A stretch of 64,000 nt of DNA, taken from contig JAEVLN010000009.1 in the NCBI GenBank assembly GCA_018350325.1, positions 1,509,388 through 1,573,387 on the forward strand, written 5' to 3'. Within the stretch, counting starts at the first letter, position 1. Every line of letters starts with the position of its first letter. This DNA is from Globodera rostochiensis. Taxonomy: Eukaryota; Nematoda; Chromadorea; Rhabditida; Heteroderidae. Shown piece after piece: positions 1-64,000 of this stretch. Under the pieces are notes generated by a model. It did not search any database, had not been told where the DNA came from, and saw nothing but the letters and a program-made list of their open reading frames with translations. Both the position numbers and the translations under genes were made by a program.

Positions 1-94
1 GGGAGAAAAGTTTAAATATTTACCTATTTGAAAAGCAATATTTGGGATATATTGGGACAATGGCCATCTGTGGGTTTATTTAATTGACTTTAAA

Positions 95-545
95 AATGAG
101 CACATTATCCTGCAGAATGCGCACAATGCGCTCCCGGTCCTCGGGCAGTTCATGCTTGATCAGACTTTCGATCAGGTAGCAGCCATGCTTGAACAAAAAT
201 GGTTATGACTCAATTTATAAAAAGGTCTCGCTAAATTACCCCGGCCCCCTCGGGCGGGAAAGTTGGGGTCGAGGACGAAAACTCCGACTAAAAAAAGTCG
301 GGGTTCGGGGAGCAACCCTACTTAATGCACATATCCCTCGATTCCGCACCCACCCCTTCACCCACCTGATCAGTGACCAAAGTGGGCACATTGTCAAGCA
401 GTTGTTCCAGCACGGGACGCTTTTGCTGCTCCGTACAGTGTTCAAGCACACGTTGGACCACCAGATTACCGTATTCATGGAAAGACAGGGAGTTGATCTT
501 TTGAAGGAAAAAAGTTTTAGAAATTTTGCGTAGTTTTTCTTTGGT
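95..545 (-). pseudogene. PUF repeat fragment of copy A, broken by an inserted repeat
   Basis: Read on the minus strand, about 524-360 encodes a fifth-type PUF repeat (SLSFHEYGNLVVQRVLEHC, then EQQKRPVLEQL), preceded by a plausible acceptor (CTTCAAAAG). Bases 190-97 encode part of a sixth-type repeat (ESLIKHELPEDRERIVRIL). The two pieces should be contiguous but are separated by about 180 bp (191-370) of an unrelated GC-rich inverted-repeat element that contains stops and shifts the frame. The fragment lies downstream of copy A (1617-3824) on the same strand, where copy B has its corresponding exons, so it is probably the 3' part of copy A. PUF proteins bind sequence elements in mRNA 3'UTRs through stacked 36-residue repeats; this piece is unlikely to do so. 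The left window edge cuts off what follows. Confidence 0.7.
191..370. repeat. GC-rich inverted-repeat insertion in PUF-A
   Basis: The stretch contains CCCCGACCCC/GGGGTCGGGG-type palindromic sequence and a half matching elements at 44344-44447 and 53545-53625 (AGTCGGGG, GGAGCAACCCTA). It interrupts a PUF repeat that is continuous in the other copies. Exact ends and target duplication were not resolved. Confidence 0.5.
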
Positions 546-1616
546 GCAAAAAACAAAGGGACTGTTGTTGTTTGCGGAGGTTTTTAAATATTTTCCTATT
601 TATAGAAGGTAATTTATATCGGGGCACAATGCCTTCTGTGTGTTTATTTCAGGGTTGCCAACAAAATTTGCGAAATAAGGACAGTGAAGGTCAAAAAAAA
701 AGATTTTGCTGGCATTTTGCAGGCAAAAAAAGGGCACTTTACAAAATGTTCAAAAATGCAGTAAATTTTTATTTTTTCCATGAAATGTGAGTTTTTTCCA
801 TATTTCTCGGCACCAACAATTTCTTTCAACATTTGGGTTGGAAATTGCTCGTATGGATTTTCGAAAATTTTGCCGATTTTCGATTTTCAAAATGCAATTT
901 TTTTTTTTGCGAAGGGGGAGGGTCGGCGGTGCCGATAGGCGCCGCCGAGAAAATTTTTTGATTTCGACTCAATTTGTTAAGAAAATTGCTTCAAAAATTA
1001 CGAATATCCTGAAAATCAGTACAATAGAATTTGAAGAAAAATGAGCAAATATTGTTACATTTTGGACATTTAAGCGAAATTCAAAAAAGGATGCGAAAAA
1101 TGCGTGAAAATAACAAATTTGGCCATCTGTCTAAAGATTATTCAAAATTTAAACAAAAATTCTTCAAAAAGCTCCAGAAGCTTTCATTTTTAAATTTGGC
1201 TTCTATGGGTTTATTCGAATTTTTAAGGGTGCATTTTCCGTTCTTTGAGTCAAATAAAAAATTCGAAAAATTTGCATTTTTCGACCAAATGTTTTCATTC
1301 GTATCTGGGATTAAAAATTAGGCAAAACGGAGGCCAGATTCGGATTCTTCGGCCCCAATAACCCCATAAAGGTCTCGTTCCCATCTGAGCGCCAACTTAT
1401 TTTCTTTGGAATTTTCAAAAAACGCATTTTTTTTTTTGCGAATACTTTTGGGAAGACGACGAGGCTGGCGGTACCGATAGGTGCCGCCGGGTTTGACGAT
1501 TTAACCATATTTGGTAAGAAAATTTGGTCCAAAAATTACGAATTTTGCAAAACAAAATGCGTGGGCAGGTTGACGGCGCCGATAGGTGCCAAAGGGAGAC
1601 TTTTTGTAAAATGATT
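546..1616. repeat. Non-coding repeat stretch with GC-palindrome motif
   Basis: No gene is supported here. The stretch is AT-rich and contains three copies of the dispersed GC-rich palindrome family, at about 924-955, 1466-1500 and 1562-1595 (core GGTGCCGATAGGCGCC and variants), each followed by a TTTGTTAAGAAAATT-like tail. It separates exon 5 of PUF-A from the downstream PUF fragment and could be an intron or a later insertion. Confidence 0.5.
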
Positions 1617-3824
1617 TTAAAAATGAGCACACACATTCTCTTGCAGACTGCGCACAATGCGCTCCCGGTCCTCAGGCAGTCCATGCACAATCACATGTTG
1701 AATCACGTAGTTGCCATACGTATGCGTGGCCAAAGTAAGCACATTTTCGTGCAGGTTGCGCACAATGGGCTCCCGGTCTTCGGGCAGTCCATGCTCAAGC
1801 AAATGTTGAATCACGAAGACGCCATACTTATCAGTGACCAAAGAAAGCACATTGCCATGAAGTTGTTCCAGCACGTGACACTTTTGCTTCTCCGTACAGT
1901 GTTCAAGAAGACTTCGAATCACCCAATTACCGTATTCATGGAGGGACAGAAGGAGGACTTGCGCCGATAGCTCATTGATTATCTAATCAAAATTACTTTT
2001 ATTTAATCAGTCTAATAGAGGGGGGAGGGGTCGAAAACAGAAAAGTAAAATCGCATCATTTTTGTAATTCCCAAAGTCAAAAGCAACCGAATCTTAGGCG
2101 CGGAAAACGAATATTCCATCAAAAACGGATTAAAAAGAGCGACAAAGTTTTTTTTTATGCAATATTCGTTTTCAGCACCAAAGAAAATGGGGAGGGGAGG
2201 GGAGGGGAGGGGGGGGGGGGGGGGTCCATTCGTTACACGAATTAAAAGGTAATTAATAAAATTAAATGATTTTGCCTCAATTTGTGACGCTTTGTCCATC
2301 GATTTTAACGCCTTTTCGATCACGTGACAGCCGTTCATGTGCAGGGCCAATGTCAACACGTGGCCACGCAAAGCGTCCATCAGCTGAGCCATCTCTGTCG
2401 GATTGGCACACTCCAACTTTTGCTGGATGAAACTGGCGAAATGATTAATGTAAATTCTAATAAATCAATCAATAGCATTTTTTGTATTAAAATGGTATGA
2501 TTTGATTAAAAAAAAGACTTAAAAGCTGTCTCCAGGTCTAGGTCATTTCCAAAATGAGATCCAGGGGACTCACAAAAGGAAAGTCGCCAAGTGCCCGTGG
2601 AGTTTCGGGATGAATTAATACCACAAAGCGGCATTCATTTTTGCTGCGAACGCCTTGAGAACGAGTTAAAGGCCCTCAAAATGCCAATTTGTGGTAGAAA
2701 TGTGGCAGTGTGCCAAGTTTCATCCCAAAACTCCACGGGCACTTGCCTTTGTCAGACCCGGATCTTGATCCAGAATCCAGGTATTCGGGCCTGGATTTCC
2801 CATTATTTATTGTCGATTCGGCACATCTGGGGTGGTAGTTTAGTGGTGAGTGGTTGTGGTCGAAACTGTTTTGGGTTGGGGTTCGAACCCAGCAATTCTC
2901 ACTTTGAACCGAGCGGGTCCAGCGCAAATTCCATCACGTGCTCGCCCAAATCGGCGAGTTGAAGGTTGGCTGCACGTTTGTTACGGTAATCGTTCAACAG
3001 CTTGGAACGCTGGCTGGGCCGGTCTTAAAAAGCAAAAACTGAAGAAAAAAACTCCAACCGGAAACTCGCAGAAGTAAAATTTGTAATTTATAAATGGATT
3101 AATTTTTTTGTGTTCTTAAAATGTCCAAAATTTACTGGACGAAGCCATGCGAGCGCCCAATGAAAGAACGGCGGCCGGCGGGCACTCGTTTTTAATGCAT
3201 TGATGCAAAAACGTCAGCTGAACAGTTTGAACTTGTCGAACCTAAAAAATATTTTGGGACTACAATATTTGCTTAGGAATGGAGGTTAAGTACTATATAA
3301 TAGTGAGCAAAAATAACGCGCGAAATTTGAATGAACAAAATAAAAAATCAAACGATTTTATTCAATTGTATATTGTTTTTTACGCTTTTTCCCTTTTTTC
3401 GACTTGAAAAAAAACATTTGTTTTGTTGCCTCATAACGCATAAGTACATGGAACCTTTCTGAAAGGTTAGTTAGCTAAAAGCATTATGCTTTTTTCGCAC
3501 AGAAAGGGATTTGATTATAATTCCGGCTTAATCTATTGGCTTTTTAAATCTGAACTCCTCCAACTCTTAGCGCATTTTTGTACGTTTTTCGTAATAACGC
3601 ACAAAATTTAAGCAACAAAAAAAATGCTTTTGCAAGACACGTTATCCCGACAAATTCTCGAGCAAACGGAAAATCAAACGATTTACTCAAAATGTGCATA
3701 AATTGTTTTTACGCTTTTTCATGCCAAAACAAAATTCAACTCAAATAATAAAAAAAAAAGATTTGCAAACCTTGTGAACGATGTGCTGGCCGTTCAGAAA
3801 ATTGCGAATGAATCGGGCGATCAT
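1617..3824 (-). CDS. Pumilio-family (PUF) RNA-binding protein, copy A, N-terminal half
   Basis: Minus-strand exons: 3824-3771 (ATG; MIARFIRNFLNGQHIVHK), 3241-3136 (Ala/Ser-rich linker), 3023-2903 (RPSQRSKLLNDYRNKRAA, start of repeat 1), 2432-2276 (FIQQKLECANPTEMAQLMDA; rest of repeat 1 plus a repeat-3 type), and 1982 to about 1617 (repeat-5 type and two repeat-6 types). Splice phases agree between exons and with copies B and D. The intron after 2276 begins GC (GAG|GCAAAA) and ends TTAG. The last exon runs into a stop (ENVCAHF) after a repeat-6 unit where copy B continues, so the copy is probably truncated, or splices on to the fragment at 95-545. PUF proteins are cytoplasmic mRNA repressors. 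A 6-bp-TSD MITE sits 29 bp upstream of the ATG. The start was chosen because this ATG is conserved in all three copies. Confidence 0.75.
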
Positions 3825-3852
3825 TTTGAGCAATTGCGTTAATTTCTAAATG

Positions 3853-4245
3853 CACAGCGTTTCATTTTTGCATTTTATTACCGTTAAGGAAGACAGTGTA
3901 CTCTCTTGCGTTTCCCTCTAATTTTAATAATTATTTTGACCATCGCGTACTTCGAACACAAGAATTTTTGATTGAACACACCGATTTTCCTAATTCTTTG
4001 CACAGAGCTCACTAATATAATGGCCGATATTTTCTATCGGATGAAATTTTGATTCTATCGGCCAAATTTTTTTTTTCAGCATTTTGAAGGTTAAAAAATT
4101 TAAATTTAGCCTAAAGTGTGAAAATCCGCCAACATAATTTTCGAATTTAGCGTTTGTTTTCTTTACTTTTATTCACTTTTTTTTCGTATCGAAACTCTTG
4201 GCTAAATGGTTATGCGGTAATAAAATGCAAAAATGAAACGCTGTG
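3853..4245. mobile_element. MITE with CACAGCG termini and 6-bp target duplication
   Basis: Terminal inverted repeats of 31 bp start CACAGCGTTTCATTTTTGC and recur inverted at 4215-4245. The element is flanked by TAAATG at 3847-3852 and 4246-4251. Copy B of the PUF locus has the uninterrupted sequence TCTAAATGCTAAAAAG (read on its minus strand at about 18338-18353), which is the empty site. A second full copy lies at 62570-62998 with its own 6-bp duplication (CCCATG). No coding capacity. Superfamily unresolved. Confidence 0.85.
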
Positions 4246-4356
4246 TAAATGCTAAAAAGCGATAATTGACAAATTTTTGAATAATAAATGAGACAAAAGG
4301 GGTAACATAAAAATTGTAATTAATAGGGATGGGATTTTATGTGCTAATCCTAAAAT

Positions 4357-5198
4357 ACGGTCGGGGTCGTTTCGGCGCGATTTTTTCGGCACCGTACCGT
4401 TTCGGCGCGACCAGTTCGGCGCCCACACAAAAAATATTAGTTCGGCGCCGACAAATATTAATATTGAAAATCGATTTTAATCAAAATTATTCACTTGAAT
4501 TCTATTTCCTAATATTCTGCATGCACCATCAAGACTTAAAGCTGCTCTTTTAAACATCCGAATAAGCTTTTAGGCAAAATACAATAAATAAATATTTAAA
4601 CAACAATAATCGATCATGGATCTATAACGCAGTTTTGCGCAATTTTTGAAAATTAGGCAAAAACGACTTTTTAAAAGTAACTCCAAAGCGGATAGAATAA
4701 CTGGGGAAAGTTAGAGATTGTTAGGCTTAGGCCTAAGCCACCCTGGCTTGGGGTTTGTTAGGCTTAGGCCTAATAGGCACAGGCCGCAATCGACGCAGCG
4801 AAGAATGCGTTTCCGGAATATTCTTGATGAATTTGATCTCCAAAATTATTGAATTTCTCAGGGGTATTGGGCAAAACTGCGTTATGGACGCGTAATTGAT
4901 CATTGTTGTTTAATATTTGATATCTATTGTTATTGTAGTTTGAAAAAGTTTGATGTTTAAAAGAAAAGCTTTAAAAGCTTTAAGTCCTTGCTAAAACAGA
5001 AATATAATTGAAATGAATAATGATTTAAAAAAATCGACTTTCAATGTTAATGTTTGTCGGCGTCGAACTAATATTTTTTGTGTGGGCGCCGAACTGGTCG
5101 CGCCGAAACGAGCGGCGCCGAAACGGTACGGCGCCGAAAAAATTGCGCCGAACTGATCGCGCCCGCGCCGAAACGAGCGGATCCGCCTAAAATAGGTA
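4357..5198. repeat. Long fold-back repeat with GTTTCGGCGCG arms
   Basis: The left arm (from about 4357, GTCGTTTCGGCGCG... GTTCGGCGCC) is repeated inverted at about 5040-5190, and the pairing continues inward through AT-rich sequence (CAATAATCGATCATGGAT with its partner near 4895). The centre holds TTAGGCTTAGGCCTAAGCC-type palindromes (about 4720-4780). No ORF of interest. Probably a non-autonomous DNA element; a target duplication was not found. Confidence 0.6.
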
Positions 5199-5393
5199 CC
5201 TAAATAGGTGCTTAAAAAGTCCAAAATAGGTGGTTAAAAAAAAGCAAAATAGGTACTAAAAGTGCCAAAATTAGGGGTGTAGGTAAGTTAGCCAAAATTA
5301 GGGGTGTAGGTAAGTTAGCCAAAAAAATTTTTTCGCGATTTTATTAATTAAAAATATTGACCAAAAACCCCCAAAAATTTCAAAGTTTTTGTA

Positions 5394-6112
5394 CACAGCG
5401 GCTCAATTTTGGGGCTCTAGTTCGGAAAAGATTTAAATTTTGTCCAAGTGGTATGTGAGCTTTTCAACAAAAAAAGGTTGGGGGTTCGAATCCCTTCCAT
5501 TCAATTACTATTTTTTGCTGAATTGATTCGTCAGTTCCCCAGAAAGCTAATGCAATAGTTCTATGGGTTGCATACTACTGCTGGGATGCACCCCAATGTA
5601 CACGTTCTCTCTCGTTACTCAAGTGTGTCTAACCGTCCCTCTCACTTTTGCACACATTTCGTCGATTTAGCATTTCCGGGCATAACCTTCTTGAGAGCTA
5701 TCCAATCGCTTAGCACTTGATTACAAATAGCTTCTACAAATCAAGAGCTTTCGAATGGTACTAAAGTTCGAACAATTATTCTTGCACAATAATTTTCTTT
5801 AAGCCATAATATCTGTTAAAAACAAAAATATTAACTAAATTAATTTTTTTCAAAAATCCTGGGCCGCATTCATTAACCACGATACTGAAAATCTATTCCT
5901 CATTTTGTTCTCAAGAGATGGTGAAAGTTTGGAGAAGATCTGTAGGTGTAGAAAAAAGTTCTTAGGTGTGAAGTGCGGGATGGTCAAAATAATTATTAAA
6001 AAAGGTGAGAGAGAACGCCAAACGAGAGAAAGTTAGAGAAAGAAAGGAAATTTGTTTAATTCTCTCGCACTCTCTATTTATTGGCACACATCTCGCTTTT
6101 TGAGCCGCTGTG
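5394..6112. repeat. Inverted-repeat element with CACAGCGGCTCAA ends
   Basis: CACAGCGGCTCAA at 5394 is mirrored by TTGAGCCGCTGTG ending near 6112. The interior has a GAGAGAGAACGCCAAACGAGAG block also seen near 38530-38640. Near the left end (about 5440-5505) is a degenerate tRNA-like stretch (GTCCAAGTGGT and GGGTTCGAATCCC), which does not fold with a matching acceptor stem and is treated as tRNA-derived, not as a gene. Confidence 0.5.
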
Positions 6113-6573
6113 TGTACCTATTTGGTACCTATTTTGGCATTTTTTTTCTCATCTATTTACGTACTTATTCCAATTTTTCTTACCTAAAAGTGCCCCAGCC
6201 CTGGTTATGAATGATTTGTTTGGCAAAATTGATTTTGGCTTCGAATTCGGGTCCGGGGTTCGAAATTGGCCGAACTAATTACATAATCGGATGCGAAACG
6301 CGTGACGAGCCGTAATAAGCTTATCATAGTTGGAGAATTGTATCTGACTGAAACCAGGCTTTTGTTTTCGCCCACCATACCGCAAGCTCCCTTAGAATGT
6401 CTATTAACACCTTCAAATTCCCTGTTTTTAACAAAAAATACCATATTAGACGGTTCAGATATATCTAAATGAATTGTGTATGTGAAAAATGCTTGGGAAC
6501 AAAACGATACCCACTCTAGGACACCGGTTTTAACCTTTTTGTTAAAAAACTAATGAAACTGACATCAAAATTC
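6113..6573. other. Non-coding stretch left of hAT element
   Basis: AT-rich sequence without convincing coding signal. Short ORFs here show no recognisable protein. The last eight bases, CAAAATTC (6566-6573), are the left target duplication of the hAT element. Confidence 0.5.
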
Positions 6574-6879
6574 TAGAGTAGGTCGGGACCGGGATCCCGA
6601 CCGGGACCGGTCGGGAAATTCCCGGTTTTTTGAATCCCGGTCCCGATCCCGGTCCCGGTTTTTGAAAAATCGTAATCCCGATCCCGGTCCCGGTCCCGGT
6701 TTCTGAAAAGGCGAAATCCCGATGCCGGTCCCGGTCGGACCGGGACTAACCGGGAAAAAAGTACACCCCTAAGGATGAGATTTTTGAGCAAAAAATTTAA
6801 AATGCTTCTTAAAAACATTTTCTGGCATTTCGTTGTATAGGTAACAAAAACCAAATAAATCTCTTTATTTTTGTTTTAC

Positions 6880-7201
6880 AAAAAATATTCCGTTGAAGAG
6901 GCCGAGGAGCAAATTGCCCGCATCATGATACGGCAAAACAATTCCTTCTATTTTTTTGAGGACAATGACTTGAAGTCTTTATATGCCAGGGCATATCCAA
7001 ACCTCCCAGTATTTTTAGGAAATTTTTAATTGTAAACACGTTTTTTCAGGCACTCGGCTGCAGAAAACACTTCAGATGTAATGTATTGCCAAGAATGGCT
7101 AATGATGTTTGCTCCAGAATCAAATCTGGAGTTTCAAACAGCTTTTACGCCATAACGAGTGACGGATGGAGCCAGCCTACAAAATCGCCCCAACTCCAGA
7201 G
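6880..7201 (+). pseudogene. hAT transposase, N-terminal exons (5' of LINE insertion)
   Basis: Two exons are visible: about 6880-7016 (YSVEEAEEQIARIMIRQN) and about 7051-7201 (FYAITSDGWSQPTKSPQ). ITSDGW is the first catalytic-Asp block of hAT transposases. The second exon ends CAGAG|GTGCTT. A LINE inserted just downstream (7318), so this part is separated from the rest of the enzyme by 3.8 kb; the second exon is repeated at about 11155-11305 because of the long target duplication. The start codon was not identified. Confidence 0.7.
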
Positions 7202-7317
7202 GTGCTTTTAAAATTAATCAATTAAATAATGGTTGAATTAAGCGTGACTATTCATTGGATCGACAATAAATTTGGCCGCAACGACAATGTACTGGCGTCC
7301 TTTCCGATGGACGAGTT
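6972..7317 (+). repeat. 346-bp target duplication of the LINE, left copy
   Basis: This stretch, from GAAGTCTTTATATGCC to GACGAGTT, appears unchanged at 11076-11421 on the other side of the LINE. It contains hAT transposase exon sequence. No mismatch was seen on reading the two copies side by side. Confidence 0.85.
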
Positions 7318-7383
7318 TCCAAATTTTTTTTAGACTAGTTTTAGTCCAAATAAGACGCATTCCACCCAAAGTCCAAAAGTAAG

Positions 7384-8091
7384 ATGACTCTTCAAAAACG
7401 ACAAAGAACTGCCGAACAAGCTGGCTTTTCCCCTCTAAATCCCCACGAATCTCAAAACAAAACTACACTGATTGACAACATCAACACAAATCTCAACAAC
7501 ATCCTTTCCCTAACCCAAACTATTGTTACAGCGGCCCAATCAAACAACAACGAAATTCTAAACAGCGTCCTTTCAGCAATTTCAGTGGTGATCGACACGT
7601 GCAAAACGCAACTCACAGCTCTAAAACTCCAACAACAACCGGAGGAAGACCCATTCGAACGGCGCGAACGAGAAAGATCGCTCGTCCTCATCGGACTCCC
7701 TGAAAGCACATCCGAACACTCCACCGAGCGAGTGCGATCCGACTTCGGCGAAGCCACCCGCGTACTCAACGAGCTAGGCGTTGAGTGCTCCCCAACGACT
7801 GTGTACCGTATGGGGAGACGAAACCTAGCAAACCAAGGTCATGGCCGTCTCCTTAAAGTTGTGCTCCCAGCACGAGTCTTCAGAAGTGTCGCGCTGGGCA
7901 GCTGGAAAACACACAGAGCAGAGATGCGCAAAGATCCAAAATGGAACAAACTGTTGATCCGTCCGTCACTGACAAAGGCCGAGCGAGACAAAGAGAAAGA
8001 AATGTGGCAGCAAAGAAATGAGGATCGGACCCGGCGCAACTCAAACTCAAACGATCCGAACTCACGTATTCAATCACTTCCAAAAAACTAA
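7384..8091 (+). CDS. LINE ORF1 protein
   Basis: A 235-residue protein starting MTLQKRQRTAEQAGF. Residues about 30-90 are predicted coiled-coil by composition (TNLNNILSLTQTI). A charged block (EEDPFERRERERSLVLIGLP) leads into an RRM-like segment ending in KWNKLLIRPSLTKAERDKEK, a pattern seen in ORF1 proteins of invertebrate CR1-like and Jockey-like LINEs. ORF1 proteins bind element RNA and act as chaperones in the ribonucleoprotein. It lies just upstream of ORF2 and is intact, suggesting a young copy. The assignment is by position and style, not by alignment. Confidence 0.75.
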   Translation: MTLQKRQRTAEQAGFSPLNPHESQNKTTLIDNINTNLNNILSLTQTIVTAAQSNNNEILNSVLSAISVVIDTCKTQLTALKLQQQPEEDPFERRERERSLVLIGLPESTSEHSTERVRSDFGEATRVLNELGVECSPTTVYRMGRRNLANQGHGRLLKVVLPARVFRSVALGSWKTHRAEMRKDPKWNKLLIRPSLTKAERDKEKEMWQQRNEDRTRRNSNSNDPNSRIQSLPKN

Positions 8092-8231
8092 GGTTTGGGG
8101 GTTCTTACGCTCTAATTCACTCCACTACCTTACCAAAGCCAAACAAACCCCCACACCGTCCTAACCCCAACCACAATTCTCGCTGTACTTCCGACCACAT
8201 CCCAAAATCAGCCCCAGTCACAAAAATTCCA

Positions 8232-10987
8232 TGCCTCTTCTTAAATTGCCAGTCAATCATTAAAAAAATACCCATACTTCAACAAATCGTCTCTGTTTCC
8301 AATGCCAAAATAGTCCTATTAACCGAAACATGGATAAGCGAGCAAAACCTCTCCCCAAACGAACTAAATTTTAACCAAAAATTCCAACTCTTTCTAACCA
8401 ATCGCAATTCAAAAAAGCGTTTAGGCGGAGGAGTTGCTATCCTGATACACAAAACAATCCCCGGCAAAATTGTTTTTTCTCATTCTTTCTCGGGCATTGA
8501 AATCTTAGCGGTTGATACATCCTTTAAACATCATACTGTCAGATTTATTCTTATTTACCGACCACCAGACTCCAACACCATGGATACAACCAAACTCATA
8601 AAACTCGTACAAAGCTACACCCACACACATTTTGTTATCTGCGGAGACTTCAATTTCGCTGACATCTCCTGGTCTCGTTTCTCTGCTAAAACCAAAATCT
8701 CCTTAAACTTCTTGGATTTTGTTCAAAATTTCAAACTTACTCAACACATCTCTGAGCCTACCCACATTCATGGAAACACCCTCGACCTATGTATTACAAA
8801 TTCCCCAGATCTCATTACAAATGTATATGTCAAACCTGGGTTATCTGATCACCATTCTATCCATTTCCATTTAAATGCATCGCCCATCAAACACACACCT
8901 ACAAAAATCCCCTCCTTTTCTCTCAAAAACATAACAAAACTAAAACCATCCCTCACCTTACTTCCACAAATACTCATCCACTTTTTCACAAGCGCAGACA
9001 AATATAATGCCTTTTACGACTTCCTAAACCAGGCCATTCAAAAATTTATACCATACTTCAATATTTCATCCAAGCCCAGCAAAATTAACTACCCACCCCA
9101 CATAAAATCAATTTTAAACCAAAAAGCCATTTTATTTCGCCTCGCAAAAACCGACCCCACCCTCAAAAAATCTTACATCCAACTATCCAAAACAGCCAAA
9201 TCCCTAACCATCCAACACCATAAAGCTTCAATACGAAAAACCCTCTCCAGCCAAACCAAACTATATTCATACTTGCGCAAATTTTCAAAAAATTATCAAA
9301 ATTCATATTCCCTGCAAATAAACAATGAATTGATCTCACACATTCCTTCAATTTGTGAAATATTCGCCGATACATTCTTCAAGTCATTCCAAAACATTCC
9401 GCTACACAATCCACCCTCAATCCACTGTACCTACCACAAAACAATTGATGATATCGATTTTGACGTTCTAAAGGTCTCACACGTTCTACAGCAACTACCC
9501 AACAAACTCAACAGTTCACCTGATCACCTCAATTTTCGCCTCCTCAAAAATTGTCACCTGGAACTCACTCCCATTCTCTCTGACCTCTTCCGACTATCCA
9601 TGGACACATGTTTTATCCCGGACATTTGGAAATGCTCTCTCATTGTTCCTATACCCAAAAAAGGAAATAAGCATGATCCCTCAAATTATCGCCCCATTTC
9701 TATAACCTCTTCCCTATGCAGAATAATGGAAAAAATCATCTATTCCCAACTATTACATTTTCTTAACTCAGTCAAATTCTTCCACAAAAACCAATTTGGC
9801 TTCCTCAAGGGGCGATCCACTACTTTGCAATTAATCTCTTCCATCCACCTCTGGTACAAATCAATTATGGAAAAACAGTCTATCCACACCATTTATGTTG
9901 ACTTTAAAAAAGCCTTTGACTCCGTTCCTCATCGCTTCCTTATTTACAAACTTTCCCAAATAGGCGTAAGGGGCAAACTCCTCGCATGGTTCTCCAATTA
10001 TTTAAATAATAGAAAATTCATTGTTAAAATTCAAAATCATCAATCTTCCCCTCGCAACATATTATCAGGAGTACCACAGGGTTCAGTCCTAAGTCCACTA
10101 CTTTTTCTCATCTATGTTAACGATTTACCCCCAAATGTAAACCCAACAGTCCAAATAAAACTCTTCGCTGACGATCTCAAACTCTTCAAATCAACTCTCA
10201 CCAATCACACCGATCATGCACTACAAAACGCTATAAACTCAATTTACCAATGGAGCTTAAACTGGGCCCTCCCAATTTCAATCTGTCGTGTCTACTCCAC
10301 ATAGGAAACCCAACCTCCAATACTGTCTACCATATCAACAACCAATCACTCTACCCACAAGAATCCATAACCGACTTAGGAATTCTTATCGACAACAAAC
10401 TCCTTTTCCACCAACACATTTTTGCAATTGTCAAAAAAGCATACTACCGTTCATACCAACTCACACGTGTACTAAACTCTTCAAACCCATCCATCTGGTC
10501 ACAAGCATTTAAACTGTACATCAGGCCCCTACTTGAATATGGCTCAGAAATCTGGTCACCGGCAAATCGTAAACTCATCGACAAAATTGAAAATGTTCAA
10601 AAATACTTTACCCGCATTGCCTTACTCAAATCAAAACATTTACAACTACCATACCCACAACGTCTTAAACTTTTCAAATTACCTTCTCTCGAACTTCGCA
10701 GAAAAATAATTGATTTAACCACTCTTTTCAAAATTTGTACGCGCCAAACACATCTAAATCCCAATGAAATATTAACCTTCTCACGCCGTCCCATTAGGAG
10801 ACATCCCTTTCAGATTGTAGCAACACATAAAACATCCAAAACCCAAAACTCATTTGTTAACCGCAATATAAATTTCTGGAACACCCTTCCAAGACACTTA
10901 TTTGAATCTGGTTCGTCAAAGCACTTCTCAAAACTAGTTCACACGCACCTTCTAACTTTGCATTTATTTCATTTCGATTTATTGTGA
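8232..10987 (+). pseudogene. LINE ORF2: APE endonuclease and reverse transcriptase, one frameshift
   Basis: The frame is open from before 8232 (PCLFLNCQSIIKKIPIL), upstream of the first ATG at 8580. Endonuclease motifs: LLTETWIS, RPPDSN, ICGDFNFADISW and LSDHHSIHF. Reverse transcriptase motifs: NYRPISITSSLCRIMEKI, KGRSTTLQLISS, YVDFKKAFDSVPH, SGVPQGSVLSPLLFLIYVND and FADDLKLF, the catalytic Asp pair intact. About 10260-10305 the frame shifts: the first frame stops at 10304, and the C-terminal part continues to 10987 (LYIRPLLEYGSEIWSP, a common CR1-group C-terminal motif). The protein nicks target DNA and primes reverse transcription there. With the frameshift it is probably dead, though one small indel is the only visible damage. 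Confidence 0.88.
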
Positions 10988-11075
10988 CAGACACAAATCT
11001 CACATCTGTAAGTGACATAAGTCATAGACATTTGTCCTTGATGCTGAATAAATAAATTTTTTTTTTTTTTTTTTT

Positions 11076-11421
11076 GAAGTCTTTATATGCCAGGGCATAT
11101 CCAAACCTCCCAGTATTTTTAGGAAATTTTTAATTGTAAACACGTTTTTTCAGGCACTCGGCTGCAGAAAACACTTCAGATGTAATGTATTGCCAAGAAT
11201 GGCTAATGATGTTTGCTCCAGAATCAAATCTGGAGTTTCAAACAGCTTTTACGCCATAACGAGTGACGGATGGAGCCAGCCTACAAAATCGCCCCAACTC
11301 CAGAGGTGCTTTTAAAATTAATCAATTAAATAATGGTTGAATTAAGCGTGACTATTCATTGGATCGACAATAAATTTGGCCGCAACGACAATGTACTGGC
11401 GTCCTTTCCGATGGACGAGTT
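11076..11421 (+). repeat. 346-bp target duplication of the LINE, right copy
   Basis: Second copy of 6972-7317, directly after the LINE's T-rich tail, continuing into the rest of the hAT transposase. Confidence 0.85.
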
Positions 11422-12952
11422 CCGACATACGGGTGAAATTTTGGCCGAAAAAATAACAAATTGCCTGGAAACTCACGGACTTAACACTGAAAAGTTGGTC
11501 TGTTGCGTTAGAGACGACGCAACCAACATGCAATCGGCAACGAGAATGATGGACAAAGACAGGCAAGGAATAAAAATGCAACAAAATTCTCTTTTTTTTA
11601 GTTTTCAGTGCTGTGCACACTTCCTGAATCTTGTGGTAAATGACTCTCTGAAGGCAGAGTGTCTTTCAGAAGTCATCGGCATGAACATTTTTTTGATTTT
11701 TAGCCAGTTCCAACGCGCTGGAACTCAGTATTTCGGATGTTGTCAGCATTTTTGGAGCAAAAAAAGGTTTTACTGTCCATGCAATTTGAGCGAGACCAAG
11801 CAGAAGCAGGAATTTTAACAATGCCAAAGCGCCCAAGACTGGTTGGAATGGAAACGATTCCAACAAATTTGCCTCGAATCGACGCGATGGATTTTGATTG
11901 TTTGCGACATGTCTGTCCAATACTTCGAGTTTTCGACGTCGAAACCCAAAAGGTTTAAAACTACGCCAAATAGAATATTTTATTTCCTATTTTTAGTTCT
12001 CAAGGGAGAAATCGACAGCTTCCGTCGTTTTACCGACTCTAAAAAAAATGAGCGATTTTTTGATTGAAGCAAATATTCCGACAACTTTGGAGCCGTTCGT
12101 CAACAAGCTGATCGACTCAATAAGCGACAGGGTTAGGAAGCTGATTGGAAACAATTTGCTTCGAATTTCAACTCTCCTGGACCCGCGCTTTGCATATGAT
12201 GAAACAATTTTTTCAAAGACAAATTGGGCTCTCATTGAGCAGGATCTCATAGAGTTTGGAAAAAAAGGTTGGATTTGTTTCTTTTGTATTTTCTTGTTGT
12301 GTTTTTCAGTTTATAAAGAAAACGAAGGCCGTGACGACGAAAACGACTTTCAACCTCTTGGTTTCTTGGATGAAACGGACCTATCTGCGGGAGAAAAAAG
12401 CGATGAAAGCGTACGATGTAATTTTTTCCAACTTCTATACATATTGGAAGTGATTAAGTTTCTCAGATGACATTTGGAAACCGAAATCGCCAGGAACTAT
12501 CTCCGTTCCTTCAACGCTTTCTGGCGAATCGCAGACGAATTTGACCACACGCATACAGCTCCAATTAGCTTCCTTCAAAGCCTTTGGTCGACCATCAATA
12601 GATGCGGACATTTTCAACTGGTGGGGGTCGAATGGTCAACAGTTTCCTGATTTGGTCGTTCTGGCACGCATTGCCCATTCAGTGCCCGCTACTTCCGTCA
12701 GTTCCGAACGGTTGTTCTCGAAGGCTGGACTCATCTTTAGCAACACACTTCGAAACCGGTACTTACTTATGTTTTTATTTAATATGCCCTGTATTATTTA
12801 ACCTTTCGGCGAAAACGGTCGAGAAAATTTTGGTGGTGAAGGCAAATTTGGACGAGCTTCACCTTGCCCCATCTGCCGAACCTGATCCTGAGAAGGGAGA
12901 TGATGATGAGACAATCGATGTTGAAGACAACGAGGAGGATGATTTTGAATAA
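11155..12952 (+). pseudogene. hAT transposase, catalytic core and C-terminal dimerisation region
   Basis: Exons from the right target copy onward: about 11155-11305 (FYAITSDGWSQPTKSPQ), then 11347 on (VTIHWIDNKFGRNDN; LVCCVRDDATNMQSA, second catalytic Asp), a 38-bp GC-AG intron (AG|GCAAGG to TTTTAG), CCAHFLNLVVND (the CAHxLNL block), further exons with LRISTLLDPRFAYDE, and a C-terminal hAT dimerisation domain (NWWGSNGQQFPDL, ATSVSSERLFSKAG, NTLRNR). The acidic tail ends at a stop at 12950-12952. The element cuts and pastes DNA flanked by its TAGAG ends. The gene is split by the LINE, and one C-terminal intron (after about 12760) lacks a clear acceptor, so it is scored non-functional. Exon limits between 11650 and 12050 are uncertain. 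Confidence 0.8.
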
Positions 12953-13183
12953 TAAAAAAAATTTTGTTTCACCTTTGATCATTACAAAAAAAAAATTTTT
13001 TATTGCCAGTCCCGGTTTTTCCCGTTTCCCGGTCCAGGTTTTTGAAAAGGCGAAATCCCGATCCCGATCCCGGTCCCGATTCTTGCTGCTGGTCCCGGTC
13101 CCGATCCCGGCTTTCACGGTCCCGGTCAATCCCGGTCCCGGTTTTTCCCAAAAATCCCGGTCCCGACCTACTCTACAAAATTC

Positions 13184-15010
13184 TAACATTATTCGAATAT
13201 GACTTTCTTGTCGGACGAGCAAAAAGAAATAAATTATTCAATCATCAAATGGGTGCCATTCATAATCCGTTTGTTATTCGGCGCCGCCTCTTTGCTTTTG
13301 CTTGAACGGTGTTTGGTAAGCGATCTGAAACACAAAAAGTATTCAAATAAACAAATAAACACAAAAAAATGTAAGGGCCCCCAGGTATTTGCCAGAGGGT
13401 GGCCTCCCAGAATTCCGACTTCTGAACATTTTAAGGCCTGAAATCAGGGAGGCCAATGCCCTCTTTTTATGGTAAATGCCATAATTTAGAAAATTTGCCA
13501 TATTTCCACTCTTGCCATAATTTTGCCATATTTGTGAAAAATTCTCATTTTTTTACGGGAAAAATAAATTCCCAAAAATAGTGTTCGTTGATATTTGAAG
13601 TTTTTGGTTACCAATCTCTTAACAAATAAGAGCAAAAATTCAAAATTTTTTCGGTGGGCGGTGCCTATCGGCACCGCCGACCCCCTCTCCCAAAAGTGAA
13701 GCAGAATTCTCTCTCAAAAAAATTGTTTTTTGAAAATTCCTTAAGAAGTCGCCATAAAAATGCCATATTTTTGACCGCTCGATGCCATGAAAATGTCATA
13801 TTTTTGACCCCTCGATCAGGGATGGGCGGAAATTTATTTTCAAAAAACGGAAATATTTTTTTAAACGGAAAACGGAAAAAAGGGTCAAAAACAACGAAAA
13901 AACGGAAAAATTTTCAAATAAAATAAAAAAATTAATTGTTTTTTAAAATAAAATTTAGCAGTAATTATTTTTAAAAATTTTGAAGGATGTCTTTTTTTCA
14001 GCGGCTTTCTAAATCTATTTTAAGCTTTTGGGTGTGGGGGTGGGGTCGGCGGTGCCGATAGGCGCCGCAGGAGAAAATTAGACTTAATTTGTTAAGGATT
14101 TTTTTTAAAAACTTAACAAGATTTGTTAAGAAAATCGCTCCAAAAATGAAAATGCAAAACAAAATCTCCCAAATGTTTCTTGATTTCGTCCAACAATTGA
14201 AAAGCTTGTGCATTGTCATCTAAAATATTTGTTTCTAAATTGGAAAAAGTTAAAAAGAATTTTTAAAATTGTTTAACCACCGTAACTGTACATTTGCGAT
14301 GTTTTTTCTCTCTTCATTTATCCTACGCTGAGAAAAAATGTTCTTTTTTAAAATTTTGGAATTTGGTGCTAAGTTGTTACAGTGGGGAGTGCCCGAGTGC
14401 GGCGATGGGGGTGGGGGGGAGGGGGTCTGATTCCCCCCCCCCCCTTGCGCATCTATGCTGTAAATTTTACAACAGGATTGACAGGATCCTGAATTTTACA
14501 GGAATAATCCTGAGGATCCGGTCCTGTAAAATATTTTGAGCTCCAATCCTGTTACAGGATCCGGAAAATGATTTTGCCGCACTCTACTTTCGGCACCGTT
14601 GGACTTCCTCCTATTTCTAAAAAAACATCACAAAAAATTACCTATTTTTATAATTTTTGTCGCAAATTGGGCCCCGCGCTCTAGTGTACACCTCGCACGC
14701 GAAATCTTCGTCACCCCCCCCCCCCCACCTTGGTATATATACCAGGGATGGGAACCGACGACCTCAAAAAATTTCGGCACCCGGAATTCTGGGCCTTAAA
14801 CTTTTTCGTATGTCGGAACTCGGATTTCTGCCCCAAAAATGTCGAAAGTCTGTACTTGGGAAGTCGGAATTCCTGGTAGCCCTTACATTTTTTTTTTGTG
14901 TTGGTGTGTTTATTTGAGCGTTTTTGTGTTTCAGATCGCTTACCAAACACCGTTCAAGCACAGCAAAGGGGCGGCGCCGAATAATTGGATAATGGCACCT
15001 TGGATGATTG
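13184..15010. repeat. Repeat-rich stretch with inverted pair
   Basis: No gene is supported. A repeat on the plus strand at about 13200-13440 (CTTGAACGGTGTTTGGTAAG, GATCTGAAAC) recurs inverted at about 14750-15010, and related copies lie near 16860-16925, 38680-38760 and 55200-55330. GC-palindrome motifs occur at about 13650-13690 and 14044-14075. Long C and G runs occur at 14405-14450. A GGATCC-rich short palindromic element lies at about 14465-14590. Confidence 0.5.
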
Positions 15011-16064
15011 AATAATTTATTATATTGGTCTTTGGTCTCTTGTTTTGTGGAAAAGTGTCATACAATATTCGAACAATGTTATAATTTTGAAAACAATTTA
15101 ATTTTATTTACAGTTTTTGTGGACATTAAAGTGCAGAATTTTTAGTCGGGAAAAAGTCAATTTTTAGGGGTGTATTTTTTGAAAATTTTGAAAAAATCGA
15201 TACTTAGGGGTGTATTTTTAAAAAATATGGATTTCCATGAGTTTCCGAACCTTAATTATTACCGTTGACAGTGTACTCTCTCGCTTTTCCCTCTATTTCT
15301 CTAACCGTCTAAAATGAGCACAATTTTATAGAATTTTGATTAATGCGTAAAATCCTTCAACATAATTTTTGAATTTAGCGTTTTTTTTTTCTTTACTTTG
15401 ATTCATCTTTTTTTTTTGTCAAAACTCTTGGCAAAATGGTTATGCGGTAATAAAATGCAAAAATGAAACGCTGTTAGGAGTGGGATTTTTGATAAAACGA
15501 TAACGATTGTCTGGTGTAGTGGTGAGTGGTGTAGCTCGGCTGTGTTAGTTCAAGCCGCGACGATGAAAATTGTTTTTTTTATGTCTTTCGATGGGGATTT
15601 GGATGGGAGGAAACAATTCTTAAATGTTTATGATTTTAAACACATTTGATCGGCTTTTTACAATTTTTTGTTTTTTTTTTGGTTGGACGAAACAAAATTG
15701 GTAAATAAATGGAGTCAAAAAAATTCAAAAAATAGCCTTATTTGGTTGCAAATCACTCAACTAGGGTTGTCACCCCGTCCCCCGACCCCGCAGAACGGTC
15801 CGCCGCCGGGAAATTATTTTGAAGATTTAACGAATCTTTTTGAATCAAATCCATAACTGTTTTATCGAAAATCGGTGCAATTTCATTCTTGCAGTCTACC
15901 GGTTCTCGAACCCCTGGCTCAGAGCAAAAATGCACTGTTTGGGTTGTATAAATACTGTACAGTATGCCAACATTTTTGAATTCAACTTCACCACGCGTGC
16001 AATTTTGATATTTCCAGATCTATTGGGGCTTAAGTTATAGTGTATATATAATAAACGGTTTGAT
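15011..16064. repeat. Non-coding repeats including a truncated CACAGCG element
   Basis: At about 15450-15473 is the right terminus of the CACAGCG MITE family (GCGGTAATAAAATGCAAAAA). The left terminus is missing, though internal family sequence starts near 15256. A weakly tRNA-like stretch (GTGTAGTGGTGAGTGG and GTTCAAGCC) lies at about 15512-15560. No coding region was recognised. Confidence 0.45.
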
Positions 16065-16097
16065 TTAAAAGTCAATTCCGCATTTTCCCAAAAATTT

Positions 16098-16285
16098 AAA
16101 ATATAATTTAGAGAGAGAGCCCACCAAATAATTGTGCTCTCCGTCCACATTTGTGGCTCCCTTATCCACCAGAAACAAAAATGATTGGACACCAGCCTCC
16201 CTCGCTACATTCAGCTTCAAGTTTAAATATGCGTTAATTAATTTCCACACCGGTTGTTCGGTCCGTCCGTCCGTCCGTCCGTCCA
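16098..16285 (-). pseudogene. Possible ankyrin-like exon relic
   Basis: On the minus strand 16255-16100 reads NLKLNVAREAGVQSFLFLVD, then KGATNVDGEHN, which resembles an ankyrin repeat (LVxxGAxxNxxD). It is bordered upstream by a (GTCC)n microsatellite at 16259-16282. There is no start and no partner exon was found, so it may be a gene fragment or chance. No function is assigned. Confidence 0.3.
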
Positions 16286-17373
16286 CCTGATGCTGAATGG
16301 GCGACTGATTGTTTTGGGACATGGAACAAGCGGGACTCAGAAGTTCGGGCCGAGTCCAATAATTGAGAGGGACCAAATCGTTGGGACCGAAACGATAGGG
16401 CGCAAATTGCAGGATCCGCAGTCAAATTTGCGGATCCTGTTGCAGGATTGGAACTCAAAATTTTTGCAGGACCGGATCCTGCAGGATTAATCCTGCAAAA
16501 TCCCTAAAAGTGCAGGATTGCGGACCAGATCCTGCAAAATCCTGCGCAGGATCCGGTCCTGCGCGACTCTAGTGCAAATTTGGTATTTCCAAATCTATTG
16601 GGGCGTAAGTTTTAGTGTTACTAGGGATAGGCTTTAATAATGTGCTAAAATGGCAAAATATGTGCTAAAAAATGAGATTTAGGGGGTGTAAACTGGTCAT
16701 TGAATGTGATGGAGATCGAGTACATTTTTTTTTGCTAAAAGTTTCACGCTGCGCAATTCAATTAGGAGCAAAAAATAAAATAAATAATTCAATCAATCAT
16801 CAAAGGGACGCCGTCATTATCCGTTATTCGGCTTCTTCCTTTTTTTTGTCGGCGATTGCGCCGCCTGCCTTTTTGCTGTGCTTGAACGGTGTGGGTAAGC
16901 GATCTGAAACCAAAAAAAAAACATTCTAATTAACAGATCAACACAAAGAAATGCAAGGGCTACCCTGCGGATTGAAAAATCTAAAGCTTAAAAACCGTAT
17001 CACTCGACCTAGCTTCCTTTAAAATTAAATTAAAAATATTTAAAGCCATTAAAAATAAAATCAAGGGTAGGACTAATAAAATAAAATCTGCTCTTTCACC
17101 TGACATAATTTAAATTTTATTTTTAATTTTTTGAATAAATATCTTTGAATTAAAGTCAGTATAATTTTTTGTGCAGCAATCTGTGAGAAAATTAACATAA
17201 ATGGAGAAAACAAATTTGTTTATAAAAGAATGCAGATTTTATCTCTTTTAAACAAAGTTATTTATTATTTAAAAAAATATTTAGTCAGCTTCGGTTTCTA
17301 CACCCACGATTACCCTTAAAAACATTTTTTCAGTGTTTTAACAAAAAAAAAAATTTGCGGGGGACAAAGTGTA
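16286..17373. repeat. GGATCC-rich palindromic element and other repeats
   Basis: About 16405-16570 is a short palindromic element rich in GGATCCTGCAGGATT-type words, ending GACTCTA. A copy of the CTTGAACGGTGTGGGTAAG repeat lies at about 16840-16925. The remainder is AT-rich without a gene signal. Confidence 0.45.
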
Positions 17374-18033
17374 GGGAACAGTTCAGAACTCGCCGACGCC
17401 GACTCGCCGACATGTCAACTCGCCGACGTGTCAACTCGCCGACGGTTGACTCGCCGATGGTTCAACTCGCCGATAATAGTTCATTCCTGTTTTTATCTAT
17501 CAACTCAAATTTTTGAATTTAAAAAGTTAGATTTGTAAAAATCTCAATTTAGTTCTGGGAAAAAAATTGCGCCAATCATGAAGAATTGGGGGCCCGACCG
17601 AAAAAATGTTAAAAATTTAGATGTTTATAAGTTATTTCCCAAAATTTCTTTAAAAATGCATGTTTTCTAGAGTAAATATAAGCTTAGGGCAGCGAATCCG
17701 AGCTCGGGTTTTGCGAATGTCGAACCACAAACCCAAATTCGAACATTTTTCAATATTTCAAAAACAATTCCTCTTTTTGGGTTGACTAATTTTTTAATTC
17801 CGACATATTTTCCCTCTGAACTAGATTGAGATTTTTACAAATCTAACTTTTTAAATTCAAAAATTTGAGTTGATAGATAAAAACAGGATTGAACTATTAT
17901 CGGCGAGTCAACCGTCGGCGAGTTGACACGTCGGCGAGTCAACCGTCGGCGAGTTGACATGTCGGCGAGTCGGCGTCGGCGAGTCGGCGTCGGCGATCGC
18001 GGCGAGTCGGCGTCGGCGAGTTGACATGTACCC
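17374..18033. mobile_element. Fold-back element with 9-bp target duplication (Mutator-like)
   Basis: Arms of about 165 bp pair inverted: left with CTCGCCGAC repeats (17385-17475), then TTTTTATCTATCAACTCAAA; right with the reverse complement, then CGGCGAGT repeats to 18030. The flanks are the perfect 9-bp duplication CAAAGTGTA (17365-17373, 18034-18042). Long arms plus 9-bp duplications are typical of MULE elements (Merlin is an alternative). No transposase inside. Confidence 0.8.
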
Positions 18034-18371
18034 CAAAGTGTAAAGGTAAAAATTTCGGAATACGTGTACCTCGCTAAATTCGACGAATTATATATCAATC
18101 GACTCCATTCTAAGCCTAGCGCACGAATCCGGAAAAATTTTTAGTCGGAAACCATTTTGAAGCAAGTTATAAGCTCGGGGCTGAAGTGACTTTTGGATGG
18201 GGACTCAGTTGTCGGAAGTTTTTTTTTTTGGCAATTTTGTCTGGACAAATGCTTCTTTGTCTTTTCATTTTTAAAGTACAATTTTTATGTTATCCCTTTT
18301 GTTTGATTTATTATTCAAAATGTTTTCAATCGGCGCTTTTTAGCATTTAGAAATTAACGCAATCGCTTAAA

Positions 18372-21300
18372 ATGATCGCCCGATTCATTCGCAATTTTCT
18401 GAACGGCCAGCACATTATTCACAAGGTTTGCAAATCTTTTTTTATTATTTGAGTTGGATTTTGTTTTGGCATGAAAAAGCGTAAAACAATTTATGCACAT
18501 TTTGAGTAAATCGTTTGATTTTGCTTTTTCGAGAAATTGTCGGGACAAAAGCATTTCTTCTTAATTTTAGCACAATATTAGTAAAAACGCACACGAAAAT
18601 GTTTTTTAAAAAGCGATGGATTATCGTCGAAATTGCAATGATCAAATCCTTCTTCTTCGACCTAATGCTTTTAGGCTTAGGCTTAACCTCTTCATTCGTA
18701 CCCAAATATTTTATTCCCAAAATTTTTTTTAGGTTCGACAAGTTCAAACTGTTCGCCGGACGTTTTTGCATCAATGCATTAAAAATGAGTGCCCGCCGGC
18801 AGCCGCCGTTCTTTCATTGGGCGCTCGCGCGGCGTCCTCGTCGTCGTCGTCCAGTAAATTTTGGACATTTTGAGTCCCCCCCCCCTCTAAAATGGTAAAA
18901 AGACGATTCGTTCCCTTTACCCCGATTTAAAAAAAACTTTGTTATTTCCAAAGTCGATAAAAAAGTCTTTCTAGGCGTTTTTTGAAAATTTTTTGTTTTG
19001 TTTTAAATTGTTAAAAGATACAAAATGGATGTAAGGATGATCGGGAGAGCAAATGAATATGCATTTTGAAGATTTTTGTTACAGAAATTTTGAAAAAAAA
19101 GTTTTTCGAAAAAATTTTCGATTTCGGGGCCGGGGTTCGGAACCCAATCAAAATAGTATCCCTAGGACTCCAAAACACTACTTTTAACGAGTTAAAAAAA
19201 ATTTTGTTTGACAAATTGTTCTCGGGTTAGGGGTTCGACATACGCAAAAAGGGGACCCGGATTTGTTTTCTACGCACGAGTTTTGTACCATTTTTGAGGT
19301 TTTTTGTCATTTTTATTAAGGGGAACGAATCGTCCTCCGTCCCAAAAAAAATCCACAATATTCCTAATTTTTTCTTGTGCAAGTTGAAATTTTTTTTCAA
19401 CAGTTTTTGCAATTTTAGACCGGCCCAGCCAGCGTTCCAAGCTGTTGAACGATTACCTCAATAACCGTGCAGCCAATCTTCAACTCGCCGATTTGGGCAA
19501 TCACGTCCTGGAGTTTGCGCAGGACCCGCTCGGTTCAAGGTGGGAACTGCTGGGTGAACGATTTGAACAGCCCGGGCTGGCGCCATCCATCCCATGGCGT
19601 GTAACTTTCTTTGAAGCAGACAAATTTAATACCATGAAAAGTGTGAAAAGGCCGTTTTTTTTCATTTTTCTTGTTATCGGTGGCTTTAAGAAACTGACCA
19701 GTCGATGTGCCCAGCCATAAAACATTAGTGTTGAGTAGAGTAGGCCGTGGACCGGGATTGAGACAATTAAAAAACCGGGATTTTATAAGGTGTAAATTCA
19801 GTCCCAAGATTGGAGACTTCAGTATCAGTCCCGGTCTCGGCCTACTCTAGTGTTGAGGGCTACAGGTCTTTTCGACACTGAGTTTTAAAAAGTCGACAAA
19901 ATGGTACTTTATAGGGTATCGTGACCGTAGAAACCGAGGCTGAGCTCCATTTGGACCCGATTTAGAACCCAAACCCGAATTTGAACAATTTTTTGAAATT
20001 CAAAAATTTTCAAAAATCAATTTCGCCTCAAAATCTTTAAAAAAGCATGAAATCGATCTCTACTTGCCCTTTTTTGTAATTTTTTGCTTTTTGAAGATTT
20101 TGAGGCGAAATTGATTTTTCAAATTTTTGAATTTTCGAAAAATTGTTCAAATTCGGTTTGGGGTTCTAAAACGGTCGAAATGGAGCTCAGACTCGGATTC
20201 TACGGCCAGGAAACTCTATAAAGTACCATTTTGTCGACTTTTAAAACTATGTCGAAACGTCCAGTGTCGAAACGTCCAGTGTCGAAACGTCCAGTGTCTA
20301 AATGTCCTGCAACGGTGTTGAGTAAGGCTGTCGGTTTCAAACCGAGGCATTTTTTTGGTTTGGTTAAACGAAAAATGTTGGTTCAGTTACCGGTTTTGGT
20401 TTGGTTTGGCTATCGGTTTGGAATTAACCAATGTTTATTTTTTGCCTTGCCGAATATTGGCATTGATTGACACCAAAAAAAGTTGCAGGTTTTGAATCCC
20501 CTCAATTTGCGACTGATGGCTTTCGTTGAAACAAATGCTCACTCCCCAAGAAATCTTTCAATCCAAAACTGTCAATCATTTTTATCAAATTGTACCATTT
20601 TAGTACAAACAAAAAAACAAAGCTATTGATTGATTGATTATATTGTATAATTTGTATTAATCATTTTGTCAGGTTCATCGAGCAAAAGTTGAAGCGTGCC
20701 AATCCGACGGAGACGGCTCAGCTGATGGACGCTTTGCGTGGCCACGTGGTGACATTGGCCCTGCACATGAACGGCTCTCACGTGATCGAAAAGGCGTTGA
20801 AATCAGTGGACAGAGCGTCACAAATTGAGGCAAAATCATTTAATTTTATTATTTTGCTTTAATTCGTGTGATGATTATGTATAAAAAATGTTATTTAGAT
20901 AATCAATGAGATATTGGCGCAAGTGATTCCCCTGTCCCTCCATAAATATGGTACTTGGGTGATCCAAAGTCTGCTCGATCATTGCACGGAGCAGCAAAAG
21001 CGTCCCGTGCTGGAACAACTTCATGGCAATGTGCCCACTTTGGTCACGGATAAGTATGGTAGCCACGTGGTCGAACATTTGATTGAGCATGGACTGCCCG
21101 AAGACCGGGAGCCCATTGTGCGCAGTCTGCAGGGGGGCATTATGAAATATGCACAGGACAAGTTTGGCAGCCTCGTCATAAGGAAGTGTTTGATCTGCGG
21201 GACGGCGGAGCAGAAAAAGGCGCTGTTCGACAACGTCTGTGGGGGGTGAGTTGCTTTTTGCATTAAATGTTTAAGGAATTTTTGTGAAGACGAATGGGGC

Positions 21301-24300
21301 AAATTGTTGGAGGGTTCGCGGTCTTTCAGACTTACAAAATCTTTTGAAATGCTGAATTAAATGACACATTTGGGGCCTAAAGTTTTATTTTTCTCAGAGG
21401 GCCGCAGACGCTTCGAAATGCTCGACAATTGATGGCTGACGAATTTGGCAGTCATGTGATTGAGGTCCTCCAAATATTTATTGTGTTAAATTAATTAGGT
21501 CAGGTTCAAAAGAGGCGAAAAACTATTTTTGTTGTCTCTTCAAATTTGTCAATTCTTTCGAATTTTTAGCCGCACATTCAAAAGGAATTGAAAACATGAT
21601 TTAATTACTAAGTGTGAAGTCCCTATAATAGCCCAAAAAATGGAACGAATAAACGGGATATTATCTAATTATGAAAAAATTCAGAAATTTTTCGAGTACG
21701 GCACGGAGGATCAGAAAGCTCGGCTGGTGGACGCATTGCGTGGCCACGTGGTGACATTGTCCCTGCAAATATACGGCGGTCCTGTGATCCAAACGGCGTT
21801 GAAATCGGTGGACAAAGCGTCTCAGATGAAGGCAAAAAGCATTTATTTTTTTTTGCTTTAATTCGCGTAACGATTAGACTCTCCCTCCCCCCCAAAAAGG
21901 CCATTATTACATTTGAGGATTGATTATTCTAATTAAAAACAAATTAATAAATATGATATTTTTAAAGATAATCGAAGAACTGACGCCGCGTTCGTGTGTG
22001 ATTAAATGCATCAAAGATCATTATGGAAGCCATGTCATTAACAGGGTGAATAACACCAATATATAACAATTATATAAATGTGTTGTTTGAGTCTTAACCG
22101 GGGCTCCCGGGTCTGGGGTTAGCGTCATTAGAAACTGTTAAAGATTATTTGCAGTTATTTGAACTCATCGAACCAGAACGGCTTCAGTTTGTCGTTGATG
22201 CCATACTGTACAGTCCATCGGATTCGGTACATTTTTACCAAAATTAAAATTTTGAGTTTTTTGAACTTTTCTATGTATAATTCATTCTTAATTTTCTCCA
22301 AACACTTAGTCTATGTTTATATACAGATTATATTAAGATAATGGTACTAATATTGCTTTAATTTGACAAGAGCTATAGAACTCCAAACTTTGTAATGGAT
22401 GAGTTGGGTTGCTTGACCCTTTAGAAATTAAATTTGTTTTTTGAAATAAACAAACAAACAAAATCTGATAAAACAACAGGTTGCCTCTTTGTCCCTCCAT
22501 GAGTACGGTAGGCGGGTGATCGAATGTGTGCTTGAACACTGCACGGAACAGCAAAAGCGTCCCGTGTTGGAACAACTTGATGGCAATGTGTCCAAGCTGT
22601 TCAACGATTACAGCAACGCCCGTGCAGACAATCTTCAGCTCACCGATTTGGGCAAACACATCGTGGAGTTTGCGCAGAACCGGCGCTGTTCAATGTAGGA
22701 ATTGCTTGGGGGGGGGGAGGGAGAATTGACAAGTTTCGCGGTGAACGAGTTGAACAGCCCGGTCTGTCTCGAAACTAAGCGATTGAACAAAACATTAAAT
22801 GGCATGGACTCAAAAAGTGAATCTAATTTTTGGACTACTTGTTATTAGAGCCCGGCCGAGATTTTCCGAGAGTCTAGGTCTCGAATCTCGGAAATTTCTC
22901 TAAAACTCCGAGACCTAGACTCTCGGAATTTCGATATTTTTTATTTCAAAAATCTAGGTCTCGGCCCATTCCCAAATCTCGATCTCGCTCTCGGCGATTT
23001 TGACCGAATTCGAGATTTTGGAAAGGATTGTTTTTCGAAGTGAAATACGGAAAAATGTGGTAATATATTTGAATATTTCAACTGTTAGTTATAATGTCAC
23101 GTAGCTCAGTGGTTAAACTGTGATTTTGCCTAAAGCTTGAGTCCTTAAATTTTTTATCCGTTTTTGCATGCCCAGATGGTGGGTGGTGTGATGGTGAGTG
23201 ATGTGGGTTGCTTCTTAACTTAGCTTTTTTCAAATAAACTTGCATTTTCCAAAAGTTACCAAACCAAGAAAACCGGGTAAACCCTACCCAAGTGTTCGGA
23301 CACAACAGTTTGATGAAGACACGTTTTTGAGTGACTCGCAAAAAAGAACAGAGCGCACTGCTGAGTCGGAAGTTGATATGTATTTATCCAGTGCTTTTGA
23401 CAAGGATGCAAAAGCGTATGAATCTATTGGAGAATTTTGGGCAAAAAATGAAAAAATTCTTCAAGTGCTCTCAAAGGTTAGAGCCTGAATTATGTTATTT
23501 TTTAATAAAAAATGATTCAGGTTGCGAAACAAATCTGGCATTGCCTGCTAGTTCGGAAGGGGCAGAGAGAGCGTTCAGGGGGTACGGAGAATTGCGCACT
23601 GGAGAATTGCGCACTGGAGAATTGCGCACCGGCAGTTTTTGGAGAATTGCGCACGGAGGATTGCGCACCGTGGAGAATTGCGCACCAGCAAAAAAAAGAG
23701 GAGAATTGCGCACTAAAAATTGCGCACTAACATGGAGAATTGCGCACCACGGGTCAAATTTTTGAAAAATTTTTTTATACAAAATTGTCTGAAATTATGA
23801 TGTTTGATGCGCCGATAGAACCCCTAAGCTCAGGGTGGCTTAGGCCTAAGCCTAACGAACCCCAAGCCAGTGTGGCTTAGGCCTAAGCCTAACGAATTTC
23901 AACCCAGTATGGTTTAAACCACTTTAAATTCTCTATTTAATTTTCGATTGACGAATTCGTAATCAGCGTATCAAATAACATAATTTTCAGACAATTTTGT
24001 ATGGAAAACATTTTCAAAAATTTTGACCCGCAGTGCGCAATTCTCCATTTTGGTGCGTAATTTTTAGTGCGCAATTCTCCTCTCTTTTTTTTTTGCTGGT
24101 GCGCAATCCTCCGTGCGCAATTCTCCAAAAACTGCCGGTGCGCATTCTTCAGTGCGCAATCTCCTAGCGCCGTCCGCCACCTCCACGCCGGTTGTTGAAC
24201 CCGCTGTTGTTGCGGCAGCTCCAACAGCAGCACTGGCAGCCATGCTGGTCTGCGTCGCCCAATTCCTTCTCTAACTGTCTCACCAGAAAGTTGACTCGCT

Positions 24301-27300
24301 TATGCTGTTTCCCTGCATAAGGCTTCCACTGCTCTTTGTAACCTGCCCGGCCTCTTCCATTCCTGGAAGGATATTCAAAACGCTCGCGTTGCTTCCCGGC
24401 TTGGCCATTTTCTTGCGGATCCACCTGCACAACCGGTGGACAGGCCTCCACCCGCTGGTGGGTCAGTCTCCTTCGGGTTTGGCTCCGGACCTTGAGGTTA
24501 AGCTTCCTCCTCCTCCTCAACTTTGTCTGGCTGCTCCTGATTGGCCGATTTGTCCACATGCAAATTTTCGGTCAGATCGTCCAGAGCATCCGTGAAGGCA
24601 CACAAGGATCGGGTCTGACAGTATGGGCTCGACTTTTGCCCAGAAAGCTTCGATGGACGTGCGTACATCCTCTTCCATTGCATATTGCAGCTGGGCCATC
24701 ATTAATTTCATTTCTTCTTGGGTGCTTTTCTTAGGCTTTTTCGCCGGTTCGCTGGTCGGGGGAGTATTTTTAATATTTTCGGTCTCCATTCGTTTCAAAT
24801 TAGCTGGGAAAGGGGGAAAAAGTTTACAAGTCGGCATTATGCGTAGGCGATTGGGATTGGGCAACTAGAGCGGTGGGGTAGGAAAAAAAACGGGCAAAAA
24901 TTTTTTGATTTTTTTTTGTGATATGTACACTGTTTTGTACAAAGTGTTGGACGGACGAATGCCCTTACTGACGCCGAGCAGCGCCTAACCGCCGCGCTTA
25001 TATTTGGTCAATGTGGGCGGTTCTTACAACGGAACTTCCCTCGAGTTGCGCCTCCCAAATTCGTTCTCCGACCGGTTGTAAAAGGATGCCTGGAGCCCAT
25101 TTGCCATCGGGCTCCCTTATCCATACTGTGTCCCCGGGGTCAAAGTCCTTTCCGTGTCTGTGGGTTTGCCCTATCGGAGAAGTCTGTTCCGTTCCGGTTT
25201 GGGACGTCTGCTGCCCGCGGACTATTGCTGTCATTTTTATTCGGTCCAATGTAGTACGATCTCTCGGCCTAAAAATTTTTTCGCCTGACTTTCCCCTTCC
25301 CCGATTGAGCAGGGGGTCGCCCTATACTCCTGCAGAAGGACGAATTGTGCCATTTTGAGACTCTTTCCCTCCACCGGCAGTTTAACCATCCTTCCTTAAA
25401 GGTTCTGACGAGTCGTTCTGCCTCTCCGTTCGAGGCCGGATGATATGCTGGTGAGGTCAAATGTTTGGTCCCTTCCCCTTGTAAAAACGTCTCCATCTCG
25501 CTGGACATAAATTGTGGTCCATTATCGGTGACAAAAGTCCTCGGAGAACCAAACATTCCAAAAATTTCTCTCAAATGATTAATAATTTCTGTTGAGTGCG
25601 TCGAGTTTGTTTGAAACACCCAAGGATATTTGGAGTGAGCATACCAAAATTAAAAAGTTTGTCCCCCAAATCGGGCCTGCCAAATCCCCGTGTACCCTTT
25701 CGAACGGGAATTTTGCCTCCGGCCATTTGTGGTCTACGTCAACTTTTGGTGGATTTGGGGCGTTTCTTTGCTCTTTCCCTATGGTATGGTTTTAAACTTT
25801 CTTCGATGGGTTCTTCCCACCCCTCCTTAATTTTTGCTTTTACTTGGGAAAGTATTGGGTCCATCGCTGTTTCCTTGGCTACCTGTTCCCGGTCCCACGC
25901 CATTTCGCTTAAGCTGTTCTCGTCCGCAAGGAGCAAAAAGGGAATTTCTTCCCTGAACTTAGCTTCGACCTGTTCCCATTTAATTAGAACTCGGGACAGG
26001 GCATCGGCTACTTTATTGGCTTTACCCTCCAAATAAATTACACAGGGTTCGAATTCCTGAATGGACATTAACCATCTGTTAAGTTTCTGGGCGCGTTTCG
26101 CAACCCAAAAGATAGCTTAAGCATTTGTTAAAGGCCCCAAGGCGTCACTATTCCGCACTTGTATGAGCTTTCGTTATCCAGCGGAATTTGCCAAAACCCT
26201 GAGGCCAAATCTAGGGTTGAGTACCACTTTTTCCCTGCCACCCTCAGAATTGTTTTATCCATTCTCGGTATTGGGTACGGGTCGGGTATGGTTATTTTGT
26301 TTAACGGTCTGAAGTCTACGCAGGGGCGCAGTTTGCCGTTTGACTTTTCAATGTTATGGGCCCAGGGGGTGTAACTTTTTTTGATAACTCCCGCCTCTAA
26401 CATTTTCTCGATTTGCATCTGCATTTCTTTCTCGTATTTTTCCGGCACTGGATATGGCCTTACTCTTTCTGGAATTTCGGATGTCGTTAATATGGGTGGT
26501 GACTTTAAATTGCATTCTCCGAAATCGTACTCATCTTTTGAAAAAACATCACAGTGTTTCTCCAGAATTTCATTCAATTTTTGGGTGATATTGCATTTTG
26601 AATCCGCCTCAGGCTTTTCACAAACAAAAATTTTTCCGTCACTTTTTCTCAAGAATGAACCGGTTTGCAAATCCAATAAAAACGGCAGATGCTTGAAAGT
26701 ACTTCTTCCCACAATTATATCGTACGAGCCCGATCCTCCGATCTTCGCTTTCACCACACAAATTAGTGTCGATACTTTACATTCGGCTATAGTTATTTTG
26801 ATGTTACTCTGACTCAAAATTGGTATTGTTTTCCCACTAACGCCGACCACTCCTAAAAGCTCTGCTGGGTCCATTTTCTCGATGCCCAACCTTTTAGCAG
26901 TTGAGTAACTGCATAGTGAGACGTGCGCTCCCGAGTCTAATAAGGCAATAATTTTACACCCATTTGCCTCTCCCCCAGTCTAAAGTGTTCGTCGCACTGG
27001 TCAACCGATGGAACGACTACTAACACCTCATTGATTTTCTTTTCCACTTCGTCGTTTCCTACACTTAGTTGAACTCGTCGAGAGGTTGACGGAATTTGCT
27101 GTGGTGATGGCCATCTTGCGGACAGCGGGATAGGGTTTTCGACTCTTTTTAGTATAGATGTTTTCGGAACGGCAATCATTTGTTCATTTTTCGTCCTTTT
27201 TCTTCCAGATTTTTCTTCCCGTTTTGGGGTTTCCTCCGTACGGTCACTCTCCCTTTGGGTGGGGTGACGGTCGTTGGGTCGGAATGCCCGCCAGCCATTT

Positions 27301-30300
27301 ATTAAAGTGGTAATAATTCCGACGTACTGAATGGCTTGGGCAATCGGCTGAGGCAGTAAAACTTAGGAACCGTAAAGGTTACGTAACAACAGCACAAAAA
27401 GGCCCATAATTGATTAAATGTAATAATTATTCCCCTCAGAAATAAAAAAAGTCCCTTTGAAACTATGCTTGCAGCAATCTGATCAGTTTGTTCGGATGTT
27501 TCCGCCCAATTATTCGGTTTTGACATTCGGGCAATTTCCTGGACTACTTTCGCAACTTCCATTGTTTCCTCAAAATGCTCTGGAGAATACAGTTCTTTAA
27601 GGGTTGCAATAATTCTATTTTTGAAGAATTGCGCATGCACTTCGGGTAGGTCAACATGAAGATTAAATGAAATAGGGAGCATTTCAAAACATTGGCCGGA
27701 CTGCCAATGGTAGTGCATTTCTCCCTCATTTATGAGAAAACATGGCTTTACTTCCAATATATTTTTGGTAACCAGTCTCGCTGACAAAATTTGATTATCC
27801 AAATAGAATCGTGCCAAAAGAGTGGGATTTGCCTCTGCTAACGTGAGCGTCTGATCAGCCAAAAATTGAAAACTTGTGCAAATTTTCCGTACCGTTTCCG
27901 TAAATAGTTGCTGAGTGTTTTCTGTAACTTTTGCACTGAGAGCTGTCAATTGTGCCGACAGCTGAGATGTGTATACCAATCCTACTTGGCCCGGCAGGAT
28001 GATTGGTGTTTGTTCCTGCGGTTCCCGCCGCATTTGTCCGCTCTCCTCACTGTAGTCAAAATTTCTTTTCATTCTATTCTTTTTGTTGGTTTTTCCACTT
28101 TGTTTTACCATTTCCTGAAATTGTGCTTCCGGAATGGCGAAAGCCTGATCTGACACGATAAATTTAGTCCCCTCACAATCCCTCATTTCGGTTAAATTCG
28201 CAAACGTTAGTGCAAAATCCCCTTCGTCCGCAGTCCAAATACTGGTTGAATATTTTCCTGGCCATTATGCTACCTTCACATATGCACATAATTGTGTGCG
28301 ATCCGATCTCCAAATTAAGCTAACCTTTGGGCATTTGCAAGTTCGTGTCTGGTATGGAAAGGCGGAGCACTCGTTAACCGGTGTATTCACTTCGGATATG
28401 CCATGCCGGGTAAAAAGTACAGTATTATATACATAGCAATTAGCCACCTCCACCGTACTCCAAAATAATCCCCTTGGCCACCATTTCCATCCTACTTCCA
28501 GTGAGTTGCGTGTTGCACGAAATGTCCCATTAACCTGTACTAATTCCCCTTCGGCTGATTCTTCCCTCATTTTCCGGCAAACGGTGATAGGGACCTCAAT
28601 TGGATTGGCTATTACTTCCTCGTACCGGGCTCCGAATAACCCTTTCCTTCTGGAAATTTTTGTTTTATACATTTGCAAGCAGTGGCCTCAGTTTTGTACT
28701 GTAAAGTATTCAGCCTAAATACCGACAATTCCATTGGAATTGGTATTCCCTTTGGCGTCCAAGAAGGACAGAAAGGATCAGCTGGAATTGACCACAAGCT
28801 CTTAGGGGCGTCCGGTAAGCAAATCATTGGACTAGCCGCCGTGTTCGTAGCCAGACCAGGCGTGAAAAGCGCTAGCATCGCAATTAGGGCCAAAAATAGG
28901 TGGCTAGCAATCCGTGCTTAGCCATTCTACCCCCTCCAAATCGCACTCTTCTTTGTGGTGATTGGGATCTGTCGTATTGATCGTTTCCTTCCCCGAAAGG
29001 AGTCGGTGATCGGCGACTATTTCGTTCATTTCGATATCCACTAGCCCTTTTTCCAAATCGCGTCCTTCCCTCTGTTATTTTCCCACCTTCGGGGTCCATT
29101 CTCTCCATATCTTCCTTCGTCTCTTTGTTCCCATCGGCGTCCATTTTGCCCCTCCCTTCTCATTTTTGTTCGGCAATCTAACAATATGCCCAGGGCGCCG
29201 ACAATAATAATAGATTCTTCTTTCCGCTCCTCTGTTAATGGTACCCCCTCGCTGTTGTTGGCCAAGTGCCAAAGCCACCTTTTGGTTGAAAGCTCAGCAA
29301 CAGAATCGACCACCGAAATTTGGTTCGACCTCCTCGCTGCAAGAAGCAATTCAAAATGTTGCGCTAGTTTATACGCGTTTGAATAATTTGCAGGCCTCCT
29401 CGCTTTGACCTCAAATTGGAGCTCAGGAGTCAGTCTCTCCAGAAACTCCTCCAACAGCCGCCTCCTTATCGATGATTCAGTGTCTCCGGCAAGCGCAGTT
29501 TGTATGGCCTCGTTTAGGCGGTTTGCGAATTCGTATACCCTTTCCGGGGGGCCTGTTTACAAATCGATAGGGCTTGTCGCGCAATTGATCGCGTATTCTC
29601 GTTTTCAAATTTTGCTTTAGATGATCCAAAGCAATCGTTAAGTCAGCGGGTTGGGGATCGATAGCTCCAATTCGGTTCGAGCCTGACCCTTTAAAAGAAT
29701 TCGCAATCGACTCAGTTTCTGGGGCTCCGTTAGTTGGGGATATAAAGAAAACATATCCTCCAACTTAGAAACCCAACGCGAGAAAGAAATGCTGGGATTG
29801 CCTATCGTAACTTTCCATCGGAGTTATTCCCCCTAGAAAAGGATCCGTGACCATTATTTCGCACTCCAACTGCTTTTGATGCATTGCGCCTTCGGGTGTT
29901 TCACTCTCAGATTGCGACTTTTGTTCTCCTTCCCCTCGGGGCCCTTCCTCCCCTCCGGGTAATTGTTCATGCTCGAAAGCATGCCCATTCTCCATCCACT
30001 CATTCCCAATAGATTCATTCTCCCATTCCAGGAGTTCCACTCGCCCCCTCAGTACTTCGATCTGTCGCTGTACTTTATCCGCTTCGCCTTTCACTTTTTC
30101 AATCATCTTGGAAAATTTGACTTTTGTTAGCTTTTCGAAGCTCTCATGGCGAGTTTGCATTTGATCGACTTTTTCTTCGACCCTGATCAACTGCTCTTCG
30201 ACTTGGAAATGGTCCGTTTCCTCCGTGTTTTCCAATTCGATCACGGATGTCTCCAGCCCATTTATTCTTCCAATCACTTCGGTATTGGGGGGCCGATTTG

Positions 30301-33300
30301 CCATTTCATTAATCTCCTTCTCCATTTTACGAAACTGCCGACAAACGGCTGATTCAAATACTCGCATTTGGGTCAGCACGTTTCTCCAATTTTGATTTTC
30401 TTCTGATTTGAAGAACATTGGGTCAAAATCCGAACCCGTTGCTGGGGGAATGGCAGCGTTTTCCTCCGCTCCGCTCATTTTTACCAATAATCACACAATT
30501 CCAATCAGCAAGCAACGAAAAGGGTTTTTATGCAAATTGAAAAAAATAGCACCCAGCTCAACTGGAAAAACACAATTTTACCAGCCAGAAATTTGGAGAT
30601 GATAGCACAACTGCCCGGCTGGAAGTACACAACTTTGACCAGCTCAAATTCTTTCACTGCTTCGTTGGGCACTGAGCCTCAACCACCGATCGAACCACCA
30701 GAAATTCGGGTCCCGGGTCGTGGCACCAAAAAGTGTTATGTCCGAACACTTGGGTAGGGTTTACCCGGTTTTCTTGGTTTGGTAACTTTTGGAAAATGCA
30801 AGTTTATTTGAAAAAAGCTAAGTTAAGAATTAAGGGTTGGATCGCTTCAGACAGGGAACCTGAGATTAAGAATGCAAAGTAAAAACCTGATTTTGGGGGG
30901 TTAGAACAGAGCTTATATAGTGGGCCAAGTTTGGGTGGGAGGGACGAGCAGAAGGAACATTACAATGGACTGTTATTGGGATGGGCATAACTTTTGGTCC
31001 GGAAGAGATGGGGAAGAGATTTGATTGATAGGTGGGGTCTGTTGTGGATTTGGTTTGGGGCAATGTGAAAAACAATTTTAAGAAAAATAGGAAAAGGGGA
31101 AATGAAGGGAAGACAATTTTTAGAACGGACAGACTCAACACAAACTCCATATTTATTCCACCAATTGCCAATTCATCCGTTGTTACCGACATTTTGCGTT
31201 TTATTTTTCTTATTTTAGACCTCACACACTCATGGATCTTAAGCAAAGTTAACGATTTGTTTTGCTAAATTAATGTCAACCGAAATTTTGTCAAATTCGG
31301 ATACGCTTATGTTAAGCTAGTCTTTCTTACTTAATCGAGCCACCCAGTGAGCGCAAAACTTTGTTGCAATTGAAAAACTTGCAAACAACAAAATGTTTGA
31401 TCTGGCCATTTGAAAATGCCTTTTCTTTTTCGCCATCCTTGTCATAATATGGGATGCAGATTTTTGGCATTGCTTCACTCTTAGGCTTGTAGAAAATGAC
31501 TCCATTTTTAATATTTTTTCAATTTCATCCTTAGACAGTTGTTCAGAAGGTTTATCAGGAAATTGATTCATCGTGAAACCAAAAGATTTTTTAATTAAAT
31601 TCATAAAAAAATGTGACAAACAAACGAGCCACTCTGAACTTAAGTTCCTACCCTACTAAAAATCATGAACTTTGGTAATATAAACTGAACGATGAAAGAA
31701 AAAAGCAAAAAAACTATTCAAAGCGGGTAGAAACTTAAAAGATGCAAAAATATAAATTATATTTGAAAATCTATTTTTTGTTTATATTTAATCAAATTTT
31801 GCAGTCCAAAAAATTTAAAAAAGTGGATGGGACTTAGTCGGCTTTTTTGTACTGAGACGTAACTGGCCAGACGCAAACGGCCAGACGCAAACGGCCAGAC
31901 GCAACTGGCCAGACGCAAACGGCCCGCTTCGAACAAACGAGGAAAAGAAAAAAACATTTTTGCTATTTGAATAAATGCTTTCGTTTCAATAAATGCTTTC
32001 GTTTCAAAAAATGATTACAAAAACATTGGTACTCAAATGTACGGATATGCGCGGATATCCGCGGATTTGACTTTCATATCCGTATCCATCCCTGTCCGTC
32101 CCCTTTTTTGAAATTCCGTATCCATCCATATCCGGATATATCCGCGGATATCCGGACATCCATGTCCATGCCCGCGGGAAAGTACCTTTTTTTCACCATC
32201 CCTTATTAAGAATTTTCATTTTTTTCTCTCGGCGACGCCTATTGGCATCGCCGATCACCTACAAAAAAAAAACCCCTAATAAAAATGGCTAATCAATTAT
32301 TTTTCACAATATTATTTAAAATATGCGTAACGGTTTTAAGGAAATTTCAAAAAATCTCGGTCGAGATCTCGGTCTAAAAAATGGTCCGAGACCTAAACTC
32401 TCGAAATTTTGAGATTTTTGATCTCGAAAATCTAGGTCTCGGCCCATCCCCAAATCTCGATCTCGGATTTTTCAAAATTCCGGGCTCTACTTGTTATAAC
32501 TTTATGAACTATGCCCAATCGCTTGGCTTTTGCTCTGTAATGATTCATTCCACTTTTCCCCAAATAGAATTGTTAAGAAAATGTCAAAAACGTATCGCGG
32601 AAGGGTGGTAACAAAAATAATAAGTCTTGCGACAGCATTTTGGGAATGCCCCCCCCCCCTCCATTTGCGAGCGATGGATTTCTTCGAAGTAGTTTTTTAG
32701 AACTCGCATTAACATTTCGCCAGGTTCATCGAGCAAAAGTTGGAGCATGCCAGTCCGACGGAGACGGCTCAGCTAATGGACTCATTGCGCGGCCACGTGG
32801 TGACATTGGCCTTGCACAAGTCCGGCACTCACGTGATCCGAACGGCGTTGGAATCGGTGGACAAAGCATCACAAATTGAGGCAAAACATTTAATTTAATT
32901 ATTTTTCTTTTTTTGTGTAATGATTGGGTCTTCCCCCCCCCCTCCATTTCTCATAATATTGGATCAAAAAAAGATTACTGGAACAGAATGAAAAAAAGGT
33001 GCTGAAAAAGAATATTCTATATAAAACAACTTTAGCCCTTATGCTTGACTATTTATATAAAAAAAATGTTATTTAGTAGAGACCGACCTGGACCTTGGTA
33101 CAGGCCTGGATTTTTCCTGTACCTGGACTTTTCCTGGACTTTGGTCCAAGAAATCAGGTCCAGGCACCTTCCTAAAATCCAGGTCCGGTCCGGGTCCAGG
33201 CATAAAAAACCTGGATTTCCTGGATTAAAAATACACCTCTAAAGAAGGTGTTTCTAAGCAACAGACAACAGAAATTTTGGTTGATTTTACCCGCAAATTT

Positions 33301-36300
33301 TAAATTTTAGTAACAGATCGCCTAATTTCGAAATATTTTAAAGTTTATTTTGGATTTTGATAGCAAATCTCAACAAAAAACGACAATTAGTAAAAAACAT
33401 TTAAGTCGAGGGGGACCATGGCTCCCCGAAGTTTTTTGAGAAAAAAATCATATGGTGAACCTTTTGTTTTACAAAATTAATAATTTTTAACCAATTTTCG
33501 TAACAAACCATCAAAAATTCGAAAATTTTTTCGGCGGCGCCTTCAGCACCGCCGACCCCCTCCCCCCAAAAATAAAGCAAAACTCTCAAAAAAAAACCTA
33601 GCATTTTGAAAATCGCAAATTTTCGCATTTTTGTGCAATTTTTTTAACAATGTAAAAAATTTACCAAAAATCGAAAAATTGCTTCTTGGACTCCCAGAAC
33701 TTTATTTTTGCCTTAATGTTTGGTTAAAAGTTGAATAAAGATTGGATTGCCCCATTAACGAGTTGTTTAGCATTAAAACAAGTGAATTTTTTGCTAATAT
33801 TAAAAAATAAGTATTTTTGAAAAAAGTCCAGGGCCCTGGGTACAGGCATCCGTACCCTGGATTTTTCCTGGACTTTGGTCCAGAAAATCAGGTTCAGGCA
33901 CCTTCTCCAAGTCCAGGTCCAGGAATTTTCAAATGTCGGTCTCTATTATTTAGATAATCAATGAGATATCGGCGCAAGTCCTTCTTCTGTCCCTCCATAA
34001 ATACGGCTGTTGGGTGATCGAATGTCTGCTTGAACACTGTACGGAGCAACAAAAGCGTCACGTGCTGGCACAACTTCATGGCAATGTGCTCAATTTGGTC
34101 ACGGATAAGTATGGTAGCCACGTGATCGAACATGTGCTTGAGCATGGACTGCCCGAAGACCGGGAGCCAATTGTGCGCTGTCTGCAAGAGAATGTGCTTT
34201 CCTTGGTCACGGATAAGTATGGTAGCCACGTGATCGAACATGTGCTTGAGCATGGACTGCCCGAAGACCGGGAGCCAATTGTGCGCTGTCTGCAAGAGAA
34301 TGTGCTTTCCTTGGTCACGGATAAGTATGGCGTCTTCGTGATTCAACATTTGCTTGAGCATGGACTGCCCGAAGACCGGGAGCCAATTGTGCGCTGTCTG
34401 CAAGAGAATATGCCCACTTTGGTCGCGGATAAGTATGGCGTCTTCGTGATTCAACATTTGCTTGAGCATGGACTGCCCGAAGACCGGGAGCCAATTGTGC
34501 GCTGTCTGCAAGAGAATGTGCTTTCCTTGGTCACGGATAAGTATGGTAGCCACGTGATCGAACATGTGCTTGAGCATGGACTGCCCGAAGACCGGGAGCC
34601 AATTGTGCGCTGTCTGCAAGAGAATGTGCTTTCCTTGGTCGCGGATAAGTATGGCAGCTTCGTGATCGAACATCTGATTGAGCATGGACTGCCCGAAGAC
34701 CGGGAGCGCATTGTGCGCAGTCTGCAAGACGACATTATGAAATATGCACAGGACAAGTTTGGCAGCCTCGTCATAAGGAAGTGTTTGATCTGCGGGACGG
34801 CGGAGCAGAAAAAGGCGCTGTTCGACAACATCTGTGGGGGGTGAGTTGCTTTTTGCATTAAATGTTTAAGGAATTTTTGTGAAGACGAATGGGGCAAATT
34901 GTTGGAGGGTTCGCGGTCTTTCAGACTTACAAAATCTTTTGAAATGCTGAATTAAATGACACATTTGGGGCCTAAAGTTTTATTTTTCTCAGAGGGCCGC
35001 AGACGCTTCAAAATGCTCGACAATTGATGGCTGACGAATTTGGCAGTCATGTGATTGAGGTCCTCCAAATATTCATTAGGGTTTCGTATAGACTCAATAA
35101 ATCGCGTTTATTTACGTACTGCATCTCGTTACCGAATAGAAAATTCCATTTGCCATATTTATTGTCAATTAAAAACGAGAGCATTAGGATTGCACAGTAC
35201 CGGTTAAAAACCGATTTTCGTTTAACCGGGTTTTTAGAGACTCGGTTTTCGTAACCGATTTAGAACTATGACCGGTTAACCGACCGGTTTTTTTCGGTTT
35301 ATGACCAGTGTTTTTCTTTTTTGGATTTGTTCAGTTCTCAAAAACGTTTGAAAATATTTTTCATTAAAAATAATAAAGATATTTTAATTTTCATTAATTT
35401 GCTAAGTAATTTTCTAAATTTTCAATAAGTAACTATTTTGAGCAGTGGAATCGAGACTTAATTTTGAGTGAGAGTCACGTTTAAGGATTTGGAACCGAGT
35501 CCATGACTGAGAACTTTTTAAAAACCCGTATTTTTTAAGTTTTTTTCAATGCACTGAAACTCGAGAAACAAAACCGATAAATGACCTTGAGAGTCGAGAT
35601 CTGACCCAAAAACAGAGACTCGAGGCCGAGACTTTTTCAAGGATTTTAATTTTAGGTTCAAAAATCGGGAAATTAAAAAAAATTCAAAATTTCTTGATCA
35701 AAATGATTCAGAAATTTTTCGAATACGGCACGGAAAATCAGAAAGCTCGGCTGGCGGACGCATTGCGTGGCCACGTGGTGACATTGGCTTTGCACAAGTA
35801 CGGCGGCCCCGTGATCCAAGCGGCGTTGAAATCAGTGGACAAAGCGTCACAAATTGAGGCAAAACATTTAATTTTATTATTTTTCTTTAATTTGTTTAAT
35901 GATTGGACCCCCCCCCCCCCTTCTTTGGTGCTGAAACAAATATTCCAACAAACAACTTTGGCGTTTGCTTTTAATCCGGTTTTTAGACTTTTTTGATAAA
36001 AATAATTTAATTTAGGTAATCAATGAGCTATCGGCGCTAGTCCTTCTTCTGTCCCTCCATAAATACGGCTGTTGGGTGATTCAATGTCTTCTTGAACACT
36101 GCACGGAGCAGCAAAAGCGTCACGTGCTGGAACAACTGCATGGCAATGTGCTCTCTTTGGCCACGGATAAGTATGGTAGCCACGTGATCGAACATGTGCT
36201 TGAGCATGGACTGCCCGAAGACCGGGAGCCAATTGTGCGCTGTCTGCAAGAGAATGTGCTTTCCTTGGTCACGGATAAGTATGGTAGCCACGTGATCGAA

Positions 36301-36797
36301 CATGTGCTTGAGCATGGACTGCCCGAAGACCGGGAGCCAATTGTGCGCTGTCTGCAAGAGAATGTGCTTTCCTTGGTCGCGGATAAGTATGGCAGCTTCG
36401 TGATCGAACATTTGCTTGAGCATGGACTGCCCGAAGACCGGGAGCGCATTGTGCGCAGTCTGCAGGACGACATTATGAATAACGCACATCACCTAAACAT
36501 CTCCTTCATAATCGATAAGTGTGTGGTTTTTGGGACGCCGGAGCAAAAAAATGCGCTGATCGACCAAGTCTGCGCGGAGTGAGTTTTGACCGAGAATCCC
36601 GGAAACTAACTGTTTTTGTTCATTTGTTCAGCAACGGCTCCGGCAGCCCGCCTTTGTTGGAAATGATGAAGTATCCAATGGGCAACAAAGTTGTGCAGAA
36701 AATGCTGAACGTTGCGGACTCTGCGCGTCGTCAGAAAATGATGTCGGCTATCAAAACTGCTCAGATTAAAAACACGGCAAAAAGGCCATCAAAGTGA
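18372..36797 (+). CDS. Giant PUF RNA-binding protein, copy B (about 27 PUF repeats)
   Basis: Sixteen exons read in phase from ATG to TGA: 18372-18425, 18733-18853, 19419-19539, 20673-20829, 20899-21245, 21398-21464, 21685-21831, 21968-22045, 22155-22226, 22480-22694, 32724-32880, 33954-34840, 34993-35059, 35712-35858, 36016-36578, 36632-36797. They total 3,366 nt, about 1,121 residues. Repeat types in order, named after human PUM repeats: 1,3,5,6,7,2,3,4,5,1,3,5,6x6,7,2,3,5,6x3,7,8. Canonical PUFs have eight and bind 3'UTR elements to repress mRNAs. Introns after 20829, 21831, 32880 and 35858 start with GC. The intron 22695-32723 holds a 9.6-kb transposon; whether it is spliced out is inference. 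If it is not, two shorter proteins would result. The ATG is conserved in copies A and D. Confidence 0.8.
18426..18732. other. Intron 1 of PUF copy B
   Basis: Bounded by AAG|GTTTGC and TTTTTTAG|GTTCG. AT-rich. An internal ATG-led ORF at 18613 is not conserved in copies A and D and is left out. Confidence 0.6.
19736..19849. mobile_element. 114-bp hAT-type MITE in PUF-B intron
   Basis: Ends TAGAGTAGGCCG and its inverted partner CGGCCTACTCTA. Perfect 8-bp duplication GTGTTGAG (19728-19735, 19850-19857). A closely related element sits in the same intron of copy D (60919-61032), with the flank matching on one side, so the insertion predates the B/D duplication. Confidence 0.88.
19858..20672. repeat. 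Fold-back repeat and AT-rich rest of PUF-B intron 3
   Basis: About 19865-20290 is an inverted repeat (AGTCGACAAAATGGTACTTT with its partner AAAGTACCATTTTGTCGACT). Related sequence is at 48745-49080. A GAAACGTCCAGTGTC unit is repeated three times near 20250-20300, and a palindromic TAAGGCTGTCGGTTTCAAAC element starts near 20329. No gene. Confidence 0.5.
23212..23308 (+). repeat. Inverted LTR-end fragment
   Basis: About 97 bp (TTCTTAACTTAGC through CCCAAGTGTTCGGACACAAC) equal the reverse complement of 30734-30830, the end of the LTR next to the primer-binding site. It lies in opposite orientation to the LTR element downstream and joins directly to hAT transposase sequence. Confidence 0.75.
23309..23590 (+). 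pseudogene. hAT transposase C-terminal fragment
   Basis: Reads SEVDMYLSSAFDKDAK, IGEFWAKNEKILQVLSKV, then after a small gap or intron ALPASSEGAERAFR, which matches the hAT dimerisation block (W-x-P-L-LA ... ASSxxxERxFS). It is truncated on the left by LTR sequence and on the right by the GGAGAATTGCGCAC palindrome. Its place inside the TAGAGCCCGG-ended element suggests it is what remains of that element's own transposase. Confidence 0.7.
23583..24172. repeat. 590-bp palindromic element with GGAGAATTGCGCAC repeats
   Basis: Arms of about 190 bp pair inverted, each with five to six copies of GGAGAATTGCGCAC or its complement. The AT-rich centre holds TTAGGCCTAAGCC palindromes (23840-23900). A target duplication was not recognised. 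Confidence 0.7.
24170..24864 (-). pseudogene. Unrecognised ORF downstream of pol in the LTR element
   Basis: The minus strand starts MPNPNRLRIMPTCKLFPPF. A charged region (TQEEMKLMMAQLQYAMEEDV, VEPILSDPI) is followed, in another frame, by CAFTDALDDLTENLHVDKSA and an acidic run, then by an Arg/Lys-rich C-terminus (RTRGRAGYKEQW-like) reaching the palindrome at 24172. At least two frame changes are needed. It lies where a third ORF or 3' untranslated region of an LTR element would be. The family was not recognised. Confidence 0.4.
24998..27179 (-). pseudogene. pol remnant: protease, truncated reverse transcriptase, integrase
   Basis: The retropepsin motif is ALLDSGAHVSLCS (about 26950-26910). 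The reverse transcriptase start is recognisable (SNGKLRPCVDFRPLNKI, WYSTLDLASGFWQI) and ends right after FGLRNAP near 26110; the sequence then jumps to an RNase H end (EFEPCVIYLEGKANKVADAL), so the YxDD active site is deleted. Integrase shows FVTDNGPQF and YHPASNGEAERLVRTFK (second Asp and Glu), followed by a C-terminal DPGDTVWIREPDGKWAPG domain ending at 24998. Frame changes occur around 25620-25740 and elsewhere. The intact protein would copy and insert the element. This one cannot. Confidence 0.82.
27302..28924 (-). pseudogene. Envelope-like glycoprotein region (broken)
   Basis: On the minus strand a short hydrophobic leader (about 28890-28850, signal-peptide-like) precedes a Cys-containing ectodomain, a basic cleavage-like site near 28070, a long helical region, and a C-terminal hydrophobic segment of about 20 residues near 27380-27440 that would span a membrane. 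At least two frame breaks occur, about 28185-28265 and 28610-28680. The architecture is that of envelope-like proteins of LTR retroelements; the exact family was not established. Its place between gag and pol is unusual. Not functional as read. Confidence 0.55.
29045..30487 (-). pseudogene. gag remnant
   Basis: The N-terminal ORF (30487-29765) begins MVKMSGAEENAAIPP and is largely coiled-coil (heptad-rich, about residues 40-140). A shift near 29800 leads into a capsid-like region recognisable in another frame (RVYEFANRLNEAI-like, then EEFLERLTPELQFEVKARRP at about 29450). A Gly/Arg/His zinc-knuckle-like segment (YYYCRRPGHIVRLPNK, first Cys lost) is at about 29190. Gag forms the particle. Frame breaks make it a pseudogene. 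Confidence 0.65.
30711..30728 (-). promoter_or_regulatory. Primer-binding site of the LTR element
   Basis: The minus strand reads TGGTGCCACGACCCGGGA, five bases after the LTR end (...AACA). It starts with TGG, complementary to a tRNA 3' CCA, as in LTR elements primed by a tRNA 3' end. Which tRNA was not determined. Confidence 0.75.
30734..31260 (-). repeat. 5' LTR of the Gypsy-type element
   Basis: In plus coordinates it starts TGTTATGTCCGAACAC at 30734, the complement of an LTR ending in CA. The minus strand has a TATA box (CTATATAAG at about 30912-30920). The far end is not fixed because no matching second LTR exists. Confidence 0.65.
31261..31849. other. AT-rich stretch between LTR and satellite
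   Basis: No recognisable gene. A minus-strand ORF at 31317-31619 shows no known motif and is not called. Confidence 0.4.
31856..31925. repeat. 14-bp tandem repeat GGCCAGACGCAAAC
   Basis: About five units of GGCCAGACGCAAAC/T. The unit has the same length and core (AGACGC-A-GGC) as the large satellite at 63541-64000. Confidence 0.85.
31926..32229. repeat. Palindromic GGATATCCGCGGATATCC-type repeat
   Basis: About 32040-32175 consists of GGATATCC/CCGCGGAT words in palindromic order, like the MITEs with word-repeat interiors. The rest is AT-rich. Confidence 0.5.
33077..33945. mobile_element. 869-bp hAT-type element at the 3' splice site of a PUF-B intron
   Basis: Ends TAGAGACCGAC and GTCGGTCTCTA. 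Perfect 8-bp duplication TTATTTAG (33069-33076, 33946-33953). The duplicated word is the 3' end of the intron, and the right copy serves as acceptor for the exon at 33954. Interior: CCAGGTCCAGG words near both ends and a GC-palindrome motif at about 33530-33560. Confidence 0.9.
35060..35711. repeat. Intron between PUF exons with palindromic repeats
   Basis: Contains AACCGGTTAACCGACCGG-type palindromic sequence at about 35195-35300 and GAGACTCGAG-type words at about 35450-35640. Ends at ATTCAG|AAATTT. Confidence 0.5.
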
Positions 36798-37740
36798 GTT
36801 TTTTCTCGATACTCGAGCCCGAGCCCGATACTTTACCTCGAGCCCGAGACCCAAAAAACCCGAGACTTTTCTCGAGTCGATTCTCGATATCGAGACTTTT
36901 TTTCGTAAAATTTTCAATTACTTCAAAAATGTCATAATTTGCCAAGATAACGTCAATAATAGTGCGGACTGGTGCCTGACCGGCATCCCCAGCCAGTCAC
37001 GCCGCCTTCCCATGTGGGGAAGGTGAGGATTGTGAACCCCACTGAAGGATCCGCTAAAAGGGTGCCTGTAGCTCAATTGGTTAAAGCTCAGCACGGATTC
37101 GGTATTTGTATAAGCTAAACTATTTGATGCTACTGAAAAAAGTTATAAGGCCATAAGCCAATTTTAAAAATTATTTTTTCAAGGCTTTTAGACCTTCCGA
37201 ATCGCTTAGCTTTTGCTTGATGAAAGATTCTAGACCATTTGGTGTCATTTGAAAGCTCAGATTATTTATAAATATGTTCTAGTGGAAAAAATAATGGGCT
37301 CGTTTAAAAAAAATAAAAGGCCAATTTGACTGTTTCTATTTTTGGGCCTAACTTTCTTGAGAGCTATTCAATCGCTTAGCTCTTGCTTACAAATAGATTT
37401 TACGAATCAAGGGCTTTCGAATGGTACTAAATTCAAACACCCGTCTTTCCGCTAAGCTTAGCTAATAATTTCCTTTTTGCCATCTAATTTTAAAACGCAA
37501 AATTATATTTTTATTCTCTATTATCTAGCGATTATATTTAATAAAAAAAAAAGCGATTAAAAAATTTCTTATTTTGTTCTCAAGAGATGTTAAAAGTTTG
37601 AAATGGATCTAAAGTATAGAACAAAAGTTATGAGTAGGGATCGGATTATATGTTTTTTGCATATTTTGTATGCTTATATGTTCTGAGGAATACGGCTTAA
37701 AAATAGCCTTTTCGCGTTGGTTTGAGCTTTTTTGGTCAAG
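36798..37740. repeat. Non-coding, with tRNA-like head
   Basis: Follows the PUF-B stop. About 36800-36900 repeats the CTCGAGCCCGAG words of the element at 57706-58116. At 37062-37095, GTAGCTCAATTGGTTAAAGC looks like the D-arm of a tRNA (box A), but no T-arm follows. Just upstream is a possible hairpin (CCCATGTGGGG). Perhaps a tRNA-derived SINE head. No gene. Confidence 0.4.
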
Positions 37741-37744
37741 TTTA

Positions 37745-37985
37745 AAAAAACATATTTTGCATATTTTGGGGTTCCTGCATATTTTTAACATATTTTGCAT
37801 ATTTTGGGGTTCCTGCATATTTTTAACATATTTTGCATATTTTGGGGTTCCTGCATATTTTTAACATATTTTGCATATTTTGGGGTTCCTGCATATTTTT
37901 AACATATTTTGCATATTTTGGCATATTTTGCATATTTTGGGGTTCCTGCATATTTTTAACATATTTTGCATATTTCGAGCATATT
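37745..37985. repeat. 38-bp minisatellite
   Basis: About five tandem copies of a 38-bp unit containing GCATATTTTGGGGTTCCTGC and CATATTTTTAA. It sits in a longer ATATTTTG-rich element (37620-38480). Confidence 0.85.
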
Positions 37986-38529
37986 TTGGCATTTTTGACC
38001 AAAAATTTGTAAAAATACACACAAAATCATTGATTTCTGGCTGTTTTTAAAAAAATAATTCATCTTTAACTATGGACTTTTAGTCATTTTTGAAAAGAAG
38101 GCCTAAAAAATTGAACTTTCGCGTAAAAAAATACATATAAAAATGTCGGCGCTGAAAGACTGGCTGGCGCTGAGATGGCTAAATGGCGATGAGCTGGCCT
38201 GACGGTTAAAATTCCGGAACTTTTTTCAAATTTGTTCAACTTTCCAAAAATACCAAAAAAATATGCGAAATGCTGTAAATTTACTTAATAGACGTTAAAA
38301 GAAGAAAAAAATTAAGTATAAAGAAAATTAGTGCACTAAAAGTGCCATTTTTCGGTGCATATTTTGGCATTTTTGGTGCATATTTCGGCATTTTTGGCAT
38401 ATTTTGGTGCATATTTTAGCCTTTTTTGGAGCATATATATGCGCATATTTGGCCATTTTTGGAGCATATCGGTCCGATCCCTAGTTATGAGTATCGGAAT
38501 GCGGGATGCTTTTTTGTTGATTAAAAAAA

Positions 38530-39160
38530 GGTGAGAGAGAACGCTAAACGAGAGAAAGTTAGAGAAAGAAAGGAAATTTGTTTAATTCTCTCGCACTCTC
38601 TATTTATTGGTACACATCTCGCTTTTTGAGCCGCTATGTGTAGCTTTTCTTGCGCTTTTTGCATTTATTCGAATGTTTTTTGAGTTTCAGATCGTTTACC
38701 CACACCGTTCAAGTACAGCAAAGGGGCGGTGCCGAATAACGGATAATATGGCACTTTTGATGATTGAATAATTTTTTTCTCGCTCGTCGGACAATTTTGT
38801 TTTGGGAAGTCATATTCGAATAATGTCAGAATTTTGAAATCAATTTAAATAGTGATTGTATTTTATTTACAGTTTTTATGGACATTAAAGTACATTTATC
38901 CCTAACAAAAAACATGTTTGACAAAAGTTTTTTTTGTTCTGAAATCATTTCATCGCAACTAACAAACAAATTTATAAAAATTAAAGAAACTAAAACACTT
39001 CAAATTAATCAAATAACAATTGAAATTTCTAAAACCAAAGTAAAATGATTGTTTACATTAACAATTTATTTTGAATTGAATTTTTGTTGTTTTTAAACCG
39101 GTTCAAAAACCGTTTTAAATTGTCAATTTTGATTTCTATCAACTAATTCTAATTTTGAAA
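38530..39160. repeat. Dispersed repeats
   Basis: About 38530-38645 repeats the GAGAGAGAACGC...TTGAGCCGCT block of 6000-6112. About 38680-38760 repeats the GTTTCAGATCG / CCGTTCAAG element. The rest is AT-rich. Confidence 0.5.
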
Positions 39161-39254
39161 CCCAATATGAGTGATTTTTTCCATTTTTAATCAGTGGACA
39201 ACTGAGTCCCCAGTCAAAAGACACTTCAGTCCCGGGTCTGTAACTCTTCAGGGA

Positions 39255-39494
39255 ATGGTTGCCGCAAAATTTTTTTTTCGGATCGACGAGACGACGACGG
39301 CGGAGAGGCGCGAAATACTGAGCAAAGCGGCAACCTCGGCCCGAACGCCAACGGAGGACCTGCTGATCAAAATGACGTTGGAGGCCATGGGCCACGCGGC
39401 GAGGATGGAGCGCCTGATCACGGAGTACCTCCGCCGTGGCGGCGGGAGTGTCGCGGACAGCGACGTTCACAGACGCGAGCAGACCGATCATTGA
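39255..39494 (+). CDS. Unrecognised GC-rich short ORF or exon
   Basis: It starts MVAAKFFFRIDETTTAER and continues ILSKAATSARTPTEDLLIK, MTLEAMGHAARMERLITEYL to a stop at 39494. Composition (GC-rich, helical, Ala/Arg/Glu-rich) is unlike the flanking AT-rich repeats and similar to host exons here. CTCTTCAG|GG just upstream could be an acceptor. No other exon was joined and no family recognised. It may be an orphan exon, an intronless gene of 79 residues, or a relic. Confidence 0.35.
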   Translation: MVAAKFFFRIDETTTAERREILSKAATSARTPTEDLLIKMTLEAMGHAARMERLITEYLRRGGGSVADSDVHRREQTDH

Positions 39495-39519
39495 ACCTTT
39501 CGCCGATCCCCCCATTCAT

Positions 39520-40134
39520 TTTGTTTCCCCCCCCCCCACGTGCCCAACACCCATTTTTTCTGTTGTGAATCCCCTCCATTTTCACCCTCTTTCTCTGGCA
39601 CCCGCTCTCTCACCCCCCCCCCAGGCTTTGTTCCGGCTGTCAACAACCCCCCCCCCCCCTCTTTTGGGGCGGAGTCTGAACTTTTCTTCCCCCCGCTCAG
39701 CAGGGGTTAAAATCACTTTTCTGTTTTCGGAGAATTTGCAGAGGCGCTCAAAACCCAATCAATATTTGTTCCCCCTCATCCCAATAAATAATATTTATTC
39801 TGGTGATCTTCCATCGGGGAGGGGGGGGGGGACTCAGCAATTCAAAGTCGAACACCGGCATCTCCGATCAGCAAAGTCAAACGGGACTCAATTACATTGA
39901 GTGTCCACCCCCCCCCCCCCTCCAATTTTGTGAGAGACCGTCCCCCCACCGTGCAACCCTCGGGAGGTTTCGCCACATCTTTAGGGGGTTATATTTTTCA
40001 TATGCACATAAATAGTTAAATATGCACATGGAAATGCGCTCTAGAAGCTTCAAACCAAGCTGAAAACACGTTTTTCGTGCGTTTCAGGCTGTTACCAGTT
40101 CAGGAAAAAAATATGCATATTTTTGGACACCCTA
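39520..40134. other. C-run-rich non-coding stretch
   Basis: Several runs of eight or more C (39530, 39618, 39648, 39908) and one G run (39820). No gene recognised. Confidence 0.5.
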
Positions 40135-40142
40135 GTTATCAG

Positions 40143-40320
40143 TAGAGACCGGCAAAATCGCATTTGCGGGATCCCGTTGCGGGATTTTTTTTCGGAAAGT
40201 CGTGCGGGAGCGGATTTGCGGGATTAATCCCGCAAAATCCCGCAAAACGCAAAAAATGCGGGATTGCGGAGCGGGATCTCGCAAAATCCCGCGCGGGATC
40301 CGCTCCCGCGCCGGACTCTA
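40143..40320. mobile_element. 178-bp hAT-type MITE
   Basis: Ends TAGAGACCGGC and GCCGGACTCTA. Perfect 8-bp duplication GTTATCAG (40135-40142, 40321-40328). The interior is built of GCGGGATCCCGC-like words. Confidence 0.9.
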
Positions 40321-40780
40321 GTTATCAGAAGCTTTGTAGGTTTTTTGCCGGACTAACCCCGACACTCACTACCTGCCAACTCGCTATTTTGTCTCGACTC
40401 GATACCCCTTTTAAATCTCTATAACTCAGCTCTTGGTGGTTGCTCGAGCCTACAAATGGTACCGTTCGTTTTGGCTCATCGAGGAGATGAAAAATACATG
40501 CATTTATAATTGCAAAAATGTCTTAAACGGTTTTTGAACAAGTAAAATGGGGTAGCGAGTTGGGTACTAGCGAAGGTACCCTATCAGTTCGTCACTGATA
40601 CTTCGTCACTGAAAACATGTTTAAAAAAAGAAATAGCAAAACGTCTTCTAAAGCCTTACAAGGTAGAGAAAAGTTAAAAACTAATTTAAGTAAATAACCG
40701 GTGCCCCTACTTTTTGCCAACTGTACATTTTGCCTGTTAAATGAATTCAATTTAAAAAAAGTTGAGATTCGGCTAAATAT

Positions 40781-40961
40781 TAGAGACCGGCCAGAGGGGT
40801 CGGTCGGTACTTTTCGGTAAAGTACCGAAAAAGTACCGGTACCGAAAACCATCGGTACTTTCCGAAAAGGTTCGGTCGGTACTTTTCGGTAAAGTACCGA
40901 TGCCTGAGTACCGAAAAGTACCGAAAAAGCGTCGGTACTTTCCCGTACCGTCCGATCTCTA
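40781..40961. mobile_element. 181-bp hAT-type MITE
   Basis: Ends TAGAGACCGGCC and GGTCCGATCTCTA-like. Perfect 8-bp duplication CTAAATAT (40773-40780, 40962-40969). The interior repeats GGTACTTTTCGGTAAAGTACC. Confidence 0.88.
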
Positions 40962-41423
40962 CTAAATATAGTCGAAGAAAATGATAAAGTTTGCTGCCGC
41001 CGTCTTAGAAATGGATGGATTTTTTTGGTTGATTCATAAAGCATTTCAATCAAACTTTTGGACTTTTTGTGTGGAAATGACAAAAAATCGAATTTAGTTC
41101 CAAAACTATTACATTTGGCCACAAAAAGTTGGAATGAAAAAGTTTGGCATTTTGATTAGCTTTTAATTATTTTAAAATATCAATTTATTATTATTCAAAC
41201 AAGTGTTGTGATTGGATGGCAACTTTCATAGTTTAAACGCTTTGTTTAAACTTTTATTTAAATTAAAAAATGTGTTTAGAAAATTAAATTATAGCAAAAA
41301 TTTTGCTATTCATGGCGCGTGAAAAAGGAAGAAATGAGCCGGATTCCGAACTAAAACCATATGTAACTGATAAAAAAAAGTTAAATTTTCTTTTTGAGAT
41401 ATTCTTTAGTCGACGCATTGACT

Positions 41424-44400
41424 TCATTTGTGCTGTACCAACTCCTGCTGCCAGTGCTGATACTGCTCAGCCACGTCGCTGTTGACAGATGCAAAGTTTT
41501 GCGATCTTTTGAAGAGGCGAGCCACGTCTTTGTACTCGCCTCTCAACTCCTGGTACATCTTGACACTGTCGATGAACTCGTAGCGACAATTGAAGTTGCC
41601 AGAATTAAATGTGCCATTGGTGGTCCGTCTTTTCAACGCGTTGTAACGAACCTTCAGAACAAAAGAATGAATGGCATTTGTCTAAATTAAACTTTGTTTA
41701 AAAAACTTGGGGAAGTTCGGTGTAGAATTTCTTGTCGAGTCGCTCCAAAGTTGGAAACAAATATGTTCTGTTGAACATGGCCTCGTGCCAACACTGAACT
41801 GCCTCAGCATCTTTTTGCAGTACCATCTTGTTGGCGAACAGAAAAGGGTGACTTCCTTTTAAATAAATTTTAAAATATATAAATTTAATTTTAAACAAAT
41901 AAACACAAAAAGCCCAACTGTTTAAATTCGGCACCAAATCCTTCAAGCCGTATATGCAAATGCCATGTCGCTCAAGTCCACTGTGGCACAGTTCCTTTTC
42001 CACCGAATCTTTCCAAATAGTCATTCTTAACTTTGACATCAAGCAATAGCAACTTGTTTAAAATGTACTCAACTGCCAATTGATTGAAAGACAAATTTAA
42101 AGACATTCGACAAAATAAAAAGAAAAACAGAATCAATAAAATGGAGACCGTTGGAAAACATCAAAGTCTGGCGCTATTACGGCAAAGATTAAAGGATGCC
42201 CATTAGCGGACCAATTAGGGAATAGGCCATTTCAGTTTAATAAACCTCGTGAGCCCCGGGGCCAATTGCTTATCAAAGCATTCATGAGTAAAGCCTCCGG
42301 GCGCGTTCAAAAATTCATTTGAAGCCAACGTTTGTATGAAATACTCGTCATATGAGTAATGGAAACTGAAAGAAACAGTAACACTTGTGAATAATATGTA
42401 AAAAGTTTGTTTTTTTTAGATTATTTTTATTTTTTTTACAAATTTAATTGGTCCAGCATAACGGAGGTGTCCAAATTGTTCAGCAGCCAATCAACAAATT
42501 TTCTGTTCAAACTCATCTGGAACTGGCCTTTGTTCTTTTTCAGCACCAAATCGTCACCATTTTTAGTCGCTTAAGAAATATAAATAAAAAAAAAAAGAAA
42601 ATAAAAAACAAAATTTGTCGCCGTATGATGAGATAAGCGCCAGGTTTGCCAACTGTACTTATTTATCAGAAATGTACTGATTTCAGCGCGGCGTACTGAT
42701 TTTGTACTGATTTTCAGGATAATTTGAAAATTGAATCGGCAAATTTTCGGAAGCAGAATTCTCAAAAATTATTTTATTTTTAAATTAGAGGGTAGCTCCC
42801 CGAGCCCCAAAATTGGGTCGTCGTCCCCGACCTCGGCATGGCCAACCTCCGAATTGTTGAAAAATTGTTGTAGACAAAAAATATGGTTAAAAAGCGCACA
42901 TTTCATGCAAAAAATAAAGATTTACTATATTTGAGACACTTTTATAATGTACTGATTTTTGACGCCAAATCTGATAGGTATTTTGATTTACTGATGTTGA
43001 AAAATTTTTGTTGGCAACCCTGAGATAGGTAAGTCCATAAAAAACATTAGTTTCGAAAAATATTTGAATTAGACATTTGGCACTTTTTTCACCTATTTAG
43101 GATCCAATTTTGAAGATTTTTCAATCCCAAAAATCTTAGCGCCCTGGTTTTATGACTGATGTCGCCAAAACGGTCGGTGCCGAAACTGTCCGGCTTTCGG
43201 TTTAGTTCGGTATTTGGCGTCAAAAATCACAGTAATTGTAATTATATTTAGAATTAATAATCAAAAAAATTAAATAATTATTATGTGAGCAACTCGCCAT
43301 TTCTGAACAGCTTCAGATGGCTCAACGACCATTTGTGCTTGCCAAAATCGACATGATTAGAGCCAATCCGAGTGTACTGGATGTCGTTGGTTCCGTTCAT
43401 CCATTTGAATATTTGGACGAGCTCCTCATTTGTCTTCATCTGCACATCGTGATTCTGAGAATTTGGAATTTCAACTTACAAAAAGTAAATTATATGTAGG
43501 GATAGGATTTATATGTGCTAAAAACCCAAAATATGTATGTTTTTATGTGTTAAAAATCCCAAAAAATGCCAAAATATGTGCTAAAACATGTGCCAAAATG
43601 TCCAAAATCTAGTCAGTTTATGCATAAAAACCTTCAAAATTCATCTATCTTTATTAATTTTCCTCTTTTAGGTAATTGGGAATATAATATTTTCACATGT
43701 TCTGGAACATTTTATAAAAAATATCAAATAAAAAAATTTTAGGGAAAATGTCGATCTTTGGGGGTGGATTTTTCGTTTTTATTGCATTTTCTTAAGGAAT
43801 TTTTTGAAAATGGCAAAATATGTGCTAAAACCCTGAAAAAGCTCAGTAAATATGTGCTAAAAAGTCGCCCTAATTCAAAAATTTTTCAAAACAAATACTA
43901 TTTTTTGGGCTTCTCTCATGGTAAGGAATCCACGAAAAAATATGTTAAAACATAAAAATCCTATCCCTAATTATATGATATGTTCTTTGTGCCTGCAGCA
44001 TAATGGCATAATGCCAATCCTTTTCCAGCAACATTTGCATGCATTCAATGGACGCTTTCATCTAAAGGAGGTTTGTCGTCGTGGGTATATTTTGTCAACT
44101 GGTGCCAATGCCAACCCTTAAATTCCTTACCAAATTGTGCCCTTTTCTGTCCATTTCGTATTCCTTTTCGCGCGGAATGATCAACACATTGGGGAAACAG
44201 CTTGCCAATGCGTGCATTTGGTGATGGAATGTTGCAGAGGCTTTCTTGTCGATGGCATAGCAATACCAATTTTGGGGCGCGTAGCTGGAGGCAAATTCCA
44301 TTTCGATGAACAAATAATCCTGGACGGGGGCAACCATTTCAATTAGGGTTCAGCCCCGTCCCCGAACCCCGTCTTTTTTTTTTTAGTCGGGGTTTTCTTC

Positions 44401-45509
44401 CCCGACCCCGACTTTTTCCGCCCCCAAGGGGTCGGGGCTGAACCCTAATTTCAATAAGGCATACGGACGAATTATACACTGGCGCCCGAGTCAACCCGTT
44501 CCCCCCCCCCCACGCCCCAACCAAATTTTGTTAAGTAAAGCGGCCTCCGGGCCAGGGCTGGGCAAAGCTCGGCGCACTACCCGAACCCAAAACTCGAAGC
44601 TCCAAAATACCCGAAATTTCGCGAAACTCGAAGCCGAAGTTTCGCCCAGCGCCCTGCTCCGGGCCCAGTGGTAACTGCTCCAAAAGGATGGGCGTGCCGT
44701 GCCGCCTTCCAATTGCTCATGTTCGAGATTCCTTTTTGTTTCCGGCATTTTTATTCCCTATTTCCTTCCATCTCCGTTTCACATAGTTAAACATTGGGTC
44801 AGTAACTTCCATCCGATCAAAAGTTCTGTGATGCCTCCCCAGGGGAATTGTACCCAGCGTCCTCGGCTGCCCGGAACAAAGTGCCAAGACCGTTTTACAC
44901 ACCCACCACGACGCCGACCCCCCGACTTTTGAAATTATTTTCTGAAAAACAGCCCCCATTTTCTCGAAATTCGAAAGAACAAAAAACGTCGAAAATCAAA
45001 ATTTGGAGACAGACAGCCGCCCTGTTCACCGTGTACACCAATCTGATGAATGCCAATGGATAATAGTCCGTGCCGCGGTCCTTCGGCTGTTGTGAGAAGT
45101 GAAGGTAGCGGCCGCGGATGGACGTACAGTTCATTGGCAACGCATCGCCCGGGGGGTCGTTAAAGCGCAGCGGTGAGACGGCCCGTTGCTCAACGTACGC
45201 TCTGTCATCGGCCAACAACACGCGAGCGCAGTCGATGTCCGAGAATTTGACACGCGTTGGCTGGCCTTGTTCAGAGGGCTGTGGTGAAATTTTTTGAATA
45301 AATTTTTCCAAATATTTTTTTGTTTCAATTAAATTTTGCTCAATTACCATGCCCCAAATTTGCGTTTGGCGCACACTTTTGTCCGTTTGACTCATGTTCA
45401 GCAACGGCGATGAGAAAACAAATTTCATGGGCAACAAATTGACGTCAATTGCGACGACGACAATGAGAAGAAGTTCAATGAAAAATTGGGAAAAGAGTGG
45501 CGGCAGCAT
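41424..45509 (-). CDS. Core-2/I-branching family glycosyltransferase
   Basis: Nine minus-strand exons stay in phase: 45509-45030, 44319-44131, 44061-43993, 43454-43298, 42569-42440, 42365-42246, 42025-41919, 41855-41707, 41651-41424 (1,629 nt, 542 residues). An N-terminal hydrophobic anchor (FFIELLLIVVVAIDVNLL) suggests a type II Golgi protein. Family landmarks: SDIDCARVL, YYPLAFIRLVYT joined to DYLFIEMEFAS, YAPQNWYCYAIDKK, HYAIMLQNHDVQMKTNEELV, KGQFQMSLNRKFVDWLL, YSYDEYFIQTLAS, and ERHGICIYGLKDL then FANKM. These enzymes add beta-1,6-GlcNAc (or xylose in relatives) to glycans; the exact acceptor cannot be told. Introns after 43993 and 43298 start with GC. MITEs lie in introns 1 and 3. The last exon (HWQQELVQHK end) has no obvious family match. 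Confidence 0.88.
43497..43969. mobile_element. 473-bp hAT-type MITE in a GC-AG intron
   Basis: Ends TAGGGATAGGATTT and the inverted AATCCTATCCCTA. Perfect 8-bp duplication ATTATATG (43489-43496, 43970-43977). Interior rich in ATATGTGCTAAAA; related sequence near 16625-16690 and 4330. It lies in intron 3 of the glycosyltransferase gene. Confidence 0.9.
44344..44447. mobile_element. 104-bp hAT-type MITE in intron 1 of the glycosyltransferase gene
   Basis: Ends TAGGGTTCAGCCCC and GGGGCTGAACCCTA. Perfect 8-bp duplication ATTTCAAT (44336-44343, 44448-44455). It lies 17 bp from the acceptor of exon 2. Confidence 0.92.
44553..44656. mobile_element. 104-bp MITE with CAGGG ends
   Basis: Ends CAGGGCTGGGC and GCCCAGCGCCCTG. 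Perfect 8-bp duplication CTCCGGGC (44545-44552, 44657-44664). Also in intron 1 of the glycosyltransferase gene. Confidence 0.88.
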
Positions 45510-45552
45510 CAATTTGGACTGAAAAGTTGGAGTTGGATTGATCGCTGAAATG

Positions 45553-45651
45553 TAGGGTTGGACGGGACCGGGACTTTTGAGAAAAATCGGGACTAAATTT
45601 CAGTCCCAGAAAAGACATTTCAGTACTGGTTTCGGTCCCGGCTCAACCCTA
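45553..45651. mobile_element. 99-bp hAT-type MITE just upstream of the glycosyltransferase start
   Basis: Ends TAGGGTTGGACGGGAC and a CAACCCTA partner. Perfect 8-bp duplication CTGAAATG (45545-45552, 45652-45659). It begins 44 bp upstream of the ATG at 45509, so it may lie in the promoter or 5'UTR. Confidence 0.88.
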
Positions 45652-45659
45652 CTGAAATG

Positions 45660-46398
45660 TCTATTTTTGGGACTAAAAATTGATTCATAAAAATGGTTGA
45701 ATGTAAACAGAATATTTGTCACACGTTTAGGAAAATTTTATAAAAAATAACCAAAAATAAACATTTTTCGGGAAATATTTAGGGGTGCATTTTTTCCAAT
45801 AAAAAGTCATATTTTCGGAGGTGTATTTTTGGGTAATAAAAATTTAAGCGTACAATTCGTTTTTTGAATTTTTCTAAGAAATTTTTGGCTAATTTAGAGA
45901 TGCCGCATTTTTCTTAAGAAGTTTTGGGGAAAAGTGCCAAAAATAGGGACTAAAAAGCGCGAAAAGTGTGGCGAAATAGGGATTTATTCTCAAAAAGCCC
46001 AAAAGAGGGATTTTTATATGGACTAAAAAAAGTCGCTCTAATTCTAAAATTTTTCGAAATCAATGCTATTTTTGTGCTTCTCTTATGATAATACCCCATT
46101 CTACATAAAAAAACATTGAAAATCCCAGCTCGCGTTATTTGATTTCCAGTGAATGGTACGGTTTTGGTCGGACGAATGTCGTCTGCCCACAATGAAATAA
46201 TCACCGAGTTGAGAATGAATGGACACGGCGGACGGGTGTTTTTGTGCTGGCTGGCGGCTGATTCATTCAAATTGATGGCTTTTGAGAGTAATTTTTGTGA
46301 ACAGCTTTTGTTAAACAATTCCACGCGCCCTAAGTGTGATGGGTGTCGTCGTAAAATTTCCAAAAAAGTCGAGGTTCGAACCCACGCCCAACCAACAA
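45660..46398. other. Non-coding stretch
   Basis: AT-rich with repeated AAATAGGGATTT / ACTAAAAA words near 45900-46100. A small GC-richer block at 46140-46350 (GTCGGACGAATGTCGTCTGC) has no assignable protein. A tRNA box-B-like GAGGTTCGAACCC is at about 46370. Confidence 0.4.
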
Positions 46399-46499
46399 AA
46401 AAACTAGGCTCTACTTCAGTTTATGCGTCCAATCGAAGTTTATGCGTCCAATCAAAGTTTATGCGTCCAATTAAAGTTTATGCGTCCAATCATAATTTG

Positions 46500-46925
46500 A
46501 GTAACAAAAGGTTATGAACTCAGGAAAATGTAAACGAATATCCTCAAGATGTCGAAAAATTTTGCTGTTTCCATGAAAACGACGATACATGTATTGGTAA
46601 AGGTAAATAGGAAGCATGTCATGGTTAGTGTCATATACATGTTTTAAACTCTGCTTAAGAGCCCGCCAAGTAGTCTCAATCCCTTGTGTATGAACTAGAG
46701 CCCGGCGGGAACGTGATTCCCGCGGGAAAAGTACGGGAATCCCGGTCCCGTTCCCGTCTTTTTCGCCGGGCGGGATTTTTTACGGGAACGGGAAAAAGAC
46801 GGGATTCCCGTTCGGGATTCCCGTCCCGTTCTTTTTGAAAACCCCGTTCCCGTTCCTAAGATCATACTGCATTTGCAAATTGTTAATGCCGCCATATGCT
46901 GCCCACTTTAATTTTTTCTTGAGTG
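46500..46925 (-). pseudogene. Merlin (IS1595-like) transposase fragment
   Basis: On the minus strand, 46690-46500 reads VHTQGIETTWRALKQSLKHV, then LPIYLYQYMYRRFHGNSKIF, matching the C-terminal HTQxIExxWRxxK ... YLxxYMxRR block of ISXO2-like transposases. About 46920-46860 reads KLKWAAYGGINNLQMQYDL, which would be the preceding WxAY block. The two are separated by a GC-rich MITE (46696 to about 46860). The N-terminal two thirds of the enzyme is missing. Confidence 0.65.
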
Positions 46926-47026
46926 AACTTGGCAAACAAAACTTTTTGTCTATTTTTATAATAGATAGACTTAGATTTTTTAAATATCTTTAAATAAATT
47001 TTAAGAGAATTCATACTTTATTTGTG

Positions 47027-47310
47027 ATTGGACGCATAAAATTTTGATTGGACGCATAAACTTTGATTGGATGCATAAACTTTGATTGGATGCATAAACT
47101 TTGATTGGATGCATAAACTTTGATTGGATGCATAAACTTTGATTGGATGCATAAACTTTGATTGGACGCATAAACTTTGATTGGATGCATAAACTTTGAT
47201 TGGATGCATAAACTTTGATTGGACGCATAAACTTTGATTGGATGCATAAACTTTGATTGGATGCATAAACTTTGATTGGACGCATAAACTTCGATTGGAC
47301 GCATAAACTG
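47027..47310. repeat. 19-bp tandem repeat (right arm of the Merlin element)
   Basis: About fifteen copies of TTTGATTGGATGCATAAAC (ATG/ACG variants). Because 19 is not a multiple of three, all three frames are open; these are not genes. Confidence 0.95.
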
Positions 47311-47399
47311 AAGTAGAGCCAAAAACTATTACAGATCCCACCCATTCAGCATCAAACTAGTGCTCGGCATGATACGAATATTTCGATAAAAATATCGCG

Positions 47400-47750
47400 A
47401 TATATTCGAAAATATCGTATCGAATATCGTATCGGAAAAAAACTATTACTTCGATATTTTTCAATACCGATATTTTAACTAAATATAGTATCGAATATCG
47501 TATCGGAAAAAATCTATTAATTCGATATTTTTCAATACCGATATTTTAACTAAATATAGTATCGAATATCGTATCGGAAAAAAACTATTACTTCGATATT
47601 TTTCAATACCGATATTTTAACTAAATATAGTATCGAATATCGTATCGGAAAAAAACTATTACTTCGATATTTTTCAATACCGATATTTTAACTAAATATA
47701 GTATCGAATATCGTATCGGAAAAAAACTATTACTTCGATATTTATCCCGG
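47400..47750. repeat. 71-bp tandem repeat
   Basis: About four and a half copies of a 71-bp unit (ATCGAATATCGTATCGGAAA, AACTATTACTTCGATATTTT, CAATACCGATATTTTAACTA, AATATAGT), closely similar to one another. Confidence 0.92.
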
Positions 47751-47759
47751 TCCGGCCAA

Positions 47760-49340
47760 CTCTAGTTTTCAGTGACGAAGTGGGTGCTAGGTCGTTTCTT
47801 AAATACGCCACATATATTTTATGAAGTAGTTTAGACATTATAACTTTATTCAAACCGCACTAAATCATTTAAGCCTTATGCCAATGTTCTAAATGAGTAG
47901 AAAAAGCATTAACATCAAAGTTGAATCGGTTTGTTAAGTTTAAAAAAAGTTATAAATGTGAAATTGCCAAATATCGAACTTTTTCGTGGTTTTCTGCTCA
48001 TAACTTTTTTATTTTGATTTATACTGCTTAGTTTAGTTTTACAGTCAGCTTCTACTCATTTAGTGCTTTCCAATGGTTTAAGGTTTAACTGATTTAGTGC
48101 GGTATGAATAAAGCATATTTCGCGATTTATGTGCGTATTTTATGTGCATATTTTGGATTTTATCCATATTTCGCTATTTTTCAAAAATTCCTTTACAAAA
48201 ATGCAATAAAAATGAAAAATATACCCCCTAAGGATCGACTTTTTAAAAATTTTCAAAAAATGCACCCCTAAAAATTGGCTTTTTTCGTAATTTGGGAAAT
48301 TTTTATATTGAATTTGGAAAAATTTATGTGCATATTTTTTCATTTTATGTGCATATTTTGCACTTTTTGGTGCATATTTTTTGCCTCCCTAGTGATCAGA
48401 GACGAAACAAACAGTGACCAACTCTCATCGCCCACCCATTTACCTAAACTGCTATTTCCTTCGTTAAGTTATTGTGACATAAAACTTTGTAACTTTTTTT
48501 TGATTTCCATTCTCACAATTCTTTTTCTGTTGGATCGACATTTTGCTGGGGGCAATTTGAAAGAATAATTCCCAACAACGAAAAGTGCCCTCCGTCCCCC
48601 CGTTTTTGGGTCAACATTTGTCCAAAGTAACGTCCATTCAAATATTGTAATGAGAAATCCCCCAACTTTCAGTCTATTAAAAGGTTCTTTTCGGTTATGA
48701 GGCAACAAATAAAAAATTTGTTTTTTGTCAAAGTTGGTAAATAGTTGTTTCTAGGGGTTTTCGGAGTCGTAGAACCCAAATCTAACTTCCATTTCGACGA
48801 ATTCGAACCTCTAACCTGAACTCGAACAATTCTTCGAAATTTTTTTCGGCTTTTTCATTACATTTTACTTTTTGCTTTTCATTGGACAGAATAAAGAATA
48901 TCAGCTTAGTGGCATAAATTCAACGATGTTTTGCAAAATTTCATCGAATTCAGTGACATTTCGACGAAGAAAATGAAAAATGCAAAAAAAAAAAATTCTG
49001 AAAATTTTTCGAATTCAGGTCCGGGTTCGAAATGGGGGATCGGACTCGGATTCTACGACCCCAGTTACCTCTAGAAACACTTAAAAACACATTTTTGTTG
49101 ATTTAAAAATGATTTTCATAACCGAAAAGAACCCATTAAAATATGTAATTTTATTCAAAACGGTTAAATATTTATTTGTTTAAAAAATTTTGTCATTTTA
49201 GAAATGCTTGCGAATTTTAAGCAGCTAAATTCTTTGTTTTGTATTGTAAAGTCTCCTGCTGATGGCTTTATGTGTCTTCCATTCGTTAATATTAATTTAA
49301 TTAAAACCATTTATTATAAAATTAAATCTTTGGTATATAA
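47760..49340. repeat. Non-coding stretch with fold-back repeat
   Basis: About 48745-49080 is an inverted repeat (AGGGGTTTTCGGAGTCGTAG with partner GATTCTACGACCCCAGTTAC), related to 19865-20290. ATATTTTGTGCATAT-rich sequence lies at 48100-48400. No recognised gene. Confidence 0.45.
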
Positions 49341-49344
49341 ATTG

Positions 49345-49446
49345 CTAGTGATGCACGAGAGTCTCAAGCATCGACTCGAGAAAAGTCTCGAGTTTTTTGG
49401 GTCTCGGTCTCGAGTCTCGGAATATTTCAAGTCTCGTGCAGCACTA
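49345..49446. mobile_element. Short MITE related to 57706-58116
   Basis: Ends TAGTGATGCACGAGAG and CTCGTGCAGCACTA with the same CTCGAG-rich interior as the longer element. The target duplication is near-perfect (AAATTGC / TAATTGC region). Confidence 0.65.
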
Positions 49447-49545
49447 CTAATTGCCATTGTTTTCAGAAACATTTGCGGCCAACTTTCTCCAATTTTGACC
49501 CTTTTGAAGAATTTTGCGTCTTTTACGGGACAAAATTACTTATAA

Positions 49546-49638
49546 TTGCCCAATTGGAACGCCAGCAATCGAATGAATTCGTCGCCAACCTCCTCAAGTG
49601 CCAGCTTCGATTTGGTGGCACAAAATGGAAATGGTAAA
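49546..49638 (-). CDS. Possible orphan exon
   Basis: The minus strand reads PFPFCATKSKLALEEVGDEF then IRLLAFQLGNYK and a stop at 49546. Codon use looks like host coding sequence, but no partner exon was found; a small repeat (about 49660-49795) lies directly upstream. The plus strand is also open here, so the strand is uncertain. Confidence 0.25.
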
Positions 49639-49937
49639 AGGAAATGCCAAATATCTACAAACCGGGGGATGTAATCGGATTGTTTCCGGACTTTTTGGCA
49701 AAAATCCGAAAGTTTACAGGATTTTTTGAGATTTCGAAATTTGCCGGGCTTCTGAATTTCCGGAAATGTTTTTTTGACGTCTTGCTACATCCCTGGTACA
49801 AGCATTTTCGCGTTGGTCGGATTGGAGTTTATTATTTTTCTATTTTCTGCGGATGACAATTTTTATGTTTTCTTGCGATTTTAAAATCGAATTTAATAAT
49901 AATATATTTATTTAATTTTTTTTTGTCATTTTCATAA

Positions 49938-52900
49938 ATGAGAGATGCGGTGGCGGACACTTTGTACGGTCAAAACGACGAAATTGAGGCGAACAATGAC
50001 ATAGAATCCATGACTGATCAAGAGGAGGAGGAACAAACAAAGTTCAATCAATTGGAAGTGAGTTTTGTTTTTGATCAAGGAATTTCCGCGGTTTTATATT
50101 TACCAATCGAATTTATATATTTTTTAAAATTTAAATTTCACTTTAAAGGAAAAGGTCGCTCAAATGGAACTGGAATTGAAGAACATGAAGCAGTACACGG
50201 AGGAATTGAAGGAGGTCAAGCAGTTGAAGGAGGAACTGAAGAACACGAAAGAATCGGTCGACAAACAGCTTGAACAGTTGGAGGAATGGAAACGTATTGC
50301 GAAACTCGAGCTTGAAAATGTGAATAAACGAAATTCGAACAAAAAGAAACTGTTTTTTTTAAATCTTCCATTTGTTCAGAAGGCATTTCGCGCCGAATTG
50401 GAACAACAAAAACTGCTAAATGCTCACAATGGCCTAACAACAGAAATCAAACTGAACATAGAGGAGCTGAAGCAGCAACAGAACCAAAAGGAGACAATTG
50501 GCAAGATTTGCACTAAAGACCGGACCCGGATTAGCCGGATCATGTAGGAAGGTATCCGGGTTTTTGCTAAAACCAGGATTATCCGAATTGAAAATACACC
50601 CAACAGATGGCGTCACCGATTTTACAAAATTCAACTTTTGGAGGGACTTACTTGACCCAATTTGAAATTTTGGTAACAGATCGCCATCCGGGTGTTTTAC
50701 CCGGTGCTGTCCGGATCGGATCATCTACAAATTCCGGTCTCTAATTTTTACCATGGAAAGAGTGCTCCAAAAGCATTTCTCAATAAAAAATGATCTTTAA
50801 TTATTTGAGAAAAATGGTGACTTTAAGGCAGGGTTTCCATTCGTCCTTGGATGCCAAGGACAGTCCTTGGAAATGGACCCTTGGTCTGGAAAATTGAAAA
50901 TGTCCTTATTTCCAAGAATGTCCTTGGAAATTGAAGATTTAGCTGGAAGTTTAAATTTATTTGTAATTTTAACAGAAAAAATCATTGGTTTTTGGAGAAC
51001 ATTTTTTGAGCGTCCTTGGATTTCGCCAAATTTTTCTGTTATGTCCTTGGAAATCAACATGTCTGTCCTTGGAAATTGTCTTTACCCGATGGGAGCCCTG
51101 CTTTAAGGGGACGAGTTTCATTTCAATTCCTTTCATTTTTTTGTTCACTTTTTCAGCCGATCATTTTTTGCAAATGATCAGCGGCGGTTTGGAAGAACAA
51201 CACGAGCAAAAGATCGGTGATCAGCAGCAGGAAGAACTCCTAGACGAAATGAACGAATCGCTGAAGTCGACCCAAACGATGGTCGTCGACGGATTGGACC
51301 AACTGAACATGGAGATGAAAAGTGATCAGAAGGCATTGCTGGACAGACTTGATGGACTTGAGAAGAAGCAAACCGCAAATTCTGAACAACAAAAAGTTGA
51401 TCAAAAAGCACACTGATTGTGAGTGACAAAAGTAATTAAATATAATTAAAGAGAATGAAGCAGCTGAAAGAAGAACTGATTGCAAAGATGGAGCAGTATC
51501 TGAACGAACAGAAACTAAACATCAACATGTTGAAGCAGTATCAAAAAGAACAGCAGCGGACTGAAGCACAAAAAGAAAAAAGTGATGGTAGGTGAATTGT
51601 TGTGCTTAAATGCTTTCAATAGTTATTAAAATTATTTAAATTCAAAAAATAGCAAGCAAATAAATAAATACAATTATTAGCGGGGCTAACCCCTCAAAAT
51701 CGATGGGACTCCGCTGCATGTCACAAGTACCTCACACTCTTTGAGCCCGATCACTTAATTGTCAAATTTACTGGACCGGGAAGCGGTATGTGTAAAGCAG
51801 GGCCGTAACCAGGGGGGGGGGAATTCCCCCCCCCCCCAAAATGAAATTTGACGAAAAAAAAACAAGAGGTGGGACCCTTTTGTTTTTCACTTTTACAATT
51901 TTTTGACTAATTTTTTAACAAATTGCCATCAAAAATCAAAAAAAAATTTGCATTTTTGAAACTTTTTTGAAAATTCCTTCAAATAAAATACCTCGGCGCT
52001 CAAATGGGAAAGCCATTTGAGCGCCGCGCTCAGATGGTTCAAATTCCCCCTCCCAAAATTTTTTTCTGGTTACGGCCCTGGTGTAAAGCATTATTCTGTT
52101 AAAGTGATTTGAGTTAAAAGCAGGGGGTGTAACCGGACGTCCGGAATCCGAATTCCTTCTCTTAAAAAAGTACTAACGGACCCAAAAATGGTCCAGAAAA
52201 TTTCAAAATCTCAAAATTTTGATTTTTTTCTAATCATTTTTTCGCCCTTCCGCGATACAGTTTTTGTTTCTTAAGAAACAAAAATTCAAAAACTTCTCGG
52301 CGGCGGGCGACGCCTATCGGCATCAATGATCCAAAAACTATGAAAAAATTCTGCCAATTTTTGTAAATTTCCGGATTTTTTTGCCAAAAAGTCCGGAATT
52401 TCGGACCGAAAAATGTCCGGAAACCGATTATATCCCTGTTAAAAGGTTTAATTTTTTTGAATTCACCTTACTTTTTCAGGCCATTACTCTGTGTTCGCTG
52501 GACGGCCAATTCCAAGAGGGAAGAATTTGGCCATTTTTTACTACGAAGTGAAAATGTTCGGGCCAAAAGGGTAACAACAAATTGTGTAAATAAAACTGCG
52601 TTTTGAAATGTTAATAATATTTAGTGGAGATCGGACCGATCGAGATTCTCGATCGACGAATTTTTACCGAGAGTTTTCAGTGATCTAGAACGAATCACAT
52701 TCGTTTAATTTTTTTCGAGATTTATGACATTCTCGATCGAAATCTCGATCGGTCCTCAAGTCCCTCTAATACCGTATTTAGCACTGCTTCCATTGGCCTT
52801 GGGACCAAACCAATGCCATTGAACAAACGGGTTGGACATGACGAAGGCTACGCATACGAAAGCAATGGCACTTTTTGGGGTCACGAGGTTGAGGGCTGTT

Positions 52901-53828
52901 CCCATGCCATCAATGGGCGTCCGTACATCGGAGGAAAGAAGTGTCCGTTTGGCGCCGGCGACGTCGTCGGCTGTGGCGTCAATTTGGCAACTCGCCAAAT
53001 CATTTACACAAAAAATGGACAGCGTTTGGGTGGGTGAGAAAGAAAAAGCAATAAATTAAAGGGGGGGGGGGGCGGCATACCGTATTTGCTCTATTAGTAG
53101 CCACCTCCCCTCCCCCTCCATTTGAAGTCCCCTTCCCCCCCCCCCCCCTCCATTTGAAGTCCCCCCCCCCCCCCCCCCCCTCCATTTGAAGCCTCTCCCT
53201 CCCCTCCCCCATTTGAAGTCCCCCCCCCCTCTAATTGTAGTCTCCCCTTCCCCCTCCCCCCCCCCCCCCCGAAGTCCCCCCCTCCATTTGAAGTCCCCCC
53301 CCCTCCCCCTCCATTTGAAGTCCCCCCCTCCCCCCCCCCCCCTCTCCATTTGAAGACTCTCCCTCCCCTCCCCCCTAATTTGAAGCCCACCTCCCCCCCC
53401 CCCCCCCCCATTTGAAGTCCCCCCCCCATTTGAAGCCCCCCCCTCCCCTCTAATTGTAGTCCTCCCTCGAGGGGTGGTTGAAAAAAAGCCCATAGGCTAC
53501 TAATAGAGTAAAATACGTTATTCATTTTTAAGAAATACAGTTGGGTTGCTGCTCCCCGACCCTTCGGGGCGGGGATGTCGGGGGTTGGGGGGCAAAAAAC
53601 CCCGAGTCGGGGCTCGGGGAGTAACCCTAAAATAATTTGTAGAATAATTTTTTGCTCAATTAATTTATATGCCCTATTTACTATTTGTTTGTTTTTGCAG
53701 AAACTGCCGGTTTGTTTGTGTCTTTTGCCGCCGATTTGTTTCCATGCCTTTCGTTGTCGAAACTTGGCATCAAATTTGAAGCAAACTTTGGACCAAACTT
53801 CAATTTCAAAATTGCAGATGGAATTTAA
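49938..53828 (+). CDS. Coiled-coil / SPRY-domain protein (SPRYSEC-like)
   Basis: Eight exons in phase: 49938-50057, 50149-50319, 50380-50500, 51157-51407, 51452-51587, 52480-52570, 52782-53029, 53701-53828 (1,266 nt, 421 residues). It begins [14 protein letters not shown] with an acidic stretch and no signal peptide. Residues about 40-265 are Glu/Lys/Gln-rich coiled-coil. The C-terminal SPRY/B30.2 domain shows [53 protein letters not shown] and [18 protein letters not shown] domains bind protein partners; in potato cyst nematodes secreted SPRY proteins (SPRYSECs) are effectors, but this one lacks a leader and looks intracellular. Introns after 50500 and 51407 start with GC; a GT reading of the second meets an in-frame TGA. 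Confidence 0.82.
50509..50746. mobile_element. MITE in SPRY-gene intron 3
   Basis: Ends TAAAGACCGGA and CCGGTCTCTA. Flanks ATTTGCAC and ATTTTTAC agree at six of eight positions, so the duplication is decayed or approximate. Interior with GGATCATGTA words. Confidence 0.6.
50829..51100. mobile_element. 272-bp hAT-type MITE in SPRY-gene intron 3
   Basis: Ends CAGGGTTTCCAT and GATGGGAGCCCTG. Perfect 8-bp duplication CTTTAAGG (50821-50828, 51101-51108). Interior of repeated GTCCTTGGAAAT words. Confidence 0.9.
51588..52479. repeat. SPRY-gene intron 5 with repeats
   Basis: Contains a GGGGGG/CCCCCC-centred palindromic repeat at 51800-52085 (CAGGGCCGTAACCAGGGG ... CTGGTTACGGCCCTG) and a GC-palindrome motif at about 52295-52330. 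Bounded by GATG|GTAGGT and TTTTCAG|GCC. Confidence 0.6.
53050..53475. repeat. C-rich minisatellite in SPRY-gene intron 7
   Basis: Irregular repeats of CCATTTGAAGTCCCC and long C/T runs, about 420 bp, strongly strand-asymmetric (C on plus). The Gly-rich minus-strand ORFs are products of composition. A palindromic MITE-like repeat (CTGCTCCCCGACCC ... CTCGGGGAGTAACCCTA) follows at 53545-53625. Confidence 0.9.
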
Positions 53829-55514
53829 AATCTGTAAAATGCTCCATTTTTTGGCTCTTATTTAGGCGCCCCACAATTTTTTGAAAAATCAAATTTAAAA
53901 GTAATTTCCGCCAATAATATTTTTTGGATTTGTCTGTTAGACTTAAAGAGGAGTTGAACAGTGTATAATTTGTCCAATTTGGTGACGTACCCATATTCTG
54001 CATTTCCTTTTTTTTGACAAAAAATTGTGGGGGCCTTAACTATGTATATGAGAGCCATTTTTGATGTTGTTGTTGTTGTCATTGAAGGCTATTGCCGATC
54101 GTCGTTTTTAGCATTAATCACTTTTATTGCTTTATTGATTAAACATTGTCTTTTCTTAATTTTTTTGTCGTCAATTTTATCAGATTCCGACTAGTAAGTA
54201 TGTACCTACATAGTAAACTTTGTAAAAATAAATCCATAATATTTTTTGAATAGAAATTGCCAAAAAAAAATGCTAATTAGATAAATAGCTAATTTGAGTT
54301 TTTTAATACTTTAACACAGAACCTACAATTTTTGTTCTCAACTTCAAAAAGAAGCATTAATTGGACCAGGAAGTTTTAACCTATTTTTTTGCGAACAAGG
54401 TTTGATGAGAGAAGCCCGGAAATTGCATGCATTTCGAAGGATTAGAGCAACTTTTTAGTCCCTATATCAAAGACACTTTTTTAGGGAATTCTCATTTTTC
54501 CCTTAAAAATGAGAATTTTCACAAAGTTCAAAAATATGGCAAAATTATGGCATGTGGAAATATGGCAAACAATAAAGCAAATTCCCCCAAAATTATGGCA
54601 TTTGCCTTAAAAATAAGGAATTCTGGCAAAAACCCTCATTTTGAAAATTTAGCCTCATTGTCCTTCAAAAAACACAAAATGAGATGAAACCCTCATATTT
54701 GGAGGCCTGGTTAAGAGATTTGTAAATTTAAAAATAGTCATTTTTTGAAGCTTCTTAGTAATGAGAGGAAAATGTTTTTTGAGGATTTGACAATTTTTTA
54801 AGAAAAAATGCTTATTATTGTCAATTTCCCAAAAAACACAAAAAGCAAAAGGCCACAAAAATCCGCATTTCAAAAAAATCCTCATTGACCTTTCCAAAAA
54901 CCACAGATGAGAAATCCGCAGATATCCATACTCTGCTATAAATCAACATATCACCATTTTTTTCATAAATACATATTTTAGCAATTTTTATGGATAATTC
55001 TTAATAAAATGCACTTTTTGTTTACTGATTGATCACTTCAATAACCAACTAAAAAAATTGCAATATTAAGATATTTGGGAGTCAAATTTACTAACAATTT
55101 AAGTCAAAAATAGCCGTTTTTAGCCGTAGTGAAGTGAATTGAATAATTGTTAACGTAAATATTCATTTTTTTCACTTTGGTTTTTTAAATTTAAATTGGT
55201 TGTCGGACGAGCAAAAAGAAATAAATTATTCAATCATCAAGAGGGGTGCCATTTTCGTTCATTATTCGGCGCCGCCCCGTTGCTGTGCTTGAACGGTGTG
55301 GGTAAGCGATCTGAAACTCAAAAAACATTCGAATAAACGCACCAACACAAAAAATCTAAAAGGCCAGCAGGTACATACCAGGAAGGATGCCCCCCCCCCG
55401 GAATTCCGACCCCGAAGTTCTGGTATATATACCAAAGTGGCGGAAAACGAATTAATTCCCGCGAGCAAAATCATCGAGAATTGCAAAAAGCGCAAGAAAA
55501 GCTACTCACAAAAC
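53829..55514. other. Intergenic AT-rich stretch
   Basis: It separates the converging SPRY and PUF-D genes. About 54500-54900 has ATGGCAAATTCC-like inverted words. About 55200-55450 carries the CTTGAACGGTGTGGGTAAG repeat and a GGTATATATACC palindrome. No gene recognised. Confidence 0.5.
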
Positions 55515-56194
55515 TCACTCTGGTGATCGATTTGGTGTGCTTTTAATTGGAACAGTTTTGATAATCAACATCATTTTCTGACGACGCGCGGAGTCCGCAA
55601 CGTTCAGCATTTTCAGCACAACTTTGTTGCCGAACGGATACTTCATCATTTTCAACAAGGGCGACTTGCCGGAGCCGGTGCTGAACAAATGAACAAAAAC
55701 AGTTAGTTTCCGGGATTCTCGGTCAAAACTCACTCCGCGCAGACTTGGTCGATCAGCGCATTTTTTTGCTCCGGCGTCCCAAAAACCACACACTTATCGA
55801 TTATGAAGGAGATGCTTAGGTGATGTGCGTTCTTCATAACGTCCCCCTGAAGACTGCGCACAATGGACTCCCGGTCTTCGGGCAGTCCATGTTCGATCAA
55901 ATCTCTGATCACGTGGTTGCCATACTTATCAGTGACCAAAGAGAGCAAATTGCCATGAAGTTGTTCCAGCACGTGACGCGTTTGCTGCTCCGTACAGTGT
56001 TCAAGCAGACATCGGATCACCCAATTGCCGTATTCATGGAAGGACAAGGGAATCACTTGCGCCGATATCTCGTTGATTATCTAAATAACATTTTATTAAC
56101 ATATTAAGTCAAATAATGTGTTCCCAGGTATTTCAAGTAAAAAAGACTTTTTTCCCCTATTTTTGCGTATGAACCCGATTTTAGTAGCTATTTT

Positions 56195-56880
56195 GGCACT
56201 TTCGCATTTTGCGACCCCCTTCCCAAATTTGCTGAAAACATCATAGGTATATGGGGTTTTCAAGGGTGCTTGCTGATCACGAATCTGACAATATTTTTAA
56301 GATCTGACACTTTAAGATTTTGAAAATCTATGATTTATTATTTATTTTTTTACCATTAATCTCACAATCCGGTTTTATAGGTTTTCTTAGGTGCTGAAAA
56401 CGATGGAACAAGCAAAAATTTTAGCGGGCTCAACCTTTAACCCGGTTTTTCAACCAGTTCAAATTTTAAAAAACCATAGGGGGACTTTTTTGGACAAAAG
56501 TTCGTTAGGCTTAGACTTAAGCCAGCCTGGCTTGGGGTTCGTTAGGCGTAGGCCTAAGCCGCCCTGCTTTAGGACTTTAGCTTTAGGCCTAAACCGTCCA
56601 GAGCTTAGGGGTTCATCTCAGGGTGGCTTACAAATTAGGCCTAAGCCTAACGAACCCCAAGCCAGGGTGGCTTAGGCCGCCTAACATACCCCTAAGTCTC
56701 TCTCTACCTTTTATGTGATTAATGGTAAAAAAATAAATAATAAATCATAGATTTTCAAAATCTTAAAGTGTCAGATCTTAAAAATATTGTTAGATTCGTG
56801 ATCAGCACCCTTGAAAACCCCATATATGATGTTTTCAGCAAATTTGGGAAGGGGGTCGCAAAATGCGAAAGTACCCTTTT
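56195..56880. repeat. Inverted-repeat element with TTAGGC-rich centre in PUF-D intron
   Basis: About 175-bp arms (56200-56376 and 56700-56873) pair nearly perfectly (TTTCGCATTTTGCGACCCCC and its complement). The centre (56500-56690) repeats TTAGGCCTAAGCC palindromes. No coding capacity. Confidence 0.75.
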
Positions 56881-57119
56881 TCCACCTATTTTAGGTGCCT
56901 ATTTCATTTTCGAACCTAAAATTTCTTAGCCCTAAAATGAGTCTAGGCCAGGGCTGCACGTTGATTGCGGGCAATCCGCAATTGCGTGCAGCCCTGGTCC
57001 AGGCACGTATTTAGGATTTTGCTTTTTGGGGAGGGGGTACCAAAAAGTCGATTTTTATGGGTTTTTTAAGGATTTGCAACCAAAATTTTAAAAATACGGT
57101 ACTTTTTTACAGTTTTTAG

Positions 57120-57330
57120 GAATAGGAATGGTCCGACAGTGCCGATAGGCGCCGTCGCGAAATTTTTTAATGGATTTTAACGCATTTGTGAAGAAATTTT
57201 TCAGAATTTTTACAATTTTTGGGTTTCGGCGGTGCCGACAGGTGCCGCCGAGAAAAATTTTGGATTTTTGGCTCAATTTGTTAAGAAAATTGGTCCAAAA
57301 ATTACGAATTTTGTAAATCAGAAGGGTCCC
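57120..57330. repeat. Two GC-palindrome motifs
   Basis: About 57130-57160 (CAGTGCCGATAGGCGCC) and 57225-57255 (GGTGCCGACAGGTGCC), the second with the TTTGTTAAGAAAATTGG tail typical of the family. Confidence 0.6.
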
Positions 57331-57705
57331 CCACTATGGTTTTGGCGTGATCAGTCATAACTTAGTTATTAGGAATGCAAATCCAACAAAATTGATATCA
57401 TACAAAAACTCTCAGTATGTTGAACCTTTGAACAAGCGAGACAATCGATTCGTTTTTTCTCAAAAAAGTTATAGCTTAAAACGTGTGAAAATCGCCATTT
57501 CTCGTGCCAGTTTGGCGCGGGGAGTTATAACTGTTTGGCTTAAGTCGAATCGGCTAGCTCTTTTCTATTTAGCATCTACAGACATGGTGCTTTCGAATGA
57601 TATCAAGATCGTTTGATTTGGTCAAATAAACAAAAAGTTATAACGCTTCAAACACGTCGGCGCAAAAATGAGTCGCGCCAAACTGAGCCCGACCGCCCTA
57701 AATAC

Positions 57706-58116
57706 TAGTGCTGCACGAGACCCAAAATTTCTCGAGACTCGAGCCCGAGCCCGATACTTTATCTCGAGACTCGAGCCCGAGCCCGAGACCCAAAAAACCC
57801 GAGACTTTTCTCGAGTCGATACTCGATATCGAGACTTTTTTTCGTAAAATTTTTAATTACTTCAAAAATGTCATAATTTGCTAAGATAACGTCAATTTTA
57901 GTTAGAACTAAATTTGTAAAAAAAATAACCATATAAGGTTTTCTGAGTGATGTGTGAAAAAGATATTAATCATGCATTTTTTAAATATTTAAGCTCAGAA
58001 TTCTGTAATGAATTTTCACCAAAAATGCCATCTTTACCAGTGTAAAAAAGTCTCGAAAATCGAAGCGAGACTTTTCTCGAGTCGATACTCGATATCGAGA
58101 CTCTCGTGCAGCACTA
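57706..58116. mobile_element. 411-bp hAT-type MITE in PUF-D intron
   Basis: Ends TAGTGCTGCACGAGA and TCTCGTGCAGCACTA. Perfect 8-bp duplication CTAAATAC (57698-57705, 58117-58124). CTCGAGCCCGAG words next to both ends. Confidence 0.92.
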
Positions 58117-59538
58117 CTAAATACGTGCCTGGGGGGGGGGGGAGGGTCCAATCGTACACAAAAAAGCAAAATAATAAAATTAAATGATTTTGCCTCAATT
58201 TGTGACGCTTTGTCCACCGTTTCCAACGCCTTTCCGATCACGTGATTGCCGTACTTGTGCAGGGCCAATGTCAACACGTGGCCACGCAATGCGTCCACCA
58301 GCTGAGCCTTCTGATCGTCCGTGCCGTATTCGAAAAATTTCTGAATTTTTTTTTTGTCTATTTAAAAACAAGAATTAAATAAATCACATTCGGTTAGAAA
58401 GGAGGTCAGATTTTGATTTACAACCTCTAAACCTCCAAAAATATTTTTTAACAACAAAAAATGGGAACGAATCGAGTTACGTTCCTCTCGTTTTTAAGTG
58501 ATTATAAATATAGCGAATTGAATATTTTCTATACTGTAACAAGATGGTTCGGTAAAATATTTGCAATTTATCGAGTCCATACGAAACCCTAATGAATATT
58601 CGGAGGACCTCAATCACATGACTGCCAAATTCGTCAGCCATCAACTGTCGAGCATTTTGAAGCGTCTGTGGCCCTCTTTGAAAAAAAAGCAATTAATGTG
58701 CCAATACCACATTTAATGCAAAAAGCAACTGACCCCCCACAGACGTTGTCGAACAGCGCCTTTTTCTGCTCCGCCGTCCCGCAGATCAAACACTTCAAGA
58801 TGACGTTGGAGGCGAACTTGTCCTGTGCATACTTCATAATGTCGTCCTGCAGAATGCGCATAATGGGCTCCCGGTCTTCGGGCAGTCCATGCTCGATCAG
58901 ATGTTCGATCACGTTGCTGCCATACTTATTAGTGACCAAAGAGAGCACATTCTCTTGCAGACTGCGCATAATGGGCTCCCGGTCCTCGGGCAGTCCATGC
59001 TCGATCAAATGTCTGATCACGAAGACGCCATACTTATCAGTGACCAAAGAGAGCACATTGCCATGAAGTTGTTCCAGCACGTGACACTTTTGCTGCTCCG
59101 TGCAATGATCGAGCAGACTTCGGATCACCCAATTACCGTATTCATGGAGAGACAGAAGAAGGACTTGCGTCGATAGCTCATTGGTTATCTAAATTAAATT
59201 ATTTTTATCAAAAAAGTCTAAAAACCGGATTAAAAGCAAACGCCAAAGTTGTTTGTTGGAATATTTGTTTCAGCACCAAAGAAGGGGGGGGGGGGGTCCA
59301 ATCGTTACTCAAATTAAAGCAAAATTCTAAATTAAATTATTTTGCCTCAATTTGTGACGTTTTGTCCACCGATTCCAACGCCGCTCGGATCACGTGAGAG
59401 CCGGATTTGTGCAGGGCCAATGTCACCACATGGCCGCGCAATGCGTCCACCAGCTGAGCCTTTTCCGTCGGACTGGCACGCTTTAACTTTTGCTGGATGA
59501 AGCTGGCAAAATTTTAATATGCAAATTCTATAATCAAT

Positions 59539-60110
59539 TAGGGTTAGACGGGACCGGGTGGGAAAAACCGGGACCGGGACTTCCCGGGACCGAGATTTTC
59601 AACCGGGACCGGGACTTTTCAAGGGAGAATTTTTTTTTTGTTGTAATGTTTAATGGTAAAACAAAAAAATGTTTTCAAAAATAGCTTCCTTAAAGTCTTT
59701 ACTTCAATTTTATCATATCATTTCTTGAGATTCTGCTTTACTTTTAGGTGGGGCGCGACAGTGCCGATAGGTTCAGCCGAGAAAATTTTGAATATTTGAA
59801 TCAATTTTGTTAAAAAAGTTAATTAAAATTTTAGCAAAATTAAGCATTTTGCTTCGGAATTTCTGGGAAAACTGGGCGAAAGATTATGTGAGTATAGGAA
59901 AATAATAAATTAGTGTTGCACTCAAGAGGATTCGAACCCGACACACAACATTAGAATTGTCGGAAGAAAAACCACTAATTTGTAAGACACCGAACCACTT
60001 GGTGGTGTACTTGTAAAAAAGAATGAAATTGTGCCATCATTAGGGGGTGTACATTTAGTCCCGGTCCCGTCGGGACCAAAAACCGGGAAATCCCGTCCCG
60101 TCCAACCCTA
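59539..60110. mobile_element. 572-bp hAT-type element in PUF-D intron
   Basis: Ends TAGGGTTAGACGGGAC and GTCCCGTCCAACCCTA, same family as 45553-45651. The target duplication is not clean. The interior holds a GC-palindrome motif (about 59755) and a degenerate tRNA-like stretch (minus strand near 59930-60010, with GTCGGGTTCGAATCC). Confidence 0.7.
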
Positions 60111-60918
60111 ATCAAAATCAGTCAATCAATAGGTTCTTTTTGTTTGTATTAAAATGATACAATTTGATAAAAATGATTGACAGTTTTTGAATTGAAATGT
60201 ATCACAATTTTAATGAATTATATTGATTTTTTTTTTGAGACGTACTTTTTGAGCAAAAAATTTCAGTTTTTTTTAGGGGGGTCACTCAGTTCAACAGATG
60301 ACTTAGTGGTTTGTCTTTTCGTCAAGTTTGATTTCCGTGCTGGGTTCGAACCCTCTTGAGTAGAATCAATTATTTTTCTTTTCGCCTTTTGTCACGTACG
60401 CTCCCCCCGATAATAAAATTTTTTAAAAAAATTAATCGCATTTTTGAATGTTGGTTTCAATATTTCTTAACAAAGGCTGCCAATTTTTGTAAAAATTCCC
60501 CCAGCGGCGCCTATCGTCTTTTTGAAAATTTTTCCGAAAATTTTGCGAAAATTTTGGTGAAATTTTTTAACAAAAATCCCAAAATATTTCTGATACATCT
60601 GTCGGCATCGTCGGGCTCTCCTTCCTAGAAAAATGCAAGATTTTCTTGAAAAAGGACGGATTCTAATGGTGGAGTTGAAGAGTTAAAATTTGAATTTATT
60701 GTTGCGTTTTATGACGTTTTTTGCATATTGAAAATGCCTCGGTTGAAACCGACAGCCTTACTCAACACTAATGCTGGTAAAGTTTCGGAATACGGGTAGT
60801 TCTCAAAATGTTACCAATTTGTCAAAAGAAAGAGTTACAGGCCCGGGACTGAAGTGTCTTTTTCAGTGAGGACTCAGTTGTCCACTGATTAAAAAATGGG
60901 AAAATCACTCATATTGGC
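60111..60918. repeat. Repeats in PUF-D intron
   Basis: A tRNA-like pair of boxes (ACTTAGTGGTTTG and GGGTTCGAACCC) at about 60298-60358, a GC-palindrome half-motif near 60500, and a GCCTCGGTTGAAACCGACAG element ending near 60766. No gene. Confidence 0.45.
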
Positions 60919-61032
60919 TAGAGTAGGCCGGGGCCGGGACTGGCACTGAAGTCTCCAATCTTGGGACTGAATTTCCCACCTATAAAATCCCGGGTTTTTA
61001 ATTTTCTCAATCCCGGTCCACGGCCTACTCTA
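60919..61032. mobile_element. 114-bp hAT-type MITE in PUF-D intron
   Basis: Same family and corresponding intron as 19736-19849. One flank (CTCAACAC, the complement of GTGTTGAG) is kept; the other has been replaced. Confidence 0.8.
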
Positions 61033-62420
61033 CTCAACACTAATGTTTTATGGCTGGGCACATCGATTGGTCAGTTTCTTAAAGCCACCGATAACAAGAA
61101 AAATGAAGAAAAAACGGCCTTTTCACACTTTTCATGGTATTAAATTTGTCTGCTTCAAAGAAAGTTACACGCCATGGAACGGGTTGGCGCCAGCCCGGGC
61201 TGTTCAAATCGTTCACCCAGCAGTTCCCACCTTGAACCTTGCGGGTCCTGCGCAAACTCCAGGACGTGATTGCCCAAATCAGCGAATGAAGATTGGCTGC
61301 ACGGTTATTGAGGTAATCGTTCAACAGCTTGGAACGCTGGCTGGGCCGGTCTAAAATTGCAAAAACTGAAGAAAAAAAAACTCTAACCGGCTCAAGAAAA
61401 AATCTGTGGATTAATTTGCGGGTTCAAAATGTCCAAAATCTACTCGACGACGACGAGAACGCCGCGCGAGCGCCTAATGAAAGAACGGCTGCCGACGGGC
61501 GCTCGTTTTTAATGCATTGATGCAAAAACGTCCGGCGAACAGTTTGAACTTGTCGAATCTAAAAATGTTTTGGGGACTAAAATATGCATACGGAAGAGGT
61601 TAAGCATAAGCCTAAAAGCATAAATACTTTTCTCGACTATCGCTTTTTAAAAACCGAACCCCTCCAACTCGTGCTCCTTTCATTAACAAATAAGCTTACA
61701 AAAAATTAGCTTTTTTTTAAACTTTTGGTTGCAAATCTCAACAAATTGAATAAGATTCAATTTTTTCTCGCGACCCCCTCCACCCAAAATTCAAAATCGG
61801 TCAAAATGCGTTCGACAATTCTCAAACCAAGGCAAGAATCAAACGATTTACGCAAATGTGCACGCTTTTTCATAATGACTGCCCGTGGCCAAAACAAAAT
61901 TCAACTCAAAAATTTAAAAAAAGTGCAAACCTTGTGAATGATGTGCTGGCCGTTCAGAAAATTGCGAATAAAACGGTTGATCATTTTAAGCGATTGCGTT
62001 AATTTCTAAAAGGTGAAAAGCGACAATTGAAAAAATTTAAATGAAACTATGGTTGATTAAAGTTGACAAAACCATTGGGGGGACCAGGCAGGGCTTTTAT
62101 TTTGCCCCGGAAACGTGGGATTTACGGCAATCCTTAAGAATTGCGGTACCGACGAAAATTCAAAAAAATTTTTTTTTGTGTATTTATAATTTCAAATGCA
62201 TGTTTTCTAGGGCCAAAATATGCGTAGAACACGAATCCGTGCTCGGAATTGGGCGAATGTCGAACCCCGAACCGAAATCGAATTCAAAATGCAACATTTT
62301 TTTGGGTGGACTAATTTTTTATATTGCACATTTCGACCCCGTTAACAATTGAATTGTTTTGTTTTCTCATTTTTTTGAAGCTCTTAACCTTTTTGTTGTT
62401 CATGCAAAAATTTTGGTAAT

Positions 62421-63262
62421 AGTGTGCTTTGTGGCCCCCCTTTTTTGAAAATTTAAAAATTTTTTTTTAAGTCATATAAAACAAATTTCCGGGGGTTTTC
62501 GGGGTCGCTGATCACGATTCTGACATTTATTTTACCCAATTCCGAACCCCGAACCCGAATTTACCCATGCACAGCGTTTCATTTTTGCATTTTATTACCG
62601 CATAACCATTTAGCCAAGAGTTTCGACACGAAAAAAAAGTGAATAAAAGTAAAGAAAACAAACGCTAAATTCGAAAATTATGTTGGCGGATTTTCACATT
62701 TTAGGCTAAATTTAAATTTTTTTAACCTTCAAAATGCTGAAAAAAAAATTTGGCCGATAGAATCAAAATTTCATCCGATAGAAAATATCGGCCATTATAT
62801 TAGTGAGCTCTGTGCAAAAAATTAGGAAAATCGGTGGTGTTCAATCAAAAATTCTTGTGTTCGAAGTACGCGATGGTCAAAATATTTTCTAAAAAAGGTG
62901 AGAGAGAACGCCAAAAGAAGAGAACAGTTAGAGAGGGAAAAGCGAGAGAGTACACTGTCTTCCTTAACGGTAATAAAATGCAAAAATGAAACGCTGTGCC
63001 CATGTGAGTAGTCTTTTTATTCTGTGAATCTGTGCTGTTATTTTCTTTTTCGTGCATTTGAATCGATTTTGGGCAATAAATGTTAATTTTTTGGTAAAAA
63101 AAATTTTTTCGAAAAATTGTTCGAATTCGGGTTTCGGAATTGGGTAAAAAAAAGGTCAGAATCGTGATCAGCGACCCCGAAAACCCCCGGAAATTTGTTT
63201 TATATGACTTTTTTTTTAAATTTAAATTTTTCAAAAAAGGGGGGCCACAAAGCACACTATTA
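62421..63262. repeat. Fold-back element with a nested MITE
   Basis: Arms of about 120 bp pair inverted (GTGTGCTTTGTGGCCCCC, GGTTTTCGGGGTCGCTGATC and partners near 63145-63262). The CACAGCG MITE (62570-62998) is inserted between them. Confidence 0.7.
62570..62998. mobile_element. CACAGCG-ended MITE, second full copy
   Basis: Same 31-bp ends as 3853-4245. 6-bp duplication CCCATG (62564-62569, 62999-63004). Its interior is partly inverted relative to the first copy. Confidence 0.88.
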
Positions 63263-63540
63263 CCTAAATTTTTTTCACGTACCTTAAAATTGGGGTTCGA
63301 CATTCGCAAAATCCGAGCTCGGATTCGTGCGTTTTTGGGTTGTAGTTTCTGCTTTCGATTTTTTTACCATTAATCCCAATTTAATGTTCGGCCCCGGACG
63401 TTTCGGCCCCAAGGAAAAATATGGTTTCATCGAAAAAAAAATTTCGAAAACGAAATTTTTTTTGAAAAAAAGCTCGAAATTATAAACTGTTCGACGTAAC
63501 CCAGATGCATATAAAGAAAAATACATCATAGTTTCCGAAA

Positions 63541-64000
63541 CGGGCCACTAGCGTCTGGCCACTAGCGTCTCGCCATTAGCGTCTGGCCACTAGCGTCTCG
63601 CCATTAGCGTCTGGCCACTAGCGTCTCGCCATTAGCGTTTCGCCATTAGCGTCTCAGGGCCATTAGCATCTGGCCACTAGCGTCTCGCCATTAGCGTCTG
63701 GCCACTAGCGTCTCGCCATTAGCGTCTGGCCACTAGCGTCTCGCCATTAGCGTCTGGCCACTAGCGTCTCGCCATTAGCGTCTGGCCACTAGCGTCTCGC
63801 CATTAGCGTCTGGCCACTAGCGTCTCGCCATTAGCGTCTGGCCACTAGCGTCTCGCCATTAGCATCTGGCCACTAGCGTCTCGCCATTAGCGTCTGGCCA
63901 CTAGCGTCTCGCCATTAGCGTCTGGCCACTAGCGTCTCGCCATTAGCGTCTGGCCACTAGCGTCTCGCCATTAGCGTCTGGCCACTAGCGTCTCAGTACA
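63541..64000. repeat. 14/28-bp satellite (CCACTAGCGTCTCGCCATTA)
   Basis: A dimeric 28-bp unit, GGCCACTAGCGTCT plus CGCCATTAGCGTCT, repeated about sixteen times and continuing past the window. One irregular unit (about 63650-63670) carries an insertion. Not a CRISPR array: no unique spacers. Confidence 0.95.

Follow-up and report, generated by a model that had tools for sequence, protein, structure and literature searches.

The gene at positions 18372-36797 of the window, the 64,000-nucleotide stretch of Globodera rostochiensis DNA analysed here (C80:1509388-1573387 in a 92.6-Mb assembly), encodes 27 PUF repeats and is one member of a clustered poly-PUF family of Globodera. The overlong PUF gene described in the initial annotation is real, and the finding is larger than first reported: the family, the presequence-like N-terminus, the diverse base-reading residues, the transposon in one intron and the public gene model that stops there had gone unseen. 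The gene anatomy and the family are as good as certain. As an explanation of the whole we favour, with some reserve, a Globodera poly-PUF family with a mitochondrial RNA role, in which the proteins would bind RNA, be imported and act on mitochondrial targets.

The coding sequence is spread over 16 exons whose phases agree throughout, giving a protein of 1,121 aa that ends at a TGA at 36797. All the exons that the initial annotation had put together in phase, from ATG to TGA over 18 kb, were confirmed, and both junctions singled out there, 22694/32724 and 34840/34993, are present in the sequence. The acceptors are AG in 15 of 15 cases; the donors are GT in 11 and GC in four, the latter behind R3 exons. 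The features of the gene and its surroundings are as follows.

107..3824, minus strand: 5' part of paralog g1508 (13 repeats in all), which runs beyond the window
18372..18425, plus strand: exon 1, conserved ATG, MIARFIRNFLNGQHIIHK, start of the presequence-like N-terminus; at least 40 genomic copies
18733..18853, plus strand: exon 2, a Ser run plus what remains of the presequence-like stretch; frame open in all 14 copies
19419..19539, plus strand: exon 3, first half of repeat 1
20673..20829, plus strand: exon 4, second half of repeat 1 fused to repeat 3; GC donor
20899..21245, plus strand: exon 5, repeats 5, 6 and 7
21398..21464, plus strand: exon 6, first half of repeat 2
21685..21831, plus strand: exon 7, second half of repeat 2 and repeat 3; GC donor
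21968..22045, plus strand: exon 8, first half of repeat 4
22155..22226, plus strand: exon 9, second half of repeat 4; conserved in three genes, with the same junctions in A0A914I0Q5
22480..22694, plus strand: exon 10, repeat 5 and the first half of a new repeat 1 in one exon (predicted hinge); seven full-length genomic copies, 100% identical in g1467
22846..32489: transposon of 9.64 kb within the intron, with 10-bp inverted ends TAGAGCCCGG/CCGGGCTCTA and an 8-bp duplication CTTGTTAT at 22838-22845 and 32490-32497
32724..32880, plus strand: exon 11, second half of repeat 1 fused to repeat 3; GC donor
33954..34840, plus strand: exon 12, repeats 5, 6x6 and 7 in a single open exon
34993..35059, plus strand: exon 13, first half of repeat 2
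35712..35858, plus strand: exon 14, second half of repeat 2 and repeat 3; GC donor
36016..36578, plus strand: exon 15, repeats 5, 6x3 and 7'
36632..36797, plus strand: exon 16, repeat 8 up to the TGA; alternative end at 36793, ahead of a GTGAGT donor
38691..38739, plus strand: candidate exon 17, SFTHTVQVQQRGGAE and a stop; homologous to the last exon of model A0A914I383
55554..61984, minus strand: paralog g1564 (12 repeats), repeat-1 exon frameshifted

The coding frame of exon 2 is VRQVQTVRRTFLHQC, with all 14 copies equal in length modulo 3; the FDKFK frame was rejected because it contains a stop in 7 of 14 copies, versus none in the VRQVQTVRRTFLHQC frame. Among the 24 R3 exons of the 12 C80 genes examined, 23 are followed by a conserved GC donor (AG/GCAAAA), which makes this donor a trait of the family. 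Some public models take an upstream GT instead, as A0A914I1H7 does at its first R3. At the 3' end, the TGA at 36797 overlaps a GTGAGT that is retained in 11 of 12 genes, and the public models of two paralogs, A0A914I0Q5 and A0A914I383, splice at this GTGAGT into one further short exon. The TGA may be intronic, and the gene could end either at 36797 or via exon 38691-38739. An array of a 38-bp AT-rich unit lies between exon 16 and candidate exon 17 (37711-37995). Directly 5' of the ATG (18351-18371), conservation with the paralogs reaches a TTTAG and then drops, as at a trans-splice acceptor.

Repeats were counted with a PUF profile at a lax threshold. It gave 27 in this protein, two of them below 5 bits, 27 in g1467, 20 in A0A914I0Q5 and 8-17 in 31 other Globodera family proteins; as a control, 8 were counted in 15 of 15 canonical nematode PUFs. 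The Pfam PUF model (PF00806; tandem repeats of about 36 aa) matched the 27-repeat protein with 688 bits, and 19 stretches passed individually. The count of about 27 given earlier is borne out by these searches. With type-specific profiles the order of the repeats was 1,3,5,6,7,2,3,4,5 followed by 1,3,5,6x6,7,2,3,5,6x3,7',8, which reproduces the order in the initial annotation, where the penultimate repeat was written as 7. The claim that PUF domains are fused head to tail, with repeat 1 placed straight onto repeat 3, is supported, and the paralogs back the join. By eye, canonical exons R1b and R2b make up a hybrid at the R1-R3 join, as R4a and R5 do at R3-R5, so that the repeats remain near full length. 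Repeat 6 was amplified as 108-bp units, three of which are identical over 108 bp. With 27 reshuffled repeats the protein has neither the eight repeats in the order 1-8 of classical Pumilio/FBF proteins nor the about 11 of the Puf-A/Nop9 type.

The family first exon occurs in at least 40 copies (40 of 50 candidates scored) on C18, C23, C28 and C80, a number of copies and not necessarily of intact genes. A second 27-repeat gene, g1467, is found at a distance of about 50 kb and has 19 exons in phase. The neighbour g1441, with 20 repeats, is represented in UniProt by A0A914I0Q5 (stretches of 97-100% identity) and shares the fused R5-R1 exon. The 12 C80 genes examined have 7 to 27 repeats, the 7-repeat g1382 being without one exon, and their splice sites and phases are conserved. 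The frameshift in the repeat-1 exon of g1564 (61210-61378, minus strand) is either a real mutation or an assembly error. At 16867-16918 on the minus strand we observed an orphan copy of the family last exon, perhaps the remnant of a lost gene. A locus on C8 (L032, C8:889001-894000) was considered as the canonical PUF gene and rejected, the canonical gene being on C23; the C8 locus is another family member, with a 405-codon open frame at 1985-3196 and eleven PUF profile hits.

G. pallida also has the family, with at least five of its proteins among the matches listed. One G. pallida protein (P0009, 1471 aa, named ILWEQ) consists of an ILWEQ gene joined to a 14-repeat family member and is probably an annotation run-on, since the family start MINRFIRNFLNG sits in the middle of the protein. 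Hits from non-Globodera nematodes had 8 repeats in 14 of 14 proteins counted. Heterodera was not named among the matches listed. A literature search within a limited library found no account of a PUF or pumilio expansion in cyst nematodes, and the one paper it gave on Globodera and pumilio was a microRNA review. The poly-PUF family is known so far only from Globodera.

The family probably arose from an ordinary 8-repeat PUF gene. In protein-to-DNA matches the introns of the canonical PUF gene (C23:3972383-3975698) fall at the same five places as those of the family, which would allow blocks of exons to be copied and linked without loss of phase. Such duplication across phase-matched introns would probably have been accompanied by recombination inside exons and by unequal exchange of the 108-bp repeat 6.

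The intron 22694/32724 is 10 kb long and contains the transposon at 22846-32489, which we take to be hAT-like. Its interior holds, on the minus strand, pieces of a retroelement pol (protease-RT at 26128-26976, integrase at 25269-25646), and the open reading frames at 27302-28264 and 29765-30487 gave no Pfam match. The fused R5-R1 exon upstream of this intron occurs in full length in seven places on C80, C18 and C28, the present locus included, with 79-100% identity, and is identical between this locus and g1467. In g1441 the empty site is kept, with an intron of about 360 bp after the fused exon; in g1467 the next exon follows about 918 bp on, without the large insert. The R5-R1 join is a family feature because the fused exon is found in seven places and the next exon is close by in g1441 and g1467. 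Over 192 bp the 5' flank of the intron matches that of g1467, which lacks the insert, at 98% identity, and the insertion may be recent; open downstream exons would then not prove that the whole protein is still made. A public model, A0A914I1H7 (536 aa), corresponds to the first half of the locus (98% identity over the query); it carries in addition a tail identical to window 23520-23762 and stops within the intron insert. When the second half was used as query, none of the matches listed exceeded 63% identity (E up to 1e-100, lengths 0.55-1.75 of the query, 8000 candidates scored).

These observations bear on two other readings of the locus. Wrong joining or multiplication of distinct genes or repeat units in the assembly would be conceivable for sequence of the kind that misassembles, such as the three identical repeat-6 units and the fused exon shared unchanged with g1467. 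That reading is very improbable, in view of the seven full-length fused exons, which are 79-100% identical and occupy four contig regions on C80, C18 and C28, and of the separately deposited A0A914I0Q5, which has the same architecture with 20 repeats. A more serious contender, to which we assign a little below an even chance, is that the insertion split the gene: exons 1-10 would be expressed and end in the transposon, exons 11-16 would be silent or decaying, and a 27-repeat product would come only from g1467. The initial annotation had named an early-ending transcript as evidence against its gene, and A0A914I1H7, a prediction and not a transcript, does count against a full-length product of this copy. 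The split is also consistent with the flank identity to g1467, which makes intact downstream exons weak proof. The second half was also searched for a start of its own, but no family first exon lies between the halves; this too is in keeping with a split. On the other side, every downstream exon and splice site is open, long introns can be spliced, and the tail of A0A914I1H7 sits in simple inverted repeats. From the sequence, the chance that this very copy gives a full-length product is about even.

A model of the 20-repeat paralog gives an impression of the fold. In the AlphaFold prediction for A0A914I0Q5 (mean pLDDT 72, pTM 0.43), PUF-like helices in PUF spacing form two confident blocks, at about 66-422 and 440-855 and mostly with pLDDT 80-95, separated by a low-confidence segment (423-439) at the R5-R1 fusion. 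The earlier idea of one unusually long solenoid is unsupported as stated, the paralog being modelled as two blocks with a hinge. By analogy, the 27-repeat protein would comprise nine repeats, a hinge and eighteen repeats.

The residues that contact RNA bases in PUF repeats (positions 12, 13 and 16) were compared between the family and canonical proteins. Complete base-reading triplets were of 120 kinds among 456 in the family (115 kinds among 402 without the two models built here) versus 5 kinds among 119 in canonical nematode PUFs. As a positive control, the canonical triplets were fixed in all 15 nematode proteins, and the simple code reads them as UGUAUAUA; the 27-repeat protein is without the conserved triplets reading UGUANAUA that mark classical PUFs. 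The variation has limits, position 12 being S, C, N or T in 401 of 456 family triplets and position 16 being Q, E, R, N, K or D in 428 of 456. In a DNA-level ranking of positions by amino-acid change, 12, 13 and 16 came 1, 3 and 6 of 36 in R6, 2, 3 and 1 in R7, 6, 3 and 7 in R5, and 1, 11 and 3 of 29 in R3, and only 0.01-0.85% of all three-position sets did as well. By these comparisons, diversification of the base-reading residues is clear.

Selection was estimated on units from the window and selected loci, with units containing indels and the overlapping loci L005 and L007 excluded. Over all pairs the pairwise omega was 1.62 at base-reading codons versus 0.41 elsewhere; with pS up to 0.3 the former rose to 2.26 (bootstrap 2.02-2.52), but we quote the value from all pairs because the low-pS filter inflates omega. 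For codon ML, rows were excluded if they duplicated another or lacked more than 8 codons, and a few canonical-gene repeats in L001 were included. The resulting omega at base-reading versus other codons was 1.18 versus 0.48 in R6, 2.72 versus 0.38 in R5, 1.35 versus 1.02 in R3 and 2.03 versus 0.46 in R7; for R6, R5 and R3, IQ-TREE warned that parameters outnumbered sites. The base-reading value was significantly above 1 only in R5 (2dlnL 5.97), and R6, R3 and R7 did not differ from 1. Positive selection at the base-reading residues is likely, though not proven.

The N-terminus suggests where the proteins may act. Among the first 45 residues of the gene and of 31 database members there are 3-7 Lys/Arg and 0-3 acidic ones, and the helical moments range from 0.46 to 0.68. 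This moment lies above 95% of shuffles in 26 of 32 sequences, but not in the 18372-36797 gene (p 0.11) or A0A914I0Q5 (p 0.33). A crude presequence rule, which uses composition only and was fixed after the members' N-terminal composition had been seen, was passed by 26 of 31 database members (5 failed) versus 0 of 83 other PUFs. The three canonical PUFs compared are without such a start. The family N-termini resemble mitochondrial presequences. Globodera mtDNA is multipartite and that of other plant-nematode genera monopartite (PMC10973440); the mitochondrial link that we infer is a correlation. A mitochondrial contig, sought in the assembly with COX1, was not found. The RNA read predicted for the 27-repeat protein is G-rich, a poor match to AT-rich mtDNA.

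According to the explanation that we prefer, each protein has a presequence-like N-terminus and 8 to 27 repeats, and the longest would form a pair of solenoids that meet at the R5-R1 fusion. Residues 12, 13 and 16, which are strongly diversified, should let each repeat recognise roughly one RNA base. Most likely the proteins would be imported into mitochondria, where they would bind particular transcripts of the fragmented Globodera mitochondrial genome, stabilise them or process them, in a manner like that of plant-organelle PPR proteins. The parts of this proposal differ in strength. Sequence-specific RNA binding, predicted from the residues, is highly probable; import into mitochondria is reasonably probable; mitochondrial transcripts as the targets are possible but somewhat doubtful. 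The boldest form, a PUF-derived animal counterpart of the plant PPR system in which dozens of imported proteins with 8-27 repeats, fast-changing codes and natural cytosine-reading repeats would each be dedicated to transcripts of the broken-up mtDNA, is tentative. If the proteins are mitochondrial, a testable link would connect the growth of a custom set of RNA binders with the fragmentation of a mitochondrial genome in an animal.

The same data could be read in two other ways. The family might work outside mitochondria, in the cytosol or nucleus, with codes that chase changing nuclear, transposon or virus RNAs in an arms-race-like manner and with a charged N-terminus used otherwise. Diverse, fast-changing base-reading residues in large clusters and the G-rich predicted reads would suit such a role, and known PUFs are mostly nuclear or cytosolic according to a survey (PMC7325665). 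We nevertheless consider it rather unlikely, because the presequence-like N-terminus is conserved in the family and absent from the canonical PUFs compared. Improbable, and clearly more so, is a neutral expansion, in which unequal exchange multiplied copies whose base-reading residues drift, RNA binding being no longer needed, and many of which decay. Omega at base-reading codons is not above 1 in three of the four repeat types, and decay can be seen in the lost exon of g1382 and the frameshift of g1564; yet the other codons of R5, R6 and R7 have an omega of 0.38-0.48, residues 12 and 16 remain base-contacting kinds, and splice sites and phases are retained across the C80 genes examined.

The preferred reading, a family of PUF-derived proteins with a mitochondrial RNA role, can be set against known systems. 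The family shares with classical PUF/Pumilio proteins (PUM1, PUM2, FBF and G. rostochiensis A0A914GZB4) the repeat sequences, fragments of the repeat order, the three-residue base-reading motif and the intron places, and the classical structures 5kl1 and 1ib2 are among the PDB relatives of the 20-repeat paralog. Classical PUFs differ in having 8 repeats, fixed triplets reading UGUAUAUA and, in the three compared, no presequence-like start. Puf-A (PUM3), Nop9 and Arabidopsis Pum23 likewise have PUF repeats beyond eight, but far fewer, and the closest sequence relatives of the family are the classical PUFs; in the PDB search with the 20-repeat paralog, PUM3 structures scored E ~5e-13 versus 9.5e-79 for Pumilio. 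A 2024 review (PMC11514114) cites PUF proteins with 8 to 11 repeats, with 11 in Puf-A (PUM3) and Nop9 and 10 in Arabidopsis Pum23, in agreement with the earlier statement that usual PUFs have 8 and Puf-A/Nop9 proteins about 11. In the survey PMC7325665, many animals, nematodes included, had only two or three PUF-superfamily proteins.

The PPR proteins of plant organelles, restorer-like clusters included, are organelle-targeted solenoids of variable length that form large families and in which one repeat reads one base. If the mitochondrial reading is right they would offer a comparison of how such proteins work, although the repeat is unrelated to PUF; no PPR motif was among the Pfam hits of the 27-repeat protein.

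A family in which the first exon occurs at least 40 times, repeats number up to 27 and triplets are of 120 kinds is a natural library for the PUF code, and the library includes Arg-16 codes of the kind brought in by design for cytosine. A 2021 paper (PMC8384837) gives SYR and similar Arg-16 codes as cytosine codes in engineered PUF domains and states that a cytosine-specific triplet had not yet been found in nature. The Arg-16 codes of the family resemble these, but they are natural and their base specificity is predicted. Triplets ending in Arg make up 87 of the 456 and are spread over 32 of 34 proteins, with SYR occurring five times.
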